Shown one piece after another: positions 1-64,000 of a DNA stretch of 64,000 nt. Source of the stretch: Myxococcales bacterium 68-20 (GTDB taxonomy: Bacteria > Myxococcota_A > Polyangia > Polyangiales > Polyangiaceae); contig MKVQ01000016.1 in assembly GCA_001899635.1 (NCBI GenBank), positions 293,454 through 357,453 on the forward strand, written 5' to 3'. The notes beneath the pieces are model-generated. The model ran no database searches and was not told where the DNA came from. It saw nothing but the letters and a program-made list of their open reading frames with translations. The position numbers and the translations under genes were made by a program. Position 1 is the stretch's first letter. Each line of letters opens with the position of its first letter.

Positions 1-2
1 TC

Positions 3-335
3 GCGCATGTCCTCGATAACGCCGTCCGCTTCTCTCCCGACGGCGGCGTCATTTCGCTCGAGGAGAAGGAGCGCGACGGCACGATCCGCTTCTCGGTGAC
101 CGATCACGGGCCCGGCATCTCCGAAGAGACGCTCGCGCACCTCTACGACCGCACGTGGCACGCCAAGCGGGCCGAACGGGTCGGGGCGGGCCTCGGCCTC
201 GCCATCGTGCGGGGCCTCGTCGACGCGCACGGCGGGCAGATCGAGGTCGACTCGAAGCCAGGCTCCACGACGTTCACGCTGGTCTTCCCCAAGGGCGGCG
301 AGACCGCGGGAGCAGCGCCGCCGACGTCCCACTGA
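3..335 (+). CDS. Sensor histidine kinase, C-terminal ATPase part (5' end outside window)
   Basis: Only the last 110 codons are inside the window; the frame is open from base 3 and ends at TGA 333-335. The visible part is the HATPase_c domain of a two-component histidine kinase. The N box reads DNAVRFSP, the G1 box DHGPGIS, and the G2 box GAGLGLAIV, followed by the usual closing strand in a GSTTFTLVFP context. This domain binds ATP and phosphorylates the histidine of the dimerisation domain, which lies upstream and is not visible. The next gene is on the opposite strand, so no partner regulator can be assigned. Confidence 0.9.
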   Translation, partial: AHVLDNAVRFSPDGGVISLEEKERDGTIRFSVTDHGPGISEETLAHLYDRTWHAKRAERVGAGLGLAIVRGLVDAHGGQIEVDSKPGSTTFTLVFPKGGETAGAAPPTSH

Positions 336-365
336 TCGACGTCACGTCCGGCACCGATCGTCCGA

Positions 366-746
366 TCAGGCGTCGGACGTCGCGGCGGGCTTCACCTTGA
401 TGTTCTTCCATCGCGCGAGCTCGACGAGGCCTGCGGGCGCGCCGCGCGGCTTCGATACCTGCGACGCGTTGCAGTAGTGCACGTCGACCGAGCTCGCGGC
501 GCGCGCCTTCGAGTACCAGGCGGCGAGCGCCGCGGCGCGCTCGATGACGGGGCGCGGGACGTCGACCTCGGCCGGATTGCGGATGACGACGTGGCTGCCC
601 GGCGTGCCTCCACCGACGTGCAGCCAGACATCGTTGGGCTTGGCGACGTCGAACGTGAGGTGGTCGTTGTCGTCTTCGCCGCGGCCCACGAGGATCTCGA
701 AGCCATCGAAGACGAACGTACGGTAGGGACGGCCCTTGCTTGCCAT
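366..746 (-). CDS. Stand-alone NFACT-R (DUF814) domain protein
   Basis: A 126-residue protein made almost entirely of the NFACT RNA-binding domain, otherwise the C-terminal part of RqcH/Tae2 ribosome-quality-control factors and of fibronectin-binding A-like proteins. Visible marks are FEILVGRGEDDND near the start, DVWLHVGGGTPGSHVV in the middle and VHYCNASQVSKPRG near the end, all typical DUF814 blocks. The NFACT-N and helical regions of full RqcH (about 550 residues) are absent, so this is a domain-only protein. A GTG nine bases upstream (755) is an equal alternative start; neither has a clear ribosome site. A role in binding tRNA or stalled 50S subunits is known for the family and only inferred here. 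Confidence 0.8.
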   Translation of the reverse strand: MASKGRPYRTFVFDGFEILVGRGEDDNDHLTFDVAKPNDVWLHVGGGTPGSHVVIRNPAEVDVPRPVIERAAALAAWYSKARAASSVDVHYCNASQVSKPRGAPAGLVELARWKNIKVKPAATSDA

Positions 747-791
747 TACGACCACATAGCGCGGCCACTTCCCAGGGTCAGCTCGCGTCAG

Positions 792-2252
792 CTAGGGTCC
801 GCTGCGCGTCGTCCGGGGGATGGAGATCCCGTGGCGCGCGATCCGCTGGCGGAGGGTCCTCACCGAGATCCCGAGGAGCACGGCGGCGGTCGCGAGCTCC
901 CCGCCCACGAGGTGGAGCGCGTTCGTGATGTGCCGCTTCTCGAAGGACTTCGCCGCGACGCCGAGCGGCTCGATCGTCGCGTCCCTCGCGTCGGTGGCCT
1001 CGGGGCCGCGACCGACGATGGCCTCGGGGAGATGGTCGAGATCGATCTCTCCGCCGCGCGCGAGCACCACCGCGCGCTCTACGGCGTGCGCGAGCTCGCG
1101 AACGTTGCCCGGGAACGGATACGCCATCAGCGCTTCCCAAGCCCGTGGTCCGATCCCGGGCGGGACTCGCCCCGGACAGAAGCGACGGAGGAAGTGCGCG
1201 AGGAGCAGCGGCATGTCCGGCTTCCGCTCACGGAGCGGCGGGATGTGGAGGTCGAGGACGTTGAGCCGGAAGTAGAGATCGTCGCGGAATTTCCCCTCCG
1301 CGACGAGCTTCTTCAGATCGATCTGCGTCGTCGACACGATGCGAGCGTTGACCGGGACCGGCTCTCCTCCCCCCTCCGGTCGGGCGAGGCCCTCCGTGAG
1401 CACGCGGAGGAGCTTCGCTTGTGTCGAGAGAGGAAGGGCCGCGACCTCGCCGAGCATCAGCGTCCCGCCGTCGGCCGCGCGGAACCGGCCGTCACGATGC
1501 CACCGCGCTGACGTCGTGATCCCGCCGCGCTCCTCGCCGAAGAGCTCGGCATCGATCACGTTCTCGGGAAACGCCGCACATTCGAGCGCGACGAAGGGCG
1601 CAACCTTTCGCGGGCCGCGAGCATGGAGCGTGTGGGCGACGAGCTCCTTGCCGGTGCCGCTCTCTCCGCAGACGAGCACGGGCGCATCGCTCTGGGCGAC
1701 GGTGTTCACACGCTCGACGAGCCGGATCATCGCGGGCGTATGACCGACGATGGGCGAGCCGGCGTCGCGGCTGGCGACGAGACGCCGAGCCTCCTCGAGC
1801 TCTCGCTTGAGTGAGACGTGCTCCGCGATGTGACCGATGACCCTGAGCGTGAGCTCCTCGGGGTCGATCGGCTTGGTGACGTAGTCGTAGGCCCCCTCGC
1901 GGAGCGTCGCGACGGCATCGGGGATCGTCGCGAACGCCGTCATCAGGATCACGGCGGTAGCCGGCGCGCGCAGGCGGAGACGCCGGAAGATCGTGAGACC
2001 ATCCACCTTGGGGAGGCGCACATCGAGCAGGGCGACGTCGAAGGTGCGCTCCGATGCGAGCGCGATCGCCTCCTCGCCATCGCAAGCCTCGGTCACGTGG
2101 TGCCCCGCGTCGCTCAACGAATACGCAAGGCTGAGCCGGGTCGTCTGGTCGTCGTCGACCACGAGGATGTCGAGGGGCACCGAATGGCGCGGCGACTCCT
2201 GAGGCCGACCTTTCGCGAGTCGCTCGATCATCATCGCAGCCGGGCTCGTCAT
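792..2252 (-). CDS. NtrC-family response regulator with degenerate GAFTGA and Walker B
   Basis: A 486-residue three-domain protein: receiver (residues 28-145; acidic pocket D33-D35, phospho-acceptor D77, T105, K127), AAA+ domain (about 167-400) and Fis-type helix-turn-helix (about 445-480). Walker A is intact (GESGTGKE, 196-203). The sigma54-contact loop, normally GAFTGA, reads GGITTS at 243-248. Walker B, normally hydrophobic-LDE, reads LMLGE at 265-269, losing the aspartate. The rest of the AAA+ fold (FRDDLYFRL, GNVREL) is well kept. It probably binds DNA and may bind ATP, but activation of sigma54 polymerase by the standard mechanism looks unlikely. It could be a repressor or sigma70-type regulator. 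The gene is divergent from the diguanylate cyclase. Confidence 0.9.
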   Translation of the reverse strand: MTSPAAMMIERLAKGRPQESPRHSVPLDILVVDDDQTTRLSLAYSLSDAGHHVTEACDGEEAIALASERTFDVALLDVRLPKVDGLTIFRRLRLRAPATAVILMTAFATIPDAVATLREGAYDYVTKPIDPEELTLRVIGHIAEHVSLKRELEEARRLVASRDAGSPIVGHTPAMIRLVERVNTVAQSDAPVLVCGESGTGKELVAHTLHARGPRKVAPFVALECAAFPENVIDAELFGEERGGITTSARWHRDGRFRAADGGTLMLGEVAALPLSTQAKLLRVLTEGLARPEGGGEPVPVNARIVSTTQIDLKKLVAEGKFRDDLYFRLNVLDLHIPPLRERKPDMPLLLAHFLRRFCPGRVPPGIGPRAWEALMAYPFPGNVRELAHAVERAVVLARGGEIDLDHLPEAIVGRGPEATDARDATIEPLGVAAKSFEKRHITNALHLVGGELATAAVLLGISVRTLRQRIARHGISIPRTTRSGP

Positions 2253-2618
2253 CAGTCGTGCTTCCTGTGGCGGCTAAGAATGAAAATCGACCGCGTGACC
2301 GCCACGCACTGATCGAACGGACGAAGCCGCATGCCGCACTCCGCGTCACGACAAGCACACCTCGATCCCTCTTGCCGCGAACGCTGCCGTCGTCGGCCGC
2401 GGAAGCCGAACGTACGCGCGATCACACTAGGATGAAGCCTCGATCCGTGGCCGTGCTCGCGATGAGCCAAACGCCCCCGGCGTGGCGCCGGAGCACGGGT
2501 GAGCGACTCTAGCGTGACAAGACGTGGCAAGACGCTGGCAGGTCGACCCCGCGATCGAAGCAGAGCCTTGGTGCGAGGGCCCCAAGCCGCGAGGGCTCGA
2601 ATGGGCTGTCGATGACGC
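2253..2618. other. Divergent intergenic region, 366 bp
   Basis: The spacer separates the NtrC-like gene (left, reverse) from the diguanylate cyclase gene (right, forward) and must carry both promoters. Apart from the sigma54-like element listed separately, and a short direct repeat of caagacg around 2518-2536, I see no coding region in it. Confidence 0.6.
2525..2540 (+). promoter_or_regulatory. Putative sigma54 (-24/-12) promoter element
   Basis: The 16 bases TGGCAAGACGCTGGCA match the sigma54 consensus TGGCACG-N4-TTGCW at 10 of 12 defined positions, with the essential GG and GC exactly ten bases apart. It lies 79 bases before the first candidate start of the diguanylate cyclase gene and points toward it. 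One partial match in a GC-rich spacer may be chance. Confidence 0.4.
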
Positions 2619-3503
2619 GTGTGGCACGCGCCTTTCATCGCATCGCTTTCGATGAAGCCCGCCACGCCCGGGACGCCCATCGAGGAGCCCCATCCACACG
2701 CCGGAGCTCGTGCCCGATACCGGTTTGCCATTGCAGGGGTCGCGCTCGCACTCGCAGCGGGTCTCGGCACACCGGCGCTCGCCCGCGCCCTTTCCCATTC
2801 ATGGTGGCTGCCGTTCGAGACGACGTTGATCGGCGTGGGGTTCCTCGTCGCGTTCGGCTTCCTGCTCACCGGCTGGGTGCTCGGCCAGCGCGTCGATCGG
2901 CTCTCGGACGAAGCGCGATGCGACCCGGTCACGAAGGTCGGCAATCGGCGCCACCTGGAGGAGTGCCTCTCGCACGAGGTCGATCGCGCGGCGAGGGCGA
3001 AGATGCCGCTCTCGCTCCTGATGATCGACGTCGACAACCTCAAGAAGCTGAACGACGTCGGCGGCCACATGACCGGTGACGTCGCGCTCGCGCTCGTCGG
3101 CGATGTCCTCAGGGAGACGTGTCGCTCGCGCGACGTCGCGGCTCGGGTCGGAGGTGACGAGTTCGCGATCCTCCTCCCGCGAACCCACGCGTCGGAGGCA
3201 CGCATCGTCGCCGAGCGCATCCGCTCCGCCATCGCCGAGCGACGCCGCGCTCTTGGCGCTCCGATCTCCAAGCTCCTCACCGTCTCGATCGGCGTCTGCG
3301 ACCTCGTCGCGATCGACCTACCCCGCCCGCACCAGCTCTTCGAAGCCGCCGACCGCGCGCTCTACATTGCGAAGCAGACCGGACGCGATCGGGTCGTGGT
3401 CTTCGAGAGGCGGCCGCCGATGCAGCCGACGACGGTGATCGTGCTCGACGAGCGACGGCGCTCTCGCAAAAGGAAGACGCCGACCCACCACTCTTCCGCC
3501 TGA
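2619..3503 (+). CDS. Membrane diguanylate cyclase (GGDEF)
   Basis: Synthesises cyclic di-GMP from two GTP. The 294-residue protein has two hydrophobic helices (about 33-52 and 66-88) with a short loop between, then a GGDEF domain starting at DPVTKVGNRRHL. The signature GGDEF is intact at 178-182. An RxxD inhibitory site (RSRD) sits exactly five residues before it, so product inhibition is expected. No EAL domain is present, and the C-terminal 25 residues are basic and probably disordered. The start taken is GTG 2619; an ATG at 2652 is an equally good start. The reading frame is isolated, and the NtrC-like regulator is transcribed away from it. Confidence 0.9.
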   Translation: MWHAPFIASLSMKPATPGTPIEEPHPHAGARARYRFAIAGVALALAAGLGTPALARALSHSWWLPFETTLIGVGFLVAFGFLLTGWVLGQRVDRLSDEARCDPVTKVGNRRHLEECLSHEVDRAARAKMPLSLLMIDVDNLKKLNDVGGHMTGDVALALVGDVLRETCRSRDVAARVGGDEFAILLPRTHASEARIVAERIRSAIAERRRALGAPISKLLTVSIGVCDLVAIDLPRPHQLFEAADRALYIAKQTGRDRVVVFERRPPMQPTTVIVLDERRRSRKRKTPTHHSSA

Positions 3504-3578
3504 GGACTCGCGCGCTTCGGTCAGGACTCGGCGGGACTTGCCCTCGCAGGGCATCACCAGCCCATGATGCGCGCGCGC

Positions 3579-3621
3579 AAAAGACGAAGGCGGCCGACCT
3601 CTCGGGTCGAGCCGCCTTCGT
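3579..3621 (-). terminator. Hairpin terminator after dnaK
   Basis: Perfect 11-base arms acgaaggcggc (3584-3594) and gccgccttcgt (3611-3621) enclose a second 5-base stem (cgacc/ggtcg). In the dnaK direction the stem is followed by CTTTTGCG, a short T run. It lies about 75 bases past the dnaK stop. Confidence 0.7.
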
Positions 3622-3697
3622 TCGCGTCAGTCGTCAGCCGAGGCGAGAGGCGAGCTTCCAGCGCTCCGAAGCTCCGAGCACTCGCCGGGGCGGTCCG

Positions 3698-5605
<1,908 letters not shown>

Positions 5606-6005
5606 GGTCCTCTCGCCTCCAAAAAAAAGCCCCCAGCTCGAGGCGCCGAACATAGTCGCGTCCGGCGCCGAGCGGGCTCAGAATGACATCACCCGCTTCT
5701 GCGCGAACGGGATGTCAGCGTTGGTTGTCTTCAGTCTCGCAGTCGCGGCCAAGCTAATCACACGGGTAGCGGCGTCAACGCCCGACGGCACGGAACTCGC
5801 TTCTGGTTGCAGACAACCGCGCCGCACGGTATTTTCGACGTGCTCCGGCCTTCGCCGATCCGGCGAACCGAGCGCCCGAACCGTCGTCCAGGCGGGCGGG
5901 CGACATCCGGCTCGGCTCAGTCACGCGGCTCGGCTCTACCCGATCGAGGCCGCTCTTTCCTAGCGACTTCCTAGCGACCGCGGCTCGAAGGCTCGAAACC
6001 CCGCG
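5606..6005. other. Intergenic region upstream of dnaK, 400 bp
   Basis: Lies between the dnaK start and the 3' end of the Ser/Thr kinase gene, both on the reverse strand. It holds the dnaK leader and promoter. I found no CIRCE-type inverted repeat and no convincing coding sequence in it. Confidence 0.5.
5752..5779 (-). promoter_or_regulatory. Possible housekeeping-type promoter for dnaK
   Basis: On the reverse strand TTGACG (5779-5774) is followed after 16 bases by TAGCTT (5757-5752). The -35 box matches sigma70 well and the -10 box weakly. It would give a leader of about 140 bases before the dnaK ATG. No sigma32-type CCCCAT box was found nearby. Confidence 0.3.
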
Positions 6006-7343
6006 TCACCCGCGGTCTCGGCGACGCGCCCGCTGGAGCTCGAGCTCGCGCTCGACGAGCTTCCGGAGGTTCGGATCGTTGCGCGTCGGGAGGTCGAACG
6101 GATCGACCTCCGAGCCGTCACCGGCGTGCGCGGTCGGCGTGGGAGGCGGGTCACCGGGGGTCGGGAAACCACCGTGCAATGGGAATGGGACGGTGGCGGG
6201 CCCGACGTCCTCGACGGAGGACAGCGCCGGCACGCGCAGATCGTGCAGCGTGTGCTCGGAGGGCACCGGCCGCGAGATCGCCGTCGTCGATGCAGGCGCC
6301 GGTCGTCGGATCGTCTGGTCCTCGTGATCCGCGGAGTGCGCGAGCGATGGCAGCGGCGGCGCGGTCCCGTGGACAGGGGATGGGAGTGGGGGCGCATTTT
6401 GGGCGTACGTCGGGCGCAACCCGGCGTACGACTCGTCCACGCGCCCGATCGCGTGCAGTCTGTCCGTAGTGTCGTCGCCGTCGATGCTGGCCATCACGGT
6501 CCACCAGTGCTCGAGCATCTCGCGCGCGCTCTGGAAACGCTCGGCCGGCTCCCGCACCATCGCCTTCTGCACGAACCAATCGAGGCGCGGGTTCTGGATC
6601 ATCCCGGGCATGGTCGAGATCCGCGGCACCACCTGCTCGGTCTTCATGCGAATGACCGCCTCGAGCGATCGGCTCACGAACGGAAGCCGCCCGGTGAACG
6701 TGCGGAAGATCACGACGCCGACCGCATAGAGGTCGGCCGGGAATCCGACGGACTTGGCGCTCTTGAACTGCTCCGGCGCCATGTAGCCCATGCTGCCGAT
6801 CACGTGGCTCGTCGACGTCAACCCGCCGTCGTCGCCCGTGATATCGCGCAGCCGCGCGACACCGAAGTCGATCAGCTTCACCGTCTCTTCGAAGCCGTCG
6901 CGGTGGAGGAACATGTTCGACGGCTTGATGTCCCGATGGATGACCTTGGCGTCGTGGCAATCGCGGACGCCGACGATGAGCTGCTCGATCCAGCGAGCGG
7001 CGAGGGGCGGTGGAACTGGACCGTCCCGGCGGAGCTTCGCGTCGAGCGTCTCCCCGTGGAGCCGCTCCAGGACGAGGAACGGCTGTCCCTTGTCGAAGCC
7101 GAAACCGAGGATCTTGCTGACGTGGCGGCTGTCGACGCCCGCGAGCAGAAGGGCCTCGCGGGCGAAGCGCTCCCGCATCTCATGGCTCTGCCCGGCGTCG
7201 GCCATCACCTTGATCGCGACCGGACGCCCGGTCGCGACGTGGGTGGCCTCGTAGACCTTCGCTGTCGCTCCACTGCCCAGCGCCCCCGCGAGCCTGAAAT
7301 CGGAGAGCTTGGCGGGCTCCAGGGCCATAGGGCCCTTCAGCAT
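6006..7343 (-). CDS. Cytoplasmic Ser/Thr protein kinase (PknB-like)
   Basis: A 445-residue protein with an N-terminal eukaryotic-type kinase domain (about 14-285). It shows the glycine loop GSGATAKVYEA, AIKVM with the ATP-anchoring lysine, the catalytic loop HRDIKPSN, the metal site DFGVAR and the APEQ motif, so it should be active. The C-terminal 160 residues are rich in Pro, Thr and acidic stretches and carry no membrane helix, unlike the kinase at 33 kb. An internal ATG five codons downstream (7328) is an alternative start; the first ATG is preceded by AAGGTGAT. It is divergent from the nucleotidyltransferase gene. Its substrate cannot be told from sequence. Confidence 0.93.
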   Translation of the reverse strand: MLKGPMALEPAKLSDFRLAGALGSGATAKVYEATHVATGRPVAIKVMADAGQSHEMRERFAREALLLAGVDSRHVSKILGFGFDKGQPFLVLERLHGETLDAKLRRDGPVPPPLAARWIEQLIVGVRDCHDAKVIHRDIKPSNMFLHRDGFEETVKLIDFGVARLRDITGDDGGLTSTSHVIGSMGYMAPEQFKSAKSVGFPADLYAVGVVIFRTFTGRLPFVSRSLEAVIRMKTEQVVPRISTMPGMIQNPRLDWFVQKAMVREPAERFQSAREMLEHWWTVMASIDGDDTTDRLHAIGRVDESYAGLRPTYAQNAPPLPSPVHGTAPPLPSLAHSADHEDQTIRRPAPASTTAISRPVPSEHTLHDLRVPALSSVEDVGPATVPFPLHGGFPTPGDPPPTPTAHAGDGSEVDPFDLPTRNDPNLRKLVERELELQRARRRDRG

Positions 7344-7444
7344 ATCACCTTGGCGGGCGTTGCCTGGGATCGGGGGTACTGGTAGAGTCGCCTAGTCGTC
7401 CTGTCGTTCTGCATTTAGACTTTACTGAGCACTTTCGGCTCGTT

Positions 7445-8776
7445 ATGCGCCGTCCGTCGAAGCCCGATCTTCCGCCTCCTCCCGAGCTCCCCTCATTTAG
7501 GGTCGAGCCGGACCCTGTCAGTGACGGCGACGCGGGGGTCAACGTCTCGGTCCTCGACCGTCACGAGGGGACGAAACTCTCTCGTCACGACGCTCCACTT
7601 GACGAAGACGCCATCGACCCCGACGCCGCCAAGGTGGTCCGCCGCCTCGAGCGGAGCGGATACCAGGCGTACCTCGTCGGCGGTTGCGTGCGAGATCTCC
7701 TCCTCAACGGTCGCCCGAAAGACTTCGACGTTGCGACCAGCGCTCGACCCGACGACGTGAGGGCGCTCTTCCGGAACTGCCGCATCATCGGGCGGCGCTT
7801 CCGGCTCGCTCACGTGCTCTTCGGCGGCGGCAAGATCGTCGAGGTCGCCACGTTCCGCAAGAACCCCGGCGAGACCGACCCCGACGACGACCTGCTCATC
7901 CGAAGCGACAACGTCTTCGGCGAGGCGCACGAGGACGCGCTCCGGCGCGACTTCACGATCAACGCGCTCTTCTACGATCTCGACCGCCGCCAGGTCCTCG
8001 ACTGGTGCGGAGGGATGCCGGACATCCAGCGGCGCGCCATCCGCACGATCGGCGAACCGATCGTCCGCTTCCGCGAAGATCCGGTGCGCATCCTCCGCGC
8101 GATCAAGTTCGCCGCGCGTCTCGATCTCGGGATCGATCCCAACGTCTACGATGCGATGGTCGCGAGCCGCCTCGAGCTCGCGCGCGCCGCGAGGCCCCGC
8201 CTCTTCGAGGAGATCCTTCGCCTGATGCGCGCGGGCGGCGCTCACCGCTCGATGTGGCTCATGTGGGAAGTCGGCGCGATGGCCGTCCTCATGCCGGAGC
8301 TCGCGGCGTTCCTCGATGACGACGAGGCGACCGAGGACGGCAGCCTCCGCTTCTTCCGCAAGATGGACGCGATCGATCGGAAGACGATCGCAGAGGGCGT
8401 CCTCGACGACATCGTCCTCATGACCGCGCTCTTCTACGAGCCGCTCGAGGAGGCCGTGCAGGGCGTCCGCGACGTGATGGGCGCGGTGAACGACTTCCTC
8501 GAGCCCGTGATCGAGCGCATCGCGATGCCCCGGCGCATCGCCGACGGCGTGCGGCGCATCATGACGATGGTCCCGCGCATCCTCCAGGGACGCGTCGGGC
8601 GCTTCGCGCGCACCGACCTCTTCTTGCCGGCGCTCGACGTCGCCGAGATCGTGCTCCACTCGCGCGGGCAGAGCACCACCGCCATCCAGGCGCTCCGACG
8701 CGAGGCCATGCCGCCGGCCCCACGCGAGCACCGCCGGCCGTCGGCGTTCCCGCGCCAGCGCGGCGCGCGCCGCTGA
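7445..8776 (+). CDS. pcnB: Poly(A) polymerase / CCA-adding family nucleotidyltransferase, PcnB type
   Basis: Adds nucleotides to RNA 3' ends. The 443-residue protein has the class II polymerase head: LVGGCVRDLLL beginning at residue 77 and catalytic carboxylates in DFDVAT (D93, D95). The CRIIGRRFRLAHV and RRDFTINALFYDL blocks and the REDPVRILRAIKFAARL head-neck block follow. The FRNCR-GRRFRLAHV wording and the VxFREDP region resemble bacterial PcnB (poly(A) polymerase I) more than tRNA CCA enzymes, but the two are hard to separate by sequence. The first 50 residues are a low-complexity extension and the last 30 are basic. The gene stands alone. Confidence 0.85.
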   Translation: MRRPSKPDLPPPPELPSFRVEPDPVSDGDAGVNVSVLDRHEGTKLSRHDAPLDEDAIDPDAAKVVRRLERSGYQAYLVGGCVRDLLLNGRPKDFDVATSARPDDVRALFRNCRIIGRRFRLAHVLFGGGKIVEVATFRKNPGETDPDDDLLIRSDNVFGEAHEDALRRDFTINALFYDLDRRQVLDWCGGMPDIQRRAIRTIGEPIVRFREDPVRILRAIKFAARLDLGIDPNVYDAMVASRLELARAARPRLFEEILRLMRAGGAHRSMWLMWEVGAMAVLMPELAAFLDDDEATEDGSLRFFRKMDAIDRKTIAEGVLDDIVLMTALFYEPLEEAVQGVRDVMGAVNDFLEPVIERIAMPRRIADGVRRIMTMVPRILQGRVGRFARTDLFLPALDVAEIVLHSRGQSTTAIQALRREAMPPAPREHRRPSAFPRQRGARR

Positions 8777-8786
8777 TCCGCACGGG

Positions 8787-11015
8787 TCAGAGGAGCGCTC
8801 GGAGGGCCTCCGGCGTCGTCACCGGAAGCGAGCACGTGCGGCCACGGCAGACGTATGCCGCCGGTTCCGCTGCGCTCGGCTTCCCTTCCGCGAGCAGCGC
8901 GGCGGCCTCGCGGGACGAGGGATCGGCCGGATCGACCCACGCGATCGTCCGGTTCGGGAGCCACGCCTCGAAGGTCGCGCGAGCGAGGTCCTTCGTGCGC
9001 GCGTCCGTGCGCGGTCCGACGAGAACGACGTCGACCGCTCCACGGACGACGCGATCGAGCTCGCAGAGCGTCTGCCCGTAGCCGAACGGGTTCTCGACGG
9101 CAGACGGTGCAAGATGCGCGAGCTCGGTCTCGGCGAGCTTCGCGTACCGGGAATCCACGAGCGCGCCCAGCCGGAGGAGGACGCGAACCGCCATCGACGC
9201 TCCGCTCGGGACGGCGTTGTCGTACGGGTCCTTCGAGCGCACGATGAGCGGTGCGGCGTCCTTCGGCGTGAAGAAGAAGCCTTCGCCCTCCGACCAGAAG
9301 GCGTCGATCATCGCGTCGGCCAGCCCCTGCGCAAGGCGGACCTTCGCCGGATCGCCCGTCGCCTCGTAGACGTCGAGCGCCGCGTTCGCGAGGTACGCAT
9401 GGTCGTCGAGGAAGCCCGGCGACCTCACGATCCACACGCCCGCGTTCGTGCCGCCTTCGCTCGCTCCACCAGTACCGTCGTCAGGGGCCTCGTGGACCTT
9501 CTTCGCGAGCCGAGATACCCGAACGCGACCATCACCGTCCCGCACGACGAGCTTCGCCTCGATGAAAGCGAGCGCCCGCTCCGCCGACGCGATCATCCCG
9601 AGCTCGCCGAGCGCGGCGCCGGCCTCGGCCATCGCGCCGATCATGAGCGAGCTCCAGCTCGTGAGGACCTTCTCGTCCCGAAACGGCTTCGGCCGCATCT
9701 CGCGAGCCTCGAACATCGCCTTCTTCGCTCGCGCGAGCGCGCGCTCGACCTCGTCCACGGAGAGATCCAGCTTCGCCGCGACGGCACGCGGCGGTCGCGA
9801 CTCGTGCAGCACGGTCTTGAACGTGGGGCGCCCGTGGTCCTCGAAGTTCCCCGCCGCGGTGATGCCGAAGTAGTCGATCGCCGCCTTGATCGCGACGACG
9901 TCGGAGGCGGAGCCGGATGCAAGAGCGCCTCGCACGTCGGCCTCGTCCCAGATGAAGAATTTCCCCTCCTCGCCCTCGCTATCCGCGTCCTGCGACGCGT
10001 AGTAGCCACCCTCGGGGTCGGTCATCTCGCGATCGACCCAGGCGACGATCGCCTTCGCGGTCTCGGCGAAGGCCGGGCTCGAGAAGGCACGGTACCCATC
10101 GACGTATGCGCGAAGGAGGAGCGCGTTGTCGTAGAGCATCTTCTCGAAGTGAGGCACGAGCCATCGCTCGTCGGTCGAGTAGCGGTGAAACCCTCCGCCG
10201 AGGTGATCCCAGATCCCTCCGGCGCGCATCGACTCGAGCTGGAGTCGTGCGGCGTCACGCGCGACTCCGTCGCCCTCGAGGATCCCACGACGGAGCAGCA
10301 CCTCGAGCGGCATCGTGTTCGGGAACTTCGGCGCGCGGCCGAAGCCGCCATGGCTGTCGTCGAAGCGGCGGATGAGCAGGCGTGAGGTGCGCTCGAGCAG
10401 ATCGGGCCCCGGCACGTAGGACGCCGCGGCTCCGCCGGAGACGCCCAGCTCTCCTCGCGCTGGACCTCGCCCGACCTCGGCGATCGCCTTCGTCAGCTCG
10501 TCGGCTTGACCGTCGACCTCGTCGCGTCGCTCTCGGTACGCGTCCGAGAGCGCCCGCAGGACCTTGGGGAAGCCCGGCATCCCGTGACGATCCTCCGGCG
10601 GGAAGTACGTCCCACCGTAGAACGGCTTCTGAGACGGCGTGAGGAAGACGGTGAGCGGCCAGCCACCGCCCCTTCCCATGAGCTGAACGACGAGCTGATA
10701 GATCTGATCGAGATCGGGCCGCTCCTCGCGATCGACCTTGATGCTCACGAAGAGCTCGTTCATCAGCCGCGCGATCGACTCGTCTTCGAAGCTCTCACGC
10801 TCCATGACGTGGCACCAGTGGCAGGCGGAGTAGCCGATCGAGAGGATGATCGGGACGTCACGCCGCTTCGCCTCCGCAAGCGCCTCCGCGGACCACGGCC
10901 ACCACTCGACCGGGTTGTATGCATGTTGCAACAGATAGGGAGACGCCTCCGTTGCGAGACGGTTGGCCTTCCGGCGAAGGTTGGCCTCTTGCCCGGTGCT
11001 GACGCTGATGCTCAC
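8787..11015 (-). CDS. DUF255 thioredoxin-fold protein, YyaL/SPATA20 family
   Basis: About 742 residues, the usual length of the family. The N-terminal DUF255 thioredoxin-like domain shows [20 protein letters not shown] and the redox-like site [28 protein letters not shown] and [11 protein letters not shown] follow. The remainder is the alpha/alpha-barrel (six-hairpin) domain seen in N-acylglucosamine epimerase-like proteins, with [20 protein letters not shown]. The biochemical role of the family is not settled. The frame runs back to a TTG at 11087, but GTG 11015 has GAACGAGG just upstream and fits the family start, so I use it. It is divergent from the GbsR-type regulator. Confidence 0.88.
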
Positions 11016-11168
11016 GGTGGCCTCGTTCTCCGATGGAGCTTCGCGGCTCGAACGTCGCTCGCTCGCTACCCGTCGAGTCTCGTCCAACCGCGCACGCCGC
11101 GTCCAGCGCGGCCGGACTCCGCTCGCTCGGCCGCGCTCATCTCGTGCTATTCATTCGGAGTCCGTCGA

Positions 11169-11825
11169 ATGGCGAAGGCAGAGAACAAGGCTCGGTCGGG
11201 AGCCGCACCGACCGACCCGGTAGCCCTGGCGCGAAGCACGGTGCTCGAAGGCGTGGGGCGCGAGGTCGCTGCGAGCTTCCCGGGGATCACGCGGCTCGGC
11301 GGTCAGATCGTCGCGGCCCTCTACCTCGCCGACGAGCCGCTCTCGATGGACGCGCTGAGCGAGGAGCTCGGCCGATCGAAGAGCAACGTCTTCGCGAACC
11401 TCCGCGGGCTCGAGGCCGCGGGGATCGTCGAGCGGCGGCGCGCGTCCGGATCACGGCACGACGCGTTCGCGCTTCGCGGCAAGTACCCCGACGTCGTCGT
11501 CGGCGCGTACCTGTCACGCCTCCGCCGCGTGGTCCTCGACAAGGTGAACCTCTGCGGCCGCGCGCTCGAGATGCTCGGCGATACGCGCGGCGAGGAGGCG
11601 GACGCGATGCGCGAGAAGCTCACGTCGCTCCAGAGCAAGTACGAGCGCTTCGCGACGGTGTTCGAGCTCGTTCCGATCGCCGACGGCCCGATCGATCTGG
11701 AGGAGGTCCTCGACGGCCTCCCCCCGAACATCCTCGGCACCGTCGCCACGATGGCGAAGCGCGCGCTCGGGCTCGGGCCGCGCGCGGCCGCTGGCCCCAA
11801 GGCCGCGGCCGGACGCAAGCCCTGA
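11169..11825 (+). CDS. GbsR/MarR-family transcriptional regulator
   Basis: A 218-residue protein with a winged helix at residues about 45-105. The recognition region LSMDALSEELGRSKSNVFANLRGLEAAGIVERR splits as the GbsR subfamily does (the SKSNV-NLR-L--aGIV pattern), and the C-terminal half is helical. Members control osmoprotectant or membrane-transport genes in other bacteria; the target here is unknown. It is divergent from the DUF255 gene with about 150 bases between, so it may control itself and that gene. The last 20 residues are an Ala/Gly/Lys tail. The start is the ATG at 11169, since the frame upstream has no homology. Confidence 0.82.
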   Translation: MAKAENKARSGAAPTDPVALARSTVLEGVGREVAASFPGITRLGGQIVAALYLADEPLSMDALSEELGRSKSNVFANLRGLEAAGIVERRRASGSRHDAFALRGKYPDVVVGAYLSRLRRVVLDKVNLCGRALEMLGDTRGEEADAMREKLTSLQSKYERFATVFELVPIADGPIDLEEVLDGLPPNILGTVATMAKRALGLGPRAAAGPKAAAGRKP

Positions 11826-11848
11826 AGGCCCGCTTCGCGCGCGACGCC

Positions 11849-13084
11849 TCAGGCCGCGGTGATCTCGACGCGGAGGAGCTTCCGACCGATGAAGAGGTAG
11901 TCGCCATGACCAAGCTCGCGCTCGGCCTTGAGGCGGATGTACGTGCCGTTGCGCGAGCCCATGTCCGTGAGCGTGAGCCCGCCGCCGCTCTCCTCGATCT
12001 TGCAGTGCGAACCGCTCATATAGAGGTCGGTCGGGAAGTTGAGATCGCCGCCCTCGCGGCCGATCTGGAGCGACGAGTTGCGCGCGCAGACCGTCATCCC
12101 CAGCCCGCTGCCCTGGAGCACCTGCGTGATGCGGAACGAGCTCTGATGCTTCGGTGACGAGTAGAAGTAGGTGCCGTCCGGTCCGGGCTGATCGTTCAGC
12201 TTCGGCGTGGCGTCGACACGGAACACCTGCTCTCCGGCGAGGAAGTGATCCTCGGGAACGATCTCGACGCTGCCACGCACGCGCACGTAGACGCCGTTGA
12301 GCGAGCCCTCGTCACGAACGCAGAGCGTACCGTTGCGATAGAAGAAGTTGGCGTGCCTCGGCGAGACGAACGGATCGTCGGGGAAGACGAGCTGCCCGGC
12401 CTTCCCGACGACGTGCTGCTCGGCGTTCAGCTGGTAGCTGAGCCCCTCGACGCCCTCGCCGCGGATCAGGATCAGCTTCGCCTTGCCCGGCGCCTGGAGC
12501 TGCCCGAAGAACTGCGTTCGCGCGTTCATGATTTCGGGCGGGACTGCGGCGCCGCAACGCCCGCAGAACTTGTGCCCCACGGGAACCGGGGTGGAGCAGG
12601 AACGGCACACGAAGTTCTTGGCTTGATCCATGAGCTCCTCGAGACTCAGACTCTTCGGCTTCGATGATGACTTCACGGACGCGATGGCGCCGGAAGGGCG
12701 GCCGCCACGCGTAGACGGGGGTGGGGATGAGCCGGGCTTCCGCGCGTCCGCGCGGCCCGGACCAGGGTCGGGCGTCGTCCGGCCGACGACGAGCGGGTCG
12801 GGAACGTCGCCGCGCGCGGCTCGCGAGCGGTCGTCCGGCGGAGCCGAGCCGTTGCCTGCGAGCCGAGCCGCCTCCCGCGTCGTGGGCGGCGCCTTGCTGA
12901 CCGGGGGCTCCGACGGAGCGGCTCGAAGGCTCTCGGCCGGGGTCGGCGACAGCCGCGCTTCATGAGGCAGCGACGCGCCGAACGCGCCGAGCGCGAGCCG
13001 GTTCGAGCACGACGGACAGGTCGTGGTCCGGAGCGCCGCGTAGGCCTCGCAGTGCCCGCAGACGATGCCGATATCCTGTTCCAT
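11849..13084 (-). CDS. Twin zinc-ribbon, twin FHA domain protein
   Basis: A 411-residue soluble protein. Two zinc ribbons are visible: C9-x2-C12...C23-x2-C26 at the N-terminus, and CRSC...CGRC in the middle. A Pro/Ser/Ala-rich linker separates them. Two FHA phosphothreonine-binding domains follow, each with the SxxH and NG signature: VSPRHANFFY with SLNGVYVRV, and MSGSHCKIEE with SRNGTYIRL. Such proteins read out Ser/Thr kinase signalling, and kinases are encoded at 6-7 kb and 32.5-34 kb, but no direct partner is shown. The ATG at 13084 is chosen because the zinc ribbon starts there; the frame extends 14 codons further upstream. Confidence 0.87.
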   Translation of the reverse strand: MEQDIGIVCGHCEAYAALRTTTCPSCSNRLALGAFGASLPHEARLSPTPAESLRAAPSEPPVSKAPPTTREAARLAGNGSAPPDDRSRAARGDVPDPLVVGRTTPDPGPGRADARKPGSSPPPSTRGGRPSGAIASVKSSSKPKSLSLEELMDQAKNFVCRSCSTPVPVGHKFCGRCGAAVPPEIMNARTQFFGQLQAPGKAKLILIRGEGVEGLSYQLNAEQHVVGKAGQLVFPDDPFVSPRHANFFYRNGTLCVRDEGSLNGVYVRVRGSVEIVPEDHFLAGEQVFRVDATPKLNDQPGPDGTYFYSSPKHQSSFRITQVLQGSGLGMTVCARNSSLQIGREGGDLNFPTDLYMSGSHCKIEESGGGLTLTDMGSRNGTYIRLKAERELGHGDYLFIGRKLLRVEITAA

Positions 13085-13110
13085 CGAGCGCCCCGAGCTT
13101 ACACCAGATC

Positions 13111-13134
13111 GGGGCTCGCGCCCCAACCCCCCGC
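13111..13134 (+). repeat. Dispersed GGGGCT-CGCCCCAAC-CCGC intergenic motif, copy 1
   Basis: The bases ggggctcgcgccccaacccc at 13111-13130 resemble the repeat at 34700-34763 (ggggctgcgccccaacgaccc). Both lie in intergenic DNA and contain the palindromic GGGGC...GCCCC core. Confidence 0.5.
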
Positions 13135-13246
13135 AGTCGTGTCCCCAGTCGCCCCCGGTGGTGCCCGACCACCCGCATGAGGTGGGCTTGCACCCGCGGT
13201 CGATGACCGGCGGGGCTCCGAATGCCGGCCACGGCTACGCTGCCCC

Positions 13247-13876
13247 TCACCAGAGGATGTCGAAGCGCCTCGAGCTGTCCGTGTACCGTTCGCCCCAGAG
13301 CCGGAAGACGATGTGCTCGCACGTCGCGGCATCGACCTGACCGAAGTCGCGCGAGTCGTGGTGCATGACTCGATTGTCACTCACCAGGTAGAGCCTGCCC
13401 GCCTCGACCAGGGCCGAGCGGGTCCCCGTGATCATCTCGCTGTTCGTCAGGTACTCGAAGCTCCAGGCGCCAGTGTCTGCAACCCCACACTGCATCGTCA
13501 CGAGGTTCCCCGTGATCGGATGAGCGACCACCTGCTGCTTGCACCAGGTGCGCGCGGAGACAGGCTTGCCGTTCGTGGAGATGCCGGCGTCCGACACCTC
13601 GACGCGATCGCCGGGCACGCCGAAGACGCGTCCGACGACGTACTCGCCGGCCGTCTGCGGTGACGCGCAGCGCGCGAGCTCGCCCCACCGCGGAACGCGC
13701 CCGCGATGGATGAGCAGCTTGTCCTCGGGCATGAGCGTCGGGAGGATCGACGCGGGGAACTGCACCTCCTGCCCGCGGGGCACGACCCAGACGTCGACCA
13801 CCAGCAGGTAGAGCAGGAGCCCGATCGCGCCCAGGATCCCCCCGAGCCACATGATTAACCGCGTGAGCTCCTTCAC
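13247..13876 (-). CDS. Signal peptidase I homologue lacking the catalytic lysine
   Basis: About 209 residues with one N-terminal membrane helix (residues 8-32) and an S26 peptidase-like periplasmic domain. The serine box is present in altered form (PASILPTL, S43, where the family has SM-PTL). The box normally reading KRVVGLPGD reads GRVFGVPGD, placing G82 where the general-base lysine belongs. The last box (SDNR--HHDSRDFG) is well conserved. Without the lysine the Ser/Lys dyad is missing, so it is either inactive or uses another base. Start is uncertain: GTG 13876 precedes the membrane helix, while a TTG at 13912 would add 12 residues. It ends upstream of the FHA gene on the same strand. Confidence 0.75.
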   Translation of the reverse strand: MKELTRLIMWLGGILGAIGLLLYLLVVDVWVVPRGQEVQFPASILPTLMPEDKLLIHRGRVPRWGELARCASPQTAGEYVVGRVFGVPGDRVEVSDAGISTNGKPVSARTWCKQQVVAHPITGNLVTMQCGVADTGAWSFEYLTNSEMITGTRSALVEAGRLYLVSDNRVMHHDSRDFGQVDAATCEHIVFRLWGERYTDSSRRFDILW

Positions 13877-13954
13877 ACGGCGGAGCCTAACGAGAGCCGT
13901 CGGAGGCGCCAAGTGAGCGGCGATCCAACCGGCGCGAGACGCGCGTAGGTCGCG

Positions 13955-15379
13955 TCAGGTCGCCGGCACCTTCTCGACTCGTTCCCCGTTCGCATTCGCG
14001 ACCGGAGCCGAAGCCTCTCGCATGAGCTCGACCATGACGAGCGCGCCGGTCGTCTTGCCCCTCTCCTCGACGTTCTCCGCCGAGACGCGCCCGCCATGTG
14101 CCTCGACGATCCGCCGGACGAGCGAGAGACCGAGGCCGATCCCGTGAGCGCCAGGCGAGCGTGCCGCGCCGGTACCGGTCACGAACGGATCGAACGCACG
14201 CGGGAGGATGTCGGCGGCGAAGCCGGGCCCCCGATCGCGAACGGTGACCCGGACGGCCTCGGCGGTCGCCGACGCGGTCACGACGAGCGGGACGTCCTTC
14301 GGATGACCGTATGCCCACGCGTTCGCGAGCAGGTTGTGGAGCGCCCGGCCGAGCAGCGCCGGATCGATCGACACGCTGATGTCCTCGTCGATCCCGTCAG
14401 CGACGACGCTCACCAGGCCCGTCGTCTCGGCCGCCGCGCGCTCCTCGAGCCAGGAGCGAAGCTCGATCGGCTCGCGGCGCACGTCCGCCAGGCCTGCTCT
14501 CGCCGAGGCGAGGAGATCGCCGAGGATCGCGTCCATCTCGACGAGCTGGCGATCGACGTCGTCGAGCGCACGCGCAACGGGCGCCGGAGCAAGCGCAGGC
14601 GCAGGCGTCCCCTCCATGTCGTCCGGCGGGACGACGCCCGTCCGCTCGCGCGCGATCTCGAGCGCCACCCGGGCACGCCCGAGCGGTGAGCGCAGCTCGT
14701 GGCTGATCGCGGCGAGGAGCTCGCGTTGCTCGAGCACCACGCGCGAGATGCGGTCGGCCATGCCATCGAAGGCGCGTCCGAGATCCCGCACCTCCTCCGC
14801 GACCCAGCGCGTCGACAGGTTGTCGACACCGGTGCGCGCGCCGAGGTCGCCCGAGCCGAACTTCTCCGCGGCCTTTGCGACATGCTCGAGCGGACGGGCG
14901 AGATGCATCGACACGCGCCGCGCGACCACGCCGAGGACGACGAGCGCCGCCAGCAGCGCGACGACGATGCGCCATGGCTGCGGGGCCTGCGTGCCGGTCC
15001 GGAGCTCGAGCGTGCCGACGATCTCGCCGCGCCTCACGATGGGCACGTGAGCGACGCCCTCCTCGAAGACGATGCCGCCGGGGCGGGCTCGCCTGCCGGT
15101 CTCGGGAAAGAGGCTCGCATCACGCCGGACGCGAATGTCGAGCCCGGTCGTCTCGCGCAGCTCGCGCACGTAGGCGTCGGTCGCAGCCGGATCGTCCCAG
15201 AGTCTGCCCACGCGCTGCTGCACGTGACGCGACATCACGCGCGTCGGGTATTCACCGCCGTCGCTGCTCGTGAGCATCGTGGTCAGGACGCTCGCTCCGA
15301 TGGCGAGGAGGATCGCGGCCAGGAACCAGAAGAGGAGCCGAGCCTGCAGCCCGCGAACGCCTCGGCGTCGCGGCCTCAC
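13955..15379 (-). CDS. Sensor histidine kinase, CpxA-like architecture
   Basis: A 474-residue membrane kinase: helix 1 (about 14-34), a periplasmic region of about 95 residues, helix 2 (about 130-150), a HAMP domain, then HisKA with AAISHELRSPLGRA (phospho-acceptor H227). The HATPase_c domain shows NLLANAWAYG, RDRGPGFA and GIGLGLSLVRRI boxes. It should autophosphorylate and pass phosphate to the regulator encoded just upstream. Its start overlaps the stop of that regulator by ATGA (15376-15379), so translation is coupled. An Ala/Pro-rich insertion (EGTPAPALAPAP) follows the H box. The signal sensed is unknown. Confidence 0.92.
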   Translation of the reverse strand: MRPRRRGVRGLQARLLFWFLAAILLAIGASVLTTMLTSSDGGEYPTRVMSRHVQQRVGRLWDDPAATDAYVRELRETTGLDIRVRRDASLFPETGRRARPGGIVFEEGVAHVPIVRRGEIVGTLELRTGTQAPQPWRIVVALLAALVVLGVVARRVSMHLARPLEHVAKAAEKFGSGDLGARTGVDNLSTRWVAEEVRDLGRAFDGMADRISRVVLEQRELLAAISHELRSPLGRARVALEIARERTGVVPPDDMEGTPAPALAPAPVARALDDVDRQLVEMDAILGDLLASARAGLADVRREPIELRSWLEERAAAETTGLVSVVADGIDEDISVSIDPALLGRALHNLLANAWAYGHPKDVPLVVTASATAEAVRVTVRDRGPGFAADILPRAFDPFVTGTGAARSPGAHGIGLGLSLVRRIVEAHGGRVSAENVEERGKTTGALVMVELMREASAPVANANGERVEKVPAT

Positions 15380-16116
15380 GACGGCCTCGCGAGGACGTAG
15401 CCGACCCCGCGTACCGTCTTGATGAAGCGCGGGTCCTTCGGATCGTCCTCGAGCTTCTGGCGGAGCCGGCTCACGTGGACGTCGAGCGAGCGATCGACGC
15501 TCGGGTCGTAGGTCATCGGTTCGGATCGCGTGCCGACCGCAACGCGCGGCTTGTTCTGCTCGCGGACGAGCGACGCGAGGTCCTCGCGCGTGACCGTGTC
15601 CCCCGCGCGCTTCGCCAGCTCGACGAGGATCCGGAACTCGTAGGCCGTGAGCGACACCGGCACGCCGCCACGGCTCACCGTGAGGCCGGCGACGTCGATC
15701 TCGATCGGCCCCACGACGATCCGACCCGGCTCGGCCTTCGCGACGCTCGCGGGCTTCGCGCGACGAAGGACTGCGCGCACGCGTGCGAGGAGCTCGCGCG
15801 GATTGAACGGCTTCGGCACGTAGTCGTCCGCGCCGAGCTCGAGACCGACGATCCGATCGGCGTCGTCACCGCGCGCGGTGAGCATCACGATGGGCACGTC
15901 GTGGATCGCGCGAATGCGACGACAGACCTCGAAGCCGTCCATCCCCGGAAGCATCACGTCGAGCAAGACGACGTCGAACGCAGCCTCGCCGGTGAGCGCA
16001 GCGAGCCCCGCCTGGCCGTCTTCGACGTGGACGACCGTGACCTGGTGAGGCTGGAGATATTCGTCGAGCAATCGAGCCAGATCGCGATCGTCGTCGACGA
16101 GCAACGCCTTGATCAT
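15376..16116 (-). CDS. OmpR-family response regulator, CpxR-like
   Basis: A 246-residue regulator: receiver with acidic pocket D8-D10, phospho-acceptor D53 in VVLLDVMLPGMDG, T/K signature (MLTARGD, VPKPFNPRELLARV), then an OmpR/PhoB winged helix (LTAYEFRILVELAKRAGDTVTRE ending KTVRGVGYVLARP). An insertion in the winged helix contains EQNKPRVAVGTRSEPM. The order regulator then kinase with an ATGA overlap identifies the cognate pair. The gene begins 9 bases after the TPR-protein stop, so three genes appear to form one transcript. Confidence 0.93.
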   Translation of the reverse strand: MIKALLVDDDRDLARLLDEYLQPHQVTVVHVEDGQAGLAALTGEAAFDVVLLDVMLPGMDGFEVCRRIRAIHDVPIVMLTARGDDADRIVGLELGADDYVPKPFNPRELLARVRAVLRRAKPASVAKAEPGRIVVGPIEIDVAGLTVSRGGVPVSLTAYEFRILVELAKRAGDTVTREDLASLVREQNKPRVAVGTRSEPMTYDPSVDRSLDVHVSRLRQKLEDDPKDPRFIKTVRGVGYVLARPS

Positions 16117-16124
16117 CGATCCAC

Positions 16125-17180
16125 TCAGAGCGCGCCGCTGGCGACGAGCGCGGCCTTCAGATGATTCTTCGCACGGAGCGCGTACGGTCCGTCGGGGTGC
16201 TGGACGATGAAGATCGAGAACGCATCAGCAGAGAGATCGAAGCGACCGGCACGGTAGTAGGCGACGCCGAGCGCATAGGCCGTCGGGTAGCTGGGGTCGA
16301 TCGTCCCGAGCTTCTTGATCTTGTCCGCGCGCCAGAGCTCTGCCTGCCGGCGCTCCTCGACGTTCGCACGCGCGCAGGCCTCCGCCGTCGTCGCAGCCGA
16401 CCGCTGGGTCTCGAGCGCGAGCCGGCGCGACTCCGGCGGCCGCGGGTGATCGATGTAGAAAGCGTAGAGCGCGCGCTGTTCGTCCAGCGTGAGCGCGAGC
16501 GCGGCGTTCGTGTCGGTGCCGGCGAGGACGTTCCACACCGTCTTGAACATGACCCGGCGCTCGTCGTCGGTGAGGATGATCTTGCGATCGACGACCCAGC
16601 CCGCGTCGCCCGCGCGCTGGACGAAGGGCGCGGCGAGATCGACGAAGTCCTCCGAGCTCTCGCCCGTGGCCTCCCATCGCGTGAGCGCATCGAGGAAGCG
16701 CCGCGTCTGGAGCGACCGGAGGGCGACCAGATCGTCAGCAGCGTCCTCGCGGCGAGCCAGATCGCGGAGCGCGCCGTCGAGCTGACGGCGTGCGTCGACC
16801 ATCCCGAGCTCGTCGACGCCCCTGGCCTCTGCACCGTTCAGCTCACGGAGCGCAGAGCCGACGGCGAGGACGTCGGACGGCAGACGCTCCGCCTCGGCGG
16901 CGGCTGCTCGCCTGTCGTCCGCCCGCGCGATGCTGGCGAGGACGCGCACGTCGACGCGCGGCAGCGGAACCGCGTCGGGCGCCGTCGCCCGAGGCATCAT
17001 CAGAAGGAGGAGGACGACCGCGACACTCAGCGGAATGGCCGCGAGCCAGCGCCCGCCCTTCCGCTCCCGATCTGCCTTCGCAGCCTCGCGCGCGCGTGCA
17101 AGCGCCTTTTCGACCTGTGGCGGAAGCGCGGACGTCCGTGGGCGCTTCTCGTCGCTCTTTTCCTTGTCGTCCGCGGCCAC
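16125..17180 (-). CDS. Single-pass membrane protein with C-terminal TPR-like repeats
   Basis: A 351-residue protein I cannot assign to a named family. A basic, coiled N-terminal segment (1-44) precedes one membrane helix (about 45-62, WLAAIPLSVAVVLLLLMM) and a helical extracytoplasmic part. The last 50 residues (YPTAYALGVAYYRAGRFDLSA followed by DAFSIFIVQHPDGPYA) look like a TPR unit of the kind seen in YbgF/BamD-like proteins. It is the first gene of the apparent TPR-regulator-kinase transcript, which suggests an envelope-linked role, possibly in the stimulus sensed by the pair. Function is unknown. Confidence 0.75.
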   Translation of the reverse strand: MAADDKEKSDEKRPRTSALPPQVEKALARAREAAKADRERKGGRWLAAIPLSVAVVLLLLMMPRATAPDAVPLPRVDVRVLASIARADDRRAAAAEAERLPSDVLAVGSALRELNGAEARGVDELGMVDARRQLDGALRDLARREDAADDLVALRSLQTRRFLDALTRWEATGESSEDFVDLAAPFVQRAGDAGWVVDRKIILTDDERRVMFKTVWNVLAGTDTNAALALTLDEQRALYAFYIDHPRPPESRRLALETQRSAATTAEACARANVEERRQAELWRADKIKKLGTIDPSYPTAYALGVAYYRAGRFDLSADAFSIFIVQHPDGPYALRAKNHLKAALVASGAL

Positions 17181-17247
17181 ACGAGAATGCTACCATCGAG
17201 CGAGCGTTCGTTGCGCGGACTGCGCGGACGCCAGAGGAGCCCTCGTC

Positions 17248-17568
17248 GTGATCGAGAAGCGTCGCTTCGCTCGTGCACCGATCGATTTGCCTGTTCTGTT
17301 CGCCAAGAAAGGCAGCGCCGAATCGGCGAGCGGGATCGGAAAGGACATCTCGATCGGCGGAATCTTCATCGAGACGACCTCGCCCGCGTCGTTCGGCGCC
17401 GAGGTCGTCGTTCGCGTTCGGCTGAAGACGCCGAACGACCATCAGGACTTCGACCTCCCCGGCGTCGTTCGCTGGGTGCGTTCGGGTGGAATGGGCGTGC
17501 AGTTCGGCCTGCTCGGCGCTCTCGAGACCCACGCGATCACCGAGCTCGGCAAGGCCGCCGGCCGTTGA
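17248..17568 (+). CDS. PilZ-domain protein
   Basis: A 106-residue single-domain protein. The c-di-GMP-binding motifs are visible: EKRRFARAPIDLPV (the RxxxR element) and DISIGGIFIET (the D/NxSxxG element), followed by a beta-barrel ending GVVRWVRSGGMGVQF, typical of myxobacterial PilZ adaptors. It would act as a c-di-GMP receptor, for example for the diguanylate cyclase at 2.6 kb. Start is GTG 17248 with AGAGGAG about ten bases upstream; the longer frame to 16930 overlaps the divergent TPR gene and lacks homology. Confidence 0.85.
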   Translation: MIEKRRFARAPIDLPVLFAKKGSAESASGIGKDISIGGIFIETTSPASFGAEVVVRVRLKTPNDHQDFDLPGVVRWVRSGGMGVQFGLLGALETHAITELGKAAGR

Positions 17569-17570
17569 GG

Positions 17571-17596
17571 CGTCGCTCGCGCCATCGCGAGCGACG
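17571..17596. terminator. Bidirectional hairpin between convergent genes
   Basis: Perfect 11-base arms cgtcgctcgcg (17571-17581) and cgcgagcgacg (17586-17596) with a CCAT loop sit between the stop codons of the PilZ gene (+) and the FecR-like gene (-). There is no strong T run. Confidence 0.6.
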
Positions 17597-17598
17597 AT

Positions 17599-19020
17599 TC
17601 AATACGAGAACTCGATCGGGATCGTGACGAGACCGGTCTCGTCGAGCTTCGTCTTGTAGATCGCCTTGGCGGCGCAGCTCTGGATGTCGGGCGAGAGCGG
17701 CGGCGTGAACTGAGCCGATTCGACGGCGCCGGCGGCGGACACGCGCAGGCGGAGGGTGCTGTTCACGGTGACGTGCACGTCATCCGCGCCTCGAGCACGC
17801 CCGCCGAGCGCAGCGCAGTCTCGAACCGCCTCCGCGATCGCCTCGCGCGCGCGCAGGCCGGCGCTCGAGGCCTTCGCGCCCGGAGCGGTGCCGTCGGGTC
17901 GGGTCGCAGGGCCCTTCGCGACGACGGAGCGCGGCGCCGGCGGGGCGGGCTCGGGCTGCTCCGGCGACGAAGAGCTCTCGGGTCGCCCGGCGCCCAGGGC
18001 GATCTCCTGCCCGCCGAGCGGGACCGGCGCCCGCACGGAGGACGGCGCATGATCGATGCGAAGCGTGGCGAGGTCGGTCGCGTCGAGCTCGACGTGTGCG
18101 GGCGCGGTGACGATCGTCCCGTGCGTCACGCCAGTACGCGGAGGCACGCCGATCGAGACGACGCCTTCGGTGAGGTCGACGACGACGCGATTGCCCGACC
18201 GCGCCACGCGCAGGTGCGTTCCATGAACGGCAACACGAACGACGCTGCGCTCAGTCGCGATGTCCACGGCGAAGGCCTCGCCGGACGCCACCGGCACGAC
18301 CTGCGCCTCGATCGCCCCGTGGTCGAGCCCGAGCACGAGCGGCTCTCCCGCCGACGTCACCCGCGCGCGCGCGACGGGGCCGCGGGCAACCTCACCCTGC
18401 GCGCTGTCCTGCTCGATCAGCCAGGTCACCTTGCGCGGACGCTCGAAGACCGCACGCGCGCCGTCGACGTCGATCGCGTCCCCCGCGTGGAGGGCGTAGC
18501 CCGGCGACGCGACATTCCCACCGATCCGGACCTCACCCGCGCCCTCGGTCGTGCGAAGCGAGCTCGCGGAGGCACGCTCGCCCGAAGACGACGGCCGGTC
18601 GTCGAGCGCGGCCTCGCGGAGCGCTGCGTGCCGGTCGTTGCGCACGAAGAGGGCTACCGCAGCCGCAGCGGCGAGGACGACCGCGCCTGCGCGAAGCGCG
18701 ACGTCACGCGATCGTGATCGTCGCGAGCGCTCGACGTCGCGGAGGAGCGCCGGCTTCTCCTCCGTCTCGATGGCGGTCATCACGCGCGACTCGAGGCGGG
18801 ACCAGTCGAGGTCCGCAAGCACGTCGCGCTTCGCCGGCGACGGAGGCTCGGTCGATTGCGAAGGCGCCGCCCGGACGTCGAGATGCTCCTTCGCCTCCGC
18901 GACGAGCGCATCGAGCGCACGTCCCTCCGCCGACCGCGACGAAGGCTCGAGCTCGTCCCATCCGCCCGTGGAGATGTTCGCGCCAGAGGTGGACTTGCGA
19001 CCCGCGTCGAACTTGCTCAT
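17599..19020 (-). CDS. FecR-domain protein with TonB/AgmX-like C-terminus
   Basis: A 473-residue protein. A cytoplasmic segment (1-100) containing LDWSRLESRVMTAIE precedes one membrane helix (about 105-125). A FecR-like beta domain follows (about 160-310, with TTEGAGEVRIGG, AGDAIDVDG, VHGTHLRVARSGN and VVVDLTEGVVSIGV). After a Pro/Ala linker comes a C-terminal domain with paired cysteines, RLRVSAAGAVESAQF and KTKLDETGLVTIPIEF, resembling the TonB-like ends of myxobacterial AgmX/PglI proteins. The start ATG overlaps the stop of the ECF sigma gene by ATGA, the classic arrangement of an ECF sigma and its membrane regulator, so an anti-sigma role is likely. Confidence 0.82.
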   Translation of the reverse strand: MSKFDAGRKSTSGANISTGGWDELEPSSRSAEGRALDALVAEAKEHLDVRAAPSQSTEPPSPAKRDVLADLDWSRLESRVMTAIETEEKPALLRDVERSRRSRSRDVALRAGAVVLAAAAAVALFVRNDRHAALREAALDDRPSSSGERASASSLRTTEGAGEVRIGGNVASPGYALHAGDAIDVDGARAVFERPRKVTWLIEQDSAQGEVARGPVARARVTSAGEPLVLGLDHGAIEAQVVPVASGEAFAVDIATERSVVRVAVHGTHLRVARSGNRVVVDLTEGVVSIGVPPRTGVTHGTIVTAPAHVELDATDLATLRIDHAPSSVRAPVPLGGQEIALGAGRPESSSSPEQPEPAPPAPRSVVAKGPATRPDGTAPGAKASSAGLRAREAIAEAVRDCAALGGRARGADDVHVTVNSTLRLRVSAAGAVESAQFTPPLSPDIQSCAAKAIYKTKLDETGLVTIPIEFSY

Positions 19021-19823
19021 GGCTCGTCCCCCCTCTTCGTGAACGAGGCACTGAGACCTGCAAGCGAAGGTTCGTCGGCGAGCATCTCCTCGAGCTCGCG
19101 CCGTGCGTAGAAGAGCCGCGTCCGGACCGTGAGGACGGGCGCCCCGACGATCTCCGCGATCTCCGCCGGTGAGAGCCCCTCGAGCTCGTGGAGGACGAAG
19201 ACGACCCGCTTCTTCTCGGCGAGACGCGCGAGGAGTCGCTGGAACGCGCGCATCCGTTCGCAGCGCTCGGCGTCCTCGTCGGGGAGCGGTCGCTCGTCGT
19301 CCGCGACGACGTCGCCCGGCGCCTCTTCCGTGAGCACGGGCCGACTCCGAGCCGAACGGCGGTGCATGAGGACGACGTTGACGGTGACTCGATGGAGCCA
19401 CGTCGAGAACTTCGACTGACCGCGGAAGTCCTTGAGGCTCCGGAAGACCTGGACGAAGACCTCCTGGACGACGTCCTCGAGATCCGAGGGCGCGTTCAGC
19501 ATCCGGTAGACGAGCCGCGCTACATCGGCACGATGCTGGACGAAGATCTCCTTGAAGGCGGCAGCATCCCCTGCCCCCGCACGACGCAGCAGCCCCTCGT
19601 CCTCCGTCGTGTGCGATCGGGTAGGAGGAGCCGAGAGCGTGGGCAGCAAGCGGAGCGAAGCGGCGGCGGCCACCTGCTGTCCGTTGCCAGGCGTCGGAAC
19701 GACATTCACCCGCGCCCGCTCGGCGACGGAAACTTGGCCCGAAGCCGCGCGCAGGCCGACGCTGGCAACATGGCCATCGTCGCTGTCACCGTGCTCCTCG
19801 GGGTAGTGCTCTTCGACGCCCAC
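19017..19823 (-). CDS. ECF (sigma70-family) RNA polymerase sigma factor
   Basis: A 268-residue protein. Region 2 shows DVARLVYRMLNAPSDLEDVVQ and the promoter-melting segment FSTWLHRVTVNVVL. Region 4 shows RLAEKKRVVFVLHELEGLS and the helix-turn-helix AEIAEIVGAPVLTVRTRLF. An unusual 80-residue Ala/Thr-rich N-terminal extension has no match to sigma domains. GTG 19823 is the frame's first start, but GTG 19709 would give a more normal 230-residue protein. It is co-transcribed with the FecR-like gene (ATGA overlap), which likely restrains it. Target genes are unknown. Confidence 0.9.
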   Translation of the reverse strand: MGVEEHYPEEHGDSDDGHVASVGLRAASGQVSVAERARVNVVPTPGNGQQVAAAASLRLLPTLSAPPTRSHTTEDEGLLRRAGAGDAAAFKEIFVQHRADVARLVYRMLNAPSDLEDVVQEVFVQVFRSLKDFRGQSKFSTWLHRVTVNVVLMHRRSARSRPVLTEEAPGDVVADDERPLPDEDAERCERMRAFQRLLARLAEKKRVVFVLHELEGLSPAEIAEIVGAPVLTVRTRLFYARRELEEMLADEPSLAGLSASFTKRGDEP

Positions 19824-19879
19824 GACTTCGTCAACCGTCGCACGCGCCGTCTCTGAGCGCTAGGGACGCAGACAAACGA

Positions 19880-19908
19880 CTCCGGCCGCGCAAGCGCGCG
19901 TACCGGAG
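19880..19908 (-). terminator. Hairpin after the small gene at 19974-20300
   Basis: Arms CTCCGG (19880-19885) and CCGGAG (19903-19908) with an inner GCGC stem. In the reverse direction it is followed by TCGTTTGTCTG, a weak T-rich stretch, about 65 bases past the stop. Confidence 0.5.
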
Positions 19909-19973
19909 CAACGTCGTATCGGTCGAGGGCCGCCTCGCGTCGAGCGATCCGCTCGCACACGAAGCGAAGGCGC

Positions 19974-20300
19974 TCAGAAGAGCGTCTTCAGCTCGACCTT
20001 GTCCTTCTTCTTCTGCTCGAGAAGGTAGTTCACGGCGCGCAGGATGCGCTGCTTCGTCGGGCCGCTGATCGCGGTGCCCGCAAGCGCGGACGCGAGAGCG
20101 CGCGGCGTGACCGCACGACCGGAACGCGGCTTCGCGACTTCCTTCTTCTCGGCGCCCTCCTTCTTCCCGGCGCGGCGCTGGAGCTTGAGGCTACGATCCT
20201 CCGGACGGAGCGTCTCGAGCGAGTGCGAGACCGCAAGCAGGCGCTTGGTGTTGAGCTTGTTCTGGTTGAGGAAGGTCTGAAACTTCGATTCGTCGGCCAT
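19974..20300 (-). CDS. Small basic hypothetical protein
   Basis: A 108-residue protein not assignable to a known family. The N-terminal part (ESKFQTFLNQNKLNTKRLLAVS) and the C-terminal part (SGPTKQRILRAVNYLLEQKKK) are predicted helical, joined by a Lys/Arg/Glu-rich low-complexity segment (KKEGAEKKEVAKPR). The C-terminal helix region looks like a compact helix-turn-helix but lacks a clear signature. The start is ATG 20300. The next gene is on the same strand 16 bases upstream, so the two may be co-transcribed. Confidence 0.6.
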   Translation of the reverse strand: MADESKFQTFLNQNKLNTKRLLAVSHSLETLRPEDRSLKLQRRAGKKEGAEKKEVAKPRSGRAVTPRALASALAGTAISGPTKQRILRAVNYLLEQKKKDKVELKTLF

Positions 20301-20316
20301 GGTCGAGCCGGCTCTT

Positions 20317-20874
20317 TTAGTCGGCATCGGGCTCCGCGTCACGCTGAACATCTGCACCGGCATCCGTGACGGCAACGCATGGGAAGGTTCGAAGGCTCCA
20401 GCGGAGCGGGCTCCCCGCTCCGCCGTCGGCGCAAGAGGCCACCGTGGTGTTGGCCGAAGCATCGGGCATCGAGCAATCGCGGCTCCCGTACGTGCACTCG
20501 AGGCCCGTCGGCCAGCATGGAGGACAGACGGAGTCCGACACCGGAAAGTCCTTCGGACAAGGCGGCCGCGCCGGCGGATTTCCGCTGTAACGCCACGCGC
20601 CCTGGCTGCACTGCGCGATCGGCGAGCACACCCCGTACGCGCACGTCGTGCCCTCCGGCACGACACACCCTTCGCCTGCCCCGGGGGCGGCATCCGGGCA
20701 GACGCTCTCTCCGAGCATCTCGAGCGGATCGCCCGAGTCCGGGCTCGTCGGATTGACGGAGGGGTCGTCTCCGCACGCGCCTGCGATCGTCGCGATCGAG
20801 ACGATCGCGGCGATGAGCGCCGCCAGGGATCGGTTCCTCACCCGCGACGATGCGGGCAGCCTCTGCGGGAGCAT
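20317..20874 (-). CDS. Putative Cys-rich secreted lipoprotein
   Basis: A 185-residue protein. A signal sequence (ALIAAIVSIATIAGAC) ends in a weak lipobox (AGAC), followed by a Pro/Ser/Asp linker and a domain with about a dozen cysteines in short spacings (CAYGVCSPIAQCSQGAW, CPPCWPTGLECTYGSRDC). This is the style of disulphide-rich surface lipoproteins common in Polyangia. The tail is Asp-rich. Function is unknown. The start is ATG 20874; the longer frame to 21135 overlaps the thiolase on the other strand and is rejected. Confidence 0.65.
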   Translation of the reverse strand: MLPQRLPASSRVRNRSLAALIAAIVSIATIAGACGDDPSVNPTSPDSGDPLEMLGESVCPDAAPGAGEGCVVPEGTTCAYGVCSPIAQCSQGAWRYSGNPPARPPCPKDFPVSDSVCPPCWPTGLECTYGSRDCSMPDASANTTVASCADGGAGSPLRWSLRTFPCVAVTDAGADVQRDAEPDAD

Positions 20875-21004
20875 CGAAGGGAGATTAGAGCTATAAGGTC
20901 GCCGTCGTCTCCTCCAGCCTCGAAGACCAATGTCGACGTTGCGACGTGCGACGTGCGCACGCTCGCGATTGCCGGATGAGACAGGCTTCCCCAAGGAGAT
21001 ACAG

Positions 21005-22189
21005 ATGCCCTTGCCCCCCGTCTTCATCGTCTCGGCCACGCGCACCCCGATCGGCGCGTACCTCGGCTCGCTCTCTTCGCTGAAGGCCTCCGAGCTCGGC
21101 TCGATCGCCATCAAGGCCGCGCTCGAACGCGCCAAGGTGTCGCCGGATCAGGTGGGTGAGGTCTTCATGGGCAACGTGCTCTCCGCGGGCATGGGTCAGG
21201 CGCCGGCGCGCCAGGCGATGCGCTTCGCGGGCCTTCCGGATGAGGTTCCTGCCACGACGATCAGCAAGGTCTGCGGCTCGGGCATGGCGGCGATCATCGC
21301 CGGCCTGAGGACGATCGCGCTCGGCGACGCCGACGTCGTCGTCGCCGGCGGCATGGAGTCGATGTCGAACGTGCCCTACTACCTCGACAAGGGACGTCAG
21401 GGGTACCGCATGGGCAACGGCACGCTCATCGACGGCATGATCCACGACGGCCTCTGGGATCCGTACTCGAACGTCCACATGGGCACCTGCGGCGACAAGT
21501 GCGCCGCCGAGTACAAGGTCACGCGTGAGGCGCAGGACGAGTGGGCGAAGGAGAGCTTCCGCCGCGCGCTCTCGGCCCAGAAGGAAGGCCAGTTCGACGC
21601 GGAGATCGTCCCGGTGCCCGTCCCGCAGAGGAAGGGCGATCCCGTCCTCGTGAAGCTCGACGAGGGCCCGGCGAAGGGTGACCCCGCGAAGATCGGCGGA
21701 CTCCGCCCCGCGTTCACGAAGGACGGGACGATCACGGCCGCGAACGCCTCGTCGATCAACGACGGCGCGAGCGCGCTCGTCCTCGCGAGCGAGGACGCGG
21801 TGAAGAAGCACGGGCTCTCGCCGCTCGCGAAGATCGTGGGCTACGGCAGCGCCGCGCAGGCCCCGGAGTGGTTCACCACCGCGCCCGCGAAGGCGATGGA
21901 CTCGACGCTCGCGAAGCTGGGCCTCAAGGCCGACGACATCGACCTCGTCGAGATCAACGAGGCGTTCGCCGTCGTCGCGATGGTGTCCGCGCAGCTCTCG
22001 AAGATCGACCCGGCGAAGGTCAACGTCCGCGGCGGTGCGGTCGCGCTCGGTCACCCGATCGGCGCGAGCGGCGCGCGCATCGTCACGACGCTCCTCCACA
22101 CCCTCAAGGATCAGAACAAGAAGCGCGGTCTCGCGTCGATCTGCATCGGCGGCGGCGAGGCCCTCGCGATGGTGATCGAGCGCGCCTGA
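21005..22189 (+). CDS. Acetyl-CoA C-acetyltransferase (thiolase)
   Basis: A 394-residue biosynthetic-type thiolase that joins or splits acetyl-CoA units. All three active-site blocks are present: nucleophile C90 in SKVCGSGM, EINEAFA with the asparagine/histidine loop, GHPIGASGAR with the catalytic histidine, and the second cysteine in SICIGGGEA. Length and order are normal for AtoB/PhaA/ACAT. AAGGAG lies just upstream of ATG 21005. It heads an apparent operon whose next gene starts 20 bases after its stop. The enzyme could serve polyhydroxyalkanoate, isoprenoid or fatty-acid routes. Confidence 0.95.
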   Translation: MPLPPVFIVSATRTPIGAYLGSLSSLKASELGSIAIKAALERAKVSPDQVGEVFMGNVLSAGMGQAPARQAMRFAGLPDEVPATTISKVCGSGMAAIIAGLRTIALGDADVVVAGGMESMSNVPYYLDKGRQGYRMGNGTLIDGMIHDGLWDPYSNVHMGTCGDKCAAEYKVTREAQDEWAKESFRRALSAQKEGQFDAEIVPVPVPQRKGDPVLVKLDEGPAKGDPAKIGGLRPAFTKDGTITAANASSINDGASALVLASEDAVKKHGLSPLAKIVGYGSAAQAPEWFTTAPAKAMDSTLAKLGLKADDIDLVEINEAFAVVAMVSAQLSKIDPAKVNVRGGAVALGHPIGASGARIVTTLLHTLKDQNKKRGLASICIGGGEALAMVIERA

Positions 22190-22209
22190 CGCGCTGAGCA
22201 GCACGCCGG

Positions 22210-23076
22210 ATGATCCGCCCGCGAGAGCTCTCGACCTCACTCGGCCTCTTCGCGGCGCGGACGCCGACGCTGCTGCCCGCCACGCATACGAACAGCTACG
22301 CCCTCGGGGGTCGCGACGTGCTCCTCGTCGAGCCCGCGACCCCCTACGAGGACGAGCAGCGCGAGTGGATCGCCTGGGCGCGCGAGCTCGCGTCGACCGG
22401 GCGGAACATCCGCGCGATCGTCGCGACGCATCATCATCCCGATCACGTCGGCGGCGCCGCGCTCCTCTCGAAGGAGCTCGGTCTGCCGGTCTGGGCGCAC
22501 GAGCTTACGGCTTCGCTCATCGACGTCCCCGTCGCGCGCATGCTCGCCGACGGCGACGAGATCGTGCTCGCCGGACCGCGCGACGAGACGTGGCAGGTCC
22601 TCCACACGCCGGGGCACGCGCCCGGCCACGTGTGCCTCTTCGAGCCGCGCTCCCGCACGGTGATCGTCGGCGACATGGTGGCGAGCGTCGGCACGATCCT
22701 CATCGCGCCGGGAGATGGCGACATGGCGCTGTACCTCGAACAACTCGAGCGCCTCGCCTCGCTGGACGCCTCGCTCGCGCTGCCGGCACACGGCGAGCCG
22801 ATCGACGAGCCGACCGCCCTCTTCACCCGCTACGTCGCTCACCGGAAGATGCGCGAGGAGAAAATCGTGAGCGTCCTCCGGACTGCCTGCGCAGCAGGCG
22901 ATCGCCGGAGCGCCGGCATCACCGCGAGCGACCTCGTCCCGATGGCCTACGACGACGTCTCGCCCGCGATCTGGCCGATCGCCAAGCTCAGCGTCGATGC
23001 GCACCTCGAGAAGCTCGAGCGAGAAGGCCGCATCGAGCGCACCGACCGGGCGGACACATTCCGCGTGGTAGGCTGA
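22210..23076 (+). CDS. Metallo-beta-lactamase-fold hydrolase, LACTB2-like
   Basis: A 288-residue protein. The metal-binding motif HHHPDH is at residues 74-79, with the further ligands in HTPGHAPGH, VGDMV and PAHGEP, so a two-metal site is expected. A C-terminal winged-helix segment of about 70 residues resembles the LACTB2/RNase-like subgroup of the fold. Substrate cannot be told: members hydrolyse RNA, thioesters or lactones. It lies 20 bases downstream of the thiolase and two bases before the next gene, implying co-transcription. Confidence 0.88.
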   Translation: MIRPRELSTSLGLFAARTPTLLPATHTNSYALGGRDVLLVEPATPYEDEQREWIAWARELASTGRNIRAIVATHHHPDHVGGAALLSKELGLPVWAHELTASLIDVPVARMLADGDEIVLAGPRDETWQVLHTPGHAPGHVCLFEPRSRTVIVGDMVASVGTILIAPGDGDMALYLEQLERLASLDASLALPAHGEPIDEPTALFTRYVAHRKMREEKIVSVLRTACAAGDRRSAGITASDLVPMAYDDVSPAIWPIAKLSVDAHLEKLEREGRIERTDRADTFRVVG

Positions 23077-23078
23077 AG

Positions 23079-23306
23079 ATGATGTGGAAGAGAAGCTTCG
23101 TCGCAACGACAGTCGCGCTCGGCGGCGGCGTGGACGACGCGCTCGCCGCGATCGCAGGCTCGAGCTCGAAGGCGCCTGATCTCGGAGCGGCCGCGGCCGA
23201 CCTCGTCAGCCAGCTCCGCGCCCCTCAGCGAACGACGCGCGCCACAGGTCTCGCGAAGGCGGTCCACGACATCGCCCTTGCTCTCGACGAGGGCACGCTG
23301 CGATGA
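23079..23306 (+). CDS. Small unknown protein coupled to the SctL-like gene
   Basis: A 75-residue protein with no family I recognise. It opens MMWKRSFVATTVALGGG, a short hydrophobic stretch that could be a weak anchor or the start of a fold. It continues Ala/Leu-rich and helical (DLGAAAADLVSQLRAP, LAKAVHDIALALDEG). Its stop overlaps the start of the SctL-like gene by ATGA, and its own start follows the hydrolase stop by two bases. The tight coupling suggests a job with the SctL-like protein, but that is inference. Confidence 0.6.
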   Translation: MMWKRSFVATTVALGGGVDDALAAIAGSSSKAPDLGAAAADLVSQLRAPQRTTRATGLAKAVHDIALALDEGTLR

Positions 23307-24007
23307 CGCTCCAGCGCGCGCGCGTGATCAAGGACGCCTTCCCCCCCAAAGCCAGGGAGTCGGAGATGGTCGATCCACACGCGCGTCAGCTCGATCCCAC
23401 GCGTATCGGTCGCGCAGGGGCGTTCCCGCCCGCCGCGCCGATCGCGGCTCCCGTGGCCGCAGCTGCGGCCGCCCGCGCCCGGCGCATCGCCGGCGAGGTC
23501 ATCGAAGCACGCGCAGAGGCGGCGCGGATCATCGCGTCCGCCCAGAAGGATGCCGAGGCCGTCGTCGCATCGGCTGCAGCCGCCGCCGCGACGGAGGCAC
23601 GCGAGCAGGAGGTCGCCCGGCTCGCTGCGAGCTTCCTCGCGCTCCGTGACGAGGAGGCAGGGCAGCCGGAGCGTGACGTCGATCGCATCATCGAGCTCGC
23701 CGTCCTCCTCGCCGAGCGCCTCGTCGGTGAGGCGCTCCGCGTGGAGCCCGCGCGCATCGCGGAGCTCGCCGCATCGGCCATCCACGAAGCGCGAGGTGCA
23801 CGTCGCGTCCGGATCGACGCATCGCCCGACGACGTCGACGCGCTCGGTCAGGCCCTCGGCGCGATCGGTCAGAGCGCCGACATCCAAGCCGATCCGACGC
23901 TCCAGCGCGGCTCCCTCGTCGTCCACACCGATCTCGGCCGCGTCGATGCGCGGCTGGAGCCACAGCTCGCGCGCCTCGCCGCCGCGCTCCGCGAGGCCCT
24001 TCGATGA
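23303..24007 (+). CDS. FliH/SctL-type stator protein (orphan)
   Basis: A 234-residue protein with the FliH/YscL/HrpE layout. An unstructured N-terminus (1-50) is followed by an Ala/Arg/Glu-rich coiled coil with heptad character (AAAAARARRIAGEVIEAR onward). The C-terminal domain carries IIELAVLLAERLVGEAL and the closing block RGSLVVHTDLGRVDARL, which is diagnostic for the family. In flagella and type III secretion this protein is the peripheral stalk holding the ATPase FliI/SctN. No ATPase, ring or export gene is near. The gene is coupled by ATGA to its neighbours on both sides. Confidence 0.75.
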   Translation: MTLQRARVIKDAFPPKARESEMVDPHARQLDPTRIGRAGAFPPAAPIAAPVAAAAAARARRIAGEVIEARAEAARIIASAQKDAEAVVASAAAAAATEAREQEVARLAASFLALRDEEAGQPERDVDRIIELAVLLAERLVGEALRVEPARIAELAASAIHEARGARRVRIDASPDDVDALGQALGAIGQSADIQADPTLQRGSLVVHTDLGRVDARLEPQLARLAAALREALR

Positions 24008-25227
24008 GCACCGAGGCCGAGACCGGCGGCGGCACGAACGGCTCCGGTGGAGCGGACGAGCCGGAGCGCGCCGCGAGCACGTCTCGCGCTCCGACGAGCA
24101 TCGCGTGGCGCTCCAACCTCTGGCTCTTCCTCGCGACCGCGGCGAGCGTCTTCATCACCGGCGTGGCGGGCTCCCCGCACGAGGGCATCTTCAGCACTGC
24201 AGCGCTGATCGACGGAGCCCAGTTCGCCGGCACGCTCCTCACCATCCTCGTCGCGCACGAGCTCGGGCACTACATCGCCGCGCGCATCCACAAGGTCGAC
24301 GCGTCGCTCCCGTTCTTCATCCCGATGCCGCTCATCAGCCCGTTCGGGACGATGGGCGCGGTCATCCGGATGCGCGGCACGATCCCCACCCGCCGTGCGC
24401 TGCTCGACATCGGCGCGTCGGGGCCGCTCGCCGGCCTCGCGTTCGCGCTCCCGCTCTATGCCTGGGGTGTCGCGCATTCTCACTTCGTCCCCGGCAGCGC
24501 CGAGAACCTCGTCGAGCTCGGCGAGTCGATCCTCATCAAGGGCCTCGACCGTGCGTTCGCGCCTGCCGTGCCCGACGGGATGCTGCTCACCTATTCGCCG
24601 GTCGCATTCGGTGCGTGGGGCGGTTTCTTCATCACGATGATCAACCTGCTCCCGGTCGGGCAGCTCGACGGCGGCCACGTCGCCTACGCGCTCTTCGGCC
24701 CGAAGCAGGATCGCTATGCCGCGCTCGCCCACCGCGCGCTGCTCGCGTTCTTCTGCGTGATCGTCGTCGGTCACCTCGGCCGCGATCTGGCCGCGGGTCG
24801 CGGCCTCAGCGTGGTGCATCTCGGACGCCACATCTCGAACGCGGTCTTCTGGCTCGTCTGGTTCCAGGTGCTCGCGGTGCTGGGCTCTCTCGCCGCGCGC
24901 GGCCGTGAGCCGTCGAGACACGCGCGCGGAGGCGAGAGCGACGAAGGCGTCCTCACGGTCCGCACCCGCGTGGTCGTGACCCTCGGCCTCCTCGTGCTCG
25001 CGAGCCTCGCGCGCAGCCACGCCTCGTGGCTCATCGTCGGCTCGTTCTTCGGCGGACTCGCCATCCTCATGGCGATGGAGGTCAAGGGCGGCGTCCTTCG
25101 CAAGCACGATCTCCTCGACCACCCTCCCACCGGCGCCGAGCCTCTCGGCATCGGCCGCAAGATCGTCGCGATCGCGACGCTCGTGCTCTTCGCGCTCCTC
25201 TTCATGCCCGAGCCGTTCAGCCTCTGA
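24004..25227 (+). CDS. Site-2 protease family (M50) membrane metalloprotease
   Basis: A 407-residue polytopic protein with about seven hydrophobic segments. The zinc motif HELGH is at 85-89, and the third ligand lies in the QLDGGH motif (L221-D222-G223), so it should be an active intramembrane protease. The first 45 residues are a Gly/Ser/Ala-rich cytoplasmic extension. No PDZ domain is seen, placing it nearer the EcfE-lacking, SpoIVFB/plant EGY-like group. Its start overlaps the SctL-like stop by ATGA. Substrates cannot be read from the sequence; membrane-bound sigma regulators are typical. Confidence 0.9.
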   Translation: MSTEAETGGGTNGSGGADEPERAASTSRAPTSIAWRSNLWLFLATAASVFITGVAGSPHEGIFSTAALIDGAQFAGTLLTILVAHELGHYIAARIHKVDASLPFFIPMPLISPFGTMGAVIRMRGTIPTRRALLDIGASGPLAGLAFALPLYAWGVAHSHFVPGSAENLVELGESILIKGLDRAFAPAVPDGMLLTYSPVAFGAWGGFFITMINLLPVGQLDGGHVAYALFGPKQDRYAALAHRALLAFFCVIVVGHLGRDLAAGRGLSVVHLGRHISNAVFWLVWFQVLAVLGSLAARGREPSRHARGGESDEGVLTVRTRVVVTLGLLVLASLARSHASWLIVGSFFGGLAILMAMEVKGGVLRKHDLLDHPPTGAEPLGIGRKIVAIATLVLFALLFMPEPFSL

Positions 25228-25255
25228 CGCGCGACCGCGAGGTCGAGGAACGACT

Positions 25256-25278
25256 GCGGCGGACAGAGCGTCCGCCGC
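25256..25278 (+). terminator. Hairpin after the site-2 protease gene
   Basis: Nine-base arms gcggcggac (25256-25264) and gtccgccgc (25270-25278) with loop AGAGC, 28 bases past the stop. There is no T run, so it may be a rho-assisted end or an RNA-stabilising hairpin. Confidence 0.45.
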
Positions 25279-25402
25279 GAGGCTCAGCTTGCATCCCTCG
25301 TCGACACCGCGCTGCGCGCCGAGCGCGCGTGCTCACCACGACAGCGCTGATCGCGCTCCGAGCAAGACCCCGCACGACGGCGGCCGTGCTAACGAGATTC
25401 GC

Positions 25403-26788
25403 ATGATCGATGTCTCCCGAGTCGCGCTTGCCGCCGAACGCTCTGTGGAAGCCTCCTTCAAGCGCCTCGAGCGCTACCTCGCGTTCGCGCCCATCTCCAG
25501 CGAGCCGGCTGCGAAGCCGAAGCTCGCCGAGCTCGCCGCGGTCCTTCGCGACGACCTGACGACGCTCGGCCTCTCGCGCGCGAGGGTCCTCGAGCTCCCG
25601 GACGCGCACCCGTGCGTTGCAGCGGAGTGGATGGGCGCAGGCCCGTCCGCGCCCACGGTGCTCGTCTATGGGCACTTCGACGTGCAGCCCGTGAAGGGCG
25701 AGGCCTGGGAGACCGAGCCCCACGCGCTCGTGCGCAAAGGCGATCGTCTCTACGGCCGCGGCGCGGCCGACGACATGGGCGGCTGGCTCAGCCACTTCGT
25801 GGCGATGGAGGCGTGGCTATCCGAGACCGGCAAGCTGCCGTGCAACGTGAAGATCCTCATCGAGGGCGAAGAGGAGATCGGCAGCCCCAACCTCGAAGCG
25901 TTCATGGACAAGTACCCCGACGCGTTCGAGTCCGACGCGATGCTCCTGACCGACTGCGAGAACCCGAGCGTCGACATCCCCGGCCTCACCGTCAGCCTCC
26001 GCGGGCTCCTCGAGATCGAGGTCGCGGTGGCGAGCGCGAAGAGCGACGTGCACTCGGGCCTCTGGGGGAACGTGGTGCCGGATCCGGCGACGACGCTGAT
26101 CGCGCTCCTCGCGCGGCTCGTGGACGAGGACGGCCGGCTCCGGCTCGCGCGACGTCCGATCGACCCCGCGTGGCTCGCGAGCTCGCGCGACGTGCCCCTG
26201 ACCCCGGAGGTGATCCGGGTCGGCGCACGCCTCCTCGACGACGTCGCGCCGCTGCCGGAGCGCGGCCTCTCGCCGGCAGCGTGGGCATGGCGCGAGCCCG
26301 CCCTCACGGTGCTCTCGACGACGTTCCCCGCGCCGGGCACGGAGAAGAACGCGATCCGCAAGTCGGTCTCCGCGAAGCTCAGCCTGCGCATCGCGCCGGG
26401 ACAGACGGCGACCGAGCTCTTCGAGGCGGTCCAGGCCGAGCTCACGCGCGACGTCCCTGGCGGGCTCGCGGTGACGGTCACGCAGCTCGCGGGCGCAGCG
26501 TCGTCGTGGGACTACGACGCGAAGGGCCCCGCGTTCGACGCCGCCGATCGCGCCTACGAGGCGGCCTGGGGACGCGCGCCGATCCGGATCGGAATCGGCG
26601 GGTCGATCCCGTTCGTGGCCCTCTTCGGCAAGCGCTTCGCCCGGCTGCCGCTCGTCCTCAACGGCGTGATCGATCCCGAGACCGGCGCGCACGGGCCGAA
26701 CGAATCGATGCACATCGGCGTCTACGCGAAGACCGTGAAGGCGAACGTGCACCTCTACGACGAGCTGGCGCGCGCGCTCGCGAAGTAG
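25403..26788 (+). CDS. M20 family metallopeptidase (dipeptidase/CNDP-like)
   Basis: A 461-residue zinc peptidase. The first metal ligand is H91 in YGHFDVQPV, the bridging aspartate lies in GRGAADDMG, and the general base is in IEGEEEIGSP. Later ligands are DCENP and HGPNESMHIG near the end. An internal dimerisation domain begins with SAKSDVHSGLWGN. The sequence most resembles the CNDP/DapE-like dipeptidases, which cut short peptides in the cytoplasm. The start is ATG 25403; the earlier frame overlaps spacer DNA. It converges with the toxin gene on the other strand. Confidence 0.92.
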   Translation: MIDVSRVALAAERSVEASFKRLERYLAFAPISSEPAAKPKLAELAAVLRDDLTTLGLSRARVLELPDAHPCVAAEWMGAGPSAPTVLVYGHFDVQPVKGEAWETEPHALVRKGDRLYGRGAADDMGGWLSHFVAMEAWLSETGKLPCNVKILIEGEEEIGSPNLEAFMDKYPDAFESDAMLLTDCENPSVDIPGLTVSLRGLLEIEVAVASAKSDVHSGLWGNVVPDPATTLIALLARLVDEDGRLRLARRPIDPAWLASSRDVPLTPEVIRVGARLLDDVAPLPERGLSPAAWAWREPALTVLSTTFPAPGTEKNAIRKSVSAKLSLRIAPGQTATELFEAVQAELTRDVPGGLAVTVTQLAGAASSWDYDAKGPAFDAADRAYEAAWGRAPIRIGIGGSIPFVALFGKRFARLPLVLNGVIDPETGAHGPNESMHIGVYAKTVKANVHLYDELARALAK

Positions 26789-26797
26789 GCGACTCGC

Positions 26798-26826
26798 CGG
26801 GCGGTCGGCTACGTGTCGGCCGCCCG
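26798..26826. terminator. Hairpin between the M20 peptidase and doc genes
   Basis: Arms cgggcgg (26798-26804) and ccgcccg (26820-26826) lie in the short spacer between convergent genes. No T run follows. Confidence 0.4.
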
Positions 26827-26872
26827 AAGAGCATCTCGCGTCACGGATCGGAGGGGACGACCGGACCAAGCC

Positions 26873-27265
26873 TCACGAGAGGGGCACGGGATCGCCCATC
26901 TCCCCGGCGAAGAGGGCGACGAGCTCGTCACGCGAGAGCTTGCCAGCGGCGAAGCGCTCGATGTGCCCAGCCCACTCGAAACCTAGAGTGAGGGCGCGGC
27001 CATTCAGCTCCAGAAACACGAGGGCGACGACGAGCCCGGTCCTCTTGTTGCCATCGAGAAACGGATGGTTCTTCACGAGGCCGTGCGCGTAGACCGCGGC
27101 GAGCTCGGCAAGACTGCCGTAGTAGCCCGTTCGAGGTGCCATCACCGCAGATTCGAGGAGACCACGATCTCGGATTCCGTCTTGCCCACCATGCGCAGCG
27201 AGCGAGACCGCGTGCGCCTGTTCCACGTCTTCGACTTCGAGGAAGAGGACGTCGGCAAGCTTCAC
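26873..27265 (-). CDS. doc: Doc-type (Fic fold) toxin
   Basis: A 130-residue protein of the death-on-curing family. The active-site motif HPFLDGNKRTG starts at H67. The lysine (K74) in place of the second glycine of Fic AMP-transferases marks Doc, which phosphorylates elongation factor Tu to block translation. The N-terminal GGQDGIRDRGLLESAV block is typical. The gene start overlaps the stop of the upstream antitoxin by ATGA. The pair sits in a quiet chromosomal context between a peptidase and purine genes, with no mobile element visible. Confidence 0.92.
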   Translation of the reverse strand: MKLADVLFLEVEDVEQAHAVSLAAHGGQDGIRDRGLLESAVMAPRTGYYGSLAELAAVYAHGLVKNHPFLDGNKRTGLVVALVFLELNGRALTLGFEWAGHIERFAAGKLSRDELVALFAGEMGDPVPLS

Positions 27266-27453
27266 TTCGCCAGCTCGGCGAGGATCGCAGCGTGAGCCTG
27301 GGCGACGCGATCGATTGCGGCCGTAACCCGAGCTCGCTTCACCTCGGCCTCGAGACGCTCCGCAAGCTCATCGGGGAGCACCACAGCCCCGCTCTCGACG
27401 CGATCGGCCAGCTGCCTCAGCGTCCGTGCCTGCTCGCTCGGTGTCGTGGCCAT
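27262..27453 (-). CDS. Antitoxin partner of Doc
   Basis: A 63-residue, mostly helical, charged protein (RTLRQLADRVESGAVVLPDE, followed by ERLEAEVKRARVTAAI). It lies directly upstream of doc with an ATGA overlap, the usual antitoxin-first order. The sequence is not recognisably Phd; its central VESGAVVLPDEL resembles short antitoxins seen with other Doc proteins. Assignment rests mainly on size and position. It is expected to neutralise Doc and to autoregulate the pair. Confidence 0.75.
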   Translation of the reverse strand: MATTPSEQARTLRQLADRVESGAVVLPDELAERLEAEVKRARVTAAIDRVAQAHAAILAELAK

Positions 27454-27537
27454 GACGAGGGAAAGCCTAGCACCGCATGCCCTCTCGAGCTTGCACGCGG
27501 CCCCTCTTCCCGCTGCGACCTCGGCGCCAAAGCAGAA

Positions 27538-27573
27538 GAGGCGTTCGCCGGTCGCTGGTACCGGGAACGCCTC
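27538..27573 (-). terminator. Terminator of the purC-purS operon
   Basis: Nine-base arms gaggcgttc (27538-27546) and gaacgcctc (27565-27573) with an inner ccgg/ccgg stem. In the operon direction it is followed by TTCTGCTTTGG. It lies 22 bases past the purS stop. Confidence 0.6.
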
Positions 27574-27595
27574 GCGTGTTTCGAGAGCCGCTGGC

Positions 27596-27844
27596 TCAGA
27601 CCAGGATCTCGAAGTCCTCGATGACGGGGTTCGCGAGCATCTCGTCGGCCATCTTCGCGAGGCGCTCCTTCAGCGCGGCCGGATCGGCGATGGGCGCGTC
27701 GCCCAGGTCGATCTCGATCAGCTTGCCGATGCGGACGCCGCGGACGCCGTCGAAGCCGAGCTTGTCGAGCGCGCGCTTCACGGCGTCGCCCTGCGGATCG
27801 AGGACCTCGGACTTCAAGCGGACGAGAACGGTGGCCTTGCTCAT
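27596..27844 (-). CDS. purS: Phosphoribosylformylglycinamidine synthase subunit PurS
   Basis: An 82-residue protein covering the whole PurS family: [20 protein letters not shown] at the start, [12 protein letters not shown] in the middle, [11 protein letters not shown] at the end. PurS bridges PurQ and PurL in the three-part FGAM synthase of purine synthesis. The start overlaps the purC stop by ATGA, so production is coupled. PurQ and PurL are not downstream here, since a terminator and the toxin pair follow. Confidence 0.93.
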
Positions 27845-28815
27845 GTCGACACTCCGAGGTTCTTCGCGATGCGGGGAAGCGGCGGTTCGGTGTTCGGCTC
27901 GAACGTCTCGCCGGTGATGCGCTCGAACGCTTCGACGTAGCGCTTCGCAGCGCCGACGCGGACTTCGTTCGGGAGCTCCGGCGGATCGCCGTCGCCGCGA
28001 TAGCCGAGCGCGGTGTAGTAGCGACGTACGAAATCCTTGTCGAGCGGCTCGGGGTCGAGGCCCGCGGAGAAACGCTCCTGGTAGGTCGCGTCGATCCAGA
28101 AGCGCGACGAGTCCGGCGTGTGGATCTCGTCGATGACGATGATCTCGCCGTCCTTCGTCTTGCCGAGCTCGTACTTCGTGTCCACCAGGATGAGCCCGCG
28201 CTCCGCGCAGAGCTTCTGGCCGGCGGCGAAGAGCGCCAGTGCGATCTCGGCGGCTCGATCGAACTCAGCCGCGGTGACGCCGCCCATCGCGATGATCTCC
28301 TCGCGCGAGGCCGACACGTCGTGCTCGCCCTTCGCCGCCTTCGTGGCCGGCGTGAGGAGCGGGCGCTCGAGGCGCTGGTTCTTCTTCAGCCCCTCGGGGA
28401 GCTGGTGACCGCAGAAGACGCGCTCGCCGGCCTCGTAGTGCGTCCACATGCTCGTCGAGGTCGAGCCCGTGATGTACGCACGAACGACCATCTCGACGGG
28501 CAACGGCGTGCAGTCGACGCACTCGAGGACGTTCGGATCCGGCACGCGGACGAGGTGGTTCTTCGCCACGTCCTTCGTCTTCTCGAACCACCACGCCGCG
28601 AGACGGTTCAGCACCTGCCCCTTGAACGGGATCGTGCCCAGGATGCGATCGAACGCACTGATGCGATCGCTGACGACGATGAAACGCCGGCCGTCACGGC
28701 TGTAGTTGTCGCGGACCTTGCCCTCGTAGCGCTCCCCGAGCCCTTCGAACCGCGTGGACTCGAGAGTGTGCGCGAGGTGCTCCTTCAGCAGCGCTTCGTC
28801 GACCAACGGAGGCAT
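27841..28815 (-). CDS. purC: SAICAR synthase PurC
   Basis: Phosphoribosylaminoimidazole-succinocarboxamide synthase, joining CAIR with aspartate using ATP in purine synthesis. The 324-residue protein is of the longer, yeast Ade1-like type. It shows [10 protein letters not shown] (ATP site), [38 protein letters not shown] and the [13 protein letters not shown] substrate motif. No fused PurE domain is present. It is the first gene of a two-gene operon with purS. Confidence 0.97.
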
Positions 28816-28888
28816 GAGCCTCGTCTAGTCGATGCCGGCGCCGCGGTCGACGGTGAAGAGCCATCGACCGCGCGCCTCGTGCACGGTT

Positions 28889-29422
28889 CTAGTTGCGGAG
28901 CTTGATGTCGACGCGGCGGTCCTTCTTCCAGCCCTGCTCGTCCGTGCCGGTCGCGTCGAGCTCGCCACGCGACGTGTCGAAGAGCTTGTCGCTCCCGACG
29001 CCGAGGCCGGCGAGGAACGTGTGCGCCGCACGCGCGCGCTTCGCGCCGAGGGTCATGTTGTACTCGGTCTCGCCGCGCGGGTCGGCCCGGCCCACGAGAT
29101 CCACGGCGCGGCCCTTGAGCGGACCCGTCGTGAGGCACTTGGCGACCTGCTCGAGGACCGCCTTCTCCGACTCGGTGAGCTGCTCCGAGTCGAAGTCGAA
29201 CTTCGGCGCCTCTTCGACGTTCGAGAACTTCAGGTTGCACGCCTTGAGGATGGCGTCGTCGACGTTGACGGCCATCTTCTCTTTCTCGGCGGGCGCGCTC
29301 GTCACGCTCGGCGGCGCCTCCGAGGTCGGCTGGGTGGGCGTCTCCGCCGGCTTCTTGTCACCGCCGCATGCGGCAGCGAGAACGAAGAGCGGAGCGACGA
29401 GGACGAGAGCAACCTTCTTCAT
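28889..29422 (-). CDS. OmpA-family peptidoglycan-associated lipoprotein
   Basis: A 177-residue outer-membrane lipoprotein. The signal peptide MKKVALVLVAPLFVLAAAC ends in lipobox LAAAC. A Pro/Thr/Ser linker precedes an OmpA-like peptidoglycan-binding domain (about 75-177), with FDFDSEQLTESEKAVLEQVA, LVGRADPRGETEYN and LGAKRARAAHTFLAGLGV. It tethers the outer membrane to the cell wall, like Pal. No tol genes are adjacent. The start ATG 29422 is set by the signal peptide; the longer frame upstream has none. Confidence 0.9.
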   Translation of the reverse strand: MKKVALVLVAPLFVLAAACGGDKKPAETPTQPTSEAPPSVTSAPAEKEKMAVNVDDAILKACNLKFSNVEEAPKFDFDSEQLTESEKAVLEQVAKCLTTGPLKGRAVDLVGRADPRGETEYNMTLGAKRARAAHTFLAGLGVGSDKLFDTSRGELDATGTDEQGWKKDRRVDIKLRN

Positions 29423-29681
29423 ATTTCCCTCAAGAGCTCGGCAGTGTTCTTTTCCACCGAGGGCTAACTGCGTGAGCGCGCTCGACTCTTCGCCCAGCGC
29501 CACTTCTTTCTAATCGCGTCGGTGCATACGTCAATGAGCGCATCGCACCTCGGAGAAACGCGCGAACAAGCGAGGGCTTACACCCTCACCAGCACGCTGC
29601 GTCTCGCGACGCTGCTTCCTGCCATCAGGATGACACGCGGACCTCGATCTTGTGCGTGTGCACGATAAGATCGCGTGGTCC

Positions 29682-30416
29682 ATGAGCAATCCGTCCCAGC
29701 CCGCATCGACTCCGGGCGACGTCGTCCTCATCGTCGACGACGAAGAGGACATACGCCGGCTCGTCTCCTTCAACCTCGATGAGGCGGGATTCCGCGTCGA
29801 GGCAGTGGACACCGGTGCAGGTGCGCTCACGGCGGCAGTCCGCTTGAAGCCAGCCGTCTTCGTCCTCGACCTCATGCTTCCGGATGTCTCGGGCACCGAG
29901 GTCTGTCGAAGGCTCCGCGCCGACCCCGATCTCGCGGACGCCGCCATCCTCATGCTGACCGCGCGGGGCGACGAGTACGATCGTGTCCTCGGCTTCGAGG
30001 TCGGCGCCGACGACTACGTCGTGAAGCCGTTCAGCGTGCGCGAGCTCGTCATGCGCGTGAAGGGGCTCGCCGTCCGCGCGCGCGAGCGACGCCTGGCGCG
30101 CGGCGCGAGCGACGAGGGCAGGCGGCTTCGCTGGCGCGGCCTCGAGATCGATCCCGTCCGCCATCGCGTCACCATCGACGGCGGCGATCTCGCCCTCCGG
30201 CCTCTCGAGTACAAGCTGCTCGCGATCTTCATCGAGCACCCCGGACGCGTCTTCTCGAGGACCGAGCTCTTGCAGGAGGTCTGGGGGATCAGCCCGGACA
30301 CGAACACGCGCACGGTCGACACACACATCCGCCGGCTGCGCGAGCGTCTTGCGACCTATAGCGAGGCGATCGAGACCGTCCACGGCTTCGGCTACCGCTT
30401 GCGCGATCCGTCGTAG
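29682..30416 (+). CDS. OmpR/PhoB-family response regulator
   Basis: A 244-residue regulator: receiver with the acidic pocket VDDEED, phospho-acceptor D63 in VLDLMLPDVSG, and MLTARGDEYDRVLGFEVGA with the K in VVKPFSVREL. A PhoB-type winged helix ends ETVHGFGYRLRDP. It is paired with the PhoR-like kinase that begins about 60 bases downstream. ATG 29682 is chosen because the receiver starts soon after; GTGs at 29652 and 29658 are in frame. I do not use the phoB symbol because no phosphate genes are nearby. Confidence 0.92.
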   Translation: MSNPSQPASTPGDVVLIVDDEEDIRRLVSFNLDEAGFRVEAVDTGAGALTAAVRLKPAVFVLDLMLPDVSGTEVCRRLRADPDLADAAILMLTARGDEYDRVLGFEVGADDYVVKPFSVRELVMRVKGLAVRARERRLARGASDEGRRLRWRGLEIDPVRHRVTIDGGDLALRPLEYKLLAIFIEHPGRVFSRTELLQEVWGISPDTNTRTVDTHIRRLRERLATYSEAIETVHGFGYRLRDPS

Positions 30417-30473
30417 CGAGGCTCGTCGCGATCCATGCAATCCTTCGCCTGCCGGATGCGGAGGTAGGTCCCG

Positions 30474-31925
30474 ATGACGCTCTCGTTCCGCTCGAAGCTA
30501 CTGGCCAGCCACGTCGCGCTCGTGCTCGTCGCCGGCGGCATCGCGTTCTTCACCCTCGATCGCGCGCTCACCGCCGATCTCCTCCACCAGCTCGACCAGC
30601 GGCTCGAGGAGCAAGGCAAGGGCGCGATCGAGTGGGCCGAAGGTGGCAAGCGCCATCCCGACCGCATCACGACGCGCATCGCGAACATCGTCGACGCGGA
30701 GGTCACGCTCTTCGAGAAGGACGGGACGGTCCTCGGCGCATCGAGCCCCGAGGCCCGCGGCGACGTCGGGCCCGAGCTCGCCGTCGCCCAGGCCGGCGGC
30801 GTCGGAAAGGCGACGCGCTGGCGCTCCGGGCGCGAGCTCCACTACGTCGCCGTGGCGGGCTCCGAAGGGACGGTGCTCCGCCTCGCGCAGCCGCTCTCCG
30901 AGATCAACGAGACGGTCGGCGCGATGCGCAGGCGGCTCGTGTTCGCGTCGACCCTCGCGATGCTCGTCGCGATCGTCCTCGGGTTCCTGGCTGCGCGCGT
31001 CGCATCGCGCCCGCTCCAGGAGATGACCACGACGGCGACGCGGCTCGCTCGGGGAGAGTTCGACGCCCCGATCCCCGAAGGGGACCGCGACGAGTTCGGC
31101 GTGCTCTGGCGCGCGCTGAAGTCGCTCGCGTCCCAGCTCAAGGCACGCATCGGCGACCTCGTCGAAGAAGGCGATCGCCTCCAGCGGCTGATGACGATCC
31201 GCCGCGACTTCGTGGCGAACGTCTCGCACGAGCTCCGTACGCCGGTGACGTCGATCCAGGGTTACGCCGAGACGCTGCTCGGCCAGGAAGAGACGCCGCC
31301 TTCGATCCGCGCGCAGTTCCTGGAGGTGATCCACCGCCAGGCACAGCGCATCGGCGCCCTGGTCGAGCAGCTCCTCGCGCTCTCGGAGCTCGAGGCACGG
31401 GGACGGGACGACCTCGCACGCGAGGCGATCGGCGTGCTGTCGATCGCGCGTCACGTCGCCGAGACGGTCGCCGGTCACGGCGAGAGTCACGGGAAGAGCA
31501 GGACGGTGACCGTCAATCTCGAGGGCATCCCCGAGGCGGTCCTCGTCCTCGCCGACCCGGAGGGCGTCGAGCGCGCGTTGCTCAACCTCGTCGACAACGC
31601 GGTCAAATACGGGAAGGAGGGCGGCACGGTGAGCATCACGGCAGCCGTGGCGACGGCCGGCGGGAAGGAGACCGTGACCATCACCGTGGCCGACGACGGC
31701 GACGGGATCGAGGCCAAGCACCTCCCGCGCCTCTTCGAGCGTTTTTATCGCGTCGACACGGGGCGCTCGCGACAACACGGCGGCGCAGGCCTCGGCCTCG
31801 CGATCGTGAAGCATCTCGTCGAGTCGATGGACGGCGCGATCGAGGTCGAGAGCGAGGTCGGAAAGGGCACCCGCTTCATCGTGACGCTGCCGGCTCCGCG
31901 CCCTTCGACGATGACCAAGCTCTGA
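30474..31925 (+). CDS. Sensor histidine kinase, PhoR-like
   Basis: A 483-residue membrane kinase: helix 1 (about 10-30), a periplasmic domain of about 120 residues, helix 2 (about 155-178), HAMP, then HisKA with FVANVSHELRTPVTSIQGYA (phospho-acceptor H252). HATPase_c carries NLVDNAVKYG, DDGDGI and GAGLGLAIVKHL. All catalytic boxes are intact. It follows its cognate regulator on the same strand. The PhoR-like label rests on the H-box region; the real signal is unknown. Confidence 0.92.
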   Translation: MTLSFRSKLLASHVALVLVAGGIAFFTLDRALTADLLHQLDQRLEEQGKGAIEWAEGGKRHPDRITTRIANIVDAEVTLFEKDGTVLGASSPEARGDVGPELAVAQAGGVGKATRWRSGRELHYVAVAGSEGTVLRLAQPLSEINETVGAMRRRLVFASTLAMLVAIVLGFLAARVASRPLQEMTTTATRLARGEFDAPIPEGDRDEFGVLWRALKSLASQLKARIGDLVEEGDRLQRLMTIRRDFVANVSHELRTPVTSIQGYAETLLGQEETPPSIRAQFLEVIHRQAQRIGALVEQLLALSELEARGRDDLAREAIGVLSIARHVAETVAGHGESHGKSRTVTVNLEGIPEAVLVLADPEGVERALLNLVDNAVKYGKEGGTVSITAAVATAGGKETVTITVADDGDGIEAKHLPRLFERFYRVDTGRSRQHGGAGLGLAIVKHLVESMDGAIEVESEVGKGTRFIVTLPAPRPSTMTKL

Positions 31926-31995
31926 CGAGGCCCGTTCGGGCGAAGTCTCGTGGCTTCAGTCACCAGGCTGCAGACGTCGGCAGACTGACCCGGCG

Positions 31996-32493
31996 TCACT
32001 GAAGGACGTGCATGCCGTACTGCTCGAGGGCGCCGGTCGAGATCATCGAGCCGTCCGGGAACCGGCAGAAGCCGTCCTCGTTGCCGGTCGAGTTGTGACC
32101 CGTCACGAGCTTCTGGCCGAGCTTCAGGCACACCTTCGTCCCCGCGCTCATGCCACCGGTGAGCTCACGCGCGGCGATCTCGACCGGCATGCCGCTCCGC
32201 ACCGGCCGGAGCGCGTCGCACGCGAGCTGGCCGCTCGCCTGGCGACACTGCGCGCTCACCCGCACGTTCTCGCGTGCGTAGAAGACGAAGGGCATCTGCT
32301 CGCCCTCCTGTGAGGTCCACACCTCGTTGAGGAACGGAGCAGACTCGAGCGTCGCGAGCGGTCCAGTCACCGTGTTCGTCGCGTCGGCAGGAGAGGTCGC
32401 ACCGCTCGACGACTGGTTGTCCTTCGAGGGACAGCCGAGGAACACAGCGGACGAGAGGAGAACGGCAGCGACCAACGGGACGTGCGAGCTCAT
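31996..32493 (-). CDS. Hypothetical lipoprotein
   Basis: A 165-residue protein opening with a signal peptide (SHVPLVAAVLLSSAVFLGC) and lipobox FLGC, then a Ser/Thr/Ala linker and a beta-rich domain (FVFYARENVRVSAQCRQ, PVEIAARELTGG, KVCLKLGQKLVTGHN). Four cysteines in the mature part may form disulphides. No family is recognised. It is convergent with the histidine kinase and followed upstream by the membrane Ser/Thr kinase on the same strand. Confidence 0.7.
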   Translation of the reverse strand: MSSHVPLVAAVLLSSAVFLGCPSKDNQSSSGATSPADATNTVTGPLATLESAPFLNEVWTSQEGEQMPFVFYARENVRVSAQCRQASGQLACDALRPVRSGMPVEIAARELTGGMSAGTKVCLKLGQKLVTGHNSTGNEDGFCRFPDGSMISTGALEQYGMHVLQ

Positions 32494-32561
32494 CCAGTGG
32501 TCATACAGGACTCGAGCCCGAAGGTCACCGACGGCATCCACGCCGCCTCACGACACGCGGC

Positions 32562-33953
32562 TCAGGGTGGGTGCGAAACAGGGCTTCGCTCGAGGACGTA
32601 CGCGCCCACCGCAGCGCAGGCGACGAGCGCGATCAGCAGCACGACGACGAGCGCGCGCACCGAGCTTCGCGATCGCGACGGCTCAGGCTCGGTCGCACTG
32701 GCGAGCGCAGGCGGCGCTCCCGAGGTCGAGCCCGAGCCGGAGCCGGTCGTCGGTCCACGGAAATGATCCGGCGGCTGGCTCGGCAGCGGTCCGCGCATCC
32801 GCGCAGTCGCATGTGGAGCCGGGGCCAGAGAGCGGTCGCGAACGCCGTGTGCCGGATCGCTCGCGAGCGCCGGAGCGGCCTGGGTCTGGTCGAAGGCGAG
32901 GCCCACTTCGTCGTCGGCGACTGCGTCGCGAAGGAGCGGACCGCGAGCGGACAGCGCGGGCGCAAACGGCAGCGTCTCGTCGGACGGATCCAGCCGCTCG
33001 GTCTCGAGCGAGGACGCGCCCGGCTCGCGCGCCTTCGACGCCACGGGCACCGTCATGCTGTCCGCCGTGAAGACCTCCGCGCGTGGGCCTCGAGCGGAGC
33101 GAAGTGCTGCCTGCATGTCGCGGGCGCTCGGCCATCGATCGTCCATCTCGAGCTCGAGCGCGCGATCGATCACGCTCGACACCGACGGCGACACATGGGG
33201 CGCGAGCTGGCGGATCGGCCGCGAACGACGCGTCGCGCTCGCGATGAGCTGCTCGTGGATCGACTGCGCGTCGTCGTGGACGTAGCGGCCGGTGATCGCC
33301 GTGAAGAGCGTCGCGCCAAGGCCCCACACGTCGGAGCGCGCGTCGACGGCGTCGCGACGACCAGCGGCCTGCTCGGGCGGCATGAACTCGGGGGTGCCGA
33401 TCGTCACGCCGGTCTGCGTTGCCTCCGAGTGAGCGTCCTTCATCCGAGCGAGACCGAAGTCGAGGAGCTTGATCTCCCCGTCCCTCGTCAGAAAGACGTT
33501 CTCCGGCTTCACATCGCGATGAACGATCCCCTTCTCGTGCGCGACGGCGAGCACGTCGAGCGCGTCGTCTGCGAGATCGAGCACCTCGTCGATCGGGAGC
33601 GCTCCCCCGAGCCGTAGCCGCCGGGCATCGATCGTCTCTCCGTCGAGCAGCTCGAGGACCAGGAACACTGCGCCGTCCTCCGTGACGCCGTCATCGAGGA
33701 CGGCGACGACGCCCGAATGGCCGACCGCGTTCGCGACGTACCCCTCGCGCAGGAAGCGAGCGCGCACCTGGGGATCGCGAGACAGCTGCGCGTGGAGCAT
33801 CTTCAGGGCGGCACGGTGCCCATTCCGATGCGTCGCGGCGTAGACGGTGGCCATTCCGCCCGAACCGATGCGGGCATCCACCTGCCACTTCCCGTTGATC
33901 ACGGTGCCGACGCGACCCTGTCCCCGCGGTCCGCCCGCCCAGGCTTCGCTCAC
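32562..33953 (-). CDS. Membrane-anchored Ser/Thr protein kinase
   Basis: A 463-residue kinase. The catalytic domain (about 20-285) has glycine loop GSGGMATVYAA, AALKML with the anchoring lysine, HRDVKPEN, DFGLAR, and GTPEFMPPEQ in the activation segment. A Pro/Ala-rich juxtamembrane region follows, and one helix near the C-terminus (VVLLIALVACAAVGAYVL) is followed by only ten residues outside. All catalytic residues are intact. The start is GTG 33953 preceded by GGGGGATGGG. It may signal to FHA proteins such as the one at 12 kb, which is inference. Confidence 0.93.
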   Translation of the reverse strand: MSEAWAGGPRGQGRVGTVINGKWQVDARIGSGGMATVYAATHRNGHRAALKMLHAQLSRDPQVRARFLREGYVANAVGHSGVVAVLDDGVTEDGAVFLVLELLDGETIDARRLRLGGALPIDEVLDLADDALDVLAVAHEKGIVHRDVKPENVFLTRDGEIKLLDFGLARMKDAHSEATQTGVTIGTPEFMPPEQAAGRRDAVDARSDVWGLGATLFTAITGRYVHDDAQSIHEQLIASATRRSRPIRQLAPHVSPSVSSVIDRALELEMDDRWPSARDMQAALRSARGPRAEVFTADSMTVPVASKAREPGASSLETERLDPSDETLPFAPALSARGPLLRDAVADDEVGLAFDQTQAAPALASDPAHGVRDRSLAPAPHATARMRGPLPSQPPDHFRGPTTGSGSGSTSGAPPALASATEPEPSRSRSSVRALVVVLLIALVACAAVGAYVLERSPVSHPP

Positions 33954-34114
33954 CCCATCCCCCAGCGCGAAGGTTCGCGATCGAGCGTATCACGCTCCCG
34001 GAGACGGCAAAGATCGGGGGTACCGGTGACGAGCGGGGTTCGACGATGCGGACGCCGAACGGACGCGTCGAGCCGACCTCCACGGCTCGAGCCGTGGAGA
34101 TCGAGCGATGCGTC

Positions 34115-34519
34115 TCAGTTGACGGCTTCGTTCTGGATCGACGCGCGCTCGCGATTCGCGGCGGCCTCCGCCTCCGCCTTCTCGAGCTCCTGACGCACGA
34201 CGCGCTCGACCTCGGCCTGCATCTGCCCCGAGAGCGTCTTCCACCACATCACGAAGTCCGCCTGGAGCGACCAGAGCGGGTACTTGAAGGTCGCCGGCTT
34301 GTTCTTCTCGATGAAGAAGTGGCTGATCCACGCGGGGCCGTAGCCGAAGAACGGCGCAACGAGCAGGAGCCAGCGCCGCTTCGTGAGCAGACCCATCGCC
34401 GCGCAGGAGACCGCCGCTGTCGTGCCGACGAAGTGGAAGATGCGCGTTGCCTTCTTCTTGTGCTCGCCGACGTAGTAATCCCAGAACTGCTCGAACGTCT
34501 CGATCTTGGCGTCGGCCAT
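34115..34519 (-). CDS. Mpo1-like (DUF962) membrane protein
   Basis: A 134-residue protein of the DUF962/YGL010w family, whose yeast member Mpo1 is a dioxygenase acting on 2-hydroxy fatty acids. Family blocks are FWDYYVGEHKKKATRIFHFVG, GYGPAWISHFFIEKN and FKYPLWSLQADFVMW; the histidines in GEH, RIFHF and ISHF are the likely metal ligands. Two hydrophobic segments are seen. The C-terminal 35 residues form a charged coiled coil. ATG 34519 has GAGGTGGGCC upstream; the longer frame to 34765 is repeat-derived and rejected. Confidence 0.8.
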   Translation of the reverse strand: MADAKIETFEQFWDYYVGEHKKKATRIFHFVGTTAAVSCAAMGLLTKRRWLLLVAPFFGYGPAWISHFFIEKNKPATFKYPLWSLQADFVMWWKTLSGQMQAEVERVVRQELEKAEAEAAANRERASIQNEAVN

Positions 34520-34854
34520 GGCCCACCTCGGGGAAAGAAGCGGGGACCACCTTCCCCAGCGCGACGAAGGATGACCCCGTGACGCGATGGTGTCCAGTCG
34601 GGGCGGCCGAATCCGAGGGTGGGTCGTGAGCGAGGTCGCCGGGGCCGTCAAGAGTGCGATGGCCGGCAGCTTTCGGCCCGAGGCGCTCGCGCGAGCTCGG
34701 GGCTGCGCCCCAACGACCCGCGGGCGAGCCCCAACACCCCGCGGGTGAGCCCCAACGCCCCGCAAAGGTGCGCCGGGTGGATCACCGCGCCACTTTCTGG
34801 CAAGGTTCGCGCCGGAATCGGGAGCGATCCCGGATCCGAACTTCTTACCTTCTC
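34520..34854. other. Divergent intergenic region with tandem repeat, 335 bp
   Basis: Lies between the Mpo1-like gene and the ankyrin-fusion gene, so both promoters are here. It contains the 21-bp tandem repeat listed next. No coding region supported by homology is seen, although two frames run through it. Confidence 0.6.
34708..34763 (+). repeat. 21-bp tandem repeat (2.7 copies), dispersed motif copy 2
   Basis: Units ccccaacgacccgcgggcga (34708-34727, plus g) and ccccaacaccccgcgggtga (34729-34748, plus g), then a partial unit ccccaacgccccgc (34750-34763). The segment before it, ggggctgcg, restores the motif seen at 13111. Confidence 0.75.
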
Positions 34855-37800
34855 ATGTCCGCAGGCCGTCTGGCATCCATTCGTGGGGACCTCCTCTCGA
34901 GGCTCGTGCTTGCCGTGGTGCAGATCACGGCGATCGCGTGGTTCTCGCCCGGGCAGGGGCTGCCGCTCGACGACGCGTGGATTCATCAGGTCGTCGCGCG
35001 CACGTTCGCGGACACGGGAACGCTCGGCTATGCGCCCGGACAGCACGGCGCCGCGGCGACGAGCTACCTCTGGGCGGCGCTCCTCGCGATCGGCTTCAAG
35101 ATCCCGCTGTTCGAGCCGACCCGCTGGGCGCTCGTCCTGAACGGGCTCGCCGCGCTGGCGACCGGCCAGCTCCTCCACTCGATCATCCTCCGCGCGCGCC
35201 CCGACGGCGTCACGACACGCCAGTGGCACGCGACGTCGTTCGTCACGACGCTGCTCGCTTCGATCGCTCCGAACATCCTGTGGTTCATCTGCTCGGGAAT
35301 GGAGGCGATGCCGTTCCTCGCACTGTCGCTCGCAGCGATCTGGGCGGCGACCGGCGACGAGGAGAAGCCTCGCCGCGCGATCATCGCGGGGCTCGCGGCC
35401 GGAGCGCTCGCGCTCGTGCGCCCCGAAGCGGCTCCGCTCGGTGGTCTCCTCGCCGCGCACGCGTTCCTCCGGAAGCGGACGCGCAGCATCGCGCGGATCG
35501 CGGTGCCGTGGCTTGCGAGCGTCGGCCTTTACGTCGTCTCGAACGTCGTGAAGACCGGCCACGCCGCGCCGAGCACGCTCAGCGGCCGGCGGTGGCTCTG
35601 GTTCGAGATGTCGAGCGGCCTCTCGCGAAGTGACCGCGCGCTCGATTTCCTCGACGCCTGGGGGACGCGGCTCGGGAGCTACACGTTCGATACGAGCCTC
35701 GGAGTCGTATGGGTGCTCGTCGCCCTCGCGGCATACGGAGCGCTCCGGCTGGTCCTCGGTTCCGGCCGGAAGCTCAGGGAGAGCCTCGTCTCCGAGGACG
35801 CGCCGAAGCTCCTCTTCGCGTGGGCGATGTTCCACGCGGCGTTCTACTTGCTGCTCCTCCCGACCCCGGGTCACGGCGGCCGCTATCAACCGTTCACGCC
35901 GCTCCTCTTCGCAACGTGCCTGCCGATCGGCGCCGCGTTCTTGCTCCATGAGCTCGCACGCATCGCCGGAGCCGCGGAGAAGATCCGCTTCGGCTGGTTC
36001 GCCGCCATCGCGATCACTCCGTGCATCGCGCTCGGCGCGCCGATCGCGGAGTCGCTTCGTCACGCCAATGCGCTCGCCGTCGCTCACATCGACGCGACGG
36101 AGCTCGAGGCAGGCCGCTTCGTCGACACGCTGCCGGAGGGCACGATCGCGAGCTTCGACATCGGCGGCACCGGTTACGTCTCGCGACGGCCCGTGGTCGA
36201 CCTCGGCGGCCTCTCCGACCCGAAGACGGCGGCGCTGCTCGAGTCCGGTCGGATCTCGACCTGGCTCGTGGAGAACCAGGTGCGGTGGCTCGTGCTCCCA
36301 CAGTCGTACGAGTCGACGCTCCCGACCTTCGACGACTACCGCGCGCGCCTTCACCTCGCCGGCAACGCGTCGCTCCGCCTCGAGCCGGTGCGTGTCTTCG
36401 AGACGCCGTTCGAGCGATGGGAGCCGGCGATCCGCGCCACGTGGAACGCAGCGCCGAAGCAGGTCGTCTACGAGGTCACGTACACGAAGGAGGCCGGACC
36501 GCGCGAGGTCCCGCTGGTCGCGCCCAAGGCGTCCCGCGCCATCCCCGATCCCGCGCGCCTCGTCCGCGTGCGAGACCGCATCGTCGCCGAGCACATGCTC
36601 GCGACGCTCGCCGCGTGGGACCTGCCCGTCGACGTGAAGCTCATCCCGTCGCGCCCGGAAACGGAGTCGTCCGCCACGAGCGCGGCGCCGGGCGCTGCGT
36701 CGGCCACGAAGCTGCCCGGCGACCCGTGCACGATCAGCCTCGGATGGTGGGGCCTCTCGATCGACGGCTGTGCGTCGGCATCCGGCGGCGATCCGCGCGT
36801 GCTCCGCGCGATGGCGAGCGAGATGGCCGGCCGCTACTTCGACGCCGGCGATCTCGGCGGCGCGCTTCGCGCGATCCCGCACGTCGTTGCGGAAGCGCGG
36901 CGGCGCGTCGATCCCGGCTTCCATCCGCCGCTCGCGTCGCTGACGCAGCCGCTCCCCGGTGGGATGCGCCTCTCCCCGATGCGCGCCGCGGGCAGTGGCC
37001 TTCTGGTCTTTGCAGGCGTGCTGGCGGCGGCGATCGTCATCCAGACGGCCGCGCGCCGGAACGTGCGCCTCTCGCGCCTCGTCGCGCTCGCGCGCTCGCG
37101 GCTGCCGGCGACGACGGCATCGACGCTGCTCCTCCTGACCGTGAGCACCATCGCGACCCTCGCCGTCGGCTGTCAGCAGCGCGAGGACGACGTCGGACAC
37201 GCGATCACGAAGAGCCGCGCCGCGGTCGAGACCGCGATCGCGAAGGGCGGGAGCGTCGATCCCGTCGGCTCGCAGCCGGCGCCGCTCGTGACGGCTGCCA
37301 CCGCAGGCAACGCCGAGATCGTCGCGCTGCTCCTCGCCCGCGGTGCACGCCTCGACGTGCGAACCGCCGACGGATCGACCGCGCTGCACGTCGCCGCGCG
37401 CAGGGGACACCATGCCGTCGTCACGGTCCTCGCAGCTGCGATGGCCTCGAACGCCGTCACGCTCGATGCCCCCGCCGGCCCGCGAGCTCGAACGGCGCTC
37501 CACGACGCGGCCGCGGCTGGCTCCATCGACGGCGTGAACGCGCTCCTCAGGGCCGGTGCGGATCCGAACAAGGCGGACTCGTTCGGGCAGACGGCACTCC
37601 ATCTCGTCGCCGCGATCGAGCCGCTTCGAGCCGCCGCGATTGCAGAGCGGCTCGCCCTCGCCGGCGCGGATCCTCGGACGGCGGACGCGCGCGGCTTCAC
37701 GGCCTTGCACGCCGCCGCCGTCACGGACAATCTCCCCCTCGTGGGGACGCTGCTCCGAAGCCCGGATCTGATCGATGTGAAGACGCCGCCCGGTGAGACG

Positions 37801-38064
37801 GCGCTCGACCTCGCCCTCCGCTACGGTCGTGACCGCGCGGCCGAGGGGCTGATGAACGGGGGCGCGACGATCGAACGCGAAGATGCCTGGCCCCCGCTCC
37901 ATCAGGCAGCGCGGATGGACGCCGTCGACCGCGTGGCGAACCTCATCGCGATCGGGGCCGACACGCAACGGCGCGCACGCGGCAAGACCGCGCTCGAGCT
38001 CGCCGTCGAGCATGGAAGCAAGCGCGTCGAAGTGCTGCTCCGAGAGCGAGCTCGAGAGCGATGA
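34855..38064 (+). CDS. GT-C-like membrane protein fused to a C-terminal ankyrin domain
   Basis: A 1069-residue protein. Residues 1-400 contain about ten hydrophobic helices and an early acidic motif (GLPLDDAWIHQ) of the kind seen in GT-C lipid-linked sugar transferases. Residues 420-640 form a soluble domain. After further helices (about 715-735 and 750-770), the text LATLAVGC (C773) looks like a lipoprotein signal end. Residues 780-1069 carry six or seven ankyrin repeats (GSTALHVAARRGHHAVV, GQTALHLVAA, GFTALHAAAV). The start is ATG 34855. It overlaps the next gene by ATGA. I do not know the substrate. Confidence 0.8.
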   Translation: MSAGRLASIRGDLLSRLVLAVVQITAIAWFSPGQGLPLDDAWIHQVVARTFADTGTLGYAPGQHGAAATSYLWAALLAIGFKIPLFEPTRWALVLNGLAALATGQLLHSIILRARPDGVTTRQWHATSFVTTLLASIAPNILWFICSGMEAMPFLALSLAAIWAATGDEEKPRRAIIAGLAAGALALVRPEAAPLGGLLAAHAFLRKRTRSIARIAVPWLASVGLYVVSNVVKTGHAAPSTLSGRRWLWFEMSSGLSRSDRALDFLDAWGTRLGSYTFDTSLGVVWVLVALAAYGALRLVLGSGRKLRESLVSEDAPKLLFAWAMFHAAFYLLLLPTPGHGGRYQPFTPLLFATCLPIGAAFLLHELARIAGAAEKIRFGWFAAIAITPCIALGAPIAESLRHANALAVAHIDATELEAGRFVDTLPEGTIASFDIGGTGYVSRRPVVDLGGLSDPKTAALLESGRISTWLVENQVRWLVLPQSYESTLPTFDDYRARLHLAGNASLRLEPVRVFETPFERWEPAIRATWNAAPKQVVYEVTYTKEAGPREVPLVAPKASRAIPDPARLVRVRDRIVAEHMLATLAAWDLPVDVKLIPSRPETESSATSAAPGAASATKLPGDPCTISLGWWGLSIDGCASASGGDPRVLRAMASEMAGRYFDAGDLGGALRAIPHVVAEARRRVDPGFHPPLASLTQPLPGGMRLSPMRAAGSGLLVFAGVLAAAIVIQTAARRNVRLSRLVALARSRLPATTASTLLLLTVSTIATLAVGCQQREDDVGHAITKSRAAVETAIAKGGSVDPVGSQPAPLVTAATAGNAEIVALLLARGARLDVRTADGSTALHVAARRGHHAVVTVLAAAMASNAVTLDAPAGPRARTALHDAAAAGSIDGVNALLRAGADPNKADSFGQTALHLVAAIEPLRAAAIAERLALAGADPRTADARGFTALHAAAVTDNLPLVGTLLRSPDLIDVKTPPGETALDLALRYGRDRAAEGLMNGGATIEREDAWPPLHQAARMDAVDRVANLIAIGADTQRRARGKTALELAVEHGSKRVEVLLRERARER

Positions 38065-39887
38065 CGACCGGCGAGAGGCCTGGAGGGGAGCCCTCGACCG
38101 CGAGGCTGCCGGCATCGAGCGCGAGCTCCACCTACGCCGCGAAGCGCGGCTCCCCTGCCCTGGAGCGAGCGCTGACCGCGATCCGCACGAACGCCGGATG
38201 GCTCTTGCCCGCGCTCGTCGCGATCGTCGGCATCGTCCCCAGCCTCTGGGCGCTCCGCGCGCAGACGTTCGGCATCTTCGGGCGCGACCAGGGGATCTTC
38301 CAGTACGTCGCCTGGGCGATCCGCAACGGCGAGCGGACGTACCGCGACATCCACGAGATCAACGGACCGCTCCCGCACGCGTGGCATTTCGTGATGCAGC
38401 TCCTCGGCGGCGAGGACGAGCACGTGTTCCGGTCGATCGACACGGTCATGCTCACCCTCGCGTATACGCTGGCCGGAGCGACGCTTCCCCGCTGGCTCGG
38501 CCTCGAGCTCGGCACCGGCAAGTCACGCGCGCGAGGGGTCGTCCTGTGGGCGCTCGCCGGGCTCACCATGCTCGGCGCGCAGTACACCCGCTACGACTGG
38601 TGGCACACCGCGCAGCGCGAGGCGTTCTATTCGATCCTCGTCCTCACGTCGGTCTCGCTCCAGGCGATCGGACACTCGGCCCGCGACCGGCGACTCGCGC
38701 TCGGTGCGTTCCTGCTCGCAGGGATCACGACCTCGCTCACGTGGTTCGGCAAGCCGCCGTGCGCGATCTTCTCGGTCCTCCAGGGCGCGGTCCTCCTCCT
38801 CGATCGGAAGAACATCGCCCTCCCCCTCAAGCACGCGCTGGGAAGCGCGGTCGCCGGGGGGCTGGCGGTGGGGACGAGCATGTTGGCCTTCATGCTCGCG
38901 TACGAGGACCTCGGCCGCGGCATCGAGATGTTGTCGAAGGTGCCTCGCCTCCATCACACGATCTGGAACGAGACACTCCTCGGCTCATACCGCGCCTACA
39001 ACAACGCGCCACGGCTCGACTGGGCGATGGCCTCCTTCGCAGGCTTCATCGCGGCGTTCTTCCTGCTGAAGCTCCCGCGCCGCGCGCTGCTCGCCGCCGT
39101 GCTCCCCACGGGGGGATTTCTCGTCTTCGCACTCCAAGGCAAGGCGTTCCCGTATCACCTCCACATGCTGACGGCCGGGACGGCCGTCGCGCAGCTCGTC
39201 ATCCTCGGCGCGACCGCGCAAACGCTGCAGAATGCACATAGCAAGCGCCCGCGCCTGCACGACGTGCTTGCGGTCGCCGCCGTGTTCGCCGCGCTGGCGC
39301 TCGGCCTGAAGTCGGGCGAGGACGCGTCGAAGTCTCCCGCCGTCCGGGGCGAGTGGGCGAAGATCGGCTCGACCGCGGAGAAGCGAGCGAGCCGCGCCTA
39401 CTTCGAGCGCTTTGCCTGGGGCGACTACTTCGCCAACGACCTCCGCGACGCTGCCGCCTACCTCACGTTCCACACGCGCCCGGACGAGCGGGTCCAGACG
39501 TATGGCTTCGATCCGTACCTCCTGTTCCTCGCGCGGCGGAAGAGCGCGTCGCCCGTCATGTACAGCTTCGAGCTGAACGTCGACGCCGCGCTCGAGGGCG
39601 GCCCGGGCGCCCGGCCCTCCGCCGAGCTCAAGAGCTGGCTCCGCGCTTACCGCGACGACGCCGAGCAGCTCGTACTCCGGAGCGTCGAGGCGTCACCGCC
39701 TGCGGCCTTCACGCTGCACGATCGCGCGCCGTTCACCCATCCGGCCAACGCCGAAGAGGACTTCGCGAAGCACTGCCCCGCGCTCTTCGAGTGGATGAGC
39801 GCGCGCTACACGTTTGCAGCGGCGTTCGGCACGGTGCGGATCTGGCTTCGACACGACGTCATGGCCCGCTCGACAGCTCTTCATTGA
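38061..39887 (+). CDS. GT-C-like polytopic membrane protein
   Basis: A 608-residue protein with about ten hydrophobic segments between residues 45 and 420 and a soluble C-terminal third. An early loop GIFGRDQGIFQYVAWAIRNG with acidic residue and RDIHEINGPLPH resembles the first extracytoplasmic loop of GT-C glycosyltransferases using polyprenyl-phosphate sugars. The C-terminal region has YGFDPYLLFLARRKSASPVMY, similar to DUF2029/ArnT-like proteins. It is coupled by ATGA to the ankyrin-fusion gene. Donor and acceptor are unknown. Confidence 0.75.
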   Translation: MTTGERPGGEPSTARLPASSASSTYAAKRGSPALERALTAIRTNAGWLLPALVAIVGIVPSLWALRAQTFGIFGRDQGIFQYVAWAIRNGERTYRDIHEINGPLPHAWHFVMQLLGGEDEHVFRSIDTVMLTLAYTLAGATLPRWLGLELGTGKSRARGVVLWALAGLTMLGAQYTRYDWWHTAQREAFYSILVLTSVSLQAIGHSARDRRLALGAFLLAGITTSLTWFGKPPCAIFSVLQGAVLLLDRKNIALPLKHALGSAVAGGLAVGTSMLAFMLAYEDLGRGIEMLSKVPRLHHTIWNETLLGSYRAYNNAPRLDWAMASFAGFIAAFFLLKLPRRALLAAVLPTGGFLVFALQGKAFPYHLHMLTAGTAVAQLVILGATAQTLQNAHSKRPRLHDVLAVAAVFAALALGLKSGEDASKSPAVRGEWAKIGSTAEKRASRAYFERFAWGDYFANDLRDAAAYLTFHTRPDERVQTYGFDPYLLFLARRKSASPVMYSFELNVDAALEGGPGARPSAELKSWLRAYRDDAEQLVLRSVEASPPAAFTLHDRAPFTHPANAEEDFAKHCPALFEWMSARYTFAAAFGTVRIWLRHDVMARSTALH

Positions 39888-39922
39888 CGCTCGCGTCGGT
39901 TCGCTCCACGCTGACGGTAAAA

Positions 39923-40901
39923 ATGCGCGCTTTGGTTTTGCGGCTCGCGAGCGCCGCGGTCTTCGTGCTCGCTGTCTTCGCTTGCAACGACGACGAGACC
40001 CCCGGCGGGTCGTCTCCGAAGAACGGCGAGACCCCCGGCGAACCGAGCGGGAGCTCGAGCTCGAGCAGCGGATCGACCTCGTCCAGCAGCTCGAGCGGGG
40101 GAAGCAGCTCGAGCGGAGGAAGCAGCTCGAGCGGATCGAGCGGAAAGCCGGACGAGGCCTTCGTCACCGTGACGAAGGAGACGATGAGCCACGGCGGCAG
40201 GACTCGCACGTACTACCTCGCGATTCCGACGGACTACGATGCGAACAAGAGCTACCCGCTCGTGCTCTCGTTCCACGGGAACCCGGGCTCCGCCGAGGGC
40301 ATGTCGAAGGGCCTCCCCTTCGACTCGGTCTCCCCAGAAGGCCGCCGTCATCGCGTACCCGCAGGCCCGCACGACTGACTGGGACCTCTACACACCGACC
40401 GACGCCAACGCCGACATGAATTTCATCGCGGCGCTGCCCGACGAGATCAAGACCAAGGCGAACGTCGACACGACGAGGGTGCTTGGCTACGGCTACAGCG
40501 GCGGCGGCTTCTTCCTCACGCAGTTCACCTGCCGCTTCGGGGGCATCTTCAAGGCGATCTCGATCAACGCCGGCGGCGGGCCCGACGAAGAACAGATGGG
40601 CTACGGGCAGCATCCCAACGGCTGCTACCGGTGCCCGGGCGGTCCGGTCGCGACGATCGTCACCCACGGCGCCGCGGACGGCGAGGTCGAGCCGGGGAGC
40701 GGCGAGTTCACCCACGCCTGCTACGCCACGTTCAACGGTTGCAGCGCCTCGCTCTCGGCGACGACCCCCGCGCCCTGCCAGCAGCACGACGGCTGCCCTG
40801 CCGACAAGCCGGTGAAGTGGTGCCTGATCCCGGGACAGGGTCACGGCCCGTGGGCCGAGTCGATGAAGGAGGCCTGGGCCTTCTTCATCGCGCTGCCCTG
40901 A
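39923..40901 (+). pseudogene. Secreted PHB-depolymerase/LpqC-like esterase, frameshifted
   Basis: Two frames together encode one lipoprotein esterase of about 325 residues. Frame one (from ATG 39923) has a signal and lipobox (VLAVFAC), a long Ser/Gly linker, then TYYLAIPTDYDANKSYPLVL and FHGNPGSAEG, and stops at 40378. The fold continues in the +1 frame from about 40336 (KAAVIAYPQARTTDWDLY), with nucleophile motif GYGYSGGGFF, several cysteines, and IPGQGHGPW carrying the catalytic histidine, ending at 40901. The break is at a run of four C (40332-40335); removing one C joins the frames. It is either a sequencing error, a recent mutation or slippage. Confidence 0.75.
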
Positions 40902-41052
40902 CACGATCACGCTCCGTGATGCTGGCCGCTCGGCGGACGCGTCCACGCCCCGCAAGCCACATACAGCCGCGCTAGTCTCCCATTGGCGATCTTGCGCCTT
41001 CGGGCGGTGACGCGTTGAGGAGCGCCATCCTCCGGTGGTAGGAGTCGGTAGG

Positions 41053-43086
41053 ATGCGCAGCGGTGTCGACATGGCGAAGAGCTTCGGACCGCTGAAACGG
41101 TCGGCGCCCACTGCCTTCATCGTCCTCGCCATCCTCTGCGCGCTGTCGCTGACGCTGCCGAAAGCAAGCCGTCAGCCGCTCATGGAGACGACGCTCTGGT
41201 CCCTCGTCGTGATCGTCGCCTTCATCGGCTGGGGATCGCTCGTCGCCTTTGCGGTCGCAGGCCGCGAACGCGTCGATCTCGGATTGCGAGCCACCTGGGG
41301 CGCGGCCGCCATGGCGTTCGTCGGCGGGGGCCTGATGGTCCCGTCGCTCATGACACGGGCCGCCGCGATGAACATGGTCGTGGCTGGAGCTGCGCTGGCC
41401 ATCGTCGACACCGTTCGCCAGCGAAGCGCCGTTCACCGGCGCTTCGCGGCCGCGTGGCGCTGCGCCCGACGCGAGCCTCGTCTCGTTCTCCTCACGGGCG
41501 TCGTGCTGGCGCTGCTCGTCATCCATTATCTCGCCGGGATCGCCGAGTGGCACACCGACCCCTACGACGACGACATCGCCTATCTCAGCTTCGTGAAGAA
41601 GCTGCTCCAGACCGGCAGCTTCCCCGAGCCCTTCAGCTTTCGACGGCTCTCGGCTCTCGGCGGACAGACGTTCTTCGCCGCGCTCGTCAGCCTCCGAGCG
41701 GCCCCACACCAGGCACACACGTTCGATCGAAGCGTCTGCATCCTACTCGTTACGCTCCTCCTCGCTGGTCACCGGTCACGAGGACGTCGGCCGTCGTTCC
41801 TCTTCTCGGTCGCCGCCGTCCTGGTAGTGCCGATGCTGCCGCTCATCACGCGGAACACAGCTTCGCACTACTCGGCGATCGCGTTCTTCCTGGCGCTCTT
41901 CCGCACCGTCGTATGGGCCGGAGATCGCGAGCGGTCTCCGTGGAAGGCCGCGCTTCCAGTCGCTCTCGTGGCCGTCGTCGTCTGCACACTCCGTCAGAAC
42001 TACCTCCCCATTCCGGCCACCTTCCTCGCCGTGAGCTACGGGGCGCGCGCCATCCACGCTGGTAGCTGGAGGGAGCGGTTGCTGGAGCCGGCATGGGCCG
42101 CGGCGTTCTCCGTAGTCGCGCTGGCCCCCTGGCTGATCGCCGCGTGGCAATCGAACCACACGTTCCTCTATCCGCTCATGCTCGGCACGTTCAACCGCGC
42201 TCTTCAGCTGGGTAGCGACAACGTGACGAAGGTGGAGGAGATCCGTGTCCTCATCCGCACCGTTCTCGAAGGCGTGCCCATCTACAGCATCGGCCTCTTC
42301 TTCGTCGGAGCGATGTTCACGCGAGAGAACGATCGACGGAAGCCCCTCTTCGCGTTCGTCATTGCGTCGTGCGCCGGATTCCTTCTGCTCATTCACGCAA
42401 TCAATCAAGGCGACCCGCAGAACCTGGGTCGCTATGCGTGCGGCTTTCTCGTCGCCGGAGCCCTCGCGACGATCCTGACGACCGGGCTCGTTCGCTTCCA
42501 CGGGCGTGCACGTCGAATACATGTCGCGGCGGCGTTGACTCTGCTCGCGCTCGTTCTCCAGCTCGGGAGATCCGCCGACGATTCGTACAAGTTCTATGCG
42601 CGCGCGCTGCCCAACATCGACGCGGCGCTCCGAGAGTTGCCGCGCTCGAAGGAGACCGAGAAGATCCAGCAGGACCGGTACGGTTGGGTCCAGAACGCGG
42701 TCCCCGAAGGCGAGCGCATCGCGGTGCTCCTCGACGAGCCCCACTGGCTCAACTTCGCGCGCAATCCGATCTGGAATCTCGACATGCCCGGCTACTCGAG
42801 CCTTCCGCCGGGTATGCCGTTCTTCCTCGGCAGCCAGAAGCTGGAGGAGTACTTCCTCCAGGTCGGCATTCGCTACATCGCGTTCGTTCGCCCGGACAGG
42901 TCGACGTATCACTATCGTCGCGACTACTGGATGCAGCTACTGGTCGACGAGATGGAGATCTGGCGCACCTTCGCACCATACGTCATCGACATGAGCGACA
43001 ATCTCGTCGAAATCTCGACGAGGCATCGACGGTTGATCGAGAAGGACGGCATCATCGTCCTCGACCTAGCGCAGTCGGCGCCATGA
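41053..43086 (+). CDS. GT-C-like polytopic membrane protein
   Basis: A 677-residue protein with about twelve hydrophobic helices (residues 20-520). The acidic loop EWHTDPYDDDIAYLSFVKKL is the likely catalytic loop of a GT-C glycosyltransferase. The C-terminal 150 residues are soluble and include RYGWVQNAVPEGERIAVLLD and YRRDYWMQLLVDEMEIW. ATGs at 41053 and 41071 are both possible starts; the first has GGTAGG nearby. It overlaps the lipoprotein gene downstream by ATGA. It probably transfers a sugar to a lipid-linked or surface glycan. Confidence 0.72.
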   Translation: MRSGVDMAKSFGPLKRSAPTAFIVLAILCALSLTLPKASRQPLMETTLWSLVVIVAFIGWGSLVAFAVAGRERVDLGLRATWGAAAMAFVGGGLMVPSLMTRAAAMNMVVAGAALAIVDTVRQRSAVHRRFAAAWRCARREPRLVLLTGVVLALLVIHYLAGIAEWHTDPYDDDIAYLSFVKKLLQTGSFPEPFSFRRLSALGGQTFFAALVSLRAAPHQAHTFDRSVCILLVTLLLAGHRSRGRRPSFLFSVAAVLVVPMLPLITRNTASHYSAIAFFLALFRTVVWAGDRERSPWKAALPVALVAVVVCTLRQNYLPIPATFLAVSYGARAIHAGSWRERLLEPAWAAAFSVVALAPWLIAAWQSNHTFLYPLMLGTFNRALQLGSDNVTKVEEIRVLIRTVLEGVPIYSIGLFFVGAMFTRENDRRKPLFAFVIASCAGFLLLIHAINQGDPQNLGRYACGFLVAGALATILTTGLVRFHGRARRIHVAAALTLLALVLQLGRSADDSYKFYARALPNIDAALRELPRSKETEKIQQDRYGWVQNAVPEGERIAVLLDEPHWLNFARNPIWNLDMPGYSSLPPGMPFFLGSQKLEEYFLQVGIRYIAFVRPDRSTYHYRRDYWMQLLVDEMEIWRTFAPYVIDMSDNLVEISTRHRRLIEKDGIIVLDLAQSAP

Positions 43087-43685
43087 ACGTAGGCATCGCG
43101 ATCCGAAGCCTCGTCATGATGTCCGCGCTCGCCACGTGCGCGGCATTGGGCTGTTCGAAGAAGCGCCCCGATCCCGAGGCCACCAGTGAGATCGCCCGGC
43201 GCGAAGCCTATGCGAGGGCGCTCCTCGTCGATGGTGGAGCTGTGGCCTATCGCATCGGATCGAACGCCGACGTGCAGTTCGCCGACGGGTTCTCGATCGT
43301 ACAGTTCGATCCGGCGGACGACTGGCGGAGCCACGCGTTTCGCTGGATGGGCCCGAAAGGACACGTTCGGCTCCGCACGCAGGGCAACGAGCCGATGCGA
43401 TTGAAGCTCGGCGGGTGGGTGAACGAAAAGGTCATCGACACGAAGCCCGAGATCAGGCTCTACATCGACGGTCAACCCCTCTCCCCCCAGGCGCCGAGCC
43501 TCGTCGATCAGAACCAGTTCTTCGTCTTCGAGGTCGACGTCGATCCGACCCTGTTCCACGGTCAGGAGTGGGTCAACCTCGACATCGTCGCGTCGGCCGT
43601 CGCATGGCACTGGTCCGACGCACCGGAGCTGAAGGTGATCGTGGTGTTCGAGCTCGGCTGGGAGCGGTTGAACGCCCCGCACTGA
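43083..43685 (+). CDS. Beta-sandwich lipoprotein
   Basis: A 200-residue protein with a signal peptide and lipobox (SALATCAALGC), then a beta-rich domain: GFSIVQFDPADDWRSHAFRW, LGGWVNEKVIDTKPEIRLYI and FFVFEVDVDPTLFHGQEWV. It resembles the C-terminal beta-sandwich parts of the neighbouring large membrane proteins (for example the end of the gene at 43695), as if the domain occurs both fused and free. It is coupled by ATGA to the membrane gene upstream. Function is unknown. Confidence 0.7.
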   Translation: MNVGIAIRSLVMMSALATCAALGCSKKRPDPEATSEIARREAYARALLVDGGAVAYRIGSNADVQFADGFSIVQFDPADDWRSHAFRWMGPKGHVRLRTQGNEPMRLKLGGWVNEKVIDTKPEIRLYIDGQPLSPQAPSLVDQNQFFVFEVDVDPTLFHGQEWVNLDIVASAVAWHWSDAPELKVIVVFELGWERLNAPH

Positions 43686-43694
43686 CAACCCGGC

Positions 43695-45869
43695 TCAAGG
43701 TTCGACGGGATCGATGTTCATGATCGCGAAGGCGACACCGCCGCCGTAGTCCGCAACGCCGCGGAACGAGAACACGAGCTCCTTCACAGGATCGCCTGCG
43801 ACGAGCTCCTTCGGCACCACGAACGAGATCTCCTGGCGTGTCTGCGCCGGGCCCATCGCATGCGTCGGGAGCACCGTCTTGCCGTCGATCGTCGCGGCGA
43901 GCGTCTGGTCCTCGATGGCGGCCCACGTGACTAGCTTGATGCGTTGATCACGACTCTGATCGAACCGAACGAGGATGGTCGATTCGTAGCTCGGCGGGGC
44001 GTCGTTCCGATACTCGAGCCCTCGCTTCGTGAGGACGGTTCGCTGGAGCTGTCTTGCCACGGACCAGCAGAACCCCGGTACGCCCGGATAGTGCTCCGCG
44101 AATCGGAACCCCGTCAGCTTGTGGACGTCGGACTCGGGCGTGCCGAAGTCGATGTAGCGTGTCGGCTCGGCCTTCTCGAGCTTCTTGCGGAGCTCCGCCC
44201 GACGCGCGTCGAGGTCGACCCCGAGGCGAAACACGCGGACGCCAGGCAGCGTCAGCACCTCGGTCCCGCTGCGGCGAAGCCCTTCGAGGACCCTGGCATC
44301 CCACTCGGAGATCTCCCCGAGTGCGTCGCTGCGAAGGACATACGGTGTACCGAACACGGCCCACTGGCTCGTTCGCGGCAGCAGGAACCAGAGCGACTTG
44401 TCGATCAGGCGGGTGCCGGGGTCATCGTAGTAAACCGCATGGATGATGCCCGACTTCGTCTTGCTCGCGAGCTCCATATAACTGTTGGGCGTATGCTCGA
44501 CGACCTCGGTCGGCATATGGAGATGCCGGTCGAAGAAGTACTGGATCGGACCGTCCGACATCAGGTTCGTGACGAGGAAGTCGGAGGTGTCGTTCTTGGC
44601 AAGGTAGTCGGCGACCTTCGCAGTGGCGTCACGATCTAGGAACGTCTTCGGGATGCGCGCCATGTGGACCGCCTGCCACGCGACGAAGACGAACGCGGCG
44701 GCGTACTGGAGTTGCTGCCCCTTCTTGCCGAGCCACATGATGCAATAGCCGCAGCCGACGGCGAAGAACGGCACCATGACCTGCGAGGGCAGGACTTGCT
44801 CGACCGAGAGCTCGGAGAAGACGAGGATGAACGGGAGCGCGGCAACGAGCAGGATGCTGATGGACCCGGGGTCGTTCCGGAGCTCGTTCGACCCGAAGAG
44901 GAGCGATCGAATGCTCCCGCGGAGCCCAAGCGCGCGCGCCCCGGCAAGCAATCGCCCGACGACGGCGGCCGCAGCGACGAACACCGCTGGAGTGAAGTAC
45001 GACGTCCAGCGCGCCACGATGATGATGACGAACCCGGAGCGGTAGTCGGGAGAGAACCTCGTCGTCGCGCGCTCGAGGAACTGGAAATGAACGTCCTCGA
45101 GGAAGGCCTTCCAACCGATTGCGCCGGTGACGAAAGCGCTCTTCGTCACGATCGCGAGGGCGCCGCTGATCGCGATGATCGCCGCGATCCTCAGCATGCG
45201 CTTCGAGAGGAGGGGCACCCCGAGAACACGCGCCGTCAGCAGCGCCGCGATGGGAAGGAAGAAGTAGTAATCGTACGCGGTCAGGAAGCAGACGTAGGTC
45301 CCGACGACGACGGCGACACGACTCCAACGGCCCTCCCCCTCGACGAGCTTCGGAACGGCCGCGAGCGCCGTCATGCCGCTCGCAAAGAGGATCGGCGCCT
45401 GGTGCATCGCATCGGCGAACTGGATCCAGAGGAGGTTCGTCGCGCAGAGGATGGTCGCCCAGCTCGCAAGGCCCTTGCCCCAGACCTGGGCGACGTAGCG
45501 GTAGAACGCGCCGAGGCCGACGCCCGCGAACGCGATCGCGAAGAAGCGGTAGACCGTGATGTCGAGCGGGCTGCCCCCCGCGATCTTGCGGACGGTTCCG
45601 TAGAAGATCTCCGCGAACGGCGGGTAGTGCGTGTAGCGATACGACTCGTTCGTCAGCGGGCCGACGTCGAGGATGTCGGTGAACGATGTGGCGATGAAGC
45701 CGTACTTCGACGAGTAGTTCAGCGTCGTGAGGACGTTCGCGTCGGACCAGGGATCACCCCAGTTGAGCCGTAGCGGCTCGCGGGCCGAGATGAGGAGGTA
45801 CGCGAAGACGACTCCAACTGCGGAGAACAGAAGAATGCGCTGGCTGCGCGAAGCGTCCGACCTAAGCAT
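43695..45869 (-). CDS. GT-C-like membrane protein with C-terminal beta-sandwich
   Basis: A 724-residue protein. Helices start at residue about 12, and the first loop contains LNWGDPWSDANVLTTLNYSSK and HYPPFAEIFYG, a GT-C-like acidic loop. About ten more helices run to residue 410, followed by a mixed region (YFFDRHLHMPTEVVEHTPNSY). The C-terminal 150 residues are a beta-sandwich (LVTWAAIEDQTLAATIDGKT, QEISFVVPKELVAGDPVKE) resembling carbohydrate-binding or glycosidase accessory domains. It is convergent with the lipoprotein gene. The substrate is unknown. Confidence 0.75.
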   Translation of the reverse strand: MLRSDASRSQRILLFSAVGVVFAYLLISAREPLRLNWGDPWSDANVLTTLNYSSKYGFIATSFTDILDVGPLTNESYRYTHYPPFAEIFYGTVRKIAGGSPLDITVYRFFAIAFAGVGLGAFYRYVAQVWGKGLASWATILCATNLLWIQFADAMHQAPILFASGMTALAAVPKLVEGEGRWSRVAVVVGTYVCFLTAYDYYFFLPIAALLTARVLGVPLLSKRMLRIAAIIAISGALAIVTKSAFVTGAIGWKAFLEDVHFQFLERATTRFSPDYRSGFVIIIVARWTSYFTPAVFVAAAAVVGRLLAGARALGLRGSIRSLLFGSNELRNDPGSISILLVAALPFILVFSELSVEQVLPSQVMVPFFAVGCGYCIMWLGKKGQQLQYAAAFVFVAWQAVHMARIPKTFLDRDATAKVADYLAKNDTSDFLVTNLMSDGPIQYFFDRHLHMPTEVVEHTPNSYMELASKTKSGIIHAVYYDDPGTRLIDKSLWFLLPRTSQWAVFGTPYVLRSDALGEISEWDARVLEGLRRSGTEVLTLPGVRVFRLGVDLDARRAELRKKLEKAEPTRYIDFGTPESDVHKLTGFRFAEHYPGVPGFCWSVARQLQRTVLTKRGLEYRNDAPPSYESTILVRFDQSRDQRIKLVTWAAIEDQTLAATIDGKTVLPTHAMGPAQTRQEISFVVPKELVAGDPVKELVFSFRGVADYGGGVAFAIMNIDPVEP

Positions 45870-46335
45870 CGTGAATCGACGCGAAACCTACCAGGCTTCG
45901 CCGACCAGGTCACCCGCACCGTCCGCCCCCATCCGCTCGCTCAAAGCGCGGGACGCGACGAGTGGTGCCGGTGCTCCGCGCCGCTGACGCCCTCGAGCGT
46001 CGCATGCGTGACCTCGGGCGTGCGACGAGCAAAACGAAGCGCGCGTGTGCCGGGCCACGATCGCTCTTTCGACGAGGGGAAGGTCGCGCAAGCCACCCCG
46101 ACCTGGCAGGACCCCGGGTGTCCCCGTGGCGGCGACCGTGCCGTCATCTCGCTTCTCGAATCGCGTCCCCAATTCGCAGCCGAAAAGGATGCGGGACGCG
46201 TCGCAGTCGCGGATCGGCCCGTCCGCACAGTTCGGCTCGACGAGCAACTCGCCGGCTTCCGGCTACCTGACCTCCAACAACCACGTACGCCCAACAGAGC
46301 CATGCTGCTCTGACATCGTGTGTTACGCTCTAGAG
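45870..46335. other. Intergenic region, 466 bp, no recognised gene
   Basis: The spacer lies between divergent membrane-protein genes. Several frames run through it on both strands, but none gives a protein I recognise or has a good ribosome site. Remnant coding DNA cannot be excluded. Confidence 0.5.
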
Positions 46336-48216
46336 GTGACGCGGACTTACCGACAGCTCTTGGCCGATGCCCTTGCCGCCTGGTTGCCAGTCGCACTGGT
46401 GGCCTTTGCAAATATCCAATTCATACTAAACCACTTCTACGGTCGTGCGCCCTACCTTCTCGACGCGGGATGGGGCTCCGGATTGGTGCATCGCTCTGGC
46501 CCCGAGCTCGTCAACCCCTCGATCGCCTGCGACTACGCGCGAACCTTCTATGGGGTTCACGTCTCCCCATTTCTCTCACTCCTATCGATACTGAGCTATG
46601 CGGCCCCAGTACAGCGCATCGAGTGGTACGCCCTCAGTCAGGCCATTGTCTACGCGCCGCTGGCTCTGACGGTATACCTCCTTCACCCTTCGGCTGAGAG
46701 CAGGTCACTTCGGCAAAGTGCTCTAATCGGCCTGACCGCGCTCGCATTCTGCTTCAGCGGAGGGGTCCTGCTATGTATCGACTACCCACACTTCGAGCCG
46801 GCGATCGCGACCTTCGAGTGCCTGATGCTCGCCTGTCTGGTGACAGGCAGGAAGCGTCTTGGATGGTTGATGCTCGCACTGACGGTCTCGCTTCGCGAAG
46901 ACGCCGGGCTGCACACCGCGCTGACCTTGCTTCCATTGATGTACATAAGCTTCAGGGGCGGAGATGTTGGCGTATCGCGACGCACCCTACTGAGGATGGC
47001 CGCCATCGCTCTCGGAATGAGTCTGCTCGCGGTCGTCGTTCAGCGACTATTCTTTCCGGCGAGAAGATTGTTCCAGACGGAATACCTCGGAGAGCCGGCG
47101 CTGGCTCATCTGACCGTAAGAACCATCCTCGATCGCATCGATTGGGTCGCACGGAACTGCCCATTCATAACGATACCGCTTCTCGCCTCCGTTCTGGTTG
47201 CCGCGGTAAGAAGAGACGCTCGATACCTCCTTGGCTGGGCCGCTGCGACTCCATGGTTCGTCGCCAACCTCCTTGCCTACCAGACCGAGAAATGGTGCTT
47301 CGCTGCGTACGCAGGTTTTCCTTTTCTCGTAGCGTTCTTTTGGACACTTCTTTACGGAGTCGCGATCGATCGCTGGCGTCGTGACGCGCTGCGCGTGACG
47401 TTGAAGCTTCTTTTCATCCTGACGTGCATCCTGACTACGCTCGCTATTCGCATCACGCACCCATCCGTCGTTCCTTCGGTCCTTAGCGGTGCCGTCGAAG
47501 GCGCTCCCCCGAGTGCACGGCAACTGCGAGCCGCAACTGCCTTGCTCGCTTCGCGAACGAAGGATCTCGGTGACTTTCGAGTGGATGAGCCGATTGCGGC
47601 GCTCGCGCTCGAGAGCGTCGCGCTGCACAACACGTATCATCCAGGCTCAGGCAACTTCGATACGCTTCTATTCCATCAGTTGAACCCACAACTCGACGCA
47701 CGCGCACTCACTGATTTGTCGGCACACGGCATCGAAATGTGTACCCACCTAGTGGGGACCGGCCTTGTCGTTTGCTCCAAGCTGGACGAGGCACGGAAGT
47801 CGCTCTCTGGACTCCCTACCGATCAACTTCCGCCCATGCTGGCTCTCGGATTGGCGGACGGGCCTACTCGCGCGCTCACGGTTGGTCCCAACGGCGTGGT
47901 TGTGCGAAGCGACTCCCCCTCCGGCCCTACACTCGGCCTCAGACGCGTCCAGATGGGAGCCGCTGGCTCATTCGAGGTCGTCTGGGATGTCGTTGTGGAA
48001 GACGTGCCAGCCAAGGCGGTGGACCTCGGCGCGTTGGAGCTATTGCTGGATAACGACGTCGTTGGTCGCGCAGTCGTCTCAGTTGAAGGAGGCCATCGTC
48101 AGCAACTTCGAATTTCCTTCGCTGCCTCAGCCGAGCAGGTCATGGAGGTGCGCTTCCATCATCGAGGCGGCACGCTCAGTGTAGAGCGCGCGCAGCTGTT
48201 CAAGTTGGGGCGCTGA
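46336..48216 (+). CDS. Low-GC polytopic membrane protein with C-terminal beta-sandwich
   Basis: A 626-residue protein related in layout to its neighbours. About ten hydrophobic segments (DALAAWLPVALVAFANIQFI first) are followed by a soluble region and a C-terminal beta-sandwich (GSFEVVWDVVVEDVPAKAVD, VSVEGGHRQQLRISFA). Acidic loop positions include DAGWGSGL and ACDYARTF. The sequence around YPHFEPAIATFECL fits the DUF2079 family of membrane proteins. Base composition is clearly unlike the window: hand counts of sampled 60-base lines give about 47-50 % GC against more than 70 % in neighbours. Start GTG 46336 is weakly supported; GTG 46318 is in frame. Confidence 0.72.
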   Translation: MTRTYRQLLADALAAWLPVALVAFANIQFILNHFYGRAPYLLDAGWGSGLVHRSGPELVNPSIACDYARTFYGVHVSPFLSLLSILSYAAPVQRIEWYALSQAIVYAPLALTVYLLHPSAESRSLRQSALIGLTALAFCFSGGVLLCIDYPHFEPAIATFECLMLACLVTGRKRLGWLMLALTVSLREDAGLHTALTLLPLMYISFRGGDVGVSRRTLLRMAAIALGMSLLAVVVQRLFFPARRLFQTEYLGEPALAHLTVRTILDRIDWVARNCPFITIPLLASVLVAAVRRDARYLLGWAAATPWFVANLLAYQTEKWCFAAYAGFPFLVAFFWTLLYGVAIDRWRRDALRVTLKLLFILTCILTTLAIRITHPSVVPSVLSGAVEGAPPSARQLRAATALLASRTKDLGDFRVDEPIAALALESVALHNTYHPGSGNFDTLLFHQLNPQLDARALTDLSAHGIEMCTHLVGTGLVVCSKLDEARKSLSGLPTDQLPPMLALGLADGPTRALTVGPNGVVVRSDSPSGPTLGLRRVQMGAAGSFEVVWDVVVEDVPAKAVDLGALELLLDNDVVGRAVVSVEGGHRQQLRISFAASAEQVMEVRFHHRGGTLSVERAQLFKLGR

Positions 48217-48589
48217 CGTCCTTCGCCACGGTCACGAGCATCACGTCGGCCTGTCTCCGATCCGGAGCGGCAGCGATCGTCATCGTGCCCGTCGCCTCGG
48301 GGCGCGGGATGACCGACCGACGACCCCCGTGATGCCCGCGTCCGCGCGAGCGAAACCTCGACATCGCCGTCGTGTGCCCCTGTCCCTGCGCGCACGACGG
48401 CGACGTGCACCGCCGTCAGCGCGCGCTGGTTCGTGACACCGGAGCGCGCCGGGTCTCTCCTCTGTTACCGAAGAGCGGCCGGCGCCTGGGGATGTGCCGG
48501 ACGCGGCGACGAGCACCGATCCGGCGAAGGCGGCGTGGCGGTGACGATGGATGCAAAGACGGTCGCGCCAGGGCTGGCGACCAGGACGA
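48202..48589 (-). pseudogene. Possible frameshifted remnant of a small secreted protein
   Basis: The 373-bp gap holds no intact gene. Read in pieces on the reverse strand it gives IVLVASPGATVFASIVTATPP (anchor-like), then in another frame QRALTAVHVAVVRAGTGAHD, and then SVIPRPEATGTMTIAAAPDR and DVMLVTVAKDV before a TGA near 48202. The order is that of a short membrane-anchored beta-domain protein interrupted by two frameshifts. The first part touches the 3' end of the FkbM gene. Weak evidence. Confidence 0.25.
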
Positions 48590-49438
48590 TCACGCCTCCG
48601 CGTGAGTCTTCGCGTTCCGATCGTAGATCGCGACTCCGCAGTGCGGATCCTCGCTGATCACCTTCCGGAGCGAGAACCCCTGGGCGGCGAGAAGCGCGTC
48701 GATGACGTCACGTTCGTTGACCCACTTGTGCCACTCGATCACGAGGCGATCGGTGAGCTCGAGCGCCGCGATCGTGTTCTTGATGAAGTCGCCCTCGAAG
48801 CCCTCGATATCGACCTTCATGAGATCGATACGACGGTCGCCGGCGAGCTTCTTCCACTCGGCCAGCACGTCGACCGCGGGGACCTTGACCGGAATGCTCT
48901 CGCCCTTGGAGGGAACGTCCGGGTTGAGCACCGGCTGCGCCGACGACGCCACGTTGGAGGGATTGACGAAGAAGGTCGCCTCGGTGACGCCGGGCGGATA
49001 GCCGACGACGCCGTGCTTCACCGTCACCGTGTCGGCGAGGCCGTTCTCCTGAACGTGCCAGCGCGACTCGCTCGCCATCTTCTCGTTCCCGTCCACGACG
49101 AGGCCGATGAGGTCGCGACGCCCGGTATGCTCCACCGCGTACAGCGGGAAGTAGCCGACGTTGGAACCGAGGTCCACGAAGGTCCGCACGTCCATCTGGT
49201 CGAACGCCTCGCGGTAGATCTCCCGCTGGAAGATCTCGTCGGCGATGAGCACGCTCTCCAGGAAGCGAACCCGGTAACGAAGGTCCGACCGCCGAAGCTT
49301 GCGTCGCATCGGCACGACGCTCAGCGCGCGCTCGGCGATCTGTTGCACGCGGAAAAGGCGGATCGCCTTGTGAACGACGGGCATGCCCGCGAGCTTGGTG
49401 ATCAACGTCGGCTTGGAGAAACTCGGAACGCCCAGCAT
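48590..49438 (-). CDS. FkbM-family SAM-dependent methyltransferase
   Basis: A 282-residue enzyme. The SAM-binding loop is VRTFVDLGSNVGYFPLYA, and the FkbM hallmark IDLMKVDIEGFEGDFI is present, followed by LVIEWHKW. The N-terminal 70 residues are basic and helical. Family members O-methylate sugars or polyketides; given the surroundings, a sugar in a surface glycan is most likely. It is transcribed toward the low-GC gene and divergent from the GT9 gene. Confidence 0.9.
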   Translation of the reverse strand: MLGVPSFSKPTLITKLAGMPVVHKAIRLFRVQQIAERALSVVPMRRKLRRSDLRYRVRFLESVLIADEIFQREIYREAFDQMDVRTFVDLGSNVGYFPLYAVEHTGRRDLIGLVVDGNEKMASESRWHVQENGLADTVTVKHGVVGYPPGVTEATFFVNPSNVASSAQPVLNPDVPSKGESIPVKVPAVDVLAEWKKLAGDRRIDLMKVDIEGFEGDFIKNTIAALELTDRLVIEWHKWVNERDVIDALLAAQGFSLRKVISEDPHCGVAIYDRNAKTHAEA

Positions 49439-49690
49439 TTCAGCCCTTCTCTCGAAGAAAGAGGGGGGACCCTAGCACGCGTCGGGCCGGGCTCGAAGCC
49501 GTCGACATGGGGGCATCCGATAGGTCGGTCGTGGCACCCACGCTGGGCGCTCGGCTCGAGGGCCACTCAATGGGCCCTCTCACGTGTTCTCGCTGTGCCA
49601 AACGCCCCCAGCCATGACATGGAGATCAGGGCAAGATCCCCCCATTCTCGCTTCCTTGACCCGCTCTGAGGCGCATGGCAATACCACGGC

Positions 49691-50935
49691 ATGCTTGAAG
49701 TAAAGCTTATGCGCCGCGTGGACCACGTGGTCGGGAACGCGCTCTGCTCGGCGTTCGCGGTCGGCAAGCGGCTCGCGCGGCCCTTCAGGCGCACGTCCAC
49801 GACCTACAAGAAGATCTGCGTGATGAAGTTCTTCGGGATGGGATCGATCGTGGTCGCCACCCCGAGCCTTCGAGCGCTCCGCGATCAGTTCCCCGGCGCG
49901 GAGATCCACTTCGTCACCTTCAAGCAGAACGCGCAGCTCCTCGAGATCCTCGGTCTGACCGACAAGCACTACTTCATCGACAACTCGAGCCCGGCGGCGT
50001 TCGTGAAGTCCACGTTGAAGGTCGCTCGCGATCTACGACGCGCGGGCTGCGACCTCGTCATCGACCTCGAGTTCTATGCGAAGTTCCCGCTCGTCCTCGC
50101 GAGCCTAGGGAATGTCCCGAAGAAGGCGGGGTTCTATCTCAATCCCGAGCCGTGGCGCCGTGAGCTCCTCGATGTTCCCGGTTGGTACAACCACTACTTC
50201 CACACGAAGGACATCTTCCTCTCGCTGGTGTACCTGCTCGCGAAGGACGACTACTACTACCTCGACTTCGAGCAGTTCTCGGCGAAGTACCAGTACCCGC
50301 AGATCACGCCGACGGACGCACAGGTCAAGAGCGTGCGGGCCAAGCTCCAGGCGCACGGCGCCAGCGCAGGTTCGCGCATCTTCGTCATCAACCCGAACAC
50401 GTCGCCAGAGCTCGCCCCCGAGGCCCGCAAGTGGCCGGCGGAGCGTTATGGCGATCTCGCTCGGCAGCTCCTCGCCGAGTATCCGGATGCGCACGTCGCG
50501 TTCATCGGCACGAAGTCCGAGCAGGCGTATGTCGATGCCGTGGCGGCGACCGCCCGCGACAAACGCGCGTTCGGAATGGCCGGCGAGCTCGATCTCCGCG
50601 AGCTGCTCGCCCTCTTCTCGATCACGGATCTCCTCGTCTCCAACGACAGCGGGCCGATGCACCTCGCCTGCCTCGTGAATACTCCCGTGGTTGGCCTTTT
50701 CTTCGCCGACACACCGACGCTCTTCGCTCCGATCGGCGAGCGGACGGCCTCCGTCGCTCCGTCGCTCTATTCGATGCCGCTCTTCACGGTCTACAACGGC
50801 AAAGACGTCGTGATGGGGCGCTCCACCGACGTCGTCCGCAACGTTGCCGCGTGTACGGTCTCGGTCGAGACCGTGATGGATCGGGCTCGCAGCATCGTGG
50901 CCTCTCCGCCGCGCGCCGCGCTGTCGATCAACTGA
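49691..50935 (+). CDS. Glycosyltransferase family 9, heptosyltransferase-like
   Basis: A 414-residue GT-B enzyme. The N-terminal part shows KKICVMKFFGMGSIVVATPSL, the GT9 acceptor-side motif of WaaC/WaaF. The C-terminal part shows INPNTSPELAPEARKWPAERY and the donor-site SNDSGPMHLACL. Its place immediately before an ADP-heptose precursor set strongly suggests it transfers heptose from ADP-heptose. The first 35 residues are a basic extension. It precedes the gmhA-hldE fusion gene by about a dozen bases, so one transcript is likely. Confidence 0.9.
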   Translation: MLEVKLMRRVDHVVGNALCSAFAVGKRLARPFRRTSTTYKKICVMKFFGMGSIVVATPSLRALRDQFPGAEIHFVTFKQNAQLLEILGLTDKHYFIDNSSPAAFVKSTLKVARDLRRAGCDLVIDLEFYAKFPLVLASLGNVPKKAGFYLNPEPWRRELLDVPGWYNHYFHTKDIFLSLVYLLAKDDYYYLDFEQFSAKYQYPQITPTDAQVKSVRAKLQAHGASAGSRIFVINPNTSPELAPEARKWPAERYGDLARQLLAEYPDAHVAFIGTKSEQAYVDAVAATARDKRAFGMAGELDLRELLALFSITDLLVSNDSGPMHLACLVNTPVVGLFFADTPTLFAPIGERTASVAPSLYSMPLFTVYNGKDVVMGRSTDVVRNVAACTVSVETVMDRARSIVASPPRAALSIN

Positions 50936-50947
50936 CGAGCATTGTCG

Positions 50948-52063
50948 ATGAGCACCAACCTTCGTTCCTTCGAGCTCATGATCGCGCAGTCCATCCGCGC
51001 CGGGATTTCCGTGCGCTCGCTGCTGCTCGAACGATGCGATCGGGACATCCTCGCTGCCTGTAGGCTCGTCGTCGACTGCGTGACCAGTGGCCACAAGGTC
51101 CTGTTCTGCGGCAACGGCGGAAGCGCCGCCGACGCGCAACACCTCGCAGCTGAGCTCGTGGGCCGATACGTGAGCGAGCGACGCGCACTGCCGGGTATCG
51201 CGCTCACAGTCGATACGTCGATCCTCACCGCGATCGGCAACGACTACGGCTTCGAGCGGGTGTTCGCACGGCAGGTCGAGGGCCTCGGCGCCCCCGGCGA
51301 CGTCTTGGTCGCGATCACCACGAGCGGCGGGTCTCCGAACGTGCGCGCCGCCATCGAGGCTGCTCGGGCAAAGGGAATGAGAGTCATCGGGCTCACCGGC
51401 GAGAAGGGCAAGGAGTTTGCCGGGCTCTGCGACGTCGGCATCGCGGTTCCCTCCCGCATCACGTCGCGCATCCAGGAATGCCACATCACGATCGGGCACA
51501 TCCTCTGCGAAGCGATCGACGCATCCCTCGCTGCTTCGCCGAGCGATGGAAGGTTGGAGCCGCCTGCGGGAAGCGCACGGACGACAACTTCGCCGAAGGA
51601 GCTCACGCGCGCCGATCTCGCCCGCCTCCGAGCGAGCGTGTCGGCAGACAAACGGACGATCGTCTTCACGAACGGCGTCTTCGACGTCGTTCATGCCGGC
51701 CACCTGGCACAGCTCGGTGCAGCACGCGCTCTCGGCGACGTGTTGGTCGTGGGCGTCAACACGGACGAGACCGTACGCGCCGCGAAAGGTGAGGGCCGCC
51801 CGGTCTTCCCCCTCGCCGAGCGCCTGCAGATGCTCGCGGCGCTCGAGATGGTCGACTTCGTCCACCCGTTTGCCGAGGCCACTCCAGTCGAGACGATCGA
51901 AGCGCTTCGCCCGGACGTCCACTGCAAGGGCGCGGACTACGAGAACAAGCCGATTCCGGAGCGGACTGTGGTGGAGGGCTACGGCGGCCGCGTCGTGCTC
52001 ATCCCGCTGGTCGAAGGCCGCTCGACGACGCGGACACTCGACCTCCTCGGCGCCAGGCGCTGA
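50948..52063 (+). CDS. Fusion: GmhA sedoheptulose-7-P isomerase + HldE cytidylyltransferase-type domain
   Basis: A 371-residue bifunctional protein. Residues 1-195 are a SIS-fold isomerase of the GmhA type ([47 protein letters not shown]). A linker of about 20 residues leads to an adenylyltransferase domain (about 225-371) of the HldE/RfaE C-terminal kind: [16 protein letters not shown] with the HxGH site, KGADYENK and the GRSTT motif. The two halves perform the first and last nucleotide-activation steps of ADP-heptose synthesis, with GmhB and the kinase encoded next door. The start is ATG 50948. Confidence 0.92.
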
Positions 52064-52077
52064 GGGGAGGGCCGGGA

Positions 52078-52587
52078 ATGGCAGGCCGAGGGTTGTTTCT
52101 CGACCGCGACGGCACGCTCATGGTCGACACGGGCTATGTGCGCGACCCTGCAGACGTGAAGCTGCTTCCCGGAGTGGCGGAGGCGCTCTTGCAAGCTCGA
52201 GCGCTCGGCTTCGAGCTCGTGGTGGTCAGCAATCAGTCCGGCGTCGCGCGTGGGCTCATCTCGCTTGCCCAGCTCGAGGCCGTCCAGAGCCGCTTCGAGC
52301 TCCTAGTTGCCGAAGCAGGCGTCACCTTCGACGACGTTCGGTTCTGCATCCACGGTCCGGACGACGGCTGCTCCTGCCGGAAGCCCGCGCCGGGCCTCCT
52401 GCGCGAGGCGGCAGCTGCTCGCGGTATCGACCTCGAGCGCTCGGTCATGGTAGGAGACCGTGAATCGGACGTCGTGGCCGGTCGTACGGCGGGCTGTACG
52501 ACCATCCTGCTCGAGGGCAAGAGCTCGAGCGCGGATTACGTCGTCCGCTCACTGACGGACGCCGTCGCTATCCTTCGGACCCTCTGA
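52078..52587 (+). CDS. gmhB: D-glycero-D-manno-heptose 1,7-bisphosphate 7-phosphatase (GmhB)
   Basis: A 169-residue HAD phosphatase. The nucleophile motif is FLDRDGTLMVD, followed by the VVSNQSGVARG motif. The zinc-binding loop CIHGPDDGCSCRKPAPG supplies Cys, His, Cys and Cys ligands as in GmhB, and MVGDRESDVVAG is the magnesium site. All key residues are intact. It removes the 7-phosphate so the sugar 1-phosphate can be activated. Genes either side are separated by 14 and 2 bases. Confidence 0.93.
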   Translation: MAGRGLFLDRDGTLMVDTGYVRDPADVKLLPGVAEALLQARALGFELVVVSNQSGVARGLISLAQLEAVQSRFELLVAEAGVTFDDVRFCIHGPDDGCSCRKPAPGLLREAAAARGIDLERSVMVGDRESDVVAGRTAGCTTILLEGKSSSADYVVRSLTDAVAILRTL

Positions 52588-52589
52588 CC

Positions 52590-53564
52590 ATGTCGCGGAT
52601 CTCCCACGTCCTCGAAGCATTCGCCGGTCGCCACGTCGTGGTCGTCGGCGACGTGATGCTCGACGAGTTCGCTCGCGGGGAGGTGCGCCGGATCTCGCCG
52701 GAGGCACCCGTCCCCGTACTCGAGCTGACGAGCCGCTCGCACGCGCTCGGCGGTGCCGCCAACGCGGCTGCGAATGTCGCCTCGCTCGGGGGCCGCGCCA
52801 CGCTGATCGGCATCGTCGGGACCGACCACGGAGCGAGCGTGATCGGCTCGTTGCTCCAGAGTCACGGGATCGCGTCGCGCCTGGTGCATGACGAGACACG
52901 ACCGACCACGCACAAGACGCGGCTCGTTGCTCGAGGCCAGCAGATCGTCCGGATCGATCAGGAGACGCGCGCCGAGCCGTCGTCGGAGACGCGTGCTCGG
53001 CTCATCAACGCCGTTGCAGAGGCGGCTCTCGACGCTGACGGTTTCATCCTCTCGGATTACGCCAAGGGCACCGTCCACCCGGAGCTCACCCAGGCGATCG
53101 TCACGGCAGCGAAGAAGCGAGGCGCCCCGATCGTCGCTGATCCCAAGCACCGTGACTTCCGGCTTTATCGAGGCGTCTCGGCGATCACGCCGAATCACGC
53201 CGAGCTCGAGCTCGCGGTCGGGCGCACGCTGACGACGGACGACGATTTCGCGGCTGCCGCTGCCGAGCTTCTTCCGCTCCTCGACGGCGGGGCGCTGCTG
53301 GCGACGCGCGGTGCCGACGGCATGACCCTCTTCGAAAGGGGGAAGCCGCCCTTCCACGTGCGCGCGGCCGCCAAGAGCGTCTTCGACGTAACCGGCGCCG
53401 GGGATACCGTCGTCGCGACGCTCGCGATCGCGCTCGCCGGAGGTGTCGCGTTGCACGAAGCGGTCACGGCCGCGAGCACCGCGGCCGGTGTCGTCGTGTC
53501 GAAAGTCGGAACGGCAAGCCTCACTGCGTCCGAGCTCGCTGCCGCGTTCGGCTCCGAGGCGTAA
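52590..53564 (+). CDS. D-glycero-beta-D-manno-heptose-7-phosphate kinase (HldE N-terminal type)
   Basis: A 324-residue PfkB/ribokinase-family kinase matching the kinase half of HldE (RfaE1/HldA). It shows VVVGDVMLDEFARGEV, HALGGAANAAANVASLGG, ADPKHRDFRLYRG, NHAELELA and the anion-hole DVTGAGDT with the catalytic aspartate. The cytidylyltransferase half found in E. coli HldE is not attached; it is fused to GmhA upstream. With GmhB the set covers sedoheptulose-7-P to ADP-D-glycero-heptose; no HldD epimerase is seen nearby. Confidence 0.92.
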   Translation: MSRISHVLEAFAGRHVVVVGDVMLDEFARGEVRRISPEAPVPVLELTSRSHALGGAANAAANVASLGGRATLIGIVGTDHGASVIGSLLQSHGIASRLVHDETRPTTHKTRLVARGQQIVRIDQETRAEPSSETRARLINAVAEAALDADGFILSDYAKGTVHPELTQAIVTAAKKRGAPIVADPKHRDFRLYRGVSAITPNHAELELAVGRTLTTDDDFAAAAAELLPLLDGGALLATRGADGMTLFERGKPPFHVRAAAKSVFDVTGAGDTVVATLAIALAGGVALHEAVTAASTAAGVVVSKVGTASLTASELAAAFGSEA

Positions 53565-53580
53565 ACCACGCCTCGACGGG

Positions 53581-55041
53581 CTACTCCGGCGTCTTCACGA
53601 GCAGAAGGAGATCTGCGAGGCACATCTCACTGAGCGTGTCAGGGCCGCCAAAGATATCCATCGGCCGGAGACCACGCTCCCGGAGCTCCTGAGCGAGGCG
53701 ACGGTTCATCATCGTGTTGTTGTAGCTGCACCGGATCCGTACCCGATCGCCCGGGTACAGCATCGGCAGGTGCTCCGGCGCCGCCTCGTACGTGTAGATG
53801 CGTTGCCAGTGGAAGTCCCAGCTATCCTGGAGCATGCACTGCGTCGCACCATTCCGGAGGACGTCGACCTTTATCTCGACGCCCGCCAGATGAGCATGCG
53901 GTCGCAGCCCGAAGAGCGGAAGCGCTCCACCGTGCGTGAACGTGGCCACCATCGTCTCGGCATGACTCTCTGCCTGGGCGGGGATCCGAAACTCGACGAC
54001 GCCGTCGCGGTCGTTTTCGCCCGGCTGAAGCCCGTCGCCGTTCTCGAGGGGACTGCCGAAGTTGCCGACTCCCCATACCCCGACGAGATATTTCGGCTTC
54101 GTCGCGGCGAGGGAGAACTGAAGACGCGTGAGGTCCGGTTCGATCGAGCGTGCGCCGGTCGAGTAATGGACCTCCATCACGATCTTCGACTTTGGCGCGA
54201 TCTCGATCGCGACACCGTCGGGGAGCCGAAGTGGCTTTCCCCCGGGCGCCCAGGCGAGGATCGTCGCGTTCTGGGGGGCAACCTCCTCGCCGGGCAGCGC
54301 CCTGTCGAGCGAGCCCGGAGGGCAGTCGAAGCTTCCGTCGGGCCCGGCACGTTTTGCCAAGGCTCCGCTGCGATCGGTGAACACCGTGACGTGGTGGACG
54401 ATCCTCCGATTCCCCGGTACGACATGGATCGCCGAGATGTGAGCCCCGGACTCGATCTCCGGCGCATCGAAGACGAAGCAGCGGAACTCGTCGAGAGAGC
54501 TCGACGTCGGCAAGTAGGCTGCTCGAGGCGCGATATCAATCGCCGTCGCGTCGAGCTCGAGCGATTGGGTGGAGACCAAGTCGGCCGGCGGTGAGTCCTT
54601 CGAATCGCCTTCAGGCGCTCCGCCGAGATCCCATCGGCGGAGCGTCATGATCTCTTCGTCGCTCATCCGTTCGTCTTCGCGCCACGGAAGCGGCGGGACG
54701 CACTCGTGCGTGTCGTGCGCCCCCCAGGGCGGCATCCTTCGCGCCCCCGTCTCGACCGTGATCACGGGAGCCATCGCGCGCGCCTGCTCGTAGTCGGTGA
54801 GCGCGAAGGGGCCGATGCCACCTTCGTGGTGGCACTTGATGCAGCGGCGCTCGAGAATCGGCGCGACGTCGCGGTGATAGGTCGGCGACCCCTCGAGCGT
54901 CGCCAGATTCGCGGGCATCGCGGGATCGCCGGTGCTGCACGCCGCAACCGCCGCCGCAACCGCCGCCGCGAGCAGCAGGACGAAGAGCCCCCGAGGCGCC
55001 GTCGATCGGGTGCACGCGAACCGAGCACTCCAGTCGCTCAC
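53581..55041 (-). CDS. Cytochrome c / type II copper monooxygenase-like lipoprotein
   Basis: About 486 residues. A signal region (GLFVLLLAAAVAAAVAAC) ends in a possible lipobox. A heme-binding motif CIKCHH in the block DVAPILERRCIKCHHEGG follows, as in cytochromes of secreted oxidases. The C-terminal 300 residues resemble peptidylglycine-alpha-hydroxylating/ascorbate-dependent copper monooxygenases: HHVTVF (paired histidines), VMEVHYS, RPHAHLAG (HxH pair) and CMLQD. The heme would feed electrons to the copper site outside the cell. GTG 55041 is used because it precedes the signal directly; the frame reaches 55125. It converges with the kinase gene. Confidence 0.8.
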   Translation of the reverse strand: MSDWSARFACTRSTAPRGLFVLLLAAAVAAAVAACSTGDPAMPANLATLEGSPTYHRDVAPILERRCIKCHHEGGIGPFALTDYEQARAMAPVITVETGARRMPPWGAHDTHECVPPLPWREDERMSDEEIMTLRRWDLGGAPEGDSKDSPPADLVSTQSLELDATAIDIAPRAAYLPTSSSLDEFRCFVFDAPEIESGAHISAIHVVPGNRRIVHHVTVFTDRSGALAKRAGPDGSFDCPPGSLDRALPGEEVAPQNATILAWAPGGKPLRLPDGVAIEIAPKSKIVMEVHYSTGARSIEPDLTRLQFSLAATKPKYLVGVWGVGNFGSPLENGDGLQPGENDRDGVVEFRIPAQAESHAETMVATFTHGGALPLFGLRPHAHLAGVEIKVDVLRNGATQCMLQDSWDFHWQRIYTYEAAPEHLPMLYPGDRVRIRCSYNNTMMNRRLAQELRERGLRPMDIFGGPDTLSEMCLADLLLLVKTPE

Positions 55042-55269
55042 ACGTGCACGTTGAGCGATCCCGGGTTCAGGCGTTCCGCCTTCTGACGTCTGTCGTCCAC
55101 GCACCACTTCGCACCACTTCGTCACGGGACTAGCAGGTCACACCTACGTGGGCCAACCCGATCCGACGGACCGTAGCTCTCCCGCTCTCGGGTGGTGCCG
55201 CCACGCCGACCGAACGTAACCAGCACGCGCTGGCGCCCTCGTTGTTGCCGCGGTAGCGTGCGCGCGCTG

Positions 55270-57300
55270 ATGACGAGATGGCGAGCAATGTGCCTCCCAC
55301 GCGAGAGGTGGCTCAGCATCGTTCTCATCAGCACGCTTCTGGCATTGCTCGGGGACGCCACTTACGTCTACGGCGTCAAATTCCGGGAGCTCGTCCACTC
55401 GGATGCAGCATGCACCGTGCTCATCGCGGCGAACGCGGTCGAGGCGCATGCACCTGTGGCGCCCTCCTGGTACTTCGCCAACGGGGACGTCTGGGTGTGG
55501 ACTCCGCAGCTCCTGGCGATGCTCCCCGTCGCGATCATGGGCGTCGGCCTCGAGTCGCTCCGGATCACCGAGCTGGTTGGCTTCGGCCTCGAACTCGTCG
55601 CGCTCTACTTGTGCTTCCGACGGCTCACGCGCCGCCCCTGGGTCGCCGCGCTCGCGTCGACTACGACACTGCTCGCGCTCTCGAAGCTGCACGTGCTCTT
55701 CGCCTACGTCGAGCTGTCCTATGGCTTCATCGCGGCAAGCACCGTCGTGATCGTCTCGCTGTTGACGCCCCGCACGGCGTCGTCCGTCGCGACCGATCGC
55801 GCGCGCGTCTGGCGGCGATGGGTCGCCGGCACCGTCTTCTTCTTCGTCTTCGCTCTCAACAACCCGGTGCGCACGGCGATCTTCACGCTGGCTCCGCTTT
55901 TGTTGGCTGCGATCTGGCCGTGGCGCAATCTCGCTCTCCGCGCCCGCGCCACCCTCGCGGGCCTTTCCATCCTCGGATGGGGGACCGCGACCCTCGTCTA
56001 CAAGTACATCTTCGAGCCCAACCTCACGTTCTCTCCCCATCCCGGACATACCGACTTCGTCGTCCAGGATCTCGCCGGGGTGCTCGCGAACATCCGGATG
56101 TTCGGTCGCGGTCTCGTAGTGCTTGCGGGCGAAGCGTCCGGCGACTTCAGCGTGACCGCGCTGCCGGGGCTAATCGTCATCGGAGGGGCGTTCGCGTTCG
56201 TCGGCTTCCAGGTGCTCGGTCGACGAGCCCTGACGCGTGAACGCTTTCTATGTGTCGTCGTTCTCGCGCAGTTCGGGACGGTGCTCGCTCCGTGCCTCCT
56301 CGGCAACCTGCTGCTCAATCCGCTCTCGACTCGCTACATCATGCCGGCATTTCTGCCGAGCCTGGGACTCGGCGTCGTGATCGCCGTTCGTGCGGCCGCA
56401 CGCGGACCGACATGGCTCGTACGCTTTGCCAAGACATGGCTGGCCCTTCTTCCCGTCGTTGCCGTGCTGGGCTTCATCCACACCACCGAAGGAACGCTCG
56501 AGGGGGACAACCTGCAATGGGCAAACCGTGCAAGTCACACCGAGCTCGCGAACGAGCTCTCTCGCCGCGGCTTGACACACGGGTTCGCTACCTACTGGAA
56601 CGCCAACCTCGTCACGCTCCTCTCGAATGGGTCGGCGAAGACGTGTCCGGTGTTCGTCGGAGAGAGCGGTTTCGTCCCCCAGAAATGGAACTCCGACGTC
56701 CAGTGTTTCGAACGCACGCGTCTTCCCGGTCGGTTCTTCGTCGTCGCGGCGGCGGAGGAGCGCGATGCCGTGAGCCGGGCAATCCGTGCGGCGCTGCCTT
56801 CACCGTCCGAGCGATTCATGGTCGGAGACAGCTTCGAGGTCACGGTGCTCCAGCTCGCGGAAGAACCGCTTCGCTGGCTCGACCTCCCCCTTCCGGTCGG
56901 CAAGGCCCTCCGCTTTCCCCTGCGCCTTCCAGCAACGCACGAGGCGATCAGGCGCGGGGTCGCCATCGAGACGAACGACGGTCTCGTCGCCACGGGCGAG
57001 ACGGGGACTGTCATCTACGGGCCGCACCTGCGCATCCCGAAGGGGAGCTACACGGTGCGTTGGATCGGGAGCGGAGTCGAGTCGCCGGGCGATCTCGTCT
57101 TCGACGTCTCGGCGGAGGGCGGACGTACGGCGCTCGCCAGTCATGGTACCGCGACCGCAGGCGTCTCCAAGATCCAACACGGAGAGCTCCAGTCGCTGGA
57201 CTTCACGCTTTCGCGAGAGACGCTCGGCATCGAGTTCCGCATCTTCAGCCAGGCGGGCGCAAAGGTCGCAATCGAGGGTCTCGTCGTGGAGAAGAGATAG
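55270..57300 (+). CDS. GT-C-like membrane protein with C-terminal beta-sandwich
   Basis: A 676-residue protein, another member of the large membrane family in this region. About twelve hydrophobic helices start at residue 15. The first loop is HSDAACTVLIAANAVEAHAP, then YFANGDVWVWTPQLLAML. After residue 440 a soluble part contains GFATYWNANLVTLLSNGSAK, and the last 120 residues are beta-rich (VIYGPHLRIPKGSYTVRWIG, LDFTLSRETLGIEFRIFSQA), as in the genes at 43.7 and 46.3 kb. The start is ATG 55270. It is followed 128 bases later by the GT2 gene. Substrate unknown. Confidence 0.75.
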   Translation: MTRWRAMCLPRERWLSIVLISTLLALLGDATYVYGVKFRELVHSDAACTVLIAANAVEAHAPVAPSWYFANGDVWVWTPQLLAMLPVAIMGVGLESLRITELVGFGLELVALYLCFRRLTRRPWVAALASTTTLLALSKLHVLFAYVELSYGFIAASTVVIVSLLTPRTASSVATDRARVWRRWVAGTVFFFVFALNNPVRTAIFTLAPLLLAAIWPWRNLALRARATLAGLSILGWGTATLVYKYIFEPNLTFSPHPGHTDFVVQDLAGVLANIRMFGRGLVVLAGEASGDFSVTALPGLIVIGGAFAFVGFQVLGRRALTRERFLCVVVLAQFGTVLAPCLLGNLLLNPLSTRYIMPAFLPSLGLGVVIAVRAAARGPTWLVRFAKTWLALLPVVAVLGFIHTTEGTLEGDNLQWANRASHTELANELSRRGLTHGFATYWNANLVTLLSNGSAKTCPVFVGESGFVPQKWNSDVQCFERTRLPGRFFVVAAAEERDAVSRAIRAALPSPSERFMVGDSFEVTVLQLAEEPLRWLDLPLPVGKALRFPLRLPATHEAIRRGVAIETNDGLVATGETGTVIYGPHLRIPKGSYTVRWIGSGVESPGDLVFDVSAEGGRTALASHGTATAGVSKIQHGELQSLDFTLSRETLGIEFRIFSQAGAKVAIEGLVVEKR

Positions 57301-57428
57301 ACACGGCGGACAGCGTGGGCGCATCCCACCAGCTCAGGGGAGTCTGCCCGCCCCAGACCGGCCAACGGCCGCAAAGCAAGCAAGCAGGGTTGACTGCCGA
57401 CGAGGAACCGGGTTGATGGGCGTTCGTC

Positions 57429-58373
57429 ATGAACGCCCAGGCTCCGCGCCTATCCGTGGTCATCCCCGTCTTCAACAGCGAGGCCAGCCTGGGCATGCTG
57501 ACGGAGCGGCTCATTCCGGTGCTGGAAGAACGCGGCGCGGCCTTCGAGATCCTCTTGGTCAACGATGGGAGCGCGGACCAGAGCTGGCGTGTCGTCGAGG
57601 ACCTCGCCAAGGACCGGCCGTTCATTCGCGGGATCAACTTCATGCGGAACTACGGCCAGCACAACGCGCTGCTCTGCGGGATCCGCGCCGCCAACTATGA
57701 GGTCATCGCGACGCTCGACGACGACCTGCAGCATCCTCCCGAGGAGCTGCACAAGCTGCTTGCAGCCCTCGACACCGACGCCGACGTCGTCTACGGAACG
57801 CCGCGACTCGAACGCCACGGGCTCCTCCGTGACCTGGCGTCGAAGCTGACCAAGCTCGCGCTCCAGAGCGCCATGGGCGCGTCGACCGCGAGAAAGGTCT
57901 CGGCGTTTCGCGTACTCCGCACGCATCTCCGCGAAGCGTTCGCCGAGTACCGGAGCCCACACGTCAACGTCGACATCCTCCTCACGTGGGCGACGACGAA
58001 GTTCGCTGCCGTCGAGGTGAGCCACGATCGCCGTCCCATCGGCGCTTCGAACTATACGTTCGGGAAGCTGCTCACCCATGCCCTCAACATGATGACGGGC
58101 TTCAGCACGCTGCCACTGCAGTTCGCGAGCTGGACCGGCTTCGCGTTCACGCTCTTCGGCGTCGTCGTGCTGGCGGGCGTCGTGACCCGCTACCTCGTCT
58201 CCGGCTCGACCGTCCCGGGCTTCTCGTTCCTGGCCTCCGTCATCGCCATCTTTTCCGGGGCCCAGCTCCTCGCGCTGGGGATCATCGGCGAATACGTCGC
58301 GCGGATTCATTCCCGAAGTCTCGATCGCCCGGCCTACATCGTTCGCACGACGACGGAGCGGTCCGAGCGCTGA
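57429..58373 (+). CDS. Glycosyltransferase family 2, polyprenyl-phosphate sugar synthase-like
   Basis: A 314-residue enzyme of the DPM/ArnC/GtrB type. The N-terminal GT-A domain shows LSVVIPVFNSEASLGML, LVNDGSADQSW, the metal-binding DDDLQHPPEEL and the RPIGASNYTFGKL motif. Two C-terminal membrane helices (about 235-258 and 268-290) anchor it. Such enzymes move a sugar from a nucleotide donor to undecaprenyl phosphate, giving substrates for GT-C transferases like the several encoded nearby. Active-site residues are intact. Confidence 0.92.
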   Translation: MNAQAPRLSVVIPVFNSEASLGMLTERLIPVLEERGAAFEILLVNDGSADQSWRVVEDLAKDRPFIRGINFMRNYGQHNALLCGIRAANYEVIATLDDDLQHPPEELHKLLAALDTDADVVYGTPRLERHGLLRDLASKLTKLALQSAMGASTARKVSAFRVLRTHLREAFAEYRSPHVNVDILLTWATTKFAAVEVSHDRRPIGASNYTFGKLLTHALNMMTGFSTLPLQFASWTGFAFTLFGVVVLAGVVTRYLVSGSTVPGFSFLASVIAIFSGAQLLALGIIGEYVARIHSRSLDRPAYIVRTTTERSER

Positions 58374-58518
58374 CGCGAGCCCGCCCTCTTGCATGCGACC
58401 AACCGAGCCGATTCGGACTCGTTGCCTCTTCGTGTACGCGGCCCCGCCGGCAGGTCGGGGTATGATGGCGGGCGCCGGCACGCTCGGATTGGCGGCCCGC
58501 GGAAAGGAGAGCGTCGTC

Positions 58519-58830
58519 TTGGAGGTTCGTGAACGCATCGTCGAGCTCATCTGGGAGGCGGTTGACGCGCTGAACGAGATCCAGTCGCCGGAAGCGCGGC
58601 TCGAGAAGGATCTGGAAGCGAAGCTCTTCGGTAAGGGCGGGAGGATCGACTCGCTCGGCCTCGTACAGCTCATCAGCGAGATCGAGACGAAGCTCGAAGA
58701 TCACTTCGGTGTCGTCGTAGCCCTCGCTGACGAGCGAGCAATGTCCCAGACCCGGAGCCCCTTTCGAACGTTCGCCACCCTGGCGGACTACGCATCCAGT
58801 CTGGTGATGGAGGCGAAGAAGGGTGGCTGA
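58519..58830 (+). CDS. Acyl carrier protein
   Basis: A 103-residue ACP. The phosphopantetheine attachment serine is S45 in GGRIDSLGLVQLI, which fits the DSL signature, and flanking helices match the four-helix ACP fold. It is not the fatty-acid AcpP type but the shorter, more divergent kind found in glycan and natural-product clusters. Start TTG 58519 has AAAGGAGAG upstream; the longer frame to 58393 includes non-conserved sequence. The SDR gene starts inside its last codons (8-base overlap), so they are translationally coupled. Confidence 0.88.
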   Translation: MEVRERIVELIWEAVDALNEIQSPEARLEKDLEAKLFGKGGRIDSLGLVQLISEIETKLEDHFGVVVALADERAMSQTRSPFRTFATLADYASSLVMEAKKGG

Positions 58831-59530
58831 GGCTCGTGTTGCACTCATCACCGGCACGAGCCGTGGGATCGGACGTGGCCTCGCCGAGTACTTTCTGGCC
58901 GAAGGCATGACCGTGATTGGCTGCGGTAGGCGTGCCCCCGATCCCCCGCTCGGTGAAGGCTATACGCACCATTGTCTCGACGTCGCGGACGAGGCGGCGG
59001 TGAAGGGCCTCTTTCGAGCGCTCCGGCAACAGCACGGCCGCCTCGACGTGCTGATCAACAACGCGGGCGTCGCAGGGATGAACCACCTGTTGCTCACGCC
59101 GATACCCCAGGTAGAGCGCATGCTCGCGACAAACGTGACGGGGACGTTTCTCTTTTGCCGCGAGGCTGCCAAGTTGATGCAGCGCGCGGGTCGTGGCCGC
59201 ATCGTGAACCTTACGACGGTCGCCACTCCTTTGCGGCTCGCTGGTGAGGCGATCTACGCCTCATCCAAGGCCGCCGTCGAGAGCCTCACGCGGATACTCG
59301 CTCACGAGCTTGGTCCCTTCGGGATCACGGTGAACGCCATCGGACCGACGCCGATCCCGACCGCGCTCACCGCCGGGGTTCCGGAGGAAAAGCTCCAAGA
59401 GCTGACGAAGCGTCAGGCGATTCGACGCACGGCCACGCTCGATGACGTCGCCAACGTCGTCAAGTTCTTCATCAGTCCTGCGAGCGACTTCATCACGGGG
59501 CAGGTGATCTACCTCGGAGGAATCTCCTGA
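58823..59530 (+). CDS. Short-chain dehydrogenase/reductase, FabG-like
   Basis: A 235-residue NAD(P)-dependent oxidoreductase. The cofactor site is TGTSRGIGRG (residues 10-19), then INNAGVAG, and the catalytic YASSK. The serine of the triad, normally in NISS, reads NLTT here, a conservative Thr substitution. The most likely job is reducing a 3-oxoacyl group held on the neighbouring ACP. Start is GTG 58823. The ligase gene follows with no gap after the stop. Confidence 0.9.
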   Translation: MAEARVALITGTSRGIGRGLAEYFLAEGMTVIGCGRRAPDPPLGEGYTHHCLDVADEAAVKGLFRALRQQHGRLDVLINNAGVAGMNHLLLTPIPQVERMLATNVTGTFLFCREAAKLMQRAGRGRIVNLTTVATPLRLAGEAIYASSKAAVESLTRILAHELGPFGITVNAIGPTPIPTALTAGVPEEKLQELTKRQAIRRTATLDDVANVVKFFISPASDFITGQVIYLGGIS

Positions 59531-60874
59531 ATGAAGATCGACTTCCTCGATCGAGTCTTCGCCGAGGCGGAGTCGAAGGACGCCATCATCTGGCGCGATC
59601 AGAGCTATTCGTATCGCTGGCTCCGCGATGCCATCACGGCCGCCGACGAAGCGCTGGCCGCAGCGTCGGTCACCGCGGGTAGCGTCGTCATGATCGAGGG
59701 CGACTTCTCGCCCCGGGCCGTGGCCACACTTCTCGCGGCCATCAAACGCGACTGCATCGTTGCGCCGTTCAGCAACACCGGCGAGGAGCGTCGCGGATTC
59801 TTCACGGAGATGGCGGAGATCGAGCAGGTGGTGACCGTCTCGATGGACGACCGGATCTCCGTCGAGAAGACCGGACGAACGGCCGCGCACGCACACTATG
59901 CGGAGCTTCGCCGGCGTGGTCATCCCGGGATCGTCCTCTTTTCTTCGGGATCGTCGGGCACGCCAAAAGGCTCGGTCAACGACCTGGTCCCGTGGTTGAA
60001 GAAGTTCGACGTTCGCCGCCAGGTGCTGCGAACGATCTCCTTCCTCCTGTTCGATCACATCGGCGGCTTCAACACCCTCCTCTATTGCCTGTCGAATGGG
60101 GGATGCGTGATCACGGTCGACGAGCGATCTCCGGACGCCGTCCTCGGCGCGGTCGAACGCCATCGCGTCGAGCTGCTCCCGACATCACCGACCTTCATCA
60201 ACCTGATCCTGCTCTCGGAGGCACATCAGCGTCACGATCTGTCGTCGCTCAAGCTCGTGACCTATGGAACCGAGCCGATGCCGGAGCGCACACTGCTCCG
60301 CTTCCACGAGGTATTGCCGCAGGTCCAGCTCCTCCAAACCTACGGATTGTCCGAGGTCGGGATCCTGCGTTCCAAGTCCCGCTCCTCCGATTCCCTCTGG
60401 GTCCGAGTCGGAGGTGAAGGTTACGAGACTCGCGTCGTCGATGGGATGTTCCAGATCCGCTCTGCATCGGCCATGCTCGGATATCTGAATGCTCCATCTC
60501 CGTTCACCGAGGACGGATGGTTCATGACCGGCGATCGCGTCGACGTCGACGGCGAGTACGTGCGCTTTCTCGGTCGGGCATCCGAGCAGATCAACGTCGG
60601 TGGAGAGAAGGTCTATCCGGCCGAGGTGGAGAACGTGATCCTCGAGCTCGAGACGGTCGCCGAGGTGACGGTCTACGGCGAGAAGCACGCGATCGTCGGC
60701 GAAGTCGTCATTGCATGCGTCCGCCCGTTGAGTCCCGAGACGGACTCGAAGGCGCTCGTAGCGGCGGTGAAGAAGCACTGCGCCGCTCGCCTGGCCCGCT
60801 ACAAGGTCCCGGTGAAGGTCGAGATCACGAACGAGGCCCTCTACACCGGGCGGTTCAAGAAGCGGCGCGGGTAG
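59531..60874 (+). CDS. AMP-forming acyl-CoA/acyl-ACP ligase
   Basis: A 447-residue adenylate-forming enzyme, shorter than the usual 500-550. The P-loop is LFSSGSSGTPKGS, the A5 motif QTYGLSEVG, and the A8 hinge RFLGRASEQINVGGEKVYP. The tail GRFKKR supplies the lysine of the last motif. It activates a carboxylic acid as acyl-AMP and passes it to CoA or a carrier protein, here plausibly the ACP two genes upstream. Start ATG 59531 directly follows the SDR stop. Confidence 0.9.
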   Translation: MKIDFLDRVFAEAESKDAIIWRDQSYSYRWLRDAITAADEALAAASVTAGSVVMIEGDFSPRAVATLLAAIKRDCIVAPFSNTGEERRGFFTEMAEIEQVVTVSMDDRISVEKTGRTAAHAHYAELRRRGHPGIVLFSSGSSGTPKGSVNDLVPWLKKFDVRRQVLRTISFLLFDHIGGFNTLLYCLSNGGCVITVDERSPDAVLGAVERHRVELLPTSPTFINLILLSEAHQRHDLSSLKLVTYGTEPMPERTLLRFHEVLPQVQLLQTYGLSEVGILRSKSRSSDSLWVRVGGEGYETRVVDGMFQIRSASAMLGYLNAPSPFTEDGWFMTGDRVDVDGEYVRFLGRASEQINVGGEKVYPAEVENVILELETVAEVTVYGEKHAIVGEVVIACVRPLSPETDSKALVAAVKKHCAARLARYKVPVKVEITNEALYTGRFKKRRG

Positions 60875-60878
60875 CGGA

Positions 60879-61394
60879 GTGGAGATCGCGCGCTTCGGTA
60901 TCCGTCTCGTTCCGATCGGCGACGCCGATCTGGAGCAGGTTCGCACATGGCGGAACCTTCCCCAGATCCGCGAGCAGATGGTCTTTCGTGACCTGATCAC
61001 GCCCGAGATGCAGCGCGCCTGGTTCGCGGCGCTCGACAAGGCGAAGAACCTTTATTGGATCATCGAAGCGGCCGGGGCGCGCGTCGGCGTCATTCACCTC
61101 AAGGACATCGATCTCGAGCTCAAGAGCGCTGAATGGGGAATCTATATCGTGGACGAGGAGCGCGGCGCGATGGCCGTGCTCAAGAGCGCCATCGCCCTCT
61201 TCGACGTGGCGTTCGACGAGCTCGGGCTCGAGCGCATCCGGGCGACTGTCCTTCCGACGAACGATCGAGCGATCCGGATGAACGTCGCGCTCGGGATGAG
61301 TGCGGTCGAGAGCACGACGACGGCACTGCAGTACGAGGTGACCCCTGAACGTTACCGTGCCGCACGACCTCGGTTCAGAGCAGTCCTCCGCTGA
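60879..61394 (+). CDS. GNAT-family N-acyltransferase, PseH-like
   Basis: A 171-residue acetyltransferase fold: IRLVPIGDADLEQVRTWRN at the start, then the VGVIHLKDIDLELKSAEWG strand and the pyrophosphate-binding LIFDV-like ALFDVAFDELGLERI. NDRAIRMNVALGM is the acyl-CoA site. The WRN start and the overall layout resemble PseH, which acylates a 4-amino sugar. Start is GTG 60879, four bases after the ligase stop, so all four genes belong to one transcript. The acyl group could come from the ACP of the cassette. Confidence 0.85.
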   Translation: MEIARFGIRLVPIGDADLEQVRTWRNLPQIREQMVFRDLITPEMQRAWFAALDKAKNLYWIIEAAGARVGVIHLKDIDLELKSAEWGIYIVDEERGAMAVLKSAIALFDVAFDELGLERIRATVLPTNDRAIRMNVALGMSAVESTTTALQYEVTPERYRAARPRFRAVLR

Positions 61395-61432
61395 GGCGGC
61401 TCCGTCCCCGGCGGGATGTCATCGTCCAGCGG

Positions 61433-62047
61433 TCAAGACGACTCGATCGGGTTCGTGCACTCGAGGAAGATGTGCGTGTACGGGATGCGCAGGAGATCGT
61501 GACGCACGTCGACTTTCACGTCGCGGAAGACGCGCCTGGCGAAGGCCGCGTACCCATCGGGTGGGCGCACGTGCTGCCCGCGGTCCATCGAGACGATCCA
61601 TCGGGCAAGCTTGGTTTGCTCCGGAACGTAGGCGCAGTCGAGCGTCACGAGCCGGCCCCCAGGCTTCAACGCCTGCGCCGCGAGCTCGAAGAGCTTCGTT
61701 GCCTCTGCATCGTCGAGGTGGTGCAGGATTGCGGAGGCGACCACGACATCGTAGGCGCCTGGAGCGTCGAGCGTCTGCTTGCTCACACGTTCGCAGACGA
61801 ACGTGGCGCGATCGCCAAAGCGCTTGCGGGCCGCCGCGATGTACGAGGCGCTCATGTCGAACCCGACGTACTCCGCGCCCTCGAGATACGGGACCATGCT
61901 GCCCGGGCCACAGCCGATGTCGAGGATCCGCTCGGTGCGCTTCGGCCGAATGTACTCGCTCGAGAACACACGTCGGAACGCCGGGACCCCGATGGCTTGG
62001 CCAAACAACTCGTAGACGTCGGGGATGGCTAGAACGGATCGGAGCAT
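61433..62047 (-). CDS. Class I SAM-dependent methyltransferase
   Basis: A 204-residue enzyme. SAM-binding motif I is ERILDIGCGPGSMVPYL, motif II AEYVGFDMSASYI, and the motif IV region ASAILHHLDDAEATKLF is followed by LKPGGRLVTLDCAY. The start ATG 62047 begins at LRSVLAIPDVYELFGQAIG; the longer frame is rejected. It converges with the GNAT gene. Probably modifies a sugar or lipid intermediate, but the substrate cannot be read. Confidence 0.88.
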   Translation of the reverse strand: MLRSVLAIPDVYELFGQAIGVPAFRRVFSSEYIRPKRTERILDIGCGPGSMVPYLEGAEYVGFDMSASYIAAARKRFGDRATFVCERVSKQTLDAPGAYDVVVASAILHHLDDAEATKLFELAAQALKPGGRLVTLDCAYVPEQTKLARWIVSMDRGQHVRPPDGYAAFARRVFRDVKVDVRHDLLRIPYTHIFLECTNPIESS

Positions 62048-62175
62048 CGACGCGCCGAGGATAGTCCCGGAGCACGAGGGGCGCCAACCTTTGGTCGCGC
62101 TCCTTCTCTCCACGAAATCGGCACTACAGGCGGATCAGCGAGGCCCTCGTCCGTATCGCCACTCTCGGACACGGG

Positions 62176-63000
62176 TCACGAGGGCCGGCGGGCGATCGCG
62201 ATGACGGAGGTCCCGAACGGCGCGTCTCGCCGCTTGGCGACACGCCGCGCTTCGCGACCGAGCGCCCACGTGAGGACGTCGTTCACGACGGGCACGGTGC
62301 GGAGCTCCGAGACCACCTTCTCGCGCTCGCGAGCGGCATCCCCGCCCTTGAGGCTCGCGAGGCGGCGGCCGAGCCACATCATCGGGAAGAGCAGCGAGAA
62401 GAGCTCCGTGACGTACTCGACCTGAAGCCCGGAGCGCTCGAGCGCGGCGCGGAGCCCGGCGACCTCGTAACGTCGGAAATGGCCCGAAGCCACGTCGAAG
62501 TAGCTCCAGAGGCTCTGGCGTGCCGGCACCGTGAGGAGCAGCACGCCGCCTGGCGCAAGGAGCCGGACGACCGCATCGAGCGATGCTGTCTCGTCTGGAA
62601 GATGCTCGAGGACATCGAACATCCCGACGAGCGCAAACGGGCCGGAGACCGGCGGTGCAGTGAGGTCACCCTCGACGACGCGGCAGCGGAGGCGCTTTCG
62701 CGCGATCGCCACGGCGTTTCCGAACGGCTCCATCCCCGTGACGGCGTCGGCTCCGAACACGTCGACGAGCGTACGGGTCACGTTCCCCGTGCCGCAGCCG
62801 ATCTCGAGGACGTTCGAAGGTTGCGGAAGGGACGGCTCGACCTGACGAAGGAGCGTCTCGATGACGCGCCGGCGCGCGCGAAACCAGAAATGCCGATCTT
62901 CGGCGGCAGCGATCGGTGCGAAGAACTCGGGATCGTAGCTCAGCTCGTCGACGCCCGGGACGGTGCTCGACTTGGCTTCGCGCTTGTCACTCGAACGCAT
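62176..63000 (-). CDS. Class I SAM-dependent methyltransferase (UbiG/3-O-MT-like)
   Basis: A 274-residue enzyme. SAM motif I is NVLEIGCGTGNVTRTLVD, the post-motif GMEPFGNAVAIARKRL binds the ribose, GMFDVLEHLPDE is the active-site region, and LLAPGGVLLLTVPA follows. A C-terminal extension of about 80 residues (ELFSLLFPMMWLGRRLAS) may sit at the membrane. The start overlaps the aminotransferase stop by 14 bases, so the two are co-transcribed and likely act in one pathway. Confidence 0.9.
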   Translation of the reverse strand: MRSSDKREAKSSTVPGVDELSYDPEFFAPIAAAEDRHFWFRARRRVIETLLRQVEPSLPQPSNVLEIGCGTGNVTRTLVDVFGADAVTGMEPFGNAVAIARKRLRCRVVEGDLTAPPVSGPFALVGMFDVLEHLPDETASLDAVVRLLAPGGVLLLTVPARQSLWSYFDVASGHFRRYEVAGLRAALERSGLQVEYVTELFSLLFPMMWLGRRLASLKGGDAAREREKVVSELRTVPVVNDVLTWALGREARRVAKRRDAPFGTSVIAIARRPS

Positions 63001-64000
63001 GGATCGCCTCGATGACCTTCATTTGATCGGCCTCGTCGAGATCCGCGTAGAGCGGAAGTCGCACGAGCTGGTCGCTCACACGTTCGGTCACGGGGCAGTC
63101 GCCCGCGCGCCCGCCGAAGCGGCGTCCCATGGGAGAGGTGTGGAGCGGCACGTAATGGAACGCCGCCTTCACGCCGCGTGCGTCGAGGTGCTCGATGAAG
63201 GCGGTTCGCCGCTCGAGGTTTGGCAGCAGGAGATAGAACATGTGGAACGTCTGCTCGCAGTGCGACGGCACGAGTGGCAGCCGAACGTCTCGCGCGGCCG
63301 CCCATGCGGACAACTCCTTCGCGTAACGCTCCCAGACGCGTCGTCGTCGGTTCTGGATCGCCTCGCGCGCCTCGAGCTGGGCGAGCAAGAGCGCACCGAG
63401 GACATCCGACAGAACATAGCTCGAGCCGATGTCGACCCAAGTGTACTTGTCGACCTGTCCCCGCAGGAAGCGGCTTCGGTTCGTCCCCTTCTCGCGCAAG
63501 ATCTCCGCTCTTTCGACCAACGTTGCGTCGTTGACGACGAGCGCGCCGCCCTCTCCGCACGAGAAGTTCTTCGTCTCGTGGAAGCTCTGCGTCGCGAGCC
63601 GTCCGAAAGTGCCGAGCGGTTTGCCACGCCACGTGCCGAAGAGGCCATGGGCATTGTCCTCGACGACGCTCGCCCCCGCGCGCGTTGCGATGTCGAGGAT
63701 CGCGTCCATCTCGCACCCGACGCCCGCGTAGTGCACCGGCACGATCGCCTTCGTTCGCTTCGTGACGAGCTGGTCGAGCCGACTCTCGTCCAGGTTCAAC
63801 GTGTCGGCGCGGATGTCGGCGAAGACTGGCTTCGCTCCGCGAAGTACATACGCGTTGACCGTGGAGACGAACGTGAACGACGGCACGATGACCTCGTCGT
63901 CAGGCCCCAGGTCGAGCAGCATGGCGCTCATCTCGAGTGCGTGCGTGCACGACGTCGTGAGGAGCACCCTCTCGGTGTCGAGCCCCTCTCGAAGCAGCGC
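62987..64000 (-). CDS. Sugar aminotransferase, WecE/RffA type (5' end outside window)
   Basis: A partial gene: 337 codons are inside and the frame is open at the window edge. It is a DegT/DnrJ/EryC1 PLP enzyme closely similar to E. coli WecE. Matching blocks are LLTTSCTHALEMSAMLLDL, EVIVPSFTFVSTVNAYVLRG, IVPVHYAGVGCEMD and the PLP lysine in SFHETKNFSCGEGGA. EILREKGTNRSRF, QVDKYTWVDIGSSYVLSD and FHYVPLHTSPMG follow. WecE makes dTDP-4-amino-4,6-dideoxygalactose from dTDP-4-oxo-6-deoxyglucose. The same activity is likely here and would supply the amine for the GNAT enzyme. Confidence 0.93.
   Translation of the reverse strand, partial: ALLREGLDTERVLLTTSCTHALEMSAMLLDLGPDDEVIVPSFTFVSTVNAYVLRGAKPVFADIRADTLNLDESRLDQLVTKRTKAIVPVHYAGVGCEMDAILDIATRAGASVVEDNAHGLFGTWRGKPLGTFGRLATQSFHETKNFSCGEGGALVVNDATLVERAEILREKGTNRSRFLRGQVDKYTWVDIGSSYVLSDVLGALLLAQLEAREAIQNRRRRVWERYAKELSAWAAARDVRLPLVPSHCEQTFHMFYLLLPNLERRTAFIEHLDARGVKAAFHYVPLHTSPMGRRFGGRAGDCPVTERVSDQLVRLPLYADLDEADQMKVIEAIHAFE

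Follow-up and report, generated by a model that had tools for sequence, protein, structure and literature searches.

The gene at 34855..38064 on the + strand of the window (the whole 64,000-nucleotide stretch of Myxococcales bacterium 68-20 DNA analyzed here) is a natural in-frame fusion of a GT-C-like membrane transferase gene with an ankyrin lipoprotein gene. It is a single open frame of 1069 aa plus stop. Reading from the N-terminus, its product has a GT-C-fold membrane part with its last TM helix, then a basic loop, then another hydrophobic segment, which ends in LATLAVGC (Cys773), and finally ∼290 residues of ankyrin repeats. A lipoprotein signal, apparently still selected, is placed inside a polytopic enzyme, and the split state is visible in a relative. 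We consider it likely that a GT-C gene and an ankyrin lipoprotein gene were joined in frame in a one-time event, and that the internal signal exports the ankyrin part, with Cys773 being lipidated and perhaps marking a cut. The first-pass annotation, which had read the gene as a lipoprotein gene fused in frame to a membrane transferase, was right on the sequence and on the fusion; it also gave the coordinates, the frame, and the position of Cys773 (codon TGT at window 37171-37173) correctly. An antisense ORF of 1155 aa (34648-38115) in the ORF list spans the fusion gene; we regard it as a shadow ORF, the gene being GC-rich.

Spread of the fusion and its split counterpart

Full-length in-frame orthologues were found in six other genomes. 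The in-frame fusion without a stop is present in 7 of the 12 genomes of the genus (the window genome, G001, G002, G003, G005, G006, and G008); stops flagged within two of the matches (L011 and L012) are the ends of those genes themselves. The first-pass annotation had raised the possibility that orthologues would be two separate genes and the join an assembly or sequencing error. No support was found for such an error, and it is ruled out by the seven in-frame orthologues: the same in-frame join recurs in seven separate species genomes, and the other six proteins are 54-74% identical to the window protein.

The GT-C part was found at E ≤ 1e-20 in 11 of 317 class genomes, namely the seven fusions, G009, G011, G032, and G270. 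The homologues in G009 and G011 and the C106 homologue of G270 extend little beyond the last helix, ending in a basic tail, and the G032 homologue stops earlier (frame of 547 aa). A second G270 copy (C218) runs off its contig, its 3′ end being absent from the data. Three genomes of the genus (G004, which is 72% complete, G007, and G010) gave no GT-C match at 1e-20. A tree with 17 rows grouped all seven fusions in one clade (100/100); the row of G270 C218 was labeled as separate despite the missing 3′ end, the fused clade is independent of it, and the L025 outgroup gave no row. The wider search for relatives kept the best 80 of 337. A virus origin was rejected, none of 22 pattern matches in viral contigs being a relative. 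G003 also carries, at a contig end (C93, L052), part of another copy of the fusion gene: its 5′ portion, covering residues 1-550 at roughly 80% identity to the window protein, which may be a strain variant or a contig overlap.

A check of orthologues for separate genes, as the first-pass annotation had proposed, revealed the split state in G270, a genome of the same family in which both parts are separate genes of one cluster. An ankyrin gene, a homologue of a second polytopic GT-C-like gene (GTC2), and an unfused GT-C gene lie there in that order on one contig and strand. The ankyrin gene (L145, 5959-6879, − strand) encodes 307 aa if a GTG start is assumed, begins VTRGKTLFFVYAALVALGC, and has an N-terminal lipoprotein signal. 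By blastp its product matched the fused C-terminus at 36% over 321 aa (E 4e-34), with its lipobox Cys aligned to Cys773.

In the window, GTC2 (38061..39887, + strand; no family match) begins with an ATG that overlaps the stop TGA of the fusion gene (ATGA), and the G270 ankyrin gene overlaps its GTC2 homologue likewise (TGATG). GTC2 lies directly 3′ of the ankyrin part in G270 and in 6 of the 7 fusions; the exception is G002, where the fusion is located near a contig end with no GTC2 after it and a GTC2 homologue is found about 20 kb away. In G020, two copies of GTC2 are cut short by contig ends, and the region of interest is not reached. Because GTC2 overlaps or follows the ankyrin part in G270 and in most fusions, we infer from this one split genome that the ankyrin-GTC2 pair is the older neighborhood and that the GT-C gene was joined in front of it. 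The order in the only genome showing the split state is ankyrin-GTC2-GT-C, not GT-C-ankyrin. The explanation that we prefer then requires either a rearrangement or a second copy of the GT-C gene, which counts against it.

The GT-C module and its possible role

The GT-C module comprises residues 1-707 (34855..36975, + strand). A model predicted from 54 aligned sequences reached a mean pLDDT of 88.8, and by our own reading of it 11 TM helices (residues 2-423) precede an extracytoplasmic domain at about residues 424-707. The last GT-C TM helix (residues 708-734; 36976..37056, + strand) is a helix in the model and is also the last element of the unfused homologues. In an earlier structure prediction, made from seven sequences, the GT-C part came out poorly (mean pLDDT over all of 59.4), and only the ankyrin part of that model was used. 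A hydropathy scan returned 9 segments before residue 424 vs. 11 in the model, with the same parity, and flagged two more inside the ankyrin repeats; the topology described here is a prediction from the model, the scan being a simple one.

Searches of the polytopic part against Pfam and NCBIfam gave no match above cut-off, and no match to a GT-C Pfam family. Residues 128-237 gave a weak match to the LA_3751/LA_3752 putative glycosyltransferase family (NF047440), which at 21.5 bits is far under the cut-off of 200 bits. The predicted model did match solved structures in the PDB: the best, AglB/PglB, AftB, and ArnT, aligned over 424-437 residues with VIA Z of 17.4-18.0, at an identity of 9-18% in the structural alignments to these solved GT-C enzymes. 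The best E in a Foldseek search with the model was 1.2e-5, with low TM-scores (0.3-0.4 across the full model). The likeness to AglB/PglB, AftB, and ArnT lies in the predicted fold over about residues 1-546, the acidic residues in the first outer loop, and the extracytoplasmic C-terminal domain, whereas the fusion protein has two more C-terminal helices and the ankyrin lipoprotein in addition.

In GT-C glycosyltransferases, the first extracytoplasmic loop typically supplies an acidic residue for catalysis. D39, D40, E150, and G342-R343-Y344 are invariant in the 54 aligned sequences, and D39 and D40 sit between the model helices 2-30 and 88-113. Helix parity in the model would put the conserved acidic and GRY residues on the outer side, together with the 424-707 domain and Cys773, and would leave the basic loop inside. 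Residues 625 and 639 of the window protein form a Cys pair inside the extracytoplasmic domain, with a spacing of 14 that is constant in all seven fused orthologues; the pair is possibly a disulfide, in line with the topology.

For the GT-C part, the presumed activity is transfer of a sugar from a lipid carrier to a glycan of the envelope. About 11 kb downstream of the fusion gene is an ADP-heptose/LPS-core-like set (GT9, a GmhA-HldE-C fusion, and PfkB), examined in the window, which fits an envelope-glycan role. A GmhA-like sedoheptulose-7-phosphate isomerase is fused here to an HldE/RfaE domain II-like adenylyltransferase (50942-52063, + strand) and is adjoined by a GT9 heptosyltransferase (49691-50935) and a PfkB kinase (52590-53564). 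Such a GmhA-like/HldE fusion with GT9 and PfkB genes is an unusual arrangement of ADP-heptose synthesis.

The ankyrin repeats and the predicted internal lipoprotein signal

The ankyrin-repeat domain (residues 780-1069; 37192..38061, + strand) contains about eight repeats. It matched PF12796 with an E of 2.9e-45 in six stretches, and in the first predicted model the chain beyond residue 800 forms, with high confidence, eight helix pairs of the ankyrin type. The domain presumably binds a protein partner in the envelope. A search of 108 family genomes with the ankyrin part (E ≤ 1e-12, candidates scored) yielded nine genomes, i.e., the seven fusions, G270 (2.1e-29), and G243 (3.9e-13); the G243 protein has no visible lipoprotein signal and was set aside. 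In a phylum draw of 377 genomes, 19 reached E ≤ 1e-14: three of the fusions (those included in the draw), G270, and a further 15 that matched in the ankyrin repeats alone (0 of 15 reach the lipobox). The window genome also encodes a more distant stand-alone ankyrin lipoprotein (C48, L001; E 4.7e-12).

Both this C48 gene and the G270 ankyrin gene, as well as Tli, resemble the fusion in having ankyrin repeats behind a lipoprotein signal, but in all three the signal is N-terminal and the protein is separate. Tli is described as an ankyrin lipoprotein and T6SS immunity protein that neutralizes a T6SS phospholipase (PMC10294624). A Tli-like immunity role was considered and rejected, no T6SS phospholipase Pfam family being present in 17 neighboring frames (7 neighbors and 10 downstream).

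The basic loop between the two parts (residues 735-751; 37057..37107, + strand) is predicted to be cytoplasmic and to form the n-region of the internal signal, with 6 K+R and 0 D+E when counted between the hydrophobic segments (residues 730-756 of the window protein). The predicted type II (lipoprotein) signal follows at residues 752-773 (37108..37173, + strand) with the lipobox AVG-C. Segment 757-773 of the window protein has a mean hydropathy of 2.0, and the model places a helix at residues 752-770. We predict from the sequence that Cys773 is the lipidation site and that 772/773 is a possible cut. The signal is thus internal, its Cys being residue 773, and not N-terminal as in the G270 homologue.

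A PROSITE-style lipobox pattern fits at the Cys773 equivalent in 6 of the 7 fused orthologues; L012, with Pro at −3, fails, and position −3 is Leu in just one of the seven. Lipobox-like text alone is weak evidence, because 7 of the remaining 44 Cys in these proteins fit the pattern too. It is lifted above chance by the Cys being kept in all seven within a hardly conserved segment and by its alignment with the lipobox Cys of the stand-alone homologue. In all seven fusion proteins this Cys closes the second hydrophobic segment, provided that L014 is shifted by one column. The pN/pS over residues 734-772 was in the range of 0.79-1.67, values that are rough for so short a segment, vs. 0.36-0.49 for the GT-C part and 0.45-0.58 for the ankyrin part (5 of 21 orthologue pairs, taken among the orthologues other than L013 and L014), and the length of the join varies too. 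A join that evolves almost freely yet keeps its Cys is as expected of a working lipoprotein signal.

Two other readings of the join were considered. The last hydrophobic segment could merely anchor an extracytoplasmic ankyrin domain, with Cys773 an unmodified relic; the lipobox consensus is weak and fails the pattern in one of seven, as such a relic would allow, but the Cys ends a fast-changing stretch in all seven and is found in the stand-alone homologue as well, so we regard a plain signal-anchor as unlikely. Alternatively, an internal start might yield a separate ankyrin lipoprotein besides or instead of the fusion. In-frame GTG, ATG, or TTG codons do precede the Cys in five of the seven orthologues, and Tli is reported to have alternative starts downstream of its signal (PMC10294624). 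However, L011 and L014 are without an in-frame ATG, GTG, or TTG in the 62 codons before the Cys, which rules out a conserved internal restart, and an SD-like 4-mer (one of four) lies upstream of only 1 of 21 listed starts, at −17; a nested gene is thus very improbable.

Proposed origin, possible processing, and gene surroundings of the fusion

We propose that a GT-C gene and an ankyrin-lipoprotein gene of one cluster fused once, in the ancestor of part of a Labilithrix-like genus. The transferase C-terminus would be cytoplasmic and the lipoprotein signal would start in the cytoplasm with its basic end, so an end-to-end fusion would have kept both topologies. The former signal peptide would now be the last TM segment and take the ankyrin repeats across the inner membrane; this insertion of the chain, with the signal as its last membrane segment, is suggested by descent and by the predicted topology. 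Helix parity, the basic loop, and descent from a lipoprotein indicate that the ankyrin repeats are very probably outside the cytoplasm, behind a lipidated Cys. This would position them in the envelope, next to a probable glycan-building enzyme.

The kept Cys suggests that Lgt would lipidate Cys773. By analogy, and less surely, LspA may cut before it, in which case the transferase would stay in the inner membrane. The window genome has LspA (PF01252) in two genes and Lgt (PF01790) homologues in four places. In M. xanthus, Lys was found at +2 in 8 of 12 inner-membrane lipoproteins (PMC3222651). The residue at +2 after the Cys in the seven fusions is Q, G, G, G, A, A, and G; with no Lys at this position, a released lipoprotein would not be held at the inner membrane by that rule and, without a known inner-membrane retention residue, could reach the outer membrane.

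A further-reaching reading, whose odds we put slightly under even, is a membrane polyprotein, in which the internal site would be lipidated and cut by LspA to give an inner-membrane glycosyltransferase and an outer-membrane ankyrin lipoprotein at a fixed 1:1 ratio. The chain might instead remain whole: Cys773 would receive diacylglycerol, LspA would be unable to use an internal signal, and the ankyrin domain would be tethered to the transferase at the inner membrane and recruit a partner or acceptor to it. Retention of the fusion in seven genomes hints that staying joined may be useful, but the join is little constrained apart from the Cys and hydrophobicity, with no hint of a shaped two-domain interface, and the cut and uncut forms predict near-equal sequence; we hold the lipidated, uncut form to be possible, though rather doubtful. 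If the polyprotein reading is true, signal peptidase II can process a signal that follows a dozen TM helices. By virtue of the fusion the cell may make a transferase and an ankyrin lipoprotein from one chain, perhaps cutting them apart. The fusion also offers a way to test whether an internal signal can serve Lgt and LspA.

Descriptions of lipoprotein signals generally place them at the N-terminus, and annotation tools that check N-termini alone would miss lipoproteins with such an internal signal. A polytopic protein and an exported domain are joined in one chain through an internal signal peptide in FbcH, the cytochrome b/c1 precursor of Bradyrhizobium, which differs from the fusion in its signal peptidase I site and its cytochrome domains. 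In the polytopic Rieske protein of Streptomyces, an internal signal peptide likewise exports the C-terminal domain, but it is a Tat signal, and a lipobox is not mentioned in the part of the report available (PMC13186574). We recognized no printed precedent for an internal lipobox in the open-licence literature, judged from titles and abstracts. Ankyrin lipoproteins were known before, as were internal signal peptides, and each part of the fusion belongs to a known kind; what is new is their combination, in which a polytopic enzyme retains a lipoprotein signal within its chain.

Two gene groups near the fusion were also noted. At 29652-34765 of the window lie an Mpo1-like (PF06127) gene, oriented divergently to the fusion gene, a two-component pair, a kinase gene, and a small gene of lipoprotein-like type; this set adjoins the fusion gene in G006, G005, and G003 and was not found in the searched stretches of G008, G001, and G002. 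Near the fusion, at 41035-45869, there are a lipoprotein-like gene and a further two polytopic genes of GT-C-like type, and homologues of the first of these GT-C-like genes and of the lipoprotein-like gene are found near the fusion in G001 and G003, in the other orientation.
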